49,074 nt of DNA from Rhodobacter sp. (GTDB lineage Bacteria > Pseudomonadota > Alphaproteobacteria > Rhodobacterales > Rhodobacteraceae): the NCBI GenBank assembly GCA_020250445.1, contig JADCEF010000060.1, positions 1-49,074 on the forward strand, read 5' to 3'. The notes under the pieces are model-generated. The model saw only the letters and a list, made by a program, of their open reading frames with translations. It was not told the origin of the DNA and made no database searches. The position numbers and the translations under genes were made by a program. This document shows, in pieces, positions 1 through 49,074 of the stretch (positions are counted from its first letter, which is position 1; each line of letters begins with the position of its first letter).

Positions 1-2
1 TG

Positions 3-920
3 ATCGATGACGCCGATGAGGGCAACGACCGGCCTCTGCGGGGCGGTGCGCAGCCGGACCGGGCCCAATGGCTTGCAGCAATCGAAAAGATTGGCAGGGA
101 TGCCGGGTTTTTCCGGACCATGGGCAACCGGCACTGGGCAGTTTTCAGCGATACCGGTCCCGTTCTGCTGGTGACCTTTGAAACCGTCGCCGACATCCGG
201 CAGCGGAAGGGCGGCCTGCCGATGGGCTATGCCCTGGCCCGTGACCGCGGCTGGTCCGCCCTGTGCCTGATCGCCGATGGCCAGACCTGGTACCGCGACC
301 CCGCTGTCTATGACTTTTTCGACGGGCTGGTGGACACTGGCTTTTTTGAGGGGTTCGACCGGGTCGTGTTCTACGGGGCGGGGATGGGGGCCTATGCCGC
401 CTGCGCCTTTGCCGTGTCAGCGCCCGGTGCCACGGTGCTGGCACTGGCCCCGGTGGCCACGCTGGACCCCGCCCAGGCCGGATGGGACACCCGGTACGCC
501 CGGCAGCGCCGCCTGACCTTCACCGACCGCTACGGATATGCGCCCGACATGACCGAGGGCGCGGGCGACGTCTTTGTGGTCTTTGACCCGACCGAGCCGC
601 TGGATGCGATGCATGCGGCGCTGTTTGCCCGGCCCCATGTCACTGCGCTGCGCACCCGAAGGATCGGGGCGCAGGTGGAACAGGCGCTGGAGGGGATGCA
701 GCTTCTGACGCCGCTGATCACCGCCGCCTGCGAGGGCAGTCTGGACGCCCCCCTGTTCTACCAGCTGTTCCGCAAGCGGCGCAGCTATGGTCCCTATATC
801 GACAGGCTCACGGACCATCTGGAGACGACCGGCCGCCTTAACCTTGCGGCTGTGGCCTTGGGGAACGTCCTGTCACGCAGGACAGAGCCGAACCCGGCAC
901 TATTTGACGATGCCGGCTGA
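3..920 (+). CDS. Conserved Rhodobacterales protein labelled PAPS reductase (5' end outside window)
   Basis: The frame is open from the first bases of the window. The residues before the first Met at 120 (ending AAIEKIGRDAGFFRT) resemble the N-terminus of this family as I remember it, so the true start is upstream and position 120 is internal. The family is usually annotated 'phosphoadenosine phosphosulfate reductase' in Rhodobacteraceae, but I see no PAPS-binding or redox-Cys motif. The segment FYGAGMGAYAACAF looks like an alpha/beta-hydrolase elbow (G-x-G-x-G) with Ala in place of the nucleophilic Ser. The conserved blocks TDRYGYAPDMTEGAGDV and EPLDAMHAALF also fit the family. Function is unknown and the reductase label is doubtful. 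Confidence is high that it is a real gene and low for any enzymatic role. Confidence 0.85.
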   Translation: MDDADEGNDRPLRGGAQPDRAQWLAAIEKIGRDAGFFRTMGNRHWAVFSDTGPVLLVTFETVADIRQRKGGLPMGYALARDRGWSALCLIADGQTWYRDPAVYDFFDGLVDTGFFEGFDRVVFYGAGMGAYAACAFAVSAPGATVLALAPVATLDPAQAGWDTRYARQRRLTFTDRYGYAPDMTEGAGDVFVVFDPTEPLDAMHAALFARPHVTALRTRRIGAQVEQALEGMQLLTPLITAACEGSLDAPLFYQLFRKRRSYGPYIDRLTDHLETTGRLNLAAVALGNVLSRRTEPNPALFDDAG

Positions 921-1834
921 GACAGGCGTGCGACACGGCCGGAAGGTGATCACGCCAGGGTGCGGAAAGACCGTGCCTTCGACAGGGTCAGATTGACAGG
1001 AAAGGGTCAATCGGAAACCGCACAATGGCCAAAGCTGCCCTGAAGCTTGCCGGACTGTGCACCCCCCCCGGATTGTCGATTGCCGCAGGGTCACTTCGGC
1101 AGGGGCGGGGGTGGGCTTTTCCTTCGCCCCGGCACCGTCCGTGGCACCGGTGCCAATCCTGGGCGGTACGGCGTGTTTGCGGCAGCCGATGCAGCGACGT
1201 CCCCCTGTTTGCCGCCGGTCTGCATGCTGCGGAAGACCGGTTCGACGGTCTGCCATACCTCGCAACCGGTTGCCGCAACGCGGCTGTGATCAAGGGGCAG
1301 CCCCTGACCAGGGTCGATGATCCCACGGTTTTCGCATCCACCGCATTGAACCTCAATTCCGTTCTGATCGTTTCCGGTGCGGTTTCCTCCGAAACGGTGA
1401 CAGATGCCACGACACTGACCAACCCGTTCGGCAGCATTCTTTCAATCATTGCCTCCATTTACGGTCAGTATTTGACCATGGCAGCGCGGTCGGACAATGC
1501 CCCAGGCTTGTGCCTGCGCTTGATTGGCGAAGAGGGGTTCAGCGCCTCAGCCACCAGTTCCACCGGAACCGGAACCGGAACCGCAGTGCCTTATGGGCAG
1601 ACAGCCGATGCCGTATCCAATTCCGTCATCCCCATCAGGATGAACGTCCGGATGCTGGACCCTGCTCAGGCGGGGTAGCGTGCAACTGCGGTTCTGCGGC
1701 CCATGGCATAACCGGAATGAACGGCACGCCGACAGCACCGCGCCGCACCGTGTTTGGTTCTTGCGGTTGATTCCTTACGCTTTCTCTGACGCCGGTGAAG
1801 CGCCGCAGCCGCGCCGCCCGCCGCTTTTCCCGCC
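921..1834. other. Long intergenic region, possible decayed gene
   Basis: This is a 914-bp gap between the first gene and the end of ureG, which converge. The only candidate is the weak reading frame at 1025-1678. GC looks lower here than in the neighbours, and there are poly-C runs near 1062. I see no RNA gene or clear terminator. Confidence 0.6.
1025..1678 (+). pseudogene. Unrecognised open frame, possibly a decayed or frameshifted gene
   Basis: The frame encodes 217 residues. The first part (about 1025-1250) reads as low-quality, Arg/Pro-rich sequence after a run of nine C near 1062, as if out of frame. From about 1290 the frame looks protein-like, with hydrophobic and Ser/Thr-rich stretches (LNLNSVLIVSGAVSSETV, GSILSIIASIYGQYL) and a short GTGTGTA run. 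I do not recognise a family. It may be the 3' part of a lost secreted protein or chance. The gap is unusually long for this genome, which slightly favours a remnant. Confidence 0.25.
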
Positions 1835-2446
1835 CTACAGCCCCCCGTCCCGCCGCAGGAAGGCCACCACCTCTGCCACCCCCTGTCCCGACTTCAGACT
1901 GGCCATGACCAAGGGGCGCGCCCCGCGGGCGGCTTTGGCATCGCTTTCCAAGAGGGCGGGGTCAACACCGACGTAAGGGGCCAGGTCGATCTTGTTGATC
2001 ACCAGCAGGTCCGACCGCGTCACCCCCGGCCCGCGCTTGCGCGGAATGTCCTGCCCTGCGGCGGTGTCGATGACATAGATCGACAGGTCCGCCAATTCCG
2101 GGCTGAAGGTTGCGGCCAGATTGTCACCGCCGCTTTCGATCAGGATCACGTCCAGATCGGGGAAGGCGCGGTTCAGATCGGCCACCGCAGCCAGATTGAT
2201 GCTGGCGTCTTCGCGGATCGCGGTATGCGGACAGCCGCCGGTCTCCACGCCCCGGATACGCTCCAAAGGCAGGGCCTGCACGCGCATCAGATAATCGGCA
2301 TCCTCGCGCGTGTAGATGTCATTGGTGATCACCGCGACGGAAAAGTCGTCGCGCAGCGCGCGGCACAGCTGTTCGGTCAGGGTGGTCTTGCCGGCCCCCA
2401 CCGGGCCGCCGATGCCCACGCGCAGCGGGCCGTTGACAGAGCTCAT
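1835..2446 (-). CDS. ureG: Urease accessory GTPase UreG
   Basis: UreG is the SIMIBI-class GTPase that drives nickel insertion into apo-urease together with UreD, UreE and UreF. The 203-residue product has the P-loop GPVGAGKTT at residues 14-22, the metal-site motif [12 protein letters not shown] around 71-82, [15 protein letters not shown] near 104-118 and the [10 protein letters not shown] guanine-specificity motif at 151-160. The start at 2446 ([10 protein letters not shown]) matches family length. The frame continues open upstream, but that is the shadow of ureF. The ATG overlaps the ureF stop by 4 bases, so the two are translationally coupled. It is the last gene of the ureE-F-G block. 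Confidence 0.97.
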
Positions 2447-3081
2447 GTGCGGAAAATCCTGACATTCATGGTTTCGTGGCGCATCGCGGCCAGATCGCTG
2501 CGCACCGCGCCCGATCCGATCCGGTCGATCCCGGCGCAGGCCGCGTCTTGGGCCACCTGCAGGATCACGGGGTGCAGCGCCGCCAGCACCGCCTGCCCTT
2601 CGGTCTGCCCCAGCGGCACAAAGCGGACCCCCGCCTGAACCAGGGCCGAGGCGAAGGCATGCAGATACAGTGCGGCAACGCGCGCCGCAGGCAGGCCAAG
2701 ATCCCGCGCCGCCGCCCCCAGCGCCACCGGATAGGGCATCGCCTTTTCCGCCCGCCCGGTCAGCGCCGCGATGGTCTGGCCCAGCGCGCGCCCCTGATCC
2801 AGCGTTTCCACCAGACGCTCGCCCGAGGCGGCAAGCGCCTGCGCCAGGGCGGCGAGATCTGCAAGGTCGGTCTCTGGCCGCAGGGCCTGCGCCAGCAGGA
2901 TGGCATCGGTCCGCCCTGCCCCTTCGGTCAGCACCGCAGCGATCCAGCACTGAAGCTGCGCGGCCGTCGTCACGTCGCCGTCAGAGATCGCCCATTCCAG
3001 CCCGTGCGAATAAGCGTAGCTGCCCGCCGGAAAGGCAGGCGACAGCCATTGTGTCAGACACAGAAGGGCAGCGTCCGTCAT
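2443..3081 (-). CDS. ureF: Urease accessory protein UreF
   Basis: UreF is an all-helical urease maturation factor that binds the UreD-urease complex and gates UreG GTPase activity. The 212-residue product carries the family N-terminus [24 protein letters not shown] and the later blocks [11 protein letters not shown] and [25 protein letters not shown]. Length is normal for UreF. It overlaps ureE at its start and ureG at its end by 4 bases each (ATGA), a tight translational unit in the cytoplasm. Confidence 0.96.
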
Positions 3082-3629
3082 TCGGGGTCCGGAACCGTGT
3101 CCGGTTCCTCGGGGTGGCTGTGCCCGCCGTGGTGATGGACATGGCCGCGCCCCCGGGCATGACCGTGATCCCCGGCATCGCCGTGGTCATGGCCCAGGGT
3201 CCGGCCATGCCCATAGGCCCCGCCTTCGGGGATAAAGGGCTCCTGCGCCTCGGTCACGCCCGCGCCCAGCTGGCGCAGCATCGCCTCCAGCACATGATCG
3301 CGGCGGATCAGCAGGCGCCCGCCTTCGATCTGGCAGGGCGTGTGGCGGTTGCCGATGTGCCAGGCGATGCGCGGCAGGTCCCCCGTGACGATTAGGACCG
3401 GCTCTGCCGCCGCCTCAATCGCAACAAGACGGCCGTCAGACAACTCCAGCGCATCGCCATGGTCCAGGCTGGTGGTTTCGGGCAGATCGACAAGCACCGC
3501 CATGCCCCCCGCCGTCACCAGGCGGCGGCGGCGCAGGAAGCGCTCGTCATAGCCCAGGGTCACGCGGTCGGCCGCATCGGTCCAGTGCCCCTTGCGGTGG
3601 ATGTCATGGGCAATCGGAAGGTTGGTCAT
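3078..3629 (-). CDS. ureE: Urease accessory nickel metallochaperone UreE
   Basis: UreE binds nickel and delivers it to the UreG/F/D complex. The protein has the UreE N-terminal domain (VTLGYDERFLRRRRLVTAGG, LVDLPETTSLDHGDAL) and the central GNRHTPCQIEGGRLLIRRDHVLEAML block. It ends in a His-rich tail (HGRTLGHDHGDAGDHGHARG and HVHHHGGHSHPEE) typical of nickel-storing UreE. The ATG at 3629 is chosen over a GTG two codons upstream because GAGGAG sits 5 bases before it and overlaps that GTG. The stop overlaps the ureF start by 4 bases. Confidence 0.95.
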   Translation of the reverse strand: MTNLPIAHDIHRKGHWTDAADRVTLGYDERFLRRRRLVTAGGMAVLVDLPETTSLDHGDALELSDGRLVAIEAAAEPVLIVTGDLPRIAWHIGNRHTPCQIEGGRLLIRRDHVLEAMLRQLGAGVTEAQEPFIPEGGAYGHGRTLGHDHGDAGDHGHARGRGHVHHHGGHSHPEEPDTVPDPE

Positions 3630-4070
3630 GGCCACTCCTCAGCGCGCGAACAGGTCCGGGAAAGCGTAGCGTGCCAGGCGGTCGCGCGACAGCCCCATTG
3701 GCGTCAGTTTTCCATTATGGGTCGGGCTTTTCCTGATCTGGCCATCTCTGGCTGTCATTGTAACCCGCCACTTTAGCCGCTTGCGCGCAGTCGCCGGGGC
3801 ACGGTCGGTTGATCCCGGAAAAGTATCTGGCAAGAATCACATCTCAACATGCGTTACCCTGGGAAGACATGTCTTTCCTGTCGGATGTATCGGCGTCCGG
3901 CGCGGGACTGGCCCTTGCCTGCGGGCTTGATCCCTTCGGCAATCGGACGACCCTGCGCCCCCTCCCCCCCGAGGTTCACTGTCCGGGTCCTCTGGCAGCG
4001 CCAGCCGGTCTGATCGCGCCATGGCGGCAAAACTCCCGCATCATGGGCATCGCAGCCTTTCCCTCCCGCC
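3630..4070. other. Gap between ureC and ureE with a possible gene remnant
   Basis: The gap is 441 bp. On the minus strand a short open frame, ATG at 3698, ends at 3639 and reads MGLSRDRLARYAFPDLFAR. Its TGA overlaps the GAGGAG ribosome-binding site of ureE, so it could be a translationally coupled small ORF or the 3' end of a lost gene. I recognise no family. The rest (3700-4070) shows no convincing coding sequence. Many alphaproteobacterial urease operons carry small unrelated ORFs between structural and accessory genes. Confidence 0.4.
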
Positions 4071-5780
4071 TCAGAACAGAAAGTACCGCTGTGCCAGCGG
4101 CAGTTCCCGCGCGGGTTCGCAGGTCAGCAGTTCGCCATCGGCGCGCACCTCGTAGGTCTCAGAGTTCACCTCGATCTGCGGGGTGGCGCTGTTGTGGATC
4201 ATGTCGGATTTGCCGATGCCGCGCGTGCCGCTGACGGCCAGGGTTTCCTTGGCCAGCCCGTACTTGCCCCGCACCCCGTCGGCCTGGGCGGCGGCACTGA
4301 CAAAGACCACGGCGGATCGTTCCACCGACCGCCCGAATGCCCCGAACATGGGGCGCGTGTAGACCGGCTGCGGCGTGGGGATGCTGGCGTTGGGGTCACC
4401 CATCTGCGCGCACACAATGGTGCCGCCGATCAGCACCATATCGGGTTTGGCCCCGAAAAAGGCGGGCGACCACAGCACAAGGTCGGCGCGTTTGCCCTCG
4501 GTCACACTGCCGATATGGGCCGACAGGCCATGCGCGATGGCCGGGTTGATGGTGTATTTCGCGACATAACGCTTCACGCGGACATTGTCGTTCGCCCCGG
4601 TTTCCCCGGCCAGCCGCCCGCGCTGGACCTTCATCTTGTGCGCGGTCTGCCAGGTGCGGGTGATGACCTCGCCCACCCGTCCCATGGCCTGACTGTCCGA
4701 CGACAGGATCGAAAACGCCCCCATGTCATGCAGGATGTCTTCGGCCGCGATGGTTTCGCGCCGGATGCGGCTTTCGGCAAAGGCGACATCTTCGGGGATC
4801 GATCTGTCCAGGTGATGGCAGACCATCAGCATATCGAGGTGTTCCTCGATGGTATTGACCGTATAGGGCATCGTCGGGTTGGTCGAACTGGGGATCACGT
4901 TCTGCGATGCCACCACCTTGATGATGTCCGGCGCATGGCCCCCGCCCGCCCCTTCGGTGTGAAAGGCGTGGATGGTGCGACCCGCAATCGCGGCCAGAGT
5001 GTTTTCCACGAAACCGGATTCATTGAGCGTGTCGGTGTGGATCATCACCTGCACGTCCATCGCATCAGCCACCGTCAGGCAGCAGTCGATGGCGCCGGGC
5101 GTGGTGCCCCAATCCTCGTGCAGTTTCAGCGCACAGGCCCCGGCGCGCACCTGTTCCTCCAGCCCCGCAGGAAGGCTGGCGTTGCCCTTGCCCGCAAAGG
5201 CCAGGTTCATCGGAAAGGCATCTGCCGCCTGCATCATCCGCATGATGTGCCAGGGCCCCGGCGTGCAGGTGGTGGCCAGCGTGCCATGCGCAGGCCCGGT
5301 GCCGCCGCCCAGCATGGTGGTAAGGCCGGAATGCAGGGCATCCTCGATCTGCTGGGGGCAGATGAAATGGATATGCGCATCCATGCCCCCGGCAGTGAGT
5401 ATCCGCCCCTCGCCCGCGATGATCTCGGTCCCCGGGCCGATGATGATGGTGACATTGGGCTGGGTGTCGGGATTGCCCGCCTTGCCGATCTTGCAGATGC
5501 GCCCGTCGCGCAGGCCGACATCGGCCTTGTAGATGCCCGAATGGTCCAGGATCAGCGCATTGGTGATCACCGTATCCGCCGCCCCGCCCGCGCGCGGAAC
5601 CTGGCTTTGCCCCATGCCGTCGCGGATCACCTTGCCGCCACCGAACTTCACCTCTTCGCCATAGGTCGTGAGGTCTTTCTCGACCTCGATGATCAGGTCG
5701 GTATCGCCCAGCCGCACCCGGTCGCCCGTGGTCGGGCCGTACATGTCGGCATAGGTGGCGCGGGATATACGGGCGGGCAT
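4071..5780 (-). CDS. ureC: Urease subunit alpha (catalytic)
   Basis: UreC is the catalytic subunit of cytoplasmic urease, hydrolysing urea to ammonia and carbamate at a di-nickel centre. The 569-residue protein starts [20 protein letters not shown] and has the nickel-ligand and active-site motifs [24 protein letters not shown] (carbamylated Lys), [34 protein letters not shown] (flap) and [14 protein letters not shown] (Asp ligand). The ATG at 5780 is preceded by AGGAG 7 bases upstream. The open frame continues further upstream but without homology. It is separated from ureB by two unrelated genes and a structured gap, so it probably needs its own promoter. Confidence 0.98.
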
Positions 5781-5859
5781 GTTAAACTCCTGTTTTGATA
5801 ACAGAAAATAGTGCCCCGATCGCTGCGCCTCTTGGCTTGAATCGGGCGTGCATTTGAGG

Positions 5860-5928
5860 GCGCAAGAACGTGTGAAAAATGGCGTGCGCACTGCGGACCG
5901 CGTCCGCGCCATTTTGGGAGCGCAAGAA
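5860..5928. repeat. Inverted repeat flanked by direct repeats upstream of ureC
   Basis: A perfect 9-bp inverted repeat AAAATGGCG (5876-5884) / CGCCATTTT (5907-5915) lies inside two direct copies of GCGCAAGAA (5860-5868 and 5920-5928). It is 80 bp upstream of the ureC start. It could be a regulator-binding region for ureC, or a very small insertion with its target duplication. The sequence alone does not decide between these. Confidence 0.4.
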
Positions 5929-6119
5929 TGATGATCTCCGATTTGCTGCAACTCGCATTATGTTGCTTCCTTATCTACCGCGCCAAGTCTCGTGACGACC
6001 GCGTGGAAGCTATAGCTACGGCAGCCGTTATCATGGTTCGTTTCTGCGGACTGTGACCTGATCGGGCAGGCATCGGTTTCTCCCTGGTCTGGCTATCGCA
6101 ACGCCTGGCATCATGTGCC

Positions 6120-6376
6120 CGGACCGATAAGGTCACGCTCCGGTGGAGCGTGGCCCGGTCCGTTGCCCGAAGGCGCAAGCCGCAGGGCAAGGGGGGTTGG
6201 GCCGGGGATACGGCCCGTAAATCAGGCCGCGCCTGCCTGGGCGGGCGCGGAACGCGCCTGCCAAGGGGGTGATGAGCGATCAGAAATCGTCCGGTGGACG
6301 ATTTCCGCGAAGAACGCCGCGCCCGTGGCGCGGCCGGGTGGCAGGCGCGGCCTGATTTGTCGACGGACAAATCAGG
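6120..6376. repeat. Dense array of five hairpins (intergenic structured element)
   Basis: Five perfect or near-perfect inverted repeats are packed in about 257 bp. They are: (1) CGGACC 6120-6125 with GGTCCG 6157-6162, enclosing ACGCTCC-GGT-GGAGCGT at 6135-6151. (2) TTGCCC 6163-6168 with GGGCAA 6185-6190, enclosing GGC-GCAA-GCC. (3) A 19-bp perfect pair, 6219-6237 with 6340-6358. (4) Nested within it, GAAATCGTCC-GGT-GGACGATTTC at 6283-6305. (5) CCTGATTTGTC-GACG-GACAAATCAGG at 6351-6376. The order and density suggest a mobile or dispersed repeat, or a structured RNA, rather than a simple terminator. Confidence 0.7.
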
Positions 6377-6570
6377 CAAGACGCAGATTGCACCCGGACG
6401 CGCCAAGTGCATTAAGAGCATTTTGACACGCCGGCAACTTCCTGACTGCTGACACGGTGCAGTACAGCGGGAGCAATCGACGGCTATTTGAGATGCATGG
6501 CCGTGTGGAACCGTCACGCTGCCACGTTCATCAGGTTCAGAACACCGGCGTGCCTTCGGGCAGGAAGCCA

Positions 6571-6966
6571 TCACACCCGGAACCTCTCATCCACCTCCAC
6601 CCCCAGGGCGGTCGCCAGCGCGTTGGTCTGGCTGGCCATCGCGATCACCGCCAGCGCCTCGGCGTGCTGCGCGTCGGTCAGGCCCCTGGCGCGGGCGGCG
6701 GCGGTGTGGGAATGGATGCAATAGCCGCAGCCATTGGTCACAGACACGGCGATGTAGATCAGCTCCTTGGTCAGCGGGTCCAGCGTGCCCGGCCCCATCA
6801 CCTGCTGCAACCTGTCCCAGGTGGCGCGCAGCAGGGCGGGGTCAGCGGCCAGTGCGCGCCAGAAATGATTAATGTAGTCAGTCCCCCGTGCCGCCCGTAT
6901 CTCTGCAAAAACGGCAAGGGCCTCTGCCCCCGCCGCCTCGTCCGGCAGGATCGGAACAACCGCCAT
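6571..6966 (-). CDS. AhpD-like carboxymuconolactone decarboxylase family protein
   Basis: A 131-residue protein of the AhpD/CMD fold. The redox motif NGCGYCIHSHTAAAR (Cys80-x-x-Cys83 with His87) is the alkylhydroperoxidase-type CxxC-xxxH centre, suggesting a thiol peroxidase-like activity. The upstream helix ADPALLRATWDRLQQVM also fits the family. Its start codon overlaps the stop of the cyclase-family gene as TGATG, so the two are coupled. It has no known role in urease maturation. The pair sits inside the urease cluster, between ureB and ureC. Substrate unknown. Confidence 0.9.
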   Translation of the reverse strand: MAVVPILPDEAAGAEALAVFAEIRAARGTDYINHFWRALAADPALLRATWDRLQQVMGPGTLDPLTKELIYIAVSVTNGCGYCIHSHTAAARARGLTDAQHAEALAVIAMASQTNALATALGVEVDERFRV

Positions 6967-7781
6967 CAGATCACCGCCAGCACGCGTGCCGGTCCACCCG
7001 TTCCGCCCCGGTGCTTTGGCGCGCCCACAAACACCGTGGCCCCGGCGGCAGGCAAGCCGTCCAGCCCGGCAAGGTTTTCAATCCCGTACCGGCCCGAGGG
7101 CAGCCAGGATGTATGCACCGCGAAATCCGCCGAATTGCCGGGGTCAAGCGACAGCGTATCGGTGCCGATCGCGGCAACGCCCGCTTCGGCCAGCAGATCG
7201 GTCGCGGCTTTGGAGAAGCCCGGAAAGGCGAATGCGCCGTCCGGCGTGTTGCGGTAGGATGGATCGCCCACCTTTGCCGCCCAGCCCGAATTGAACGCCA
7301 CCAGCGCGCCTGCCGGAATGGCGCCGTTGGCGCTGATCCATTTTTCGATGTCGTCAGGGTCCAGCACGGCATTGGCATCCTGCGCCGCCTTGTCCTTGAT
7401 GTCGATCAGCACCAGGGGCAGGACCAGGTTCTGCGGGTCCAGCTCATCCACCGAGGTGCCGTCGGCGGTGAAATGCAGCGGCGTGTCGATATGGGTTCCG
7501 GTGTGTTCAAGGATCGTCAGCTTGAACAGCTGATAGCCCGAGTCGGCAAACTTCACCGCCGGTTCATAGATGATGCCGGGCGTGCCGCCGAAGGTGGGAA
7601 AACTGCCGTCATAGGTATGGGTCAGATCAGCCACCTTACCGGTGGACTGCGCCATGGCCGGGCGCGCGGCGGTCAGACCAGCCGCAACGCTGACGACCCC
7701 CGCAGCGGCGGCACCCCGGAACAGGGACCGCCGCGACAGCATCGTGGCTTTGACAGTCTCGATCACACAGGCATGGCACAT
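6966..7781 (-). CDS. Tat-exported cyclase-family (kynurenine formamidase-like) hydrolase
   Basis: The 271-residue product starts with a twin-arginine signal (SRRSLF at 16-21, hydrophobic stretch to about 39, probable cleavage after PAMA at 44), so it is probably periplasmic. The mature part belongs to the cyclase/KynB fold, with the metal-binding motif HTGTHIDTPLHF at 93-104. Members hydrolyse amides or lactones such as N-formylkynurenine or isatin. The substrate here cannot be told. The leading MCHACVIETVKAT before the Tat motif contains two Cys and may not be translated if a downstream ATG at residue 14 is used. It is followed by the AhpD-like gene with a one-base overlap. Confidence 0.9.
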   Translation of the reverse strand: MCHACVIETVKATMLSRRSLFRGAAAAGVVSVAAGLTAARPAMAQSTGKVADLTHTYDGSFPTFGGTPGIIYEPAVKFADSGYQLFKLTILEHTGTHIDTPLHFTADGTSVDELDPQNLVLPLVLIDIKDKAAQDANAVLDPDDIEKWISANGAIPAGALVAFNSGWAAKVGDPSYRNTPDGAFAFPGFSKAATDLLAEAGVAAIGTDTLSLDPGNSADFAVHTSWLPSGRYGIENLAGLDGLPAAGATVFVGAPKHRGGTGGPARVLAVI

Positions 7782-7916
7782 GGCAAAGTCCTTCCGGATT
7801 GGTGGCCGCCCTTGCGGCAGCGAAAAGGATCAGATCAAGCGCACCCGAGGCGCCGGGACAAGCGTTGCAAGCGGCCCGGGTTCCGTCAAGGATGTTAAGC
7901 GCGGCGCAGCCGCTGA

Positions 7917-8237
7917 CTACGGTCCTTTCCTGTCAAGATCGCCCATCACCGCCTTGTTGAAGCCGAAGACCCGCCGCAGCCCGCGGTAGGGCACCAGCCG
8001 CACCTCGCGCATCTGACCCGGTTCAAACCGCATGGCGGTGCCCGCGGGCAGATCCAGCCGCATGCCGTCGGCTGCGGCCCGGTCAAAGGCCAGTCCGGGA
8101 TTGCATTCGGCGAAATGGTAGTGGCTGCCTACCTGAATTGGCCGGTCGCCCGTATTGGCCACCAGAAGCGTCACAGCTTCCGCACCTGCGTTCAATTCAA
8201 TGACGCCTTCTGCGGGAAAAACCTCTCCAGGGATCAT
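7917..8237 (-). CDS. ureB: Urease subunit beta
   Basis: This is a structural, non-catalytic urease subunit of 106 residues. The family hallmarks [56 protein letters not shown] and [10 protein letters not shown] are all present. AAGGG lies 7 bases before the ATG at 8237. It follows ureA by 11 bp and is followed by a 135-bp gap before the cyclase-family gene, which breaks the usual ureA-B-C continuity. Confidence 0.97.
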
Positions 8238-8248
8238 GGCGCGCCCTT

Positions 8249-8551
8249 TCAGCGGATCGGATGATGGACGGTCACCAGCTTGGTCCCGTCGGGAAAGGTC
8301 GCTTCCACCTGAACATCACGGATCATCCCGGCAATCCCGGACATGCACTGATCGGCCGAAACCACATGCGCGCCCGCCTCCATCAGGTCGGCCACCGAGC
8401 GGCCGTCGCGCGCGCCTTCCACCACAAAGTCGGTGATCAGCGCGATGGCTTCGGGATGATTGAGCTTCACGCCGCGCGCCAGGCGCCCGCGCGCCACCAT
8501 CGCCGCCAGGCTGATCAGCAGCTTGTCCTTTTCACGGGGGGTCAGGTTCAT
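8249..8551 (-). CDS. ureA: Urease subunit gamma
   Basis: This small structural subunit of urease is 100 residues long, starting [22 protein letters not shown] and containing the conserved [21 protein letters not shown] and [20 protein letters not shown] blocks. The ATG at 8551 has GAGGA just upstream, and that site overlaps the ureD stop. An in-frame upstream Met at 8575 would overlap ureD and is not conserved. Together with UreB and UreC it forms the alpha-beta-gamma trimer that assembles into the cytoplasmic enzyme. Confidence 0.97.
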
Positions 8552-8558
8552 TGCATCC

Positions 8559-9389
8559 TCACACTTGCCAGACACGGGGCAAGGCGATGCCCCGCAACGC
8601 GTTCAAAACCCGCGCCACCCCCCGCCTGACCGGCAACAGATCCGGCCCGATCAGCCGCACGACCAGCTTGCCGTCCCAGCCCGAGGCGGCAGCTTCCATC
8701 CCCTCAGGCAGGCAGGCGCGCACCGCCGCCAGCGCATCTTCGGCACCAGGCGCCACAAGGGCCACCGTGGCCAGTGCCCGCGCGCCGTTCAAGGCGGCCG
8801 GACCTGCCGCCAGGGTGGCTGCCGTGATCCGCAAGGGCTCGACCAGCAGCGGGCGGCCTTGCCCGCGCACCTCGCGCCAGTCGGAAAATGCGAGGTCCCG
8901 CACCGTCTCGCCCATGGCGGCGCGGCCCAGAACCACGGTTTCGGCCAGAAGCAGCCGCGCGCCGGGGCCAAGATCGGCCCGCGTCCGGCGCGCCAGGGTC
9001 GAGCGATCGAAAAGGATGGTTTCCTGCGGCAGCCAATCCAGCCGTGCCCCCGCCCCCAGCGACAGCACCACATCCATCACCGCCCGCCCGCCGGAACTGG
9101 CATAGGCGCGCTCGGCCGTCTGGGTGGTGGCCACCGCCTGCGCGCCGTCGCCAAGGGCCAGGGAAAACATCAGCCTGTCCCCGCCGGTCAGGCCGCCCGA
9201 GGTGTTGAGAAACACCACTTCCGGAACCGGTCCATGCACCTTTGGCAAAAAGGCCTTGGCCGATCCCGACTGATGCAGGTCGGTCAGGCAGGTCAGTTCA
9301 CCGCGCGCGCCAAGTCCGACATGCGCACGCCCGCTTGCCCGTTGCAGCCCGGTTTGCGCCGTGTCCATGACCAGGCCGTCGTCCGGCAT
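8559..9389 (-). CDS. ureD: Urease accessory protein UreD
   Basis: UreD (UreH) is the scaffold that binds apo-urease and recruits UreF-UreG. The 276-residue product has the family blocks [62 protein letters not shown] and [16 protein letters not shown]. The ATG at 9389 ([10 protein letters not shown]) is preceded by GGGAGG about 5 bases upstream. The frame stays open far upstream, but that is antisense to pyrC. It is the first gene of the leftward urease cluster and divergent from pyrC, so the promoter should lie in 9390-9602. Confidence 0.95.
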
Positions 9390-9521
9390 CGCATCCTCCC
9401 CATCCGCACAAAGCCTAGGCGGCGCGCCGCGCCCCCACAACCGCGCCGGACCGGCCTTTGCCGGCATCATCGGGCGGATTTGGCTGGCGCCCGTTTTCCG
9501 GGCAATGCAGCACAATAAACA

Positions 9522-9542
9522 GGCGCGGAATAAAGCCGCGCC
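9522..9542. promoter_or_regulatory. Hairpin in the ureD/pyrC divergent region
   Basis: GGCGCGG (9522-9528) and CCGCGCC (9536-9542) form a perfect 7-bp stem with a 7-nt AT-rich loop, about 60 bp before the pyrC start. It could sit in the pyrC leader. It is not followed by a T-run, so it is not a classic terminator. Confidence 0.35.
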
Positions 9543-9602
9543 ATCGCGGCGCGCGCTGTTTGGCCTCTGGAAAACCTGTGCCCGATGGTCTACGCCGCGA
9601 TC

Positions 9603-10643
9603 ATGACCCAGCGTTTGACCCTTCTGCGCCCCGATGACTGGCACCTGCATCTGCGCGACGGTGCCCTGCTGCAGGCGGTTCTGCCGGAATCGGCGCGGCA
9701 TTTCGCGCGCGCCCTGATCATGCCGAACCTGGTGCCGCCGGTCGTGACCGCGGCTCAGGCGGCCGCCTACCGGGACCGCATCCTGGCGACCCTGCCGACG
9801 GGGGCCGCCTTTCTGCCGATGATGACGCTGTATCTGACGGAAACGACCGATCCGGCCGATGTCGCCGCAGCCCATGCAGGCGGTGTGGTGACGGCAGTCA
9901 AGCTTTACCCCGCCGGGGCCACCACCAATTCGCAATCCGGCGTCACCGATTTCGGCCGGGTCCGCCCGGTGCTGGAAAAGATGGCCGAAATCGGCCTGCC
10001 GCTGTGCGTGCATGGCGAGGTCACCGATCCTGCCGTCGATATCTTTGACCGCGAGGCGGTCTTCATCGACCGGGTGCTGGACCCGATCCGGCGCGCGACC
10101 CCGGGTCTGCGCGTGGTGATGGAGCATATCACCACCGCCGAGGGGGTGGCCTATGTCCGCTCCGGCGGCAGGGACCTTGGGGCAACGATCACGACGCACC
10201 ATCTGTTCCTGAACCGCAACCACATCCTCGCGGGCGGCATCCGCCCGCATTACTACTGCCTGCCCGTGGCCAAGCGCGAATCGCACCGGCAGGCCCTGCG
10301 CGAAGCGGCCACCAGTGGTGAGGCGCGGTTCTTTCTTGGCACCGATTCGGCCCCGCACCCCGACCATCTGAAGGAACAGGCCTGCGGCTGTGCAGGCTGC
10401 TTCACCGCCACCAACACGATGCCGCTTCTTGCGCATGTGTTTGAAGAGTGCGGTGCCCTCAACCGGCTGGAGGCCTTTACCAGCCGGAACGGTGCCGCCT
10501 TTTACGGCAAGGCACCGAACGACGGAACCCTGACCCTGGTCAGGGGCGATGCCGTCACCTGGCCCGCAAAGATCGAAACCGCCGCCGGCCCCGTGACCGT
10601 CTTTGACCCCGGCTGCGCCGTGCATTGGCGCGTTGAACCCTGA
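9603..10643 (+). CDS. pyrC: Dihydroorotase (class II)
   Basis: PyrC interconverts carbamoyl-aspartate and dihydroorotate in de novo pyrimidine synthesis. The 346-residue protein has the zinc motif HLHLRDG at 14-20, the carboxylated Lys at about residue 100 ([14 protein letters not shown]), His ligands in LCVHGEV and MEHITT, and the catalytic Asp in LGTDSAPH. The ATG at 9603 gives [20 protein letters not shown], matching family length. A GTG-type start six codons earlier is in frame but not needed. No strong Shine-Dalgarno sequence is visible. It is followed after 22 bp by pyrE. Confidence 0.97.
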
Positions 10644-10665
10644 CGCCCGCAAGAAAGACCCCGCC

Positions 10666-11346
10666 ATGATCCCCGCCACCTTTCCCGCCAAGGACGACAT
10701 CGCCCGGCTGACGGCGCAGATGCTGCTGGAGATCAGGGCGGTGCATTTCAATGCCGACACCCCGTTCACGCTGGCCTCGGGTCTGCCGTCACCGGCCTAT
10801 ATCGATTGCCGCAAGCTGATCAGCTATCCGCGCATCCGCTCTGCCCTGATGGACTTCCTGACCCTGACAGTGCTGCGTGATGCCGGGTTCGAGGCATTCG
10901 ATACCGTCGCGGGGGGGGAAACCGCCGGCATCCCCTTTGCGGCCCTGGTCGCGGAACGTCTTTCCCTGCCGATGACCTATGTGCGCAAGAAACCCAAAGG
11001 GTACGGGCGCAATGCCCGCATCGAAGGCGTGATGGCGGAAGGCGACCGCGTGCTGCTGGTGGAAGACCTGGCAACAGACGGCGGATCAAAGATCAGCTTC
11101 GTCGATGCGATCCGCGAAACGGGGGCAACCTGCGCGCATACCGCCGTGATCTTCTGCTATGGCATCTTCCCGGAAACGACACAGCGGCTGGCCGACCACG
11201 GCGTCCGCCTTCATCATCTGTGTACCTGGTGGGATGTCCTGGCCGAAGCGCGGCGCACAGCGGCCTTCGATGCGGCGACGCTGAGCGAAGCCGAGGCCTT
11301 CCTGAACAACCCGCGCGCTTGGCAGGCGGCCCGCGCCAGGGCGTGA
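10666..11346 (+). CDS. pyrE: Orotate phosphoribosyltransferase
   Basis: PyrE converts orotate and PRPP to OMP, acting just after dihydroorotate oxidation. The product is 226 residues with [24 protein letters not shown] near the N-terminus, [10 protein letters not shown] (catalytic loop) and the PRPP-binding motif [14 protein letters not shown]. The ATG at 10666 follows pyrC by 22 bp and lies after the short leader AAGAAAGACC. An open frame upstream overlaps pyrC and is rejected. It is co-directional with pyrC, so both are probably in one transcript. Confidence 0.97.
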
Positions 11347-11604
11347 AACCGCCGATGACCGGAAAAGGCCTGCGGCGGGGACTATGGCCTGCCGCACATA
11401 TAGCCCGGCGATTCGCGGCATAACTTGCGTAATGCGGGTTAAGCCGCCGCAACATCTGGTGGCATCGGGCCGTATTCCGGGTTATGTTCCGCTTTCAGGG
11501 CGGGTTATCCCCGGACTTATCCAGATTGCCAAAGCGAACCGGACCGCGCATCAAGCCTTGGGTCAGACCCGGGTGCAACCGGGCGCAACAGGGGGACAGC
11601 AGCG

Positions 11605-13095
11605 ATGAAGGAAGTGGCGTCGATCCGTCCGGGCTTGCCGGTGATGACCGAGCCCGACATCCTTCCCCACAACATCGAGGCCGAGCAGCAGTTGCTGGGC
11701 GTGATCCTGACCAACAACGATGTCTATGACCGTATCGCAGCACTGGTGCGGGCCGAGCATTTCTTCGACCCGGTCCATGCCCGCATCTTCGAGATTGCCG
11801 CCGCGCGCATCCAGAAGAACACGCTTGCCTCTCCGGTCACGCTGAAAGCCTTTCTTGAAGATGACCCGGGGCTGCGCGAGCTGGGCGGTCCGTCCTATCT
11901 GGCGCGTCTGGCGGGGGCTGCGATTTCGGCCTTTGCGGCACGCGATTATGCCCAGATGATCTATGATCTGGCCGTGCGGCGCGAACTGATCGCGCTGGGG
12001 CGCGACATTTCCGCCCGTGCCGCCAAGGTCGATGTTGAAAGCGACCCGCGCGAGCAGATCACCGAGGCGGAACAGCGGCTGTACAGGCTGGGCGAACAGG
12101 GCGTTGCAGAACGTGGATTTCAAAGCTTTCTCAAGGCTGTAACAGATGCGGTGAATGTGGCGAATGCCGCCTATCAGCGCGACGGGGGCCTGGCGGGCAT
12201 GTCCACGGGCCTGATCGACCTGGACAAGAAGCTGGGCGGCCTGCATCCGTCGGACCTGCTGATCCTGGCGGGGCGGCCATCGATGGGAAAGACATCGCTT
12301 GCCACCAACATCGCTTTCAACATCGCCAGGACCTACCGCCGCGGCCGCTTGCCCGACGGTTCCGAAGGGGCGGTCCAGGGTGGGGTCGTCGGGTTCTTTT
12401 CGCTGGAAATGAGCGCCGAGCAACTGGCGGCACGGATCCTGTCGGAAGCCTCCGAGGTGCCGTCGGATCAGATCCGGCGCGGCGACATGACCGAGGCCGA
12501 GTTCCGCCGTTTTGTCGAAGCTGCCAAGGCGCTGGAAGCCTGCCCGCTCTATATCGATGATACGCCCGCGCTGCCGATCAGCCATGTTGCCGCCCGCGCC
12601 CGGCGCCTGAAGCGGACCCATGGCCTTGACGTGCTGATCGTCGATTATCTGCAACTTCTCAAGGGCACCTCAAAGGAAAACCGGGTGCTGGAGGTTTCCG
12701 AGATCACGCAGGGCCTGAAGGCCATAGCAAAGGAACTCGATATCCCGGTGATCGCACTCAGCCAGTTGTCGCGGGCGGTGGAGAACCGCGAAGACAAACG
12801 CCCCCAGCTGGCCGACCTGCGGGAATCGGGGTCGATCGAGCAGGATGCCGATGTGGTGATGTTCGTATACCGCGACGAATACTACAAAGAGCGCGAGAAG
12901 CCCGGCGACCACGAGTTGGAAAAGATGGTGCAGTGGCAGCAGCTTATGGAACAGGTGCACGGCAAGGCCGAGGTCATCATCGGCAAACAGCGCCACGGCC
13001 CCATCGGCACGGTGGAGCTCAGTTTCGAAGGGCGCTTCACCCGCTTTGGCAATCTAGCAAAACCCTGGCAGCATGGCGGTGCCGACGGTTTCTGA
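11605..13095 (+). CDS. dnaB: Replicative DNA helicase DnaB
   Basis: DnaB is the hexameric 5'-3' helicase at the replication fork. The 496-residue protein has the N-terminal primase-interacting domain (PHNIEAEQQLLGVIL at 21-35), then the RecA-like ATPase domain with Walker A GRPSMGKT at 223-230, FFSLEMSAEQL, Walker B VLIVDYLQLL and the C-terminal blocks QLSRAVENR, LADLRESGSIEQDADVVMF and IIGKQRHGPIGTV. The ATG at 11605 has GGGGGA about 8 bases upstream. An internal Met at residue 14 is an alternative. No intein is present. Confidence 0.98.
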   Translation: MKEVASIRPGLPVMTEPDILPHNIEAEQQLLGVILTNNDVYDRIAALVRAEHFFDPVHARIFEIAAARIQKNTLASPVTLKAFLEDDPGLRELGGPSYLARLAGAAISAFAARDYAQMIYDLAVRRELIALGRDISARAAKVDVESDPREQITEAEQRLYRLGEQGVAERGFQSFLKAVTDAVNVANAAYQRDGGLAGMSTGLIDLDKKLGGLHPSDLLILAGRPSMGKTSLATNIAFNIARTYRRGRLPDGSEGAVQGGVVGFFSLEMSAEQLAARILSEASEVPSDQIRRGDMTEAEFRRFVEAAKALEACPLYIDDTPALPISHVAARARRLKRTHGLDVLIVDYLQLLKGTSKENRVLEVSEITQGLKAIAKELDIPVIALSQLSRAVENREDKRPQLADLRESGSIEQDADVVMFVYRDEYYKEREKPGDHELEKMVQWQQLMEQVHGKAEVIIGKQRHGPIGTVELSFEGRFTRFGNLAKPWQHGGADGF

Positions 13096-13100
13096 CCCCC

Positions 13101-13136
13101 CTTTGCCACGACCGCGCCCGAAGGGTGCGGGCAAAG
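13101..13136 (+). terminator. Possible weak hairpin after dnaB
   Basis: CTTTGCC (13101-13107) pairs with GGCAAAG (13130-13136), with an imperfect GC-rich inner stem, just downstream of the dnaB stop. There is no T-run, so intrinsic termination is uncertain. Confidence 0.3.
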
Positions 13137-13257
13137 CTGACAGGTGCGGTGCTGCGTTGGGGCACGCCGTCCGGCAGTACGCCGGACGCATTTCTTGCCC
13201 GGCCCGACCAGCTTTCCACTTGACGTCTTCGGCCCACCTGTCAAAACACCGTGCAAC

Positions 13258-14307
13258 ATGGCATCTGCAACCCTTTCCATCGATCTTGACGCCGTCGCCG
13301 CAAACTGGCGCGCGCTTGACCGGATGTCCGATTCCGCCACGCAGACGGCCGCCGTGATCAAGGCCGATGCCTATGGGCTGGGCACGCGCCGGGTCGGGCG
13401 CGCGCTGGCCACGGCAGGGGCGCGGCGGTTTTTCGTGGCCATCGCCGAAGAAGGGGCCCTGCTGCGCCAGGCGCTGGGGCCGGGGCCGCAGATCTGCGTG
13501 CTGTCGGGCCATATGCCCGGCGATACCGAAATGGTGCAGGATCTTGATCTGACACCGGTCCTGAATTCGATTGACCAGTTCACGCGGCATTTCGAAGCCC
13601 TGCCCGATCATCCCTTTGCCGTGCATATCGACACAGGGATGAACCGCCTGGGCCTTGAGGCGGCAGAGTGGGAAGCGGCCTCGGGCATCCTGCTGCAGGC
13701 GCGCCCGGAATTCCTGATGTCGCACCTGGCCTGTGCCGACGACCCCGACCATCCGATGAATGCCGCCCAGCTGGCCGAGTTTCATGCCCTGACCGACGGC
13801 ACCGGTGTGCCGCGATCGCTTTCGGCGACCGGGGGCATCCTGCTGGGGTCCGACTATCACTTTGAACTGACACGCCCCGGCATCGGCCTGTACGGATGCC
13901 GCCCCTTTGACGCGGGCCAGCCCGTGCTGGGCCTGTCTTTGCCGGTGATCCAGGTCCGCGAAGTGGCACCTGGGGAAACGGTGGGATACGGCGGCACCTG
14001 GATGGCCGAGACGTTCACCAGCCTGGCCACGGTGAACGCGGGCTATGCCGACGGCTTGATGCGCACGCTGTCGGACGCGGCCGTGCTGTGGTACGCCGAT
14101 ATCCCCTGCCCCGTCGTGGGCCGCGTGTCGATGGATCTGATCACGGCGGACATCACCCACCTGCCCGAAGTTCCGGATCGGCTGGAAATCATCGGCCCGC
14201 ACCAGTCGGTCGATGATCTTGCCGAAACCGCAGGGACGATCGGATACGAAATTCTGACCGGTCTGTCCCGGCGCTATGGCAGGCGCTACACCGGAACCGG
14301 CGGGTGA
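13258..14307 (+). CDS. alr: Alanine racemase
   Basis: Alr is a PLP enzyme making D-alanine for peptidoglycan. The 349-residue protein shows the PLP lysine motif [12 protein letters not shown] (Lys35), [13 protein letters not shown], and the second catalytic base Tyr244 in ETVGYGGTW, with [15 protein letters not shown] near the C-terminus. The ATG at 13258 ([17 protein letters not shown]) fits the family. The open frame reaching back to 13144 lacks homology. It ends with GTGA overlapping the mlaE start. Close packing with mlaE and mlaF suggests a cell-envelope transcription unit. Confidence 0.96.
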
Positions 14308-15086
14308 GCCTGCTGGCACCGGTCGCAGGACTGGGTCGCGCGACACTGGGGCTGCTTGCCGCCCTGGGGCGTGTCGCGTTTTTCGCCGGGCAGGTGCTGT
14401 CGCATATGCTGCGCCCGCCGTTCTATCTGCGCGAATTCCTGCATGCGGTGATGCAGATCGGCTGGTTCAGCCTGCCGGTCGTGGGGATGACGGCGGTCTT
14501 CACCGGCGGTGCCCTTGCCTTGCAGATCTATTCGGGCGGGGCGCGCTTCAACGCGGAACTGGTGGTGCCGAACATCGTCGCCATCGGCATGGTGCGCGAG
14601 TTGGGCCCTGTTCTGGGCGGGCTGATGGTGGCCGCGCGGGTGGCAAGCTCGATCGCGGCCGAGATCGGCACCATGAAGGTGACGGAACAGATTGATGCCC
14701 TTGTCACCCTGTCGACCAACCCGATCAAATACCTGGCCGTGCCGCGCGTGGCTGCGGCCACGCTGACCGTTCCGGTGCTGGTCGCGGTGGGCGATGCCAT
14801 CGGGATTGTCGGCGGCTGGCTTGTGAGCGTCAACCGTCTTGGCTTCAACTCGGCCACCTATCTGCAAAGCACGGTGAATTTCCTGGAAGGCTGGGATATC
14901 ACCTCGGGGCTGATCAAGGGCGCGGTCTTTGGCTTTATCGTGGCGCTGATGGGCTGCTATCACGGGATGACCTCGGGGCGCGGGGCACAAGGGGTGGGGC
15001 AGGCCACGAAATCGGCGGTGGTCGCGGCCTCGGTGATGATCCTTGCCACGAACTACCTTCTGACCGGACTGTTCTTCACCTCATGA
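14304..15086 (+). CDS. mlaE: MlaE-type ABC transporter permease
   Basis: This is an inner-membrane permease of the MlaE family (phospholipid/MCE-type transport). The 260-residue protein has about five hydrophobic segments and the family signature [38 protein letters not shown] in the centre, followed by [16 protein letters not shown]. The start is GTG at 14304, sharing four bases with the alr stop. It is followed by the cognate ATPase with a 4-base overlap. The substrate-binding MCE protein MlaD is not adjacent. Confidence 0.94.
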
Positions 15087-15829
15087 TCGCACTTCGGCAG
15101 GTTACAAGAAGCTTCGGCCGCAACGCGGTTCTGCGCGGTGTCTCGCTGGACATCCCGTCGGGGCAAAGCATGGTGATCATCGGGGGGTCGGGCACCGGCA
15201 AGTCGGTGCTGCTGAAATGCATTCTGGGGCTTGTCCGCCCGGACGGCGGTACGATCACCCTGGATGGTCAGGATGTGACAAAGGTCGAACGCGATGCCTT
15301 CCTGGCCCGCTTTGGCATGCTGTTTCAGGGCGGCGCGCTGTTTGATTCGATGCGGGTCTGGGAAAATGTCGCGTTCCGCCTGCTGCGCGGCGGCGCAAAG
15401 CAATCAAAGGCAGAGGCGCGCGACAGGGCGATCGAAAAGCTGCGCCGCGTCGGCCTGACGCCCGATGTGGCCGATCTTTATCCGGCCGAGCTTTCGGGGG
15501 GCATGCAAAAGCGCGTCGGTCTTGCCCGCGCCATCGCGGCGGAGCCCGAAATCATCTTCTTTGACGAACCGACGACCGGCCTTGATCCGATCATGGCCGG
15601 GGTGATCAACGCGCTGATCCGGGAAATCGTGACCGAGATGGGGGCAACGGCCATCACCATCACCCATGACATGTCCTCGGTCCGGGCGATTGCCGACAAG
15701 GTCGCCATGCTGCACGCCGGCGTCATCCAATGGACAGGCTCGGTGGGCGAATTGGATACAACGCCCGACCCTTACGTGCAGCAGTTCATTCACGGCCGGG
15801 CCGAAGGGCCGATCGCGGCGATCCGCTAG
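15083..15829 (+). CDS. mlaF: MlaF-type ABC transporter ATP-binding protein
   Basis: The ATPase partner of MlaE, 248 residues. Walker A GGSGTGKS is at 34-41, the Q-loop is in GMLFQGGALFDSMRVWENV, the signature is ELSGGMQKRVGLARA, Walker B is EIIFFDEPTTGLDPI and the H-loop is in TITHDM. The QGGALFDS context is typical of MlaF/Ttg2A. The ATG overlaps the mlaE stop (ATGA). It probably energises lipid movement between the membranes with an MlaD encoded elsewhere. Confidence 0.95.
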   Translation: MIALRQVTRSFGRNAVLRGVSLDIPSGQSMVIIGGSGTGKSVLLKCILGLVRPDGGTITLDGQDVTKVERDAFLARFGMLFQGGALFDSMRVWENVAFRLLRGGAKQSKAEARDRAIEKLRRVGLTPDVADLYPAELSGGMQKRVGLARAIAAEPEIIFFDEPTTGLDPIMAGVINALIREIVTEMGATAITITHDMSSVRAIADKVAMLHAGVIQWTGSVGELDTTPDPYVQQFIHGRAEGPIAAIR

Positions 15830-16293
15830 GCCGGGGAACCGGCACGCTGCATCGCGGCACCTTGGCTTTGGGCCCGCGCGGCGGTCCTTTTCCTGCGTTC
15901 GCCTTGCGGCATTGGGTCCCGTGCCCTGTGCGCCGCTGCCGAAGCTGACGGGAATTCTGCTGCACCGGCAGGGTTTGTCACGGCGCGGGCGCGGCCCCCG
16001 GTTCAGGCCGGATGCGCCCGGTATGCCGCCCCCCGGCCTTCGGCGCGACTGTCCGCCGTTTCGCCCGCAGCGCAAGGACCGGCTCTGCGGCACTGCGGCA
16101 AGCATCGCGGCTGTTCGGCCGTATGGCCCTGCTGCCGCCCCTGCCTGCCGTCCCGGCATGCGCTTTGCCGCTGTGCCGCTTTTGCACCGCCGGAACACAA
16201 GGCGTTCCGGCCCCCCGGCAACCGGGGGCGGATAAATGCCCAGAGGCATGCAGGCACTGGGCGCGCGGGCCTGCCTGGGCTATGCGGGGGGAC
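15830..16293. other. Gap between mlaF and pqiA, no gene seen
   Basis: The gap is 464 bp, GC-rich. Open frames here run antisense or lack any protein-like pattern. The pqiA frame is open back to 16012, but the upstream part is Arg/Pro/Cys-rich and not family-like. Confidence 0.55.
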
Positions 16294-16725
16294 ATGCTGC
16301 GATACGCCAATCTTGCCCTGCTGATCCTGTTCCCGCTGGCCTGGTTTGCGCCCCTGCTGCGGGCGGGCGTGTTGCCGCTGTTCGGCCTGTCGGAAATCTC
16401 GGTCATCACCGGCCTGCAGGCGCTGTGGCGGACGGATGTCGTCCTTGCCCTGCTGGTGACCGTGCTGGCCGTCTTTGCGCCCTGGCTGAAAACCATCGGT
16501 CTGGCCCTGCTGCACTTCGGCCTGCTGTCGCCGCGCGCCCTGCCCGCCCTGCACCTGCTGGGAAAGCTGGCGATGGCGGATGTCTTCCTTGTTGCGCTTT
16601 ACATCGTGGTGGTCAAAGGCGTGGGTCTGGCCACGGTCGAAGTGGCCTGGGGGCTGTATCTTTTCTCCGGCTGCATCCTGGCATCGCTGGTCATCGGCTG
16701 GCAGAGCAGGCCCGCGCCCTGCTGA
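16294..16725 (+). CDS. Paraquat-inducible protein A family membrane protein
   Basis: A 143-residue PqiA-domain inner-membrane protein with four hydrophobic segments (LALLILFPLAWFAPLLRAG, VVLALLVTVLAVFAPWL, ADVFLVALYIVVVKGVGL, GLYLFSGCILASLVIGW). The signature GLSEISVITGLQALW and LLGKLAMADVFLVAL match alphaproteobacterial members. The ATG at 16294 is preceded by a GGGGGG run. An in-frame ATG at 16282 is an alternative. Its place next to mlaE and mlaF fits a lipid-transport link. The exact function is not established. Confidence 0.9.
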   Translation: MLRYANLALLILFPLAWFAPLLRAGVLPLFGLSEISVITGLQALWRTDVVLALLVTVLAVFAPWLKTIGLALLHFGLLSPRALPALHLLGKLAMADVFLVALYIVVVKGVGLATVEVAWGLYLFSGCILASLVIGWQSRPAPC

Positions 16726-16764
16726 CGGCTTGCCGCCTGCCCCCGGATCGGGCAGGAAGGGCGC

Positions 16765-18123
16765 ATGGCAAAATCATCCCCCGCCTACACCTGCACGGCC
16801 TGCGGTGCGGCCCATGCGAAATGGGCGGGCCGCTGCGATGCCTGCGGTGCCTGGAATTCGATCATCGAAGAAGCGCCGCTGTCAACCGCGCCAAAATCCC
16901 TGGGGGCCAGGGGCCGCACGATTGCGCTGAGCGATCTGTCCGCAGAAGATGCCCCGCCACCGCGCGCGCCGTCAGGGATGGAGGAGCTGGACCGTGTTCT
17001 GGGCGGCGGCCTGGTGCCCGCCTCGGCCATTCTGGTGGGTGGCGATCCGGGCATCGGCAAATCCACCCTTCTGCTGCAGGCCGCCGCCAGCTTTGCCCGC
17101 GCCGGCCGCAAGAGCCTGTATATCTCCGGCGAAGAGGCCGCGTCCCAGATCCGGATGCGGGCGCAGCGGCTTGGCCTGTCGGATGCCCCAGTGATCCTGG
17201 GTGCGGAAACCAACCTGCGCGACATCCTGACCACGCTGGATGCCGAACGCCCCGCGCTGGCGGTGATCGATTCGATCCAGACGATGTGGCTTGACAGCGT
17301 GGAAAGCGCCCCGGGATCGGTCAGCCAGGTGCGCGCGGCCGCGCATGAGCTGGTCACCTTTGCCAAGCGGCGCGGGGTGGCGGTGATCCTGGTGGGCCAT
17401 GTGACCAAGGACGGCCAGATCGCCGGCCCCCGCGTGGTCGAACACATGGTTGATACCGTGCTTTACTTTGAGGGAGAGCGCGGCCACCAGTTCCGCATCC
17501 TGCGCGCGGTCAAGAACCGCTTCGGACCGGCGGACGAGATCGGCGTTTTCGAAATGACGGGCGACGGCCTGGCCCAGGTGACGAACCCCTCTGCCCTTTT
17601 CCTGTCCGACCGCGACCGGCCCGCCCCCGGATCGGTGGTGTTTGCCGGCATGGAAGGCTCGCGCCCGGTGCTGACCGAGATTCAGGCGCTGGTCGCGCCC
17701 TCGACCCTGGGTACGCCGCGCCGGACCGTCGTGGGGGTGGATTCGGGACGCCTGTCCACGATTCTGGCGGTGCTCGAGGCGCGCTGCGGCATTCCCTTTG
17801 CCGGGCAGGACGTTTTTCTCAACGTCGCCGGCGGCATGCGCATCGGCGAACCGGCGGCGGATCTGGCCATTGCGGGGGCGCTGCTTTCCGCAAGAGAGGA
17901 TGTGGCAATTCCGCCAGACATGGTGCTTTTCGGCGAAATCAGCCTGTCGGGTGCCCTGCGTCCGGCAAGCCAGACCGAAAACCGGTTGAAAGAGGCGTCG
18001 AAACTTGGTTTTTCACAGGCGACCTTGCCGTCGCGGTCCAAACCGGGGCCGGCAGAAGGAATGCGGATCCGCCAGATGCCCGACCTTACGGCATTCGTCG
18101 GTGAAATGTTCGGGGCCGGATAG
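16765..18123 (+). CDS. radA: DNA repair protein RadA
   Basis: RadA (Sms) processes recombination intermediates by branch migration. The 452-residue protein has an N-terminal C4 zinc finger (Cys10, 13, 24, 27), Walker A GGDPGIGKST around 92-101, Walker B LAVIDSIQTM, the RadA-specific KNRFG motif at 250-254, and a C-terminal Lon-protease-like domain (FLNVAGGMRIGEPAADLAIAGALLSA). AGGAAGG lies a few bases before the ATG. It is followed by cvpA after 18 bp. Confidence 0.97.
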   Translation: MAKSSPAYTCTACGAAHAKWAGRCDACGAWNSIIEEAPLSTAPKSLGARGRTIALSDLSAEDAPPPRAPSGMEELDRVLGGGLVPASAILVGGDPGIGKSTLLLQAAASFARAGRKSLYISGEEAASQIRMRAQRLGLSDAPVILGAETNLRDILTTLDAERPALAVIDSIQTMWLDSVESAPGSVSQVRAAAHELVTFAKRRGVAVILVGHVTKDGQIAGPRVVEHMVDTVLYFEGERGHQFRILRAVKNRFGPADEIGVFEMTGDGLAQVTNPSALFLSDRDRPAPGSVVFAGMEGSRPVLTEIQALVAPSTLGTPRRTVVGVDSGRLSTILAVLEARCGIPFAGQDVFLNVAGGMRIGEPAADLAIAGALLSAREDVAIPPDMVLFGEISLSGALRPASQTENRLKEASKLGFSQATLPSRSKPGPAEGMRIRQMPDLTAFVGEMFGAG

Positions 18124-18141
18124 GCCCCGCGGGAGTTGGGA

Positions 18142-18795
18142 ATGGAAGGCTTCACCTACATTGACGGCATCGTGGCCGCCGTCATAGTGCTGTCGGCAAT
18201 CCTTGCCTATTCCCGCGGTCTTGTCCGGGAATCCCTGGCGATTGCCGGTTGGGTCGGGGCGGCCGTTCTGGCTTATGTCTTCGCCCCAAGGGCCGAACCC
18301 TTGGTCAGGGAACTGCCCGTCGTCGGCCCCTTCCTGTCAGAAAGCTGCGAATTGTCGATCATCGCCGCCTTTGCTGCGGTCTTTGCGCTTGGGCTTGTGG
18401 TGATGGCGCTGTTCACACCGCTGCTTTCCTTGGCGGTGCAGCGCTCGGTGCTGGGCGGGCTGGATCAGGCGTTCGGGTTTCTGTTCGGGGTCGTGCGCGG
18501 CGTGCTGCTGGTGGCGGTGGCCTTCATCGTCTATGACCGCGCCGTGGCCGCCGAAACGGTGCCTGCGGTTGACAATTCGCGCTCGGCCAAGGTTTTTGCC
18601 TCGTTCCAGGACAGCCTGAACAAGGCGGTGCCCGAAGATGCGCCCGGCTGGATCGTCGAGCGCTATGAGGAACTGACCGGAACCTGCGGCGCGCCCCCCG
18701 AGCCTGTCGATCCGGCCGCGCCGCCCGCGCCCGAGGCGGCCCCTGCCCCGGCCGCACCGGTAGAACCGGCGGAACCGGCAGCGCCCGCAAACTGA
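18142..18795 (+). CDS. cvpA: CvpA family membrane protein
   Basis: A 217-residue inner-membrane protein with four predicted hydrophobic segments in the first 150 residues (YIDGIVAAVIVLSAILAYSRG, IIAAFAAVFALGLVVMALF, FLFGVVRGVLLVAVAFIVYDR) and an Ala/Pro/Glu-rich tail (from about residue 180). The family is linked to colicin V production and envelope homeostasis. It commonly precedes purF, as here. The ATG at 18142 is used because GGGAG lies 6 bases upstream. A TTG two codons earlier overlaps that site. Confidence 0.94.
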   Translation: MEGFTYIDGIVAAVIVLSAILAYSRGLVRESLAIAGWVGAAVLAYVFAPRAEPLVRELPVVGPFLSESCELSIIAAFAAVFALGLVVMALFTPLLSLAVQRSVLGGLDQAFGFLFGVVRGVLLVAVAFIVYDRAVAAETVPAVDNSRSAKVFASFQDSLNKAVPEDAPGWIVERYEELTGTCGAPPEPVDPAAPPAPEAAPAPAAPVEPAEPAAPAN

Positions 18796-18901
18796 CCGGC
18801 ATCCCCATTTTGGCACAGGCGCGGCACGACCCCCCGTGACTCTGCGGTCGGCTGCCCCTAAACGGTGGCTGACACGCCCCCGGAATCGGAAAGTCCGCCC
18901 G

Positions 18902-20365
18902 ATGCGCCCCTTCCTGCCCCACCCCTTTGACGACGACAGGCTGAAAGAGGAATGCGGGGTCTTCGGCGTGATCGGCGTTGCCGATGCCGCGAACTTCGTG
19001 GCGCTTGGCATGCACGCCCTGCAGCACCGCGGCCAGGAGGCGGGCGGCATCGTGTCTTACGATCCCGCCACCGGGTTCAACTCGGCCCGCCGCTTTGGCT
19101 ATGTGCGCGACAGTTTCACCACCCCTTCGGTGATGGACACGCTGCCGGGCGCGCTGGCGATCGGCCATGTGCGCTATTCCACCGCCGGGTCCAAGGGGGC
19201 CACGGCGATCCGGGACGTGCAGCCCTTTTTCGGCGAATTCTCGATGGGCGGGGCCGCCATTGCCCATAACGGCAACCTGACCAATGCGGCGGCGCTCCGC
19301 CGCGAGCTGATCGAACGCGGCTCGATCTTTCAATCCTCGTCGGACAGTGAATGCATCATCCACCTGATGGCCCGCTCGATCCAGAAGAACATCTCGGAAC
19401 GGATCAAGGATGCGCTGCGCCGTGTCGAAGGCGCGTTCAGCATCGTGGCGATGACCCGCACCAAGCTGATCGGGGTGCGCGATGCGCTTGGCGTGCGCCC
19501 GCTGGTTCTGGGCCGCGTCGGCGATGACGCCTGGGTCCTGTCGTCCGAAACCTGCGGGCTGGACATCATCGGGGCCGAGTTCATCCGCGAAATCGCCCCC
19601 GGCGAAATGGTGGTGGTCGAGAACGGCAGGGTCGAAAGCATGTTTCCCTTCGAACGCAGGTCCCCCCGCTTCTGCATTTTCGAACATGTCTATTTCTCGC
19701 GTCCCGACAGCATCCTGGGCGGGCGGTCGGTCTACGAGACCCGCCGCCAGATCGGGGTGGAACTGGCCCGCGAGGCACCGGTGGACGCCGATCTGGTCTG
19801 CCCGGTTCCCGACAGCGGCACGCCCGCCGCCATCGGCTTCAGCCAGGAATCCGCCATTCCCTATGCCATGGGCATCATCCGCAACCAGTATATGGGCCGC
19901 ACCTTCATCGAACCGACCGAAAGCATCCGCAACATGGGGGTGCGCCTGAAGCTGAACGTCAACCGCGCGCTCATCAAGGGCAAGCGGGTCATCCTGGTCG
20001 ACGATTCGGTCGTGCGCGGCACCACCAGCCGCAAGATCAAGGACATGATCCTGGACGCCGGCGCAGCCGAGGTTCATTTCCGCATCGCCTCGCCCCCCAC
20101 CGCCTGGCCGTGTTTCTACGGTGTCGACACCCCGGAACGCGCCAAGCTGCTGGCCGCCAACATGTCAGAGGACGAGATGCGCGACTGGATCGGGGTCACC
20201 AGCCTGAAATTCATCACACTGAATGGCCTGTACCGCGCGGTCGGCCAGGCCGGGGGCCGCAACCCGGATGCGCCGCAATACTGCGATGCCTGCTTCTCGG
20301 GTGAATATCCGGTGGCACCATCGGACAAGATCGAAGAGGGCTTTCAGATGAAGGCCGCCGGATAG
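18902..20365 (+). CDS. purF: Amidophosphoribosyltransferase
   Basis: PurF catalyses the first committed step of purine synthesis, PRPP plus glutamine to phosphoribosylamine. The 487-residue protein starts MRPFLPHPFDDDRLKEE, a 17-residue propeptide removed to expose nucleophile Cys18 (CGVFGVIG). The glutaminase blocks ALQHRGQEAGGI and GHVRYSTAGS are followed by the PRPP motif VILVDDSVVRGTT and the C-terminal Cys-containing YCDACFSGEYP. The ATG at 18902 matches the family. It is downstream of cvpA, the classic cvpA-purF arrangement. Confidence 0.97.
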   Translation: MRPFLPHPFDDDRLKEECGVFGVIGVADAANFVALGMHALQHRGQEAGGIVSYDPATGFNSARRFGYVRDSFTTPSVMDTLPGALAIGHVRYSTAGSKGATAIRDVQPFFGEFSMGGAAIAHNGNLTNAAALRRELIERGSIFQSSSDSECIIHLMARSIQKNISERIKDALRRVEGAFSIVAMTRTKLIGVRDALGVRPLVLGRVGDDAWVLSSETCGLDIIGAEFIREIAPGEMVVVENGRVESMFPFERRSPRFCIFEHVYFSRPDSILGGRSVYETRRQIGVELAREAPVDADLVCPVPDSGTPAAIGFSQESAIPYAMGIIRNQYMGRTFIEPTESIRNMGVRLKLNVNRALIKGKRVILVDDSVVRGTTSRKIKDMILDAGAAEVHFRIASPPTAWPCFYGVDTPERAKLLAANMSEDEMRDWIGVTSLKFITLNGLYRAVGQAGGRNPDAPQYCDACFSGEYPVAPSDKIEEGFQMKAAG

Positions 20366-20384
20366 CCCCCAGCCGCTGATCATC

Positions 20385-20434
20385 TTCTGTTCACACATAT
20401 CCTCGGGGGGTCCGGGGGGCAGACAGCCCCCGGC
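20385..20434. repeat. TTCTGTTCACA-type intergenic element, copy A
   Basis: The element reads TTCTGTTCACACATATCC followed by a GC-rich hairpin, about CCGGGG...CCCCGG around AGACA (20412-20433). It lies between purF and the SDR gene and resembles the elements at 26181, 27099 and 35135. It probably acts as a terminator or a REP-like repeat. Confidence 0.65.
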
Positions 20435-20465
20435 GCGCCCCGCAAAGCGCCAAGGTCCGCCTGTC

Positions 20466-21125
20466 ATGTCCCAGAAGATCGCCCTCATCACCGGTGCCTC
20501 GCGCGGGCTGGGTGCCGCCATGGCAGAAGAGCTTGCCGCGCGCGGCTGGCATGTGGTGGCCGTGGCCCGCACCGTGGGGGCCCTGGAAGAGCTGGATGAC
20601 CGCATCAAGGCAAACCGCCAGCCGGGCGGCGGCGCGGTGACACTGGCCCCGATGGATGTGACCCGGGACGATGCCATGCGCCATCTGTGCCTGTCGGTGC
20701 ATGACCGCTGGGGCCGCGCCGACCTGTGGGTACACAGCGCCGTGCATGCCGCCCCCCTGTCCCCGGCGGCGCATCTTGACGCCAGGGACTGGGAGAAGTC
20801 GATTACAATCAATCTTGCCGCCACCGGCCTGCTGATTCCGATGGTGGAACCGCTGCTGCGGGCCGCCGAAAAGGGAACGGCGCTGTTTCTGGACGATCCG
20901 CGCGGCGGACAGCCGTTTTTCGGTGCCTACGGTGCCACCAAGGCGGCCCAGATCGCGCTGGCCCGCAGCTGGCAGGCCGAAACCGTCAGGACCGGCCCGC
21001 GCGTGCTGATCGAAACCCCTGCCCCCATGCCCACGGCAACCCGCGCCCGTTTCTACCCCGGCGAAGACCGAACCAGGCTTGCCGATCCCCGTGCCGAAGC
21101 GGCGCGTCTGGTGGCGCTGATCTGA
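20466..21125 (+). CDS. SDR family oxidoreductase (atypical active site)
   Basis: A 219-residue short-chain dehydrogenase/reductase. The NAD(P) motif TGASRGLG is at 9-16 and the catalytic Tyr155-x-x-x-Lys159 is in FFGAYGATKAAQ. The usual catalytic Ser about 13 residues before the Tyr is not seen; that strand reads LFLDDPRGG. The NNAG motif is replaced by WVHSAVHA. The enzyme may therefore act on an unusual substrate or be poorly active. ATG at 20466 with no clear Shine-Dalgarno. It follows purF after a repeat element, so it may be transcribed alone. Substrate unknown. Confidence 0.9.
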   Translation: MSQKIALITGASRGLGAAMAEELAARGWHVVAVARTVGALEELDDRIKANRQPGGGAVTLAPMDVTRDDAMRHLCLSVHDRWGRADLWVHSAVHAAPLSPAAHLDARDWEKSITINLAATGLLIPMVEPLLRAAEKGTALFLDDPRGGQPFFGAYGATKAAQIALARSWQAETVRTGPRVLIETPAPMPTATRARFYPGEDRTRLADPRAEAARLVALI

Positions 21126-21140
21126 GGTGCCTGTGGCACC
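21126..21140 (+). terminator. Hairpin directly after the SDR gene
   Basis: GGTGCC-TGT-GGCACC forms a perfect 6-bp stem starting one base after the stop codon. There is no T-run, so it may be only a stabilising or pause hairpin. Confidence 0.3.
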
Positions 21141-21260
21141 GCTTGCGGCGGAAGACCGGCTTGCAAAGGCGGGCTTTGCGGCGCATGGAAGGGCAGCGCA
21201 AGGCGCAATCACCGCCTGCCGCACAAGTGCATTTCACCCCGTTGCAGGAAAGGCGGCCCG

Positions 21261-22130
21261 ATGACTGAAACGAAACCCTATGTTCCGCCGCGGGTCTGGA
21301 CCTGGGACAAGACGAATGGCGGCGCTTTTGCCAAAACCAACCGGCCCGTCGCGGGAGCGACGCATGACAGGGCGCTTCCCCTGGGGCAGCATCCGTTCCA
21401 GCTGTATTCGCTGGCCACGCCGAACGGCGTCAAGGTGACGATCCTGCTGGAAGAGCTGCTGGCGGCAGGTCATGCCGGGGCCGAATATGACGCCTGGCTG
21501 ATCGAGATCGGCAAGGGCGATCAGTTCGGCAGCGGCTTTGTCGCCGTCAATCCCAACTCGAAGATTCCGGCGCTGCTCGACACCACCGTGACACCGCATC
21601 GCCGCGTGTTCGAATCCGGGGCGATCCTTTTGTATCTGGCCCGCAAGTTCGGAGCCTTTCTGGGCAAGGACCCGGCAGAGGAAACCGAATGCCTCAACTG
21701 GCTGTTCTGGCAGATGGGATCAGCGCCGTTCCTGGGCGGCGGCTTCGGGCATTTCTTTACCTATGCGCCGGAGAAGCTCGAATACCCGATCAACCGCTTC
21801 GCCATGGAAGTGAAACGCCAGCTTGATGTGCTGGACCGTCATCTGGCGGGCAACCGCTTCATGGCGGGCGACAGCTATACTATCGCCGATATCGCGATCT
21901 GGCCCTGGTATGGTGCGCTGGTGCGCGACGACAGCTATCCCAACGCCGCCGAATTCCTGGATGCCGCCAGCTACACCCATGTGCAGCGCTGGGCCGCCGA
22001 GATTGCCGCCCGCCCGGCGGTGCAGCGCGGCCGCCGCGTGAACCGCACCTGGGGGCCTGCGGAAGACCAGCTGCGTGAGAGGCATTCGGCGGGTGATTTC
22101 GACACAGCCAGCGGATCGACACCAGACTGA
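21261..22130 (+). CDS. yghU: Glutathione S-transferase YghU-type (disulfide-bond reductase)
   Basis: The 289-residue protein belongs to the YghU/Ure2p-like GST group, which reduces organic hydroperoxides and disulfides with two glutathiones. The N-terminal extension YVPPRVWTWDKTNGGAFAKTNRPVAGATHD is characteristic. It is followed by the thioredoxin-fold domain (LYSLATPNGVKVTILLEEL, NPNSKIPALLD, FESGAILLYLA) and the helical domain with YTIADIAIWPWYG. AGGAAAGG lies upstream of the ATG. It converges with the following leftward operon. Cytoplasmic. Confidence 0.93.
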   Translation: MTETKPYVPPRVWTWDKTNGGAFAKTNRPVAGATHDRALPLGQHPFQLYSLATPNGVKVTILLEELLAAGHAGAEYDAWLIEIGKGDQFGSGFVAVNPNSKIPALLDTTVTPHRRVFESGAILLYLARKFGAFLGKDPAEETECLNWLFWQMGSAPFLGGGFGHFFTYAPEKLEYPINRFAMEVKRQLDVLDRHLAGNRFMAGDSYTIADIAIWPWYGALVRDDSYPNAAEFLDAASYTHVQRWAAEIAARPAVQRGRRVNRTWGPAEDQLRERHSAGDFDTASGSTPD

Positions 22131-22264
22131 CCTGCCGGGATCGGGCGGCAGCAACCGGTTCCACCGCGCAGGGACCGGCGGCATGTGCCGCTTCCTGCCC
22201 GGCGGGTCGGGCCGCGTGACCGGCTGTTCCCCGGCCTTGCGGCGTCAACTGCCGGATGCGCCCA

Positions 22265-23167
22265 TTATTCCAGCCGTGCGGGGAACCCTTCCGCCCGCAG
22301 ATCGACCCCCAGCACATCCTCCAGCAGTTTGACCACCTGCGTCGATTGCGCGCTGCCGCCATAGGCCGCCTTCGCCTTGACAAAGGTCTGTTCTGTCAGT
22401 CCCGCCAGCTCCAGCGGCACGCCGAATTCCCGCCCGAACCCAAGGGCAAAACCCAGGTCCTTCAGCGCCAGATCATTGGTAAAGGCAATGTCATAACTGC
22501 CGTTCAGGATCAGCTGGCCTTCGGTTTCATGCACAAAGGATGTCCCCGAGGATGCCGTGATCGCCTCCCACGCCGTTTTCAGGTCCAGCCCCCCGCGCTT
22601 GGCCAGCATCAGCGCCTCGCCATCCGCGACCAGATGGATGAAGGCCAGCATATTGGTGATCACCTTGATCACCGCCGCCGACCCCAGCGGCCCCATGTGG
22701 AAAATGCGGTTGCCGATGGCCTGCAATGCGGGCAGGTGCAGGTCATACAGCGCCCGGTCGCCACCCGCCAGCACGGTGATTTCGCCCCGCGCCGCCAGAT
22801 GCACGCCGCCGGTCACCGGGGCCTCCATCAGCGGCACGCCATGCTCTGCCGCCAGCGCCCCCAGCCGCAGGATGTCGTCGCGCCCAAGGGTCGAGTTTTC
22901 CACCCAGGTGGCACCGGGCCGCATCCGGGGCAGCATTTCGCGCAGAACCGTCTCGGACACGGCAGGCGACGGCAGACAGGTGACGACATGATCCACCTCT
23001 GCCGCCAGATCCCCGGCACTGGCGGCCCAGGTGGCCCCCAGTGCCAGGTGCCTGTCGGCCAGCGCCCGGTCCCGGTCATGCACCGTCACCGGGAAACCCG
23101 CCTTCAGCAGACTGGCCGCCAGATGCCCGCCCAGGTTGCCCAGGCCCACATAGCCGTAGTGCATCAT
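22265..23167 (-). CDS. NAD(P)-dependent beta-hydroxyacid dehydrogenase (HIBADH family)
   Basis: A 300-residue member of the 3-hydroxyisobutyrate/tartronate-semialdehyde reductase family. The Rossmann motif GYVGLGNLGGHLAASLL is at the N-terminus, the substrate motif is APVTGGVHLAARGEITVLAGG and the catalytic Lys is in AAVIKVITNML. It is the last gene of the leftward catabolic operon and overlaps the aldehyde dehydrogenase by 4 bases. In this context it may reduce or oxidise a small carbon backbone left after demethylation and aldehyde oxidation. This is inference; the substrate is not evident. Confidence 0.92.
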   Translation of the reverse strand: MMHYGYVGLGNLGGHLAASLLKAGFPVTVHDRDRALADRHLALGATWAASAGDLAAEVDHVVTCLPSPAVSETVLREMLPRMRPGATWVENSTLGRDDILRLGALAAEHGVPLMEAPVTGGVHLAARGEITVLAGGDRALYDLHLPALQAIGNRIFHMGPLGSAAVIKVITNMLAFIHLVADGEALMLAKRGGLDLKTAWEAITASSGTSFVHETEGQLILNGSYDIAFTNDLALKDLGFALGFGREFGVPLELAGLTEQTFVKAKAAYGGSAQSTQVVKLLEDVLGVDLRAEGFPARLE

Positions 23168-24594
23168 GCGCCCCAGCCCACGATGCCCTTGACCTCGCAG
23201 AAGTCATGGATGCCCCAGTCCGCATATTCGCGCCCGTTGCCCGACTGCTTGTAGCCGCCGAAGGGGGCGAAGGTATCCCAGGCCGGGTAGTTGAGGTTGA
23301 CCGTGCCCGCGCGCAGCCGCCGCGCGACGGGTTGCGCATCTTCCACCGGCCCGGCGATATAGGCGGCAAGGCCGTAGGGCGTGTCGTTCGCCTGGGCCAC
23401 CGCATCATCAATGCTGTCATAGGACAGGATCGACAGAACCGGGCCAAAGATTTCTTCCCGCGCGATGGTCATGTCATTGGTCACATGGCCAAAGACCGTG
23501 GGCTTCACGAAATGGCCCCGGTTCAGCCCGGCGGGCCGTCCGACACCGCCGGTGACAAGCGTGGCCCCTTCGTCGATCCCCTTCTGGATCAGGCCCTGGA
23601 TCTTGTCGAAATGCACGCGGCTGACCACCGGCCCCAGCGTGGTTGCCGCATCGCGCGGATCGCCGGTCACGAATTCCTCCGCCTTGGCCTTGGCAATGGC
23701 CAGCGCCTCGTCATGGCGGGCGCGCGGGACGAACATGCGGGTCGGCGCATCGCAGCTTTGCCCCGAATTGCCAAAGCAGCCCTCGACCCCGCCTGCGACG
23801 GCGGCGGCAAGATCGGCCGTCGGCAGGATGATGTTGGGTGACTTGCCGCCCAGTTCCTGCGCCACGCGCTTGACCGTGGGGGCGGCTGCCTGCGCCACCA
23901 GAATGCCCGCGCGGGTCGATCCGGTGAAGGACACCATATCCACCTCGGGGTGCGAAGACATGCGCGCGCCCACCTCTGCCCCGGTTCCGTTCACCAGGTT
24001 GAACACACCCGCAGGCACGCCCGCCTCATGCATCACCTCGGCGAACAGGGCACCCGACAGCGGGGCGATTTCCGATGGTTTCAGCACCATGGTGCAGCCT
24101 GCCACAATCGCCGGGGCCACCTTGCAGGCGATCTGGTTCATCGGCCAGTTCCAGGGCGTGATCAGCGCACAAACCCCAATGCCTTCGCGGACGATCCGGG
24201 TCGATCCGCGCATCTCTTCCCAGTGGAACCTCTCGGCGGCGGTGATGGTGCTTTCGATATGCACCTGCCCGGCCCAGAACTGTGCCCCCCGCGCCCAGGA
24301 CAGGGGTGCCCCCATCTCGACGCTCATCGCGTCGACGAAATCATCCTCGCGGCTGTTGTAAACCTCAAGAATGCGCCTGAGCAGCGCGATCCGGTCGGCC
24401 ACCGGCGTGGTGGTCCAGGACAGGAACGCGGCCCGTGCCGCCGCAATTGCGCGGTCCGCATCTGCCGCAGACCCCAGCGCAACCTGCGCCACGATGTCCT
24501 CATTGGCCGGATTCTCAACCCCCATGGCCGTGCCGCCCAGCGGCGCAACCCATTCGCCATTGATATAGAAGTGGGAAAGATGATTCGATATCAT
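23164..24594 (-). CDS. Aldehyde dehydrogenase (NAD+)
   Basis: A 476-residue ALDH-superfamily protein starting MISNHLSHFYINGEW. Motifs seen are TPWNWPMNQIACKVAPAIVAG, VSFTGSTRAGI (cofactor), catalytic Glu in VAQELGGKSPNI, nucleophilic Cys in FGNSGQSCDAPTRMF, and EEIFGPVLSI and APFGGYKQSGNGRE near the end. The open frame extends upstream into the MttB gene, but the ATG at 24594 fits the family and is 7 bp after the MttB stop. It probably oxidises an aldehyde (for example a semialdehyde or trimethylamino-aldehyde) from the operon's substrate. Substrate not determined. Confidence 0.95.
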   Translation of the reverse strand: MISNHLSHFYINGEWVAPLGGTAMGVENPANEDIVAQVALGSAADADRAIAAARAAFLSWTTTPVADRIALLRRILEVYNSREDDFVDAMSVEMGAPLSWARGAQFWAGQVHIESTITAAERFHWEEMRGSTRIVREGIGVCALITPWNWPMNQIACKVAPAIVAGCTMVLKPSEIAPLSGALFAEVMHEAGVPAGVFNLVNGTGAEVGARMSSHPEVDMVSFTGSTRAGILVAQAAAPTVKRVAQELGGKSPNIILPTADLAAAVAGGVEGCFGNSGQSCDAPTRMFVPRARHDEALAIAKAKAEEFVTGDPRDAATTLGPVVSRVHFDKIQGLIQKGIDEGATLVTGGVGRPAGLNRGHFVKPTVFGHVTNDMTIAREEIFGPVLSILSYDSIDDAVAQANDTPYGLAAYIAGPVEDAQPVARRLRAGTVNLNYPAWDTFAPFGGYKQSGNGREYADWGIHDFCEVKGIVGWGA

Positions 24595-24601
24595 GATGTT
24601 C

Positions 24602-26155
24602 TCACTTGAAGTGGATGTTGTAGGCGGCGCGGATGGCCGCATCGATGTCCGGGTCAATCTGGCTGCCCGCTTTGGCCAGGATACTGTTCTTGCGCGCAAT
24701 CGCCCTGTCAAGCAGCAGCGGCTTGCCCGCCTCGGCCCATTCCTTGGGGCTCATGCGGTTGCCGACGACGGGATAGATGTATTCCGTCTGCATCAGCGCC
24801 AGCGTCTGGTCGCTGCCCAGGTAATGCCCAGGCCCGCCCAGGCAGACCTGTTTCATCGCCTCGATGCTTGTGCTGTCCTCGGTCACGTCGATGCCGCGCA
24901 CGCAGCGCAGCACCTGGCCCAGAATGTCATCACCCAGAACCAGGCTTTCCAGGCAGAAGCCCAGCAGCGAGGCATGCATCCCCACCGCCTCGTAGCACAT
25001 ATTCAGCCCCGACAGGCCGGCCAGTACATTGGTAATCCCCTGTTCCCAGCCCGCCTGCATATCGGGAAGCTTGCTGTCGGAAATGCCCGAGGCCGCCCCG
25101 CCGGGAAGGTTGTAGAAATGGTGCATCTGCGCACATCCGGCCGTCAGCAGCGCCTGTTCCGCCGATCCGCCCGACATGGCCCCCGTGCGCAGGTCGGACA
25201 CGAAGGGCCAGGTGCCGAAGATGGCCGGTGCCCCGGGCCGGATCGCGTTGACATAGACCACCCCCGCCAGGCATTCCGCCACCGCCTGCACGATGGCCAG
25301 GGCAATCGGGGCCGGGGCCGTGGCCCCGGCCTGTCCCGCGCTCAAAAGCAGCATCGGCATGCCCTTGCGGATGCATTTTTCCATCGTGATGCAGCTTTCT
25401 TCCGCAAACTTCATCGGCGGCACCACAAAGCAGTTGGAATTGCTGACAAAGGGGCGCGCGCGCCAGGCCAGTTCGCCCCCTGCCACCATGTGGAGAAGCT
25501 CAAAGCACCCCTCCACATGCGACGGATCGCTGAACGAGGTGCCGACATGCTTCGTGGTCCCTGCCAGACAGGCGTAGAGCGTGTTCACGTCCATGTCGTA
25601 GTTGTCGGTCACGTCGCGGCAGACCATCGCGCGCTGGAAAAAGTGGACATTGTCCAGATGATGGGTGATCCGCGCCGCGTCATACAGGTCCTGCGCGGTT
25701 GACTCGCGGTACTCGTTGCGCTCGAGGTCAACGATATGCACCGCAGCACCTGCGGTGCCGAAATGCACATTGGTCCCGGTCAGATGCAGGTCATGCTTCG
25801 GATCGCGCCCATGCAGGGTGATGTCGCGCGCCGCCACCGCCAGCATATCCTCGACCAGCGCGCGGGGAAAGCGGATGCGCCCGTCATCGCCCAGGATCGC
25901 CCCGGCCCCGGTCAGCAGCTCCACCCCCGAAGGCGGGGCCTGGCTCAGCCCGATCTGTTCCAAAGCATCGAGTGCCGAGGCATGAATCCTGGCCATGCCC
26001 GCCTCGGTCAGGGGGCGGTATTGCCCGCCCGGCAGGCCGGGCCGCACCGGGCGCAGGTTTTCCGCCAGCGGGGCTGACCGTTCGGCCACCCGCGATGCCC
26101 GCCCGCCGGACCGACGTGCCCGTGCCGGTTCGCACACCTCACCGATATCGCTCAT
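24602..26155 (-). CDS. MttB-superfamily (non-pyrrolysine) methyltransferase
   Basis: A 517-residue member of the trimethylamine methyltransferase (MttB) superfamily. The N-terminus has the typical Arg/Gly-rich RRSGGRASR and the TIM-barrel core includes THHLDNVHFFQRAMVCRDV and CYEAVGMHASLLGFCLESLVLGDDILG. No in-frame TAG is used, so it is of the pyrrolysine-free type, of which a glycine-betaine:corrinoid methyltransferase (MtgB) is a studied example. Such enzymes pass a methyl group to a corrinoid protein, but no corrinoid protein gene is in the window. It lies between the isocitrate-lyase-like gene and the aldehyde dehydrogenase, so the substrate is probably a methylated amine or betaine (inference). 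Confidence 0.92.
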   Translation of the reverse strand: MSDIGEVCEPARARRSGGRASRVAERSAPLAENLRPVRPGLPGGQYRPLTEAGMARIHASALDALEQIGLSQAPPSGVELLTGAGAILGDDGRIRFPRALVEDMLAVAARDITLHGRDPKHDLHLTGTNVHFGTAGAAVHIVDLERNEYRESTAQDLYDAARITHHLDNVHFFQRAMVCRDVTDNYDMDVNTLYACLAGTTKHVGTSFSDPSHVEGCFELLHMVAGGELAWRARPFVSNSNCFVVPPMKFAEESCITMEKCIRKGMPMLLLSAGQAGATAPAPIALAIVQAVAECLAGVVYVNAIRPGAPAIFGTWPFVSDLRTGAMSGGSAEQALLTAGCAQMHHFYNLPGGAASGISDSKLPDMQAGWEQGITNVLAGLSGLNMCYEAVGMHASLLGFCLESLVLGDDILGQVLRCVRGIDVTEDSTSIEAMKQVCLGGPGHYLGSDQTLALMQTEYIYPVVGNRMSPKEWAEAGKPLLLDRAIARKNSILAKAGSQIDPDIDAAIRAAYNIHFK

Positions 26156-26180
26156 TTGTCATCTCCCGCATCCTTCATGG

Positions 26181-26226
26181 TTCTTTTCGGCTCAAATACC
26201 CCGGGGGGCCGGGGGCTGGCCCCCGG
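26181..26226. repeat. TTCTGTTCACA-type intergenic element, copy D (diverged)
   Basis: The element reads TTCTTTTCGGCTCAAATACC followed by the perfect hairpin CCGGGGGC-TG-GCCCCCGG (26209-26226). It sits between the isocitrate-lyase-like and MttB genes on the transcribed minus strand. It could attenuate or stabilise the operon mRNA. Confidence 0.55.
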
Positions 26227-26233
26227 TCCGTCC

Positions 26234-27085
26234 TCAGGGGCCGGCGCCACGCCTCAACAGCGCGTCGATCTCGTCTTCGCTGGCCGCCTGCATCAGCGGA
26301 AGGAAGGATCCTGCCCCCAGCATCGCCGTCATCGCATCACGGATCGCCGCATGGGTGATGCGCGCGATCTGAGAGCCCGTCGAGATACGGCGCACGCCCA
26401 TCGCGGCCAGGTCGGCCACCGTCAGCGCGCGCAGCGGCCCTGCCGCCAGGGCATTCACCGGTTTGGTGACGGCAGAGAGCACCGCCCGCAACTCGGTTCG
26501 CCCGGGCGGGACCGGCAGGTACAGCACATCCGCGCCCGCCGCCTCGAAGGCCTGCAGGCGGCGGATGCCTTCGGCCAGGTCATAGGTGCCGTTCATCACG
26601 CCATCGGCCCGCGCGCAGAGCATGAAAGGCCGCTTCAGCGCCCGCGCCGCCGCCACGGCAGCGCGGATGCGCTCTACCGCCAGGTCTGTGGCATAGGCGG
26701 GCGTTGCCCCGGTCATCTGCGTATCCTCGATGGAACAGCCCGACAGGCCTGCCTCGCCCGCCAGACGCACGGTTTCCGCCACCCCGTCCGGGTCATCGGC
26801 AAAGCCATTCTCGAAATCGCCCGACACCGGCAGCGGCGTGGCCGCCACAATCGCCTCTGCATGGGCAAGCGCCTCATCCCGGCTGACCCCGCCGACATCC
26901 GGGCGTCCCAGGGCAAAGGCGTGGGCGGCGGAACTTGTGGCCAGCGCCTTGGCCCCCAAAGCCGCCATCATGCGGGCCGATCCTGCATCCCACGGGTTGG
27001 GCAGCACGAAGCAGCCCGCCGCATGCAGGTCGGCGAAAACGTCATGCCGTCTTGCAAGTGTCATGCCAGCCCCCAGTTTCCGCAT
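26234..27085 (-). CDS. Isocitrate lyase/PEP mutase family protein
   Basis: A 283-residue TIM-barrel protein with the family motifs LPNPWDAGSARMMAALGAKALATSS, SGDFENGFADDPDGVAETV, GLSGCSIEDT and the Mg2+-site acidic residues. The KKCGH catalytic motif of true isocitrate lyase is absent, so it is of the C-C or P-C lyase/hydrolase subgroup (oxaloacetate decarboxylase- or dimethylmalate lyase-like). The start at 27085 has AGAAGGA 7 bases upstream. The second Met at 27064 is an alternative. Its specific reaction in the amine operon is unknown. Confidence 0.9.
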   Translation of the reverse strand: MRKLGAGMTLARRHDVFADLHAAGCFVLPNPWDAGSARMMAALGAKALATSSAAHAFALGRPDVGGVSRDEALAHAEAIVAATPLPVSGDFENGFADDPDGVAETVRLAGEAGLSGCSIEDTQMTGATPAYATDLAVERIRAAVAAARALKRPFMLCARADGVMNGTYDLAEGIRRLQAFEAAGADVLYLPVPPGRTELRAVLSAVTKPVNALAAGPLRALTVADLAAMGVRRISTGSQIARITHAAIRDAMTAMLGAGSFLPLMQAASEDEIDALLRRGAGP

Positions 27086-27098
27086 CGCCCGTTCCTTC

Positions 27099-27155
27099 TT
27101 CTGTTCACAAATATCCCCGGGTGGGTCCGGGAGGGCAGGCAGCCCTTCCGGCGCC
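27099..27155. repeat. TTCTGTTCACA-type intergenic element, copy B
   Basis: TTCTGTTCACAAATATCC followed by an imperfect hairpin around GGCAGGC lies between the second flavoprotein gene and the isocitrate-lyase-like gene. Its AT-rich end, read on the minus strand, abuts the Shine-Dalgarno of the downstream gene. Confidence 0.65.
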
Positions 27156-27157
27156 GG

Positions 27158-29596
27158 TCACGCGCGCACCCGTTCCGATTTCGGATCATACATCGCCGTC
27201 AGCGAGGCGACCGCTTCGTGCCGTTTGCCCGCGATCTCGATCTCGTAGCGCGACCCCAGAAGGTCCACGTCGCTTTGCCCCGCGCTGGGCACATAGCCCA
27301 GCCCGATGGCCGCCCCCAGGAAATGCCCGTAATTGCCGCTGGTGACCGGCCCCACGATCTGGCCATCGCGAAGGATCGCCTCATTGTGGAACATCAGCGG
27401 GCCGGGGTCTTTCAGGCGGAACTGCATCATGCGCCGGTCCAGCCCGGACTGCTCCTTGCGCAGCACCGCCTCGCGCCCGATAAACCCGCCCTTGGCGGTC
27501 TTCACGGCAAAGCCAAGGCCCGCCTCCAGCACATGATCCTCGTCGGTGATGTCATGGCCGAAGTGGCGGTAGGCCTTTTCGATCCGGCAAGAGTCCAGCG
27601 TGTGCAGCCCGCACAGCACCATCCCCCTGTCCGCCGCCTCCAGCGCCTCAAACACATGGGCAGCCTGATCGGTGGAAACATACAGCTCCCACCCCAGTTC
27701 GCCCACGTACGTGACCCGGTGCGCGCGGGCCAGGCCCAGGCCGATCTCGATCTCGCGCGCGGTGCCGAAGGGGTGGGCGGCATTGCTGAAATCATTCGGG
27801 CTGACCGCCTGCAACAGCGCGCGGCTTTCAGGGCCCATCACACAAAGCACGGCTTCCGCAGCGGTGACATCGGTGATCACCGCAAAGGCATCGCCCAGAT
27901 GACGGCGCAGCCAGGCCAGATCGCGTTGCAGCGTGGCCCCCGGCACCACCAGCAGGAACGCCGTCTCGGAAAGGCGGGTCACCGTCAGGTCGCTTTCAAT
28001 GCCGCCCCGGTCATTCAGCATCTGAGTATAGACGATTCGCCCCACCGCCACGTCGACATCATTGGCGCAGATCTTCTGCAGGAAGGCGCAGGCATCGCGC
28101 CCTTCGACCCTGATCTTGCCGAAGGATGTCATGTCAAACAGGCCCACCCCGGTGCGGACCGCCATGTGTTCCGCTTTCTGGTTGTCGAACCAGTTCTGCC
28201 GGCCCCAGGAATAGCGGTACTGCCGTTCCTGCCCCGCCTTCGCGAACCAGTTGGCCCGTTCCCAGCCCGCCACCTCGCCAAAGACCGCGCCGCGTGCCTT
28301 GAGGTGTTCGTGCAGCGGCGTGCGCCGTACGCCACGCGCGGTTTCCACCTGGCGGTAGGGGAAGTGGTCGGCGTAAAGCAGGCCCAGGGTTTCGGTCACC
28401 CGTTCCTTCAGGTAACGGCGGTTCTTCTGGAACGGCTGGGCGCGGCGGATGTCCACTTCCCACAGGTCGAACGGGGCCTCGCCTTCGGTGATCCAATGCG
28501 CCAGCGCCATGCCCGCCCCGCCGGAGGACACGATTCCGATGGAATTGTATCCGGCGGCAATCCAGTAGCCGCCCAGTTCCGGCGCCTCGCCCAGATAGTA
28601 GCGGTCATCGGGGGTAAAGCTTTCGGGGCCGTTGAAAAAGGTGTGAATGCCTGCCGTCTGAAACAGCGGCATGCGGTGCATCGCCGCCTCCAGGATCGGC
28701 TGGAAATGGTCGAAATCCTCGGGCAGGGTGTCAAAGCAGAAGTCTTCGCGGATCCCGTCCATTCCCCAGGGTTTCGCCTTGGGTTCAAACGCGCCCAGCA
28801 TCATCTTGCCCGCGTCCTGCTTGTAATAGGCGCATTCGTCGGGCACGCGCAGCACCGGCAGATGGCCCAGCCCTTCGATCGGCTCGGTCACCAGGTAGAA
28901 ATGCTCGCAGGCGTGCAGCGGCAGCGTGACACCGTTCTGGTTGGCCAGATCGCGGCCCCACATGCCGCCGCAGTTGATGACGACATCGGCGGCAATGTGG
29001 CCCGGCACATCATCCTGCACATAGTCGACGCCGGTCACCCGCCGCCCGGCTTCGGTGACCCCCGTGACCTTGACGCCTTCGAAAATCTGGGCGCCGCGCA
29101 TCCGCGCGCCTTTGGCCAGCGCCATGGCGATGTTTGCGGGGTCACATTGCCCGTCCAGCGGCAGGGCCACGGCGCCCACCACATCAGAGACATTCAGATG
29201 CGGATAGCGCGCCTTGACCTCGGCGGGCGAAATCTCGTGGACTTCCACATCGAAAATCCGGGCCACCGTTGCCTGGCGCAGCAGTTCCTCGTGCCGCGCC
29301 GCCGTCAGCGCCACCGAGATGCTGCCCACCTGGCGCATCCCCGTGGCAACGCCCGTTTCCGCCTCGAGCCTGACGTAAAGATCGGCGGAATACTTGGCCA
29401 GCCGCGTCATGTTGGCCGAGCCGCGCAACTGGCCGATCAGGCCCGCCGCATGCCAGGTGGTGCCGCAGGTCAGCTGCCTGCGTTCCAGCAGCACGATGTC
29501 GCTCCAGCCCGCCTTTGCCAGATGATAGGCCACCGAGCAGCCGGAAATGCCGCCCCCGATGATGACGGCCCGCGCCTGTGCCGGAACGCCGCTCAC
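27158..29596 (-). CDS. Dimethylglycine/sarcosine dehydrogenase-like flavoprotein 2 (DAO-GcvT fusion)
   Basis: An 812-residue two-part enzyme. The N-terminal FAD oxidoreductase (DAO) domain has AVIIGGGISGCSVAYHLAKAG, the presumptive covalent-flavin His in CGTTWHAAGLIGQLRGSANM, and GGYWIAAGYNSIGIVSSGGAG. The C-terminal aminomethyltransferase/GcvT-like folate domain has FDMTSFGKIRVEGRDACAFLQ, GELGWELYV and LDSCRIEKAYRHFG. Such enzymes oxidatively demethylate N-methyl amines and pass the methylene to tetrahydrofolate. A GTG start at 29596 is chosen because GGGAG lies about 8 bases upstream and the FAD motif follows directly. The longer frame to 29698 crosses a palindrome and lacks homology. It is a paralogue of the gene at 31725-34166. 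Confidence 0.92.
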   Translation of the reverse strand: MSGVPAQARAVIIGGGISGCSVAYHLAKAGWSDIVLLERRQLTCGTTWHAAGLIGQLRGSANMTRLAKYSADLYVRLEAETGVATGMRQVGSISVALTAARHEELLRQATVARIFDVEVHEISPAEVKARYPHLNVSDVVGAVALPLDGQCDPANIAMALAKGARMRGAQIFEGVKVTGVTEAGRRVTGVDYVQDDVPGHIAADVVINCGGMWGRDLANQNGVTLPLHACEHFYLVTEPIEGLGHLPVLRVPDECAYYKQDAGKMMLGAFEPKAKPWGMDGIREDFCFDTLPEDFDHFQPILEAAMHRMPLFQTAGIHTFFNGPESFTPDDRYYLGEAPELGGYWIAAGYNSIGIVSSGGAGMALAHWITEGEAPFDLWEVDIRRAQPFQKNRRYLKERVTETLGLLYADHFPYRQVETARGVRRTPLHEHLKARGAVFGEVAGWERANWFAKAGQERQYRYSWGRQNWFDNQKAEHMAVRTGVGLFDMTSFGKIRVEGRDACAFLQKICANDVDVAVGRIVYTQMLNDRGGIESDLTVTRLSETAFLLVVPGATLQRDLAWLRRHLGDAFAVITDVTAAEAVLCVMGPESRALLQAVSPNDFSNAAHPFGTAREIEIGLGLARAHRVTYVGELGWELYVSTDQAAHVFEALEAADRGMVLCGLHTLDSCRIEKAYRHFGHDITDEDHVLEAGLGFAVKTAKGGFIGREAVLRKEQSGLDRRMMQFRLKDPGPLMFHNEAILRDGQIVGPVTSGNYGHFLGAAIGLGYVPSAGQSDVDLLGSRYEIEIAGKRHEAVASLTAMYDPKSERVRA

Positions 29597-29625
29597 CGCT
29601 GTTCTCCCAAAAGACCCAAACCGAT

Positions 29626-29658
29626 TTTTCTGCGAAAAATCAGAATTTTCGCAGAAAA
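29626..29658. promoter_or_regulatory. 13-bp perfect palindrome upstream of the second flavoprotein gene
   Basis: TTTTCTGCGAAAA (29626-29638) and TTTTCGCAGAAAA (29646-29658) form perfect arms around a 7-nt centre, strikingly AT-rich for this DNA. It lies 30 bp before the GTG start at 29596, within a 109-bp gap that breaks the tight gene packing. It could be a regulator operator, an RNA attenuator, or the start of an internal transcription unit. Confidence 0.6.
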
Positions 29659-29705
29659 TTCGTGCGCCGAAGCCGCGACGGCGGTCTTCATCCCCCATTG
29701 CCCGG

Positions 29706-30593
29706 TCATGTCAGTGCATATCCCCTGTCTGTCAGCCGCCGCGCGATGGCGGCAATATGGGCGGGTGTGGTTTCGCAGCAGCCGCCGATGATCGTGGCCC
29801 CCTGACGCACCCAGTGTTCGGCGAAATCCGCGTAAAGCTCCGGTACCATCTCTGGCCGGGCGGACAGGGCATCGACAGTGGGCCTGTCTTTCAGAAAATC
29901 GTCGGTGATCTGCTGAAAGCCGTTGGCATAGCAGCCATAGGGCAGGTTTGCCGCCGAAAGCGCCTCCAGCGCCGCCGTCATCGCCTCGGGGGCCGAACAA
30001 TTGGCCAGCACCGCCGCCGCCCCGTCGCGCGCAATCGCGGCAAGCCCGGCCACCGGCTCGCCCGAGCGCAGGCGCGTGCCGTCGCGGTCATCGACCGTGA
30101 CCGAAAGCCAGACCGGGCGCCCCATGGGCAGGGCCGCTTCGAGGAGCGCGCGCGCCTGTGCCAGGGTGGCAATGGTTTCGCCCAGAATGACATCGACCTG
30201 CGGGGCAAGGATTGCGGCAATCTCGGCGTAAAGGCGGGTGGCCGTCTCATGCGCGGGGCCCACATCGGCGCGGTAGGACGCGCCCAAAGGCCCGATCGAT
30301 CCGGCCAGGCGGCCTTTTCCGGCCCCATCGCGGGCGGCCCGCGCCTCGGCCAGGGCCTGGGCGTGCAGGGCGGCAAACTGTGCGGCGGCGGGGGTTCCGG
30401 CCAGCCGGTCGCGGTGCAGCGCATAGGTGTTGGTCGTGGCCATGCTGGCCCCGGCGGCGAAGTAATCGGCATGGATCGCCTGCACCAGGCCCGGATGGTC
30501 GATCATCACCTGCGTCGCCCAAAGCGGCGTTGGCGCATCGCCCGAGCGTGCGATCAGCTCTTGCCCCATGCCGCCGTCCAGCAGCGTGATCAT
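29706..30593 (-). CDS. Homocysteine S-methyltransferase family protein (betaine-homocysteine methyltransferase-like)
   Basis: A 295-residue Pfam S-methyl_trans protein. The zinc/homocysteine-binding motifs are present: VLANCSAPEAM (first Cys) and IIGGCCETTPAHI (Cys pair), plus LLDGGMGQELIARSG at the N-terminus and ATTNTYALHRDRL. It would transfer a methyl group to homocysteine to make methionine, and in this operon the donor may be a betaine (inference). It overlaps the upstream MDR gene by 4 bases and is followed by a 109-bp gap holding a palindrome. Confidence 0.92.
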   Translation of the reverse strand: MITLLDGGMGQELIARSGDAPTPLWATQVMIDHPGLVQAIHADYFAAGASMATTNTYALHRDRLAGTPAAAQFAALHAQALAEARAARDGAGKGRLAGSIGPLGASYRADVGPAHETATRLYAEIAAILAPQVDVILGETIATLAQARALLEAALPMGRPVWLSVTVDDRDGTRLRSGEPVAGLAAIARDGAAAVLANCSAPEAMTAALEALSAANLPYGCYANGFQQITDDFLKDRPTVDALSARPEMVPELYADFAEHWVRQGATIIGGCCETTPAHIAAIARRLTDRGYALT

Positions 30594-31621
30594 GTCTCTG
30601 CCCCCTGTGGCAGCAGCACCAGTTTGCCCGGATAACGCCCCGCCGCCAGGTCGGCCTGGGCCTGCGCGATGTCGCGCAGCGCATAGGTCTGCGACACGAC
30701 CGGGCGGATGCGCGCGGCGTTGATCAGGCTGACAAGCCCCGCAAACACCTCGCGCGGCTGGTGGGTGGCCCCGAACACCGTCAGGTCATTCAGGTAGACT
30801 GTCCGCAGATCGCCCTGCACGACCGGCCCTGCCACCGCCCCCGATGTGGCATAGCGCCCGCCCGGGCGCAGCGCCTCCAGCCGCTGCTGCCAGCCTGCCC
30901 CCCCCACGACATCGATTACCACGTCAAAGCTGCGGGGTGCCAATGTGGCGTCCCGGTCCAGCACGGCCGCCCCTGCGGCGCGCAGCACGCCCGCCTTTTC
31001 CGGTCTGGCCTGCCCCGTCACCTCTGCGTCCCGCAGGAGCGCAAGCTGCACCGCCGCCAGCCCGACACCGCCCGAGGCCCCGGTGACCAGCACCCGTTCC
31101 CCGGCCCCGACCCCGGCCCGCGCCAGAAGGTTGGCCGCCGTGCCATAGGCGCAGGGCATGGCCCCGATTTCGACATCCGACAGGGCCGAAGGGGTCACAT
31201 CGTGCAGATGACGCGCGGGCACCAGGCAATACTGGGCAAAGGCCCCGTCATATTCCGAACCGATCGCGACGAAGTGCAGCGGGTTTTGCGCCGTCGGCTC
31301 GGGCTGGTTGGTCGGGCAGATCACGCGGGCACCGGGCGCAAGGCCATTCACCCCCGCCCCAAGCGCCACGACCCGCCCGCACAGGTCAGACCCCTGGATG
31401 CGCGGAAAGCCAAGCGCCCCCGCCCAGCCCGCCGCCCCATCGCCGCCGTACCAGCCGGTCCGCGTGTTGATGTCAGTGGCATTCACGCCCGCCGCCAGCA
31501 CGCGCACCAGCACCTCGCCCGGACCCGGATGCGGAACCGGCAGGTCATCGCGCCACACCAGCGCCTCCGGTCCGCCATGGCGGACCAGCTGCACGCCGGA
31601 CATGGTGGCAGGCAGCGTCAT
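30590..31621 (-). CDS. Medium-chain (quinone oxidoreductase-like) zinc-independent dehydrogenase
   Basis: A 343-residue MDR-family protein. N-terminal GroES-like domain (PHPGPGEVLVRVLAAGVNATDINTRTG, IQGSDLCGRVVALG) and a Rossmann domain with VLVTGASGGVGLAAVQLAL. It lacks the structural-zinc Cys cluster and the GHE catalytic-zinc motif of alcohol dehydrogenases, pointing to an NADPH:quinone reductase-like subgroup. It begins 103 bp after the first flavoprotein gene and overlaps the methyltransferase gene (ATGA). It may act as an electron-transfer or side-product enzyme of the pathway. Substrate unknown. Confidence 0.9.
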   Translation of the reverse strand: MTLPATMSGVQLVRHGGPEALVWRDDLPVPHPGPGEVLVRVLAAGVNATDINTRTGWYGGDGAAGWAGALGFPRIQGSDLCGRVVALGAGVNGLAPGARVICPTNQPEPTAQNPLHFVAIGSEYDGAFAQYCLVPARHLHDVTPSALSDVEIGAMPCAYGTAANLLARAGVGAGERVLVTGASGGVGLAAVQLALLRDAEVTGQARPEKAGVLRAAGAAVLDRDATLAPRSFDVVIDVVGGAGWQQRLEALRPGGRYATSGAVAGPVVQGDLRTVYLNDLTVFGATHQPREVFAGLVSLINAARIRPVVSQTYALRDIAQAQADLAAGRYPGKLVLLPQGAET

Positions 31622-31724
31622 GCCGCGACCCGTCCGGCGGCGGTGCCCGGCATCGGCGGCGCGGCGGAGGCATCACAGCCCCGCACCCCTGCGGGATCGC
31701 CGCGCAGATCGGATGCAGGCCGGG

Positions 31725-34166
31725 TCACGCGCGGATCCGTTGGTTGCCGGGGTCCCAGACCGGGCCGTCGCCCTGCACCCGCGCGGGATAGCGCCTGCCG
31801 AAAACCTCGATTTCCACGGCGGTGCCCGCCTGCGCCAGATCGGCGCGCAGCATGCCAAGGGCAATGCAGCCGCCCGTCCGGTGGCCCCAAGAGGCGCTTG
31901 TCGTCTCGCCCACAACCGCGCCGTTGTGCCAGAGGGTGGACATGTAGGGCGGGTCACAGTCGCCCACCTCGGCCGTCAGGGTGACAAAGCGCTTTGCCAC
32001 CCCGCGCTGCTTTTCCGCCTCCAGCGCCGCCTTGCCGCGGAATTCGGGTTTCGTCCAGTCGACGAACCGCTCCAGCCCGCCCTGCAGCACGGTGTAATCG
32101 GTTGACAGATCGCCCTTCCAGGCGCGGTAGCCCTTTTCGATGCGCAGCGAATTCAGCGCGAACATGCCAAAGGGGCGCAGGCCGTGGCCCGCGCCCGCCC
32201 GCATCACAGCTTCCCAGACGATGCCGGTGTCTTCGGTGCGGGAATGGATTTCCCAGCCCAGTTCGCCGGCAAAGGACACGCGCATCAGCAGAACCGGCAC
32301 ACCGCCGAGCGACGCCTCTTGCCAGGTCAGCCAGGGTTTTGTCAGGTCGGCCCCGGTCACCTCTGCCAGAATGGCGCGGCTTTTCGGCCCGGTCAGGATC
32401 TGGCACGACCAAAGATCGGTTTCCTCTTGGAAGGTCAGGCCCGAGTCCAGGTGCCTGCGCAGCCAGTCGCGGTCATGGGACTGGGCGGTGGCGGCGGTGA
32501 TCAGCAGCACCTCGTCCTGCGTGATGCGGGTGATCGACATCTCGGTAACGATGCGCCCCCTGTCATCGGCAAAATACCCCAGGCCCAGCCGCCCGACGGC
32601 GGGCACCCTGCCGGTGATCTGGCGGGCCAGCCAGGCCACCGTTCCGGCACCCGAAATGCGAAAGCGCGAAAAGCCCGGCAGATCAAGGATTCCGGCGGCA
32701 TCGCGCACGGCAAGGCATTCTTCCCGCACAGCGCCGAACCAGGGGCCTTCGCGCCGCCAGGTCTGGGTGCCCTCTTCGGATGTATCGTCGCCCGGGCGCG
32801 CATACCACAGGGCGCGTTCCCAGCCGTTGTAGGCCCCATAGACCGCATGCAGCGCCTTGGTCCGCGCGTGCACGACCGAAAGCTTTCTGTCGCGCCCCGC
32901 CGGCCAGGCATGGTGCGGGAAATGGATGGCATATTCGTGGCCATAAACCTCCATCCCCTTTTTCACGCAGTAATCCTGATCCTCGAACCCGGTAAAGCGG
33001 CGCGGGTCGCAGGACCACATATCCCATTCCGTGGCCCCTTCGGTGACCCATTCGGCCAGAACCTTGCCCGCCCCGCCCGCCTGGCAGATGCCAAAGGTAA
33101 AGACGCAGGCCTCAAACGCGTTGGGAACACCCGGCATCGGCCCGATCAGCGGATTGCCGTCGGGCGTGTAGGGGATCGGCCCGTTGATCACCTTGGCGAG
33201 GGATGCCTTCTCCAGCAGCGGCACCCGGGCCATGGCATCGGCGATGTACCATTCCAGCCGCTCCAGATCATCCGGGAAAAGCTGAAAGCTGAAGTCCTGG
33301 GGAAAGGGATCGTCCGGGGTCACCCAATGGGCGCGGCAGTTGCGCTCATAGGGACCAAGGTTGAATCCGGACTTTTCCTGCCGCAGATAGTAACTGCTGT
33401 CCACATCGCGCAAGAGCGGCAGCTTGTGGCCCACCGCGGCGGTCCATTGCGCCAGTTCGGGAATGGTGTCGAACAGCATGTACTGATGGCTCATCACCAT
33501 CATCGGCACGTCGCGGCCGAACCATTTTCCGACCTCGCGCGCATAATAGCCTGCGGCATTGACAACGATCTCGCAGCGGATTGCGCCCTTGGGGGTCTGC
33601 ACCACCCATTCGTCACCCTCGCGGCGCACGCCGGTCGCGGGGCAGAACCGCTCGATCCGCGCCCCCATCGCCCGCGCGCCCTTGGCCAGGGCCTGGGTCA
33701 GTTGCGCCGGATCGATATCCCCGTCACAGGGATCATAAAGCGCCCCGCTCAGATCATGGGTTTCCACAAAGGGGTAGCGTGAGCGCACCTCGTCCGGCCC
33801 CAGGATGTCCAGGTCCATCCCCTGATAGCGCCCCATGCCCACAACGCGGCGGAACTCGCGCAGCCGTTCGGCGCTGTGCCCCAGCCGGACAGACCCGGTG
33901 ACATGGTAGTTCATCGGATAGTCGACGGCCTCGCCCAGACCCCGGTAGAGCTGCGCCGAATAGCGCTGCATGTTCATGATCGACCAACTGGAGGAAAAGG
34001 TTGGCACATTGCCCGCCGCATGCCAGGTGGACCCGGCGGTCAGTTCGTTCTTTTCCAGCAGGACGGCATCGGTCCATCCGGCCCTGGCCAGATGATACAG
34101 CGCCGATGCGCCCACCGCCCCGCCGCCGATGATCACGACCCGCGCGCTTGTCGGAAATTCCGCCAC
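31725..34166 (-). CDS. Dimethylglycine/sarcosine dehydrogenase-like flavoprotein 1 (DAO-GcvT fusion)
   Basis: An 813-residue protein and first gene of the leftward operon. The FAD domain has VVIIGGGAVGASALYHLARAG and the presumed flavin-linking His in TAGSTWHAAGNVPTFSSSWS. The C-terminal GcvT-like folate domain has FAGELGWEIHSRTEDTG, FALNSLRIEKGYRAWKGDL and VGETTSASWGHRTGG. It is expected to oxidise an N-methyl amino acid or betaine product. The start is GTG at 34166 with AGGGGG upstream; an ATG at 34173 is out of frame. Candidate promoter at 34193-34221 and LysR palindrome at 34242-34260. It is only distantly similar to the other flavoprotein of the operon, so the substrates may differ. Confidence 0.93.
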   Translation of the reverse strand: MAEFPTSARVVIIGGGAVGASALYHLARAGWTDAVLLEKNELTAGSTWHAAGNVPTFSSSWSIMNMQRYSAQLYRGLGEAVDYPMNYHVTGSVRLGHSAERLREFRRVVGMGRYQGMDLDILGPDEVRSRYPFVETHDLSGALYDPCDGDIDPAQLTQALAKGARAMGARIERFCPATGVRREGDEWVVQTPKGAIRCEIVVNAAGYYAREVGKWFGRDVPMMVMSHQYMLFDTIPELAQWTAAVGHKLPLLRDVDSSYYLRQEKSGFNLGPYERNCRAHWVTPDDPFPQDFSFQLFPDDLERLEWYIADAMARVPLLEKASLAKVINGPIPYTPDGNPLIGPMPGVPNAFEACVFTFGICQAGGAGKVLAEWVTEGATEWDMWSCDPRRFTGFEDQDYCVKKGMEVYGHEYAIHFPHHAWPAGRDRKLSVVHARTKALHAVYGAYNGWERALWYARPGDDTSEEGTQTWRREGPWFGAVREECLAVRDAAGILDLPGFSRFRISGAGTVAWLARQITGRVPAVGRLGLGYFADDRGRIVTEMSITRITQDEVLLITAATAQSHDRDWLRRHLDSGLTFQEETDLWSCQILTGPKSRAILAEVTGADLTKPWLTWQEASLGGVPVLLMRVSFAGELGWEIHSRTEDTGIVWEAVMRAGAGHGLRPFGMFALNSLRIEKGYRAWKGDLSTDYTVLQGGLERFVDWTKPEFRGKAALEAEKQRGVAKRFVTLTAEVGDCDPPYMSTLWHNGAVVGETTSASWGHRTGGCIALGMLRADLAQAGTAVEIEVFGRRYPARVQGDGPVWDPGNQRIRA
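34152..34162. promoter_or_regulatory. Second copy of the CGGAAATTCCG core
   Basis: CGGAAATTCCG sits in codons 2-5 of the first flavoprotein gene and is identical to the core of the 19-bp palindrome at 34242-34260. The offset is 94 bp, about nine helical turns. It may be a secondary regulator site; chance is possible. Confidence 0.45.
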
Positions 34167-34192
34167 GCCCCATCCCCCTGTTCCGATGCTGC

Positions 34193-34221
34193 AGTATCGA
34201 CTGCGCGCGAAGGGCTTTCAA
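34193..34221 (-). promoter_or_regulatory. Candidate sigma70 promoter of the methylated-amine operon
   Basis: On the minus strand TTGAAA (34221-34216) is separated by 17 bases from GATACT (34198-34193). The inferred start is near 34186, 20 bases before the GTG start codon. The -35 matches 5 of 6 consensus bases and the -10 matches 4 of 6. Confidence 0.55.
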
Positions 34222-34241
34222 TTCGCCGTCTCCGGTCTTAT

Positions 34242-34260
34242 TGATCGGAAATTCCGATCA
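34242..34260. promoter_or_regulatory. 19-bp LysR-type operator palindrome
   Basis: TGATCGGAAATTCCGATCA is a perfect palindrome around a central base. It lies between the divergent LysR gene and the amine operon. Its centre (34251) is about 65 bp upstream of the operon start inferred from the candidate promoter, the usual position of a LysR-family recognition site. It ends nine bases before the lysR ATG, touching its Shine-Dalgarno (AGGA), which would permit autorepression. Confidence 0.7.
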
Positions 34261-34269
34261 GGAAACCCG

Positions 34270-35121
34270 ATGCAGCCCGAACTTCTTGAAACCTTCCTGG
34301 ATTTGGTCGACACGCGCAGTTTCAACCGCACGGCCGACAGGCTGGGGCTGACCCAATCCACCGTGTCTGCCCGCGTGCAGGCGCTGGAGGCCGCCCTGGG
34401 CGCGCGTCTGTTCACCCGGTCGCGCGCGGGCACCGACCTGACGACAGAGGGGCTGAAGTTCGAGCCGCACGCCCGCGGCCTGCGCCATGCCTGGGGCGAG
34501 GCGCAGCGCAGTGTCGGCCCCTCGGGGACGGCGGCCTTTACCCTGCGGGTCGGCATCCAGCATGATCTGGCGGCGGGGCGCATCGGCGACTGGATTTCCG
34601 AGTTCCGCCGCGCGCTGCCGGAAACCGCCTTTTACGTCGAACCCGATTATTCGGCACAGATGTGCGCCGACCTTGCCACGGGCACGCTGGATTTCGCGGT
34701 GCTTTACAGCCCGCGCCCCCTGCCCGACCTGCACTTTACCTCGATCGGCGGGGTCACTTACCGGCTGATCTCGTCCGATACCGACCGGCGCGCGGGTCTG
34801 GCACCCGACCGCTACATCCGGGCCAATTATGCGCCCGCCTTTGATGCGACCCACCGCCTGCTTCTGCCCGATCTGACCGAAGCCGCCCCGCTGGCATCGG
34901 GGCAGAACGCGACCGTCGCGGGCATGCTGACGGCCCTGGGCGGGGCCGCCTTTGTGCAGGAGGATACGGTGGCGGCACTGGCGGGCGCAGGGTTTCGCCG
35001 CGTTGCCGACGTGCCGCCGATCACGCAGCCGGTCTTTGCCGCCACGCATCTGCGGCACCGCACCTCGGCCCTGCACCGCCGCCTTCTGAAGATCGTGGAG
35101 CGGCAGTTGAACCGGCGCTGA
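34270..35121 (+). CDS. LysR family transcriptional regulator
   Basis: A 283-residue LTTR. The N-terminal winged helix (MQPELLETFLDLVDTRSFNRTADRLGLTQSTVSARVQALE, residues 1-40, extending to about 60) is followed by a substrate-binding domain starting about residue 90 (TLRVGIQHDLAAGRIGDW). The ATG at 34270 has AGGA 6 bases upstream. The longer frame from 34129 is antisense to the flavoprotein gene. It is divergently placed from the amine operon with a perfect palindrome between, so it probably regulates that operon and itself. Inducer unknown. Confidence 0.94.
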   Translation: MQPELLETFLDLVDTRSFNRTADRLGLTQSTVSARVQALEAALGARLFTRSRAGTDLTTEGLKFEPHARGLRHAWGEAQRSVGPSGTAAFTLRVGIQHDLAAGRIGDWISEFRRALPETAFYVEPDYSAQMCADLATGTLDFAVLYSPRPLPDLHFTSIGGVTYRLISSDTDRRAGLAPDRYIRANYAPAFDATHRLLLPDLTEAAPLASGQNATVAGMLTALGGAAFVQEDTVAALAGAGFRRVADVPPITQPVFAATHLRHRTSALHRRLLKIVERQLNRR

Positions 35122-35134
35122 CCCCTGATCCATT

Positions 35135-35206
35135 TTCTGTTCACAAATATCCCCGGGGGTGAATTGGCCGCAGGCCAAGAGGGGGCAGACAGCCCCCTGC
35201 CCTTGC
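35135..35206. terminator. TTCTGTTCACA-type element, copy C (bidirectional terminator)
   Basis: TTCTGTTCACAAATATCC is followed by TTGGCC-GCA-GGCCAA (35164-35178) and GGGGGC-AGACA-GCCCCC (35181-35197). It lies exactly between the convergent lysR and hutC genes, so a bidirectional termination role is plausible. It is the most complete of the four copies in the window. Confidence 0.6.
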
Positions 35207-35212
35207 CCGGCC

Positions 35213-35899
35213 CTACAGGGTCATGCGCAGCCGGTATCCGGGCATATAGGCCAGCCGCACAAAGGTGATCGCTGTATCCGCTGTCCAGGTCGTCCGTTCG
35301 ACAATGAACAGCGGCGTGCCGGGGTCAATGCCAAAGGCAGCGGCATCATCCGCACCGGCACCGGCGGCAGAAAAGGCAATGTCGCCAGCGGTATAGGGCA
35401 TATTGGCCACCAGCCATTCATTGGCGCTTTGTGCCGCGAAATCGGGCTGTTGCCCGCCCAGGGCTGCCGGGTTCAGCCAGCGGTCCTCGCAGATAAAGGG
35501 CCGGCCATCGGCGGAATGCAGACAGGTCAGGTGCCGCAGCACCGCTCCGGCCGGCAGGCGCAGGCGCAAGGCAACGGGCAGTGGCGGCGGTTCAGGCGCA
35601 TCGGCCAGCAGACGATAGGCATAAGTCTGTCCGCGCCGCTCCACCTCTTGCCGGATCACCGGAATTTCCAGCGTTGCCCGGCGCACGGGGCGCATTGCCA
35701 CCCGCGTGCCCGCCTTGCGGCGGCGTTCCAGCACGCCGGTTGCCGCCAGGTCCCGCAGGGCGCGGCCGACGGTGGCGCGGGCACAGCCGAATTCCCGGGA
35801 CAGGGCTTCTTCCGTGGGAATCGCCGCACCCGGCCCCCATTCGCGCGTCTGGATGCGGCGCAGCACATCGGCGCGGATCGCCTCCCAGCCGTGGCTCAC
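35213..35899 (-). CDS. hutC: Histidine utilization repressor HutC (GntR family)
   Basis: A 228-residue GntR/HutC protein. The N-terminal winged helix (ADVLRRIQTREWGPGAAIPTEEALSREFGCARATVGRALRDL, up to about residue 70) is followed by the UTRA ligand-binding domain ending YMPGYRLRMTL. HutC represses hut genes and is released by urocanate. The GTG start at 35899 overlaps the hutF stop by 4 bases (GTGA), with GAGGG about 7 bases upstream, so hutF and hutC form one leftward operon. The product probably binds the hut intergenic region at 37252-37324. Confidence 0.93.
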   Translation of the reverse strand: MSHGWEAIRADVLRRIQTREWGPGAAIPTEEALSREFGCARATVGRALRDLAATGVLERRRKAGTRVAMRPVRRATLEIPVIRQEVERRGQTYAYRLLADAPEPPPLPVALRLRLPAGAVLRHLTCLHSADGRPFICEDRWLNPAALGGQQPDFAAQSANEWLVANMPYTAGDIAFSAAGAGADDAAAFGIDPGTPLFIVERTTWTADTAITFVRLAYMPGYRLRMTL

Positions 35900-37251
35900 A
35901 GCGCAACCCTCAGCCGGGCCATGACGCTGCGGTAGCGCGCCGTGATCGCGTCACGCGCACGGTGGCGCCCGCCGCTGACCAGATGCCGCCCGGCGGACCA
36001 GACATCGGTCACCATCCGGTCATCGCCTGCGAAAATCCAGGCATCCAGAATGGCATCGCCCTGAACGCCGTCCAGATCGGTTGCGGTCATGTCCAGCGCC
36101 AGCAGATCGGCCCATCCGCCAAGGGCGATCCCCCCGGCCCCGCGCCCGGCGGCCTGCGCCCCGCCCCGCACCGCGCTGTCCAGCAGGACACGCCCGGTGG
36201 ACTGGTCCGGCGTGGCCAGCAGCGCCCGCCCCCGGTGCTGCAGCCGCTGGGAATATTCCAGCAGGCGCAACTCCTCGACCAGCGAGGTGCGCAGGTTGCT
36301 GTCCGATCCCACGCCCCAGCGCCCCCCCGCCGCGGCAAAGCGCAGCGCGTCAAAGGTGCCGTCCCCCAGATTGGCCTCGGTGATCGGGCACAGGCCCGCC
36401 ACCGCCCCGGTCGCGGCCAGGCCAAGCGTTTCAGCGGGCACCATCTGGGTCGCATGGATCAGGCACCAGCGCGCATCCACCGCATGATTGGCCAGCAGCC
36501 AGTTCACCGGACGCGCGCCATAGGCCGCCTGCACTTCCGTCACTTCCGCCACCTGTTCGGCGATATGCAGGTGCAGCGGGTCTTGCGGTGCCAGACCCCG
36601 GGCAAAGATCAGCCCGTCACGGCTGACGGCGCGCAGCGAATGCGGGGCCACGCCCAGGCGCGTATCGGCGGGAAGACCGGCCAGCGCCCGGCCTGCCCCC
36701 TGCCACAGCGCGCCGAACCCGTCCGGATCATTGCCAAAGCGCAGCTGGCCCGGCCCCAGCGCCCGCCCATCGCAGCCGCCCTGCTGATAAAGCACCGCAA
36801 GCAGCGTCAGACCCAGACCGCTGTCCGCAGCCGCCGCCGCAATCCGGGCGGACATCTCGGCCCGGTCGGCATAGGCCACGCCACCCGGGGCATGGTGCAG
36901 ATAGTGGAATTCGGCAACGGCAGCATAGCCTGCCTCGGCCATTTCCATCTGCACGAAGGCCGCGATGGCCTGCACATCGTCCGGCGTCAGACGGTCCAGA
37001 AAGCGGTACATCAACTGCCGCCAGGTCCAGAAGCTGTCCTGCCCCGCGCTGCGCCGTTCCGTCAGCCCGGCCATGGCACGCTGGAAGGCGTGCGAATGCA
37101 GGTTGACCGGGGCGGGCAGCAGGCAGCCCAGCGCGCCTGGGCCGGGCCGCCCGGTGGCAAGGGCGGCAATCCGCCCCCCGCTGATCGTGACCTCGACATC
37201 GCTGGCCCAGCCATCAGCCAGAAGGGCGGTCTTCGCGCGCAGGACAGTCAT
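35896..37251 (-). CDS. hutF: Formimidoylglutamate deiminase
   Basis: HutF hydrolyses N-formimidoyl-L-glutamate to N-formyl-L-glutamate and ammonia, the five-step variant of histidine degradation. The 451-residue amidohydrolase has the metal motif NLHSHAFQRAMAGLTE, LHIAEQ, LIHATQM and GVGSDSNLRTSLVEELRLLEY. The ATG at 37251 (MTVLRAKTALLADGW) has AAGG about 8 bases upstream. The frame further upstream lacks homology. It is followed by hutC with a 4-base overlap and is divergent from hutI. Confidence 0.95.
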   Translation of the reverse strand: MTVLRAKTALLADGWASDVEVTISGGRIAALATGRPGPGALGCLLPAPVNLHSHAFQRAMAGLTERRSAGQDSFWTWRQLMYRFLDRLTPDDVQAIAAFVQMEMAEAGYAAVAEFHYLHHAPGGVAYADRAEMSARIAAAAADSGLGLTLLAVLYQQGGCDGRALGPGQLRFGNDPDGFGALWQGAGRALAGLPADTRLGVAPHSLRAVSRDGLIFARGLAPQDPLHLHIAEQVAEVTEVQAAYGARPVNWLLANHAVDARWCLIHATQMVPAETLGLAATGAVAGLCPITEANLGDGTFDALRFAAAGGRWGVGSDSNLRTSLVEELRLLEYSQRLQHRGRALLATPDQSTGRVLLDSAVRGGAQAAGRGAGGIALGGWADLLALDMTATDLDGVQGDAILDAWIFAGDDRMVTDVWSAGRHLVSGGRHRARDAITARYRSVMARLRVAL

Positions 37252-37263
37252 CGGACACCTTGC

Positions 37264-37313
37264 TTGACAGGCGGGATTATGTGCAGACATATTTGTGTAA
37301 AGCACAGACATAA
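37264..37313 (+). promoter_or_regulatory. hut divergent promoter/operator region
   Basis: TTGACA (37264-37269), 18 bases, then CATATT (37288-37293) forms a candidate rightward promoter for hutI. Two direct copies of CAGACATA (37284-37291 and 37305-37312) lie 21 bp apart, two helical turns. The first is part of the palindrome TATGT-GCAG-ACATA (37278-37291). These are good candidates for HutC binding over the promoter. Confidence 0.5.
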
Positions 37314-37324
37314 GGCAAGCCGCA

Positions 37325-38507
37325 ATGGCGATGATCCTGACCAACGCAACCCTTGCCACGATGACGGGCGGCTATGGCCTGATCACGGACGGGGCGCTGG
37401 TGATGGACCGGGGCGGCATCCTCTGGGCGGGACCTGCAGCGGATCTGCCGCGCGCCGACCTGCCGGTTCATGATCTGGGCGGTCGGCTGGTGACCCCGGC
37501 CCTGATCGATTGCCACACCCATCTGGTCTTTGCCGGCGACAGGGCGCAGGAATTCGAGATGCGGCTGAACGGGGCCAGCTACGCAGAGGTGGCGCGTGCC
37601 GGCGGCGGCATCGTCTCGACCGTGCGCGCCACCCGCGCGGCGCAGGAGGACGATCTTTTCACCCTGTCCCTGCCCCGGCTGGACGCGATGCTGGCCGAAG
37701 GCACCGGCACGGTCGAAATCAAGTCAGGCTATGGCCTGGATGTGGAAACAGAGCTTCGCCTGCTTCGCGTCGCCCGCCGTCTGGGCCGGGTGCGGGATGT
37801 GGCTGTCAGGACCACCTTTCTGGGGGCCCATGCGGTACCGCCCGAATTCGCGGGCCGCGCCGACGATTATCTGACCGAAGCCGCCCTGCCCGCCCTGCGC
37901 ACCGCCCATGCCGAAGGGCTGGTCGATGCGGTGGACGCCTTTTGCGAAGGCATCGCCTTTTCCCCCGCACAGGTCGCGCGGGTTTTTGACGAGGCCCGCG
38001 CCTTGGGCCTGCCGGTCAAGCTGCATGCCGAACAACTGTCCAACCTGGGCGGGGCGGCGCTGGCGGCCCGTCATGGCGCGCTGTCGGCGGATCATCTGGA
38101 ATATCTCGACGAAGACGGCGTGCGCGCCATGGCGGCGGCGGGCACGGTGGCGGTGATTCTGCCCGGGGCCTTTTACACCTTGCGCGAAACCCAGGTCCCG
38201 CCGATCGGCCTGTTGCGCCGCTACGGCGTGCCGATGGCGGTGGCGACCGACTGCAACCCCGGATCATCGCCGATGACATCGCTGACCCTGGCCATGAACA
38301 TGGCCTGCACGCTGTTTCGCATGACACCGCAAGAGGCGTTGCTGGGCACCACCGCCCATGCCGCCCGCGCCCTTGGCCTGTCCGACCGGGGCCGGATTGC
38401 CGCCGGGCAGCGTGCCGATCTGGCGGTCTGGGATGCTGCCCACCCGGCCGAACTGAGCTATCGCATCGGTGCCACCCGGCTTCATTCCCGCATCACCGGA
38501 GGCCGCA

Positions 38508-38518
<11 letters not shown>
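37325..38518 (+). CDS. hutI: Imidazolonepropionase
   Basis: HutI opens the imidazolone ring of 4-imidazolone-5-propionate to give N-formimidoyl-glutamate. The 397-residue amidohydrolase has the metal motif [58 protein letters not shown] and [10 protein letters not shown]. The ATG at 37325 has AAGGCA upstream. It is the first gene of the rightward hutI-H-U unit, and its 3' end overlaps the hutH start. Confidence 0.96.
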
Positions 38519-40043
<1,525 letters not shown>

Positions 40044-40057
40044 AACATCCTGCGGGG

Positions 40058-40114
40058 GCGGCCATCGGGTCGCCACCGGTTCAAGACCCGATGGCTGCGG
40101 GGTGCAAACCCCCG
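40058..40114 (+). promoter_or_regulatory. Tandem stem-loops between hutH and hutU
   Basis: Bases 40058-40071 pair with 40085-40098 in a 14-bp stem (one G-U pair) around a 13-nt loop. A second hairpin CGGGG-TGCAAAC-CCCCG occupies 40098-40114, sharing base 40098. There is no T-run, and the hutU Shine-Dalgarno AGGAG follows after about 17 bases. It may tune hutU translation, stabilise mRNA or be a dispersed repeat. A T-arm-like second hairpin is suggestive, but no tRNA folds here. Confidence 0.6.
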
Positions 40115-40143
40115 GCCCTGCCCGCCAAAACAGGAGCTTGCCG

Positions 40144-41829
40144 ATGACGAACCCCCGCCACAACCTTCGCGATGTCTTTCCCGCCACCGGCCCCGAGATC
40201 ACCGCGAAAAGCTGGCTGACCGAGGCACCCATGCGGATGCTGATGAACAACCTGCATCCCGATGTCGCCGAAAACCCGCATGACCTGGTGGTGTACGGCG
40301 GCATCGGCCGCGCGGCCCGGACATGGCAGGATTTCGACCGCATCATCGCCACGCTGAAGACGCTGAACGACGATGAAACCCTGTTGGTGCAATCGGGCAA
40401 GCCGGTGGGCGTGTTCCGCACCCACAAGGATGCGCCGCGTGTCCTGATCGCCAATTCCAATCTGGTGCCGCACTGGGCGACCTGGGACCATTTCAACGAG
40501 CTGGACAGGAAGGGTCTGGCCATGTACGGCCAGATGACCGCCGGGTCGTGGATTTACATCGGCACGCAGGGCATCGTTCAGGGCACCTATGAAACCTTTG
40601 CCGAGGCCGGCCGTCAGCATTATGGCGGCAGCCTGAAGGGGCGCTGGATTCTGACCGGCGGCCTGGGCGGCATGGGCGGGGCGCAGCCGCTTGCCGCAGT
40701 GATGGCCGGGGCCTGCTGCCTGGCGGTGGAATGCGACGAGACGCGGATCGATTTTCGCATGCGCACCAGATATCTGGATGCCAAAGCGCAGACACTGGAT
40801 GAAGCGCTGGCACTGATCGCAGACTGGACGGCCAAGGGCGAGGCGAAATCGGTGGGCCTTCTGGGCAATGCCGCCGATATCTTCGCCGAACTGGCCGCCC
40901 GCATGAAACAGGGCGGCCCCCGGCCTGATATCGTGACCGACCAGACCAGCGCCCATGACCCGCTGCACGGCTATCTGCCCCAGGGCTGGACCCTGGCCGA
41001 CTGGCGCGCCCGGCAGGAAACCGACCCCAAAGCCGTGGAACGCGCTGCGCGTGCCTCGATGCGCACCCATGTCGCGGCGATGGTGGAGTTCTGGACTGCA
41101 GGCGTGCCCACGCTGGATTACGGCAACAACATCCGCCAGGTGGCACAGGACGAGGGGCTGGAAAACGCTTTTGCCTTTCCGGGCTTCGTTCCGGCCTATA
41201 TCCGCCCGCTGTTCTGCCGGGGCATCGGCCCGTTCCGCTGGGTCGCGCTGTCGGGCGATCCGGCGGATATCCATGCCACGGATGCCGCGATGAAGCGGCT
41301 GTTTCCCGACAACCGGCACCTGCACCGCTGGCTGGACATGGCGCAGGAGCGGATTGCCTTTCAGGGCCTGCCCGCGCGTATCTGCTGGATCGGCCTGGGC
41401 GACCGGCACCGCGCCGGGCTGATGTTCAACGACATGGTGGCCTCGGGCGAGTTGAAAGCCCCCATCGTCATCGGGCGCGACCATCTCGATTCGGGCTCGG
41501 TCGCCTCGCCCAACCGGGAAACGGAAAGCATGAAGGACGGCTCCGATGCCGTGTCGGACTGGCCCTTGCTGAATGCGCTGCTGAACACCGCCAGCGGGGC
41601 GACCTGGGTCAGCCTGCATCACGGCGGCGGGGTCGGCATGGGGTACAGCCAGCATTCGGGCATGGTCGTGGTCGCCGATGGCACGGCAGACGCCGCGCGG
41701 CGGCTGTCGAATGTGCTGTGGAATGACCCCGCCACGGGTGTCATGCGCCATGCCGACGCAGGCTATGACATCGCGCTGGACTGCGCGCGCGACCAGGGCC
41801 TGCGCCTGCCGGGCATTCTGGGGAACTGA
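40144..41829 (+). CDS. hutU: Urocanate hydratase
   Basis: HutU converts urocanate to imidazolonepropionate using tightly bound NAD+. The 561-residue protein starts [19 protein letters not shown]. It has the conserved blocks [47 protein letters not shown] (NAD), [41 protein letters not shown] and [20 protein letters not shown]. The ATG at 40144 has AGGAG 9 bases upstream. hutG (formylglutamate deformylase) is not adjacent, although HutF makes it necessary. Confidence 0.97.
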
Positions 41830-41848
41830 CCGCAGGACGCAGGGGCGG

Positions 41849-43149
41849 TCAGCGCGCGATCATCACCGCTGTTGCCGGGGCCATGGCTGCGGCTGCCGCG
41901 CGCCCTTCGACCGACTATGGCACCGGGGCAGCCACGGTGGCGGGCGTGGCTTCGACCGCCACGGCGACCCGCCGCCTTGAAGGACGCTCGGTCCAGCACA
42001 GGCCGGATGTCGCCCGCCGCCTGGCCCTTGGGGTCGGTGCGCCACAAGATCGCCCCCCTGCGCATCCCTTCGCGCCGGGCAATCGGATCGGCTGCAGTCA
42101 GGCCCGCATCATGGGTCCGAAGCGCGCGCCCCTGCCCCGTGATGATCGCGATGACGCGGGAGGCTAGTTGGCCTTTGTCCTGAAATCTGCCGCCGCATCC
42201 TTTGCGGTGGCCATGGCCGGCACCGCCACCTGTCTTGACCGGCGGCGATGGCGGGCACTGCCAGCCGCGTGACACCGGGCAGGACCGCGTCCTGGACAAA
42301 GGTCACCGCAAAGGGAAGGGCCGCCAGCGCGCCGCGGTCAAGGCCGGGGGCGGGACGGCCCGCAGCCCCGCCTGCATCGCCTGAATCCAGGTTCCCTTCG
42401 GAACCGGGTTGCGGCCAGACCGGTTTTGACAGCGGTGCCAGCGGCGGTGCTACGGTCTGCGGGTCTGTCGGCACCTCTGATCAGGGGGGTGTCGCCGCAT
42501 CGACAATTGCCTGTTCTTCGGGCGTCAAGGGCGGCGGCGGCGGCAGATCGACCGGGGCCAGCCCGGGTTCGATCATCGGGGTGTCAGGTGGTGGCAGGGG
42601 CGATTGCGGCGCAAGTCCGTCTTGCCGGTCCGGCAGCGCAACCTGTGCCTCCGGCGCGTCCGGCGGGGCCCCGGCGGCGGGCGCAAGCAGGACGGGCGCA
42701 GGCACGCCCCCCGGCCCCCCGGTGGTCTCGGGCAAAGACCCGCCCCGGCCTGGCGCGTCAAGCGACGGGGGCACCAATCCGGCGGGCACGGCGGTGACGC
42801 CGGGAAGCGTGGGCATCCGGTCCGGCAGGACGCGGTTGAATTCCGATCCCGGCGGCACCTGAACGGCCTGCGGCACCTCTGCCGCCGTCCGGCCTGCCCC
42901 CGGCTGCGGGGGGCTGGCGGGCTGCTCCGGCGTTTCGTCCTGCGCCGGTTGCAGCGAAAGCGGGGCAGCAACCCCGCCGACCGGCCCGGAAAGACTTGCC
43001 CCCGGCGACAGCAATTGTCCTGGCGTGCCGCCGGATGGCAACAGGGTCATCTGGGAGATGAAGCCAAGTCCGATGGCGCTGAAGACGCTGCCCCACAGCA
43101 GTCCGGAAAAGAACCCCTTCAACCCTGCTCCCAACACAGCCCCCAACAC
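41849..43149 (-). pseudogene. Divergent polysaccharide deacetylase family gene, decayed
   Basis: The intact 5' part (43149-42481) encodes a membrane anchor (residues 1-35) and a long Pro/Ala linker, then stops at TGA 42483-42481. In the same frame past that stop, 42342-42235 reads LDRGALAALPFAVTFVQDAV. A second frame at 42167-41970 reads LASRVIAIITGQGRALRTHD followed by GLTAADPIARREGM and VLDRASFKAA. A third frame at about 41963-41849 reads VEATPATVAAP, stop, SVEGRAAAAAMAPATAVM. These match, from memory, successive blocks of the YibQ/divergent polysaccharide deacetylase domain. The TAG at 41917-41915 aligns with a usual Trp. At least two frameshifts and two stops make it a pseudogene. Confidence 0.75.
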
Positions 43150-43285
43150 TGCCCCCCTGTCGCCGCCCCGGCACCGTCATGCCGGGGGGATGGCATCTTT
43201 ACCTTGACGCCCCGATGCGCCTCGTCCCATGTATAGCGCGGCCCCGTCCGGGGATCACGCCGAAACAACCATCGCGCGGTCAGGT

Positions 43286-43867
43286 ATGCTGCTTCTCATC
43301 GACAACTACGACAGCTTTACCTACAACCTGGTGCATTACCTGGGCGAATTGGGGGCCGATGTCGTGGTGCACCGCAATGATGCCCTGGACGTGCAGTCTG
43401 CGCTGGCGCTGCACCCCGATGCGATCGTTCTGTCACCCGGCCCCTGCGATCCGGCGCAGGCCGGCATCTGCCTTGCCCTGACAGCGGCGGCGGCCGAAAC
43501 ACAGACCCCCCTGCTGGGGGTCTGTCTGGGTCATCAGACCATCGGTCAGGCCTTTGGCGGCAAGGTCGTGCGCTGCCACGAGATCGTTCACGGCAAGATG
43601 GGCGTGATGCACCATGCCGGCAAGGGCGTGTTTGCCGGGCTGCCCTCGCCGTTCAGGGCGACGCGCTATCATTCCCTTGTGGTGGAACGGCAGACGCTGC
43701 CCGCTTGCCTTGAGGTGACCGCCTGGCTGGAGGATGGCACGATCATGGGCCTGCGCCACCGCGAGCGTCCGATCGAAGGGGTGCAGTTCCACCCCGAAAG
43801 CATCGCTTCGGAACATGGCCACCAGATCCTGCGCAATTTCCTTGATCTGACGCGGGTTCCGGCATGA
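43286..43867 (+). CDS. trpG: Anthranilate synthase component II (glutamine amidotransferase)
   Basis: TrpG supplies ammonia from glutamine to TrpE for anthranilate synthesis. The 193-residue class-I amidotransferase has [20 protein letters not shown], the nucleophile Cys80 in [17 protein letters not shown], and the His-Glu pair in GVQFHPESI. The ATG at 43286 matches the family. An open frame from 43229 adds 19 unlikely residues. It could also serve as PabA, but adjacency to trpD and trpC supports TrpG. It overlaps trpD by 4 bases. Confidence 0.95.
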
Positions 43868-44880
43868 GCGACCGTCTGCGCCCGCTGATCGGGCTTGCCG
43901 CCGACCGCGCCCTGACCCGGGCCGAGGCGGAAACGGCCTTTGAGTGCCTGTTCGCGGGCGAGGCGACGCCCGCACAGATGGGCGGCTTTCTGATGGCGCT
44001 GCGCGCGCGCGGCGAGGTGGTGGACGAATTTGCCGCCGCAGCCAGCGTGATGCGCGCCCGCTGCAACGCGGTGCGCGCGCCGCACGGTGCGATGGACATC
44101 GTCGGCACCGGCGGCGACGGCAAGGGCACGCTCAACATCTCAACCGCGACGGCCTTTGTGGTGGCAGGCGCGGGGGTGGTGGTGGCCAAGCACGGCAACC
44201 GGAACCTGTCATCCCGCTCGGGGGCCGCCGATGCGCTGACCGAATTGGGCATCAACGTCATGGTCGGGCCCGAGGTGGTGGAACGCGCGCTTGCGCAGAC
44301 CGGCATCGGCTTCATGATGGCGCCGATGCACCATCCGGCGATGCGCCATGTTGCCCCGGTGCGGGCCGAGCTTGGCACCCGCACCATCTTCAACATCCTG
44401 GGCCCGCTGACCAATCCTGCGGGGGTGACGCGGCAGTTGACCGGGGCCTTTTCACCGGCGCTGCTGCGGCCGATGGCGGAAACCCTGCTGCGGCTCGGCT
44501 CGGAAAAGGCCTGGCTCGTGCATGGCGGCGATGGCACGGACGAGCTTTCCATCGCCGCGCCGTCGCGCGTGGTGGCGCTGGCGGATGGGGCCTTGCGCGA
44601 GTTTGACCTGCATCCCGAAGAGGCCGGCCTGCCCGTGCACCCGTTCGAGGCGATCCTTGGCGGATCCCCTGCCGAGAATGCCGCCGCCTTTCGTGCCCTG
44701 CTGTCGGGTGCGGCAGGGGCCTATCGCGATGCGGTTCTGCTGAACGCGGCTGCGGCGCTGATCGTGGCGGACCGGGCTGCGTCGCTGAAGGAAGGTGTGG
44801 CCTTGGCCCGCGAAAGCCTGGACAGCGGCGCGGCGCGGCGCAAGGCGGCCGATCTGGCGCGCATCACGCAGGGCGGCTGA
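43864..44880 (+). CDS. trpD: Anthranilate phosphoribosyltransferase
   Basis: TrpD joins PRPP and anthranilate in tryptophan synthesis. The 338-residue protein shows [29 protein letters not shown] (PRPP loop, from about residue 78), [21 protein letters not shown], the [36 protein letters not shown] signature and [11 protein letters not shown]. The start ATG overlaps the trpG stop (ATGA). trpC follows after 68 bp. Confidence 0.97.
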
Positions 44881-44948
44881 GTGCAACCGCCGCAGGGCTG
44901 CCGCTTTTGTGCTTCCCTTGCATCCCCCCATTGGCTAGGCAATCCGTC

Positions 44949-45761
44949 ATGAGCACCATTCTTGACCGCATCAGGGCCTACAAGCTGGACGAGATCGCGG
45001 CCCGCAAGGCCGCGATCCCTTTGGCCGATCTAGAAGCCGCAGCGCGGGGCGCGCCCGTGCCGCGCGGTTTTGCCCGCGCTTTGCAGGCTGCATCTGCCGG
45101 CGGATACGGGCTGATTGCCGAAATCAAGAAAGCCAGCCCGTCCAGGGGCCTGATCCGGGCCGATTTCGACCCCCCGGCGCTGGCACGCGCCTATGAGGCG
45201 GGCGGGGCGACCTGCCTGTCGGTGCTGACGGACGGGCCATCCTTTCAGGGGGCCGATGCCTTTCTGCTGCAGGCGCACAAGGCCACGTCCCTGCCCTGTC
45301 TGCGCAAGGATTTTCTCTATGATCCCTGGCAGGTCGTCGAATCGCGGTCCCTGAATGCGGACTGCATTCTGATCGTGATGGCCTCGGTCTCGGACCGGCA
45401 GGCAGCCGAGCTGGAACAGACCGCACGGGACTGGGGCATGGATGTGCTGGTCGAAGTGCATGACCAGGCCGAACTGGACCGTGCGGCGCTGCTGACATCA
45501 AGGCTGATCGGCATCAACAACCGCAATCTGCACACGTTCGACGTCACCCTGGACATCACGCGGACCCTGGCGCGGCGCGTGCCCGAAGACAGGCTGATCG
45601 TGGCCGAAAGCGGGCTTCATACCCCGGCCGACCTGGCCGACCTGGCGCGCCACGGCGCGCGCTGCTTCCTGATCGGGGAAAGCCTGATGCGGCAAGAGGA
45701 TGTCGAGGCGGCCACCCGCACGATCCTGGCACACCCGCGTGTGGCACAGGGCGGCCTGTGA
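44949..45761 (+). CDS. trpC: Indole-3-glycerol phosphate synthase
   Basis: TrpC closes the indole ring from CdRP. The 270-residue TIM barrel has the signature [15 protein letters not shown], the catalytic Lys/Glu blocks [15 protein letters not shown] and [11 protein letters not shown], the binding block [13 protein letters not shown] and [12 protein letters not shown]. The ATG at 44949 matches the family length. The upstream extension to 44907 is not conserved. Its stop TGA is shared with the moaC start (TGATG). Confidence 0.97.
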
Positions 45762-46246
45762 TGACAGGCGGGGGCCTGACGCATTTCGATGCCGCCGGCA
45801 ACGCCCATATGGTGGACGTTTCGGCAAAGCCGGTGACGGACCGGATCGCGGTTGCGAGGGGATCGGTGATCATGCAGGCCGAAACGCTGGCCCTGATCCG
45901 CGAAGGCCGGGCGAAAAAGGGCGATGTTCTGGCCGTGGCGCGGCTGGCCGGGATCATGGCGGCAAAGAAGACCTCTGACCTTGTCCCGCTGTGCCACCCC
46001 CTGCCTGTCACCGGGGTGACGGTCGATCTTTGGCCTGATCCGGCATTGCCCGGCATCGTGATCGAGGCAACCGTGCGCACCGGCGGCCAGACCGGGGTGG
46101 AGATGGAGGCGCTGACAGCCGTCAGCATCGCCGCGCTGACCATCTATGACATGCTCAAGGCGGTGGAGAAATCCATGACCATCACCGACATCCGGTTGAT
46201 CCTGAAAGATGGGGGCAAATCTGGGCGTTACGAGGCAAAGCGGTGA
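45761..46246 (+). CDS. moaC: Cyclic pyranopterin monophosphate synthase MoaC
   Basis: MoaC acts with MoaA in the first step of molybdenum cofactor synthesis. The 161-residue protein has [57 protein letters not shown] and [32 protein letters not shown], all family signatures. The ATG at 45761 overlaps the trpC stop by one base. A GTG at 45758 is an alternative start. It overlaps moeA by 4 bases. Confidence 0.96.
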
Positions 46247-47418
46247 TTTCGGTTGAAGAGGCGCTGGCGCGCGTTCTGGCGCTGGCGGATCGGGTGCCGG
46301 AAGAGACGGTGCCCCTGGCACTGGCGTCGGGGCGGGCGATGACGCGCCCCGCCATCGCCGGGCGGGACCAGCCGCCCTTTGCGGCCGCCGCGATGGACGG
46401 CTATGCCTTGGCCGACCCGGCACGGCCCGGCGACCGGTTCAACGTGATCGGCATGGCGGCGGCGGGCCACGCTTTTCAGGGCCGGATCGGGGCCGGTCAG
46501 GCCGTGCGCATCCTGACCGGGGCGCCCGTGCCCGCAGGGGCCGGCCGCATCGTCATCCAGGAAGACACAGAGGCGCAGGAGGGGTCGATCCTGCTGAAAG
46601 AGGGGCTGGACAGCAGCACCCATATCCGCCCGCAGGGGCAGGATTTTCGCGCGGGCGACAGCCTGCCGCCGCGGCGGCTGCGGCCCCATGATCTGGCCCT
46701 GCTGGCGGCGATGAACCTGCCCGCCGTCACCGTCGCGCGCCGCCCGGTGGTGGCCCTGATCGCAACGGGCGACGAATTGGTCATGCCGGGCGAAAGACCG
46801 CGCGCAGACCAGATCATCGCCTCGAACGCCTTTGCGCTGAAGGCGATGGCCGAAGGCGAAGGGGCCGAGGCGCGGCTTCTGCCGATTGCGCGGGATTCCG
46901 AGGCGGCCCTTGCAACCGTGCTGGGCCTGGCGGAGGGGGCCGATCTGGTGGTGACGATCGGCGGGGCTTCGGTGGGCGACCATGACCTTGTGGGTCGCGT
47001 GGCCGACCGGCTTGGCATGGAACGCGCCTTCTACAAGATCGCGATGCGTCCCGGCAAACCGCTGTTGGCGGGGCGGCTGCGCGGGGTGCCGATGCTGGGG
47101 CTGCCCGGAAACCCGGTGTCGGCCATTGTCTGCGGGCATCTCTTCCTGCTGCCGATGCTGCGGGCCATGCAGGGGCTGCCGGCGGCCCCGGTGACACGCC
47201 GCGCCGTCCTGGCCGTGGCGGTGGCCGCCAACGGTCCGCGCCGCCATTACATGCGCGCGCGCCTGACCGCCGGCCCGGCCCTGCCGCGCGTCACGCCGTT
47301 TGATAGCCAGGACTCGGCGCTGCTGCGCATCCTGACCGAGGCGGATGCGCTGCTGATCCGGCCCGCAAACGATCCGGCCCGGACGGCGGGCCATGAGGTG
47401 GATTATCTGCCGCTGTAA
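46243..47418 (+). CDS. moeA: Molybdopterin molybdenumtransferase MoeA
   Basis: MoeA inserts molybdate into adenylylated molybdopterin. The 391-residue protein has [63 protein letters not shown]-like ([13 protein letters not shown]), [12 protein letters not shown] and [19 protein letters not shown] start at 46243, sharing four bases with the moaC stop. It is followed by lexA after 78 bp carrying the LexA box. Confidence 0.96.
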
Positions 47419-47426
47419 CGACGGGC

Positions 47427-47455
47427 TTGACACAAACAGGGAACGCGGGCAGAAC
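47427..47455 (+). promoter_or_regulatory. lexA promoter region with SOS (LexA) box
   Basis: GAAC at 47441-47444 and 47452-47455, separated by seven bases, match the alphaproteobacterial LexA box GAAC-N7-GAAC. TTGACA (47427-47432) is a good -35 element and the box covers the spacer and -10 zone, so binding would block transcription. It indicates LexA autoregulation. Confidence 0.85.
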
Positions 47456-47496
47456 ATGCAGTGAACCCCTGCCCTGCCGTTCTGGAGGCCTCCGCC

Positions 47497-48192
47497 ATGC
47501 TGACCCGCAAGCAACTGGAACTGCTCGATTTCATCCGTGTCCGGATGGATGTCGACGGTGTTCCCCCATCCTTCGACGAAATGAAGGAAGCGCTGGATCT
47601 GCGGTCGAAATCGGGCATCCACCGTCTGATCACGGCGCTGGAAGAGCGCGGCTTCATCCGCCGTCTGGCCCACCGCGCCCGCGCGATCGAAATCGTCAGG
47701 CTGCCCGAGGCGATGGAACGCCCCGGCTTTTCGCCCCGCGTCATCCCCGGCGACAGGGTTGCCCCCCCCGCCGCGCCGCGCCGCGCCCTTGCGGTAGAGC
47801 CGATCCATGCCACCGAACTTCCCGTGATGGGCCGCATCGCGGCGGGTGTGCCGATCGAGGCGATCAGCCAGATTTCGCATCACATTGCCGTTCCGGGATC
47901 GATGCTGTCGGGCAAGGGCCAGCACTATGCCTTGGAGGTCAAGGGCGATTCCATGATCGAAGCGGGTATCAACGATGGCGACATCGTGGTGATCCGTGAA
48001 CAGATCACTGCCGAAAACGGCGATATCGTCGTGGCCCTGGTTGACGATGCCGAAGCCACGCTGAAGCGGTTCCGCCGGCGCGGCAATACCATTGCGCTCG
48101 AGGCTGCCAATCCGGCCTATGAAACCCGGGTTTACCCCGATCACATGGTCAAGGTGCAGGGCCGTCTTGTCGGGCTGATCCGCAGCTATTAG
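47497..48192 (+). CDS. lexA: LexA repressor
   Basis: LexA is the SOS-response repressor and self-cleaving serine protease. The 231-residue protein has the N-terminal winged helix ([56 protein letters not shown], described here as residues 1-56), cleavage site Ala116-Gly117 in [10 protein letters not shown], catalytic Ser152 in [10 protein letters not shown] and Lys190 in EATLKRF. The alphaproteobacterial linker is longer than in E. coli. The ATG at 47497 has GGAGG 7 bases upstream. The open frame back to 47461 is not needed. A LexA box lies 42 bp upstream of the start. Confidence 0.97.
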
Positions 48193-48276
48193 CGGGGGTT
48201 GGACCAGTGCCGGCCGCTTGCCGGACGGGAAAATCATTCTGATCCGTCAGAAGGGTGGCGTCCGTTCGGGGCGGAT

Positions 48277-49074
48277 GGGAAACGAACCGCGTCTCCCCGC
48301 CCGGTAAGGGACCACGGGCCCGCAAGGACTGCCGCCACAATCGCAACGCAGGGCGGCTCCCGCCGGGGGCGGGGCGGGCGCTGGCTGTGGGCTTTGGCCC
48401 CCGGCTGTTCAAGGATCAGCCTTGCGCTGTGGCAGGGGCGTTGGCCCCTGCCAGATATACCGGACATCCGTGAAAACGCCCATCCGGGCGGGAACAGGAA
48501 ACGCGACCCGCGTTTCCCCCGCCCCTGCGGGACGGTCCCCTGTAGACTGGCAGGTCCAGGACCAGCAGAAAGCCAGCGCCCGACCCGGTGGGGGCGAAGC
48601 GCCCGCCAGGGGCGGTCGCTGGCCGGGGGCTTTGGGCCCCTGGCTGGGCAAGGGGCAGCGCAGCACTGTGGCAGGGGCGATGGCCCTTGCCAGCCAAGCG
48701 GTGAAGGCGCTGTCGTCGGTGCGGGCGGGAACAGGAAACGCGACCCGCGTTTCCACCGCCTGTGCGGGACGGTGCCCTGTAGACCGGCAGGTCCGGGACC
48801 AACAGAAGGCCAGCGCCCGACCCGGCGGGCGAGAAGCGCCCGCCGAGGGCGGGGCGGGCGCTGGCCGGGGGCTTTGGCCCCCGGCTGGTCCTGATCCCGG
48901 CGCAGCGCTGTGGCAGGGGCGATGGCCCCTGCCATTGAAGCGGTGAGGGTGCTGTCGTCTGTTTGGACGGGAACAGGAAACGCATCGCGTTTCCCCCGCC
49001 CCCGCGCGGCACTGCCCTGTAGACCGGTCGGTCTGGGATAAACAGAGGCCAGCGTCCGACCCGGCGGGTGCGAA
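48277..49074. repeat. Tandem hairpin-rich repeat of about 240 bp downstream of lexA
   Basis: The motif GGGAACAGGAAACGCG starts at 48490 and 48727 and recurs as GGGAACAGGAAACGCA at 48969, with periods of 237 and 242 bp. A diverged earlier copy begins near 48277, and the last copy is cut by the window end. Each unit contains GGAAACGCG-ACC-CGCGTTTCC (e.g. 48497-48517), a CCGGGGGC/GCCCCCGG-type stem, and GGCAGGGGC/GCCCCTGCC stems (48431-48452, 48670-48691, 48912-48933). Several frames are open on both strands through GC bias, but no known protein is seen, so I call this a repeat rather than a gene. Confidence 0.8.

Follow-up and report, generated by a model that had tools for sequence, protein, structure and literature searches.

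Which methylated compound does an operon of Rhodobacter sp. process with its MttB-superfamily protein, and where are the corrinoid partners of that protein encoded? The operon lies in a 49,074-nucleotide stretch of contig JADCEF010000060.1 (the window). In our judgment, it is probably a LysR-controlled cassette dedicated to the N-demethylation of a betaine-type quaternary-ammonium compound other than glycine betaine, using a shared corrinoid protein, MtgC. This reading builds on the observed gene set, regulator gene, conserved operator motif, partner genes and their co-occurrence with MttB, and takes every catalytic and regulatory step from homologues.

Architecture of the operon and its control region

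The operon and its control region comprise the following features.

22265..23167, minus strand: 3-hydroxyisobutyrate/beta-hydroxyacid dehydrogenase-like protein (HIBADH; PF03446+PF14833)
23164..24594, minus strand: aldehyde dehydrogenase, betaine-aldehyde-dehydrogenase-like (ALDH; PF00171, 498 bits)
24602..26155, minus strand: MttB-superfamily protein, non-pyrrolysine, probable quaternary-amine methyltransferase (PF06253, 368 bits)
26234..27085, minus strand: PEP-mutase/isocitrate-lyase superfamily protein (ICL), optional (PF13714, 238 bits)
27158..29698, minus strand: DAO-GcvT protein 1 (DT1), probable folate-linked demethylase (PF01266, PF16350, PF01571, PF08669)
29706..30593, minus strand: homocysteine S-methyltransferase family protein (HMT), optional (PF02574, 209 bits)
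30590..31621, minus strand: MDR-type oxidoreductase, optional (PF08240/PF00107)
31725..34166, minus strand: DAO-GcvT protein 2 (DT2), probable folate-linked demethylase, first gene (PF01266, PF16350, PF01571, PF08669)
34193..34221, minus strand: sigma-70-like site TTGAAA-N17-GATACT before the operon (consensus match only)
34242..34260, no strand assigned: probable LysR operator, inverted repeat TGATCG-N7-CGATCA (motif)
34270..35121 (longest frame from 34129), plus strand: divergent LysR-family regulator (PF00126/PF03466)

Eight open reading frames on the minus strand form one tight leftward array (22265-34166) with intergenic gaps of -4 to 103 nt. The earlier note had assigned these genes to named families, and each is present at the coordinates listed and passes its Pfam cut-offs: NAD_binding_2/11, Aldedh, MTTB, PEP_mutase/isocitrate-lyase superfamily, DAO-FAO_M-GCV_T-GCV_T_C (twice), S-methyl_trans and ADH_N/ADH_zinc_N. 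The longest ALDH frame opens with a TTG codon at 24711 and overlaps mttB; a codon-usage gene caller makes the start at 24594 likelier.

The operator motif occurs in 74 of 84 LysR-flank regions, versus 12 of 420 random 450-nt windows. This genome contains one further perfect site, located inside an open reading frame, so the LysR regulon led to no transporter here; in some other genomes the pattern appears up to 23 times and is less specific. The only minus-strand sigma-70-like site between 22000 and 35300 (34221-34193) directly precedes the first gene, which is no evidence by itself, because the two sites in the region are about what shuffled sequences give (1.7). A weak terminator-like hairpin (27132-27115) occupies the gap between the ICL and DT1 genes; such hairpins are rarer in the region than in shuffles (4 versus 8.0).

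A recurrent core rather than a fixed eight-gene unit

Gene presence was counted in 58 named relatives with enough flanking sequence. LysR is found in 57 and HIBADH in 54, the latter beside mttB even where orthologous DAO-GcvT genes are absent. ALDH occurs in 36, the MDR-type oxidoreductase in 14, the ICL protein in seven (and also in Shinella, at 71%), and HMT in only four. LysR, DT2, DT1 and mttB recur in Rhodobacterales and in the Hyphomicrobiales loci of Cohaesibacter (L164), Sinorhizobium (L192) and Shinella (L195), where HIBADH has no match. A divergent LysR, its palindromic operator and mttB make up the recurrent core, which usually also includes HIBADH and two DAO-GcvT demethylases. The eight-gene operon of the earlier note therefore stands as a tight array in this genome but not as a conserved unit, since several of its genes are optional. 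In Yoonia/Loktanella-type genomes, mttB lacks orthologous DAO-GcvT genes at the locus, and three-step demethylation at the locus is thus not obligatory.

The MttB protein and its substrate class

The MttB protein is intact and matches PF06253 over its full length (368 bits against a curated cut-off of 25; profile positions 1-490 of 500), which places it in the superfamily. Its Ile358 aligns with the pyrrolysine (X) of 7xcl, in agreement with the earlier description of it as pyrrolysine-free, and its score against TIGR02369, the model of the pyrrolysine trimethylamine methyltransferase, is 328.6 bits, below the equivalog cut-off of 525. At least one MttB homologue is present in 280 of 295 sampled genomes of the Rhodobacteraceae. 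Against the solved glycine betaine methyltransferase 9yce, this MttB scores 190 bits, versus 409 and 311 bits for the two other MttBs of the genome. Since these two resemble the glycine betaine enzyme more closely, the clade probably acts on another betaine. The proposal of the earlier note that the substrate extends beyond glycine betaine fits this ranking; carnitine-, butyrobetaine- and stachydrine-like compounds are candidates. No title or abstract opening among the open-access papers listed in our searches names a substrate for this clade. Very few MttB-superfamily substrates are known overall, MthB having been called the sixth (PMC12155760).

Corrinoid partners encoded elsewhere in the genome

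Genome-wide profile searches detected neither a PF02607 corrinoid nor a PF00809 pterin match on the window's contig, in line with the earlier remark that no such partner is nearby. Its suggestion that they are encoded elsewhere proved correct. One contig, C63, carries MtgC (PF02607+PF02310), an adjoining DUF1638 gene (PF07796) and an MtgE-like protein; another, C2, carries MtgD (PF00809) and the corrinoid activase RamA/RACo (PF14574, C2:20969-21784). The genome thus holds the corrinoid, pterin and activation proteins of an aerobic MtgBCD-type system. The 292-aa gene adjoining mtgD (L012:9343-10221) has no Pfam match at 1e-6.

MtgC and MtgD are both present in all 27 tested genomes with this MttB, a subset of the 37 listed at ≥77% identity. 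Among 56 genomes that we chose and that are related to each other, MtgC occurs in 47 of the 48 that have at least one MttB match and in three of the eight that have none. Because MtgC and MtgD also serve methionine synthesis, some of this co-occurrence is to be expected, and it is not peculiar to the clade. In two relatives, G175 (L077/L201) and Pseudorhodobacter antarcticus (L140/L200), mtgE-mtgC-DUF1638 lies at most about 7 kb from the LysR gene of the operon, an adjacency that could, with two loci only, reflect chance or shared ancestry. It is nevertheless the finding that the earlier note had named as speaking against its idea of an unusual, partnerless MttB; with the partners in the genome and adjacent in two relatives, no new chemistry is needed. 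That methyl groups pass straight to folate or homocysteine through the neighboring GcvT or HMT proteins is accordingly extremely unlikely: the contig has no corrinoid gene and HMT and GcvT domains are adjacent, but all 27 genomes contain the partners, two relatives encode them nearby, and HMT is confined to four of 58 relatives.

Proposed pathway for stepwise demethylation

DT1 and DT2 each contain DAO, FAO_M, GCV_T and GCV_T_C in this order, the architecture of dimethylglycine dehydrogenase. DT1 matches dimethylglycine dehydrogenase 4p9s with 445 bits and DT2 matches 4pab with 576 bits, both over almost the whole protein. In the preferred reading, the substrate would be a betaine other than glycine betaine, and MttB would transfer one methyl group of its trimethylammonium moiety, the first to leave, to Co(I) of MtgC, the cell-wide corrinoid protein encoded elsewhere, and MtgD would pass it on to tetrahydrofolate, with RACo and DUF1638 keeping the cobalt reduced. 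DT1 and DT2 would then oxidize the dimethyl and monomethyl products, yielding methylene-tetrahydrofolate. Where HMT is present, methyl groups are probably diverted to methionine. HMT is distantly paralogous to the MtgE-like protein of the genome (26%), and its translation contains cysteines in NCSA and GGCC, which we take to be zinc ligands. ALDH, HIBADH and the optional enzymes may process the freed backbone; HIBADH matched 10 NCBIfam models but reached the cut-off of none. A separately regulated cluster, widespread in one bacterial family, would in this way probably strip methyl groups stepwise from a betaine-like compound.

A second pathway for glycine betaine is unlikely but is the foremost alternative. 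MttB, DT2 and DT1 would demethylate glycine betaine by way of dimethylglycine and sarcosine to glycine, with the ALDH supplying betaine from choline. The resemblance of DT1 and DT2 to dimethylglycine dehydrogenase suits this route, yet three further DAO-GcvT proteins are encoded elsewhere in the genome, as are the two MttBs nearer the glycine betaine enzyme. The best NCBIfam match of the ALDH is indeed betaine-aldehyde dehydrogenase, but at 416 bits it falls far under the cut-off of 669. A choline-dehydrogenase-like GMC gene follows HIBADH in L070, where it scores under the choline-dehydrogenase cut-offs, and in L071, where it was assigned by sequence cluster; no choline dehydrogenase or betaine transporter was detected among the scanned genes of the window, which exclude its two ends. 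Ruegeria pomeroyi also has two MttBs that are raised on glycine betaine (PMC12478193).

The neighboring hut cluster

A hut cluster lies directly beyond LysR, with no hutG among the genes scanned; the earlier note mentions neither LysR nor hut.

35213-35899, minus strand: hutC
35896-37359, minus strand: hutF
37325-38518, plus strand: hutI
about 38508-40043, plus strand: hutH
about 40144-41829, plus strand: hutU

This neighborhood gave rise to our strongest early idea, that MttB and the two DAO-GcvT proteins remove the three N-methyl groups of hercynine (histidine betaine) and release histidine for the adjacent genes. Three demethylases match three methyls, 21 of the 62 named relatives that could be evaluated have hut genes, and urocanase accompanies this MttB in 23 of 27 genomes, versus 20 of 42 others. 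However, urocanase is absent from the other four of the 27, the lineages compared are related, and purF, a purine-synthesis neighbor on the other side, is equally conserved (22 of 61, the stretch examined differing somewhat between the two sides), so that no linkage particular to hut emerges. Because hut adjacency is no more conserved than that of purF, hercynine is not claimed here. In nine loci, LysR and gene c24 have no hut block between them, and the copies in Sinorhizobium, Shinella and Cohaesibacter have no hut match nearby. Reading the operon promoter by eye revealed no HutC-like site; a search of 18 sequences with HutC-type palindromes gave two matches, neither of them in the window, whose own hut site was read off by eye. 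On the tree, the hut label requires 15 changes, at least five of them forced by starred branches, versus a shuffled mean of 25.8, and none of 500 shuffles is as low. This pattern is consistent with an old arrangement that was lost repeatedly. The purF control, the LysR-c24 loci without hut, the hut label tree and the hut-free Hyphomicrobiales copies led us to drop the idea; we regard the pathway as very unlikely and judge the hut cluster (35213..41829) to be a syntenic neighbor outside the system. The broader proposal that the clade represents a new substrate class, the aerobic removal of all three N-methyls from some amino-acid betaine that is not glycine betaine, with hercynine as its boldest candidate, is likewise a long shot. 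Were hercynine the substrate, free histidine would reach the hut genes, and B12, folate, methionine and histidine metabolism would be linked.

Comparison with known systems

Among the closest known systems is the glycine betaine methyltransferase/split methionine synthase MtgBCD(E) of R. pomeroyi, in which MtgB, MtgC and MtgD are unlinked (PMC12478193). Both are found in aerobic alphaproteobacteria and have a pyrrolysine-free MttB homologue unlinked to MtgC, MtgD, RamA and DUF1638. Such an unlinked MttB is not universal, since mtg genes are co-located in many other bacteria (PMC12478193). Unlike MtgB, from which it is more distant, the MttB described here comes with a LysR, an operator and DAO-GcvT genes of its own, and probably has another substrate. 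In Eubacterium limosum, MtpB, MtcB and MtyB operate with a common MtqC/MtqA, and MthB with MthC/MthA (PMC8604678, PMC12155760). Several substrate-specific MttB proteins would likewise feed one common corrinoid protein in the present system, although E. limosum is an anaerobic acetogen. To our knowledge, its MttB-superfamily systems involve no DAO-GcvT enzymes. DT1 and DT2 share the nearly full-length DAO-FAO_M-GcvT architecture with dimethylglycine dehydrogenase/oxidase (4p9s, 5l46, 1pj5), but they are only 34% alike. The cassette agrees with a picture of aerobic bacteria in which a single corrinoid hub is shared by several MttB modules, each specific to its substrate. Substrate discovery is directly testable for this clade, given its own regulator, a conserved operator motif and corrinoid partners that can be identified; the LysR response by itself should reveal the compound.

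Six plasmids encode sister MttBs (41-49%), all with a full-length DAO-GcvT protein nearby and two of them also with betaine-type ABC transporters. The megaplasmid operon of R. pomeroyi DSS-3 (SPO_RS21400 region, L193) resembles the present one in its divergent LysR, its MttB (45%) and two consecutive DAO-GcvT genes; in place of ALDH and HIBADH, it contains a class III aminotransferase and a sulfoacetaldehyde-acetyltransferase-like TPP enzyme that scores under the cut-off.

The operon and its pyrrolysine-free MttB

Open reading frames and profile searches confirmed the leftward eight-gene set claimed by the earlier note at 22265–34166, with all genes present and in the families that it had named: HIBADH, ALDH, mttB, ICL (PEP-mutase/isocitrate-lyase superfamily), DT1, HMT (homocysteine methyltransferase), MDR and DT2, the first gene. 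DT1 and DT2 are DAO-GcvT proteins. The genes form a tight array, with intergenic gaps of −4, 7, 78, 72, 7, −4 and 103 nt, and a divergently oriented LysR regulator gene lies upstream. The GC content is 64–72% throughout the window, in which no tRNA genes were found.

34221–34193, minus strand: sigma-70-like site upstream of the operon (two such sites in the region versus 1.7 in shuffles)
35213–41829: hut (histidine-degradation) cluster hutC, hutF, hutI, hutH, hutU

The assignment of MttB as pyrrolysine-free was borne out, as Ile358 aligns with the pyrrolysine of the structure 7xcl. The protein scores 328.6 bits against the Pyl trimethylamine methyltransferase model TIGR02369, below its equivalog cut-off of 525, and is thus not classed among the canonical trimethylamine methyltransferases. 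A GST-family gene adjoins HIBADH (21261–22130); its 72% relative in Pseudorhodobacter antarcticus (L200, 1753–2583) lies near DUF1638/mtgC.

Probable corrinoid partners encoded elsewhere in the genome

The earlier note had proposed either that the corrinoid partners are encoded elsewhere or that this MttB works by unusual chemistry with the neighbouring enzymes, and had suggested a genome search. Searching the own genome, an assembly of 3.48 Mb in 125 contigs that is 97% complete and encodes three MttB proteins, supports the former. Two PF02607 matches were found, on contigs C63 and C104. The C63 protein, the corrinoid protein MtgC, combines PF02607 and PF02310, with DUF1638 on one side and an MtgE-like homocysteine methyltransferase further along on the other, while C2 carries an MtgD-like PF00809 pterin protein and a corrinoid reductive activase. 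The unusual chemistry is therefore not needed. The same partner genes make up the R. pomeroyi set described in PMC12478193, according to which mtgC and mtgD are required for both glycine betaine demethylation and methionine synthesis, and the mtg genes are not co-located, although they are in many other bacteria. Thus, an MttB without adjoining partners is already known in Rhodobacteraceae. According to the same paper, a single genome can carry as many as seven MttB homologues, and other methylated substrates are suggested.

In 56 genomes hand-chosen out of 295 sampled, MtgC was present at ≥77% identity in 50, the same six lacking both MtgC and MtgD; a few MtgC/MtgD matches contain one stop inside the aligned stretch. 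Among the matches listed, 37 genomes have an MttB at least 77% identical to that of the window, and all 27 of these within the survey have both MtgC and MtgD. MtgC accompanies any MttB match in 47/48 genomes versus 3/8 without one (Fisher p = 8e-5, uncorrected for kinship). Since MtgC also makes methionine, this co-occurrence shows availability rather than dedicated coupling.

Adjacency was observed in two relatives, G175 (L077/L201) and P. antarcticus (L140/L200). An alcohol-dehydrogenase-type gene, 80% identical to a gene in the own mtgC–mtgE locus, adjoins the LysR end of the operon, and MtgE (82–83%), MtgC (89–93%) and DUF1638 (68–75%) follow within ~7 kb. Because the gene order is the same, both arrangements may have one shared origin. 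Among the 120 aligned loci, the sequence reaches ≥2 kb beyond LysR in 82 and ≥5 kb in 27, so further mtgE–mtgC adjacencies may have been missed.

A proposed constant core with variable neighbours

The compared loci comprise 40 stretches and 80 named loci (the best 80 of 549 matches listed), with seven MttB sequences common to both sets. Gene content was counted in 58 named loci whose flanks span ≥4 kb on the downstream side and ≥9 kb on the upstream side, thresholds that we set. LysR (57/58), HIBADH (54/58), DT1 and DT2 (51/58 each) are the most frequent; ALDH (36/58), MDR (14/58), ICL (7/58) and HMT (4/58) are less so. Among the loci compared, many incomplete at their ends, the full set occurs only in the window, a same-genus relative (L063) and L122. 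Seven named loci (L134, L135, L148, L154, L156, L158, L162) have LysR and mttB without an orthologous DAO-GcvT.

The Hyphomicrobiales loci of Cohaesibacter (L164), Sinorhizobium (L192) and Shinella (L195) retain LysR, DT2, DT1 and mttB, with ICL also in Shinella; HIBADH gave no match in these three. In L192 (S. meliloti Ak57 pSymB, 13406–15840), DT1 is frameshifted or mis-sequenced in that record, since its matches fall in three pieces in different frames; no gene is annotated there.

Around each of six plasmid-borne sister MttBs (41–49%) there is at least one full-length DAO-GcvT. Betaine/proline ABC transporters are near two of them (L202, L204), and aminotransferase, TPP-enzyme or carnitinyl-CoA-dehydratase genes near others. 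Because gene content varies around the core across Rhodobacterales, Hyphomicrobiales and these plasmid loci, we read the design as modular, with a constant demethylation core and backbone enzymes that vary with the substrate.

The sister operon of the R. pomeroyi DSS-3 megaplasmid (L193, 9929–19249) and that of L205 carry LysR, MttB, a class III aminotransferase and two DAO-GcvT proteins. L193 also has a TPP enzyme, for which sulfoacetaldehyde acetyltransferase gave the best NCBIfam match (401 bits, short of the cut-off), and a taurine-betaine-type substrate is conceivable. In L044 (4474–10248), the divergent neighbour of an mttB–DT2 pair matches 5-guanidino-2-oxopentanoate decarboxylase (669 bits, cut-off 500). 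Outside the clade, L046, L047 and L051 have mttB, DT1 and DT2 with varying combinations of class I/II aminotransferase, PLP decarboxylase or LysE-type exporters.

Candidate substrates

Against the glycine betaine methyltransferase structure 9yce, the MttB of the window scores 190 bits, whereas that of contig C76 reaches 409 and that of C120 reaches 311. The C76 protein also closely matches 4yyc (721 bits), listed merely as a putative trimethylamine methyltransferase. Three more DAO-GcvT proteins are encoded on C118, C24 and C10 (L188–L190), one adjoining a choline-kinase-like gene and two near ABC-type permease genes (PF02653), which suggests other methylated substrates. Together, the closer MttBs and these DAO-GcvT proteins suggest that glycine betaine could be handled elsewhere, and that the clade of the window MttB probably serves another compound. 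A betaine would be favoured by analogy, because most of the known quaternary-amine substrates of the superfamily bear a carboxylate or, in the case of phosphocholine, a phosphate (PMC12155760). The substrate question of this locus is readily testable.

The hut neighbour and regulation

Hercynine was considered because the hut cluster adjoins the operon, and is kept only as an unlikely candidate: in the named loci hut adjacency (21/62) is no more conserved than that of purF on the opposite side (22/61), the block is inverted in some loci (L079 and L146, with the hutU end visible in L123 and L128), and no hut genes matched near the Hyphomicrobiales copies. The cluster is treated as synteny; no hutG was seen among the window genes scanned. 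Urocanase occurs in 23/27 genomes with this MttB versus 20/42 others (p = 0.002), three with 77% MttBs (G056, G244, G173) being placed among the 42.

The palindrome TTATGTGCAGACATA in the hutF–hutI gap (~37277–37291) is perhaps a HutC operator. It differs from the LysR-side motif, so the operon and hut cluster appear to be under separate control. That motif, TRATCG-N7-CGATYA, a candidate LysR operator, lies near the LysR start in 74/84 loci, some genomes being represented twice, versus 12/420 random 450-nt windows, and also in the Sinorhizobium and Shinella copies. It occurs twice in the own genome, once at the operon and once inside an ORF, and up to 23 times in some other genomes.
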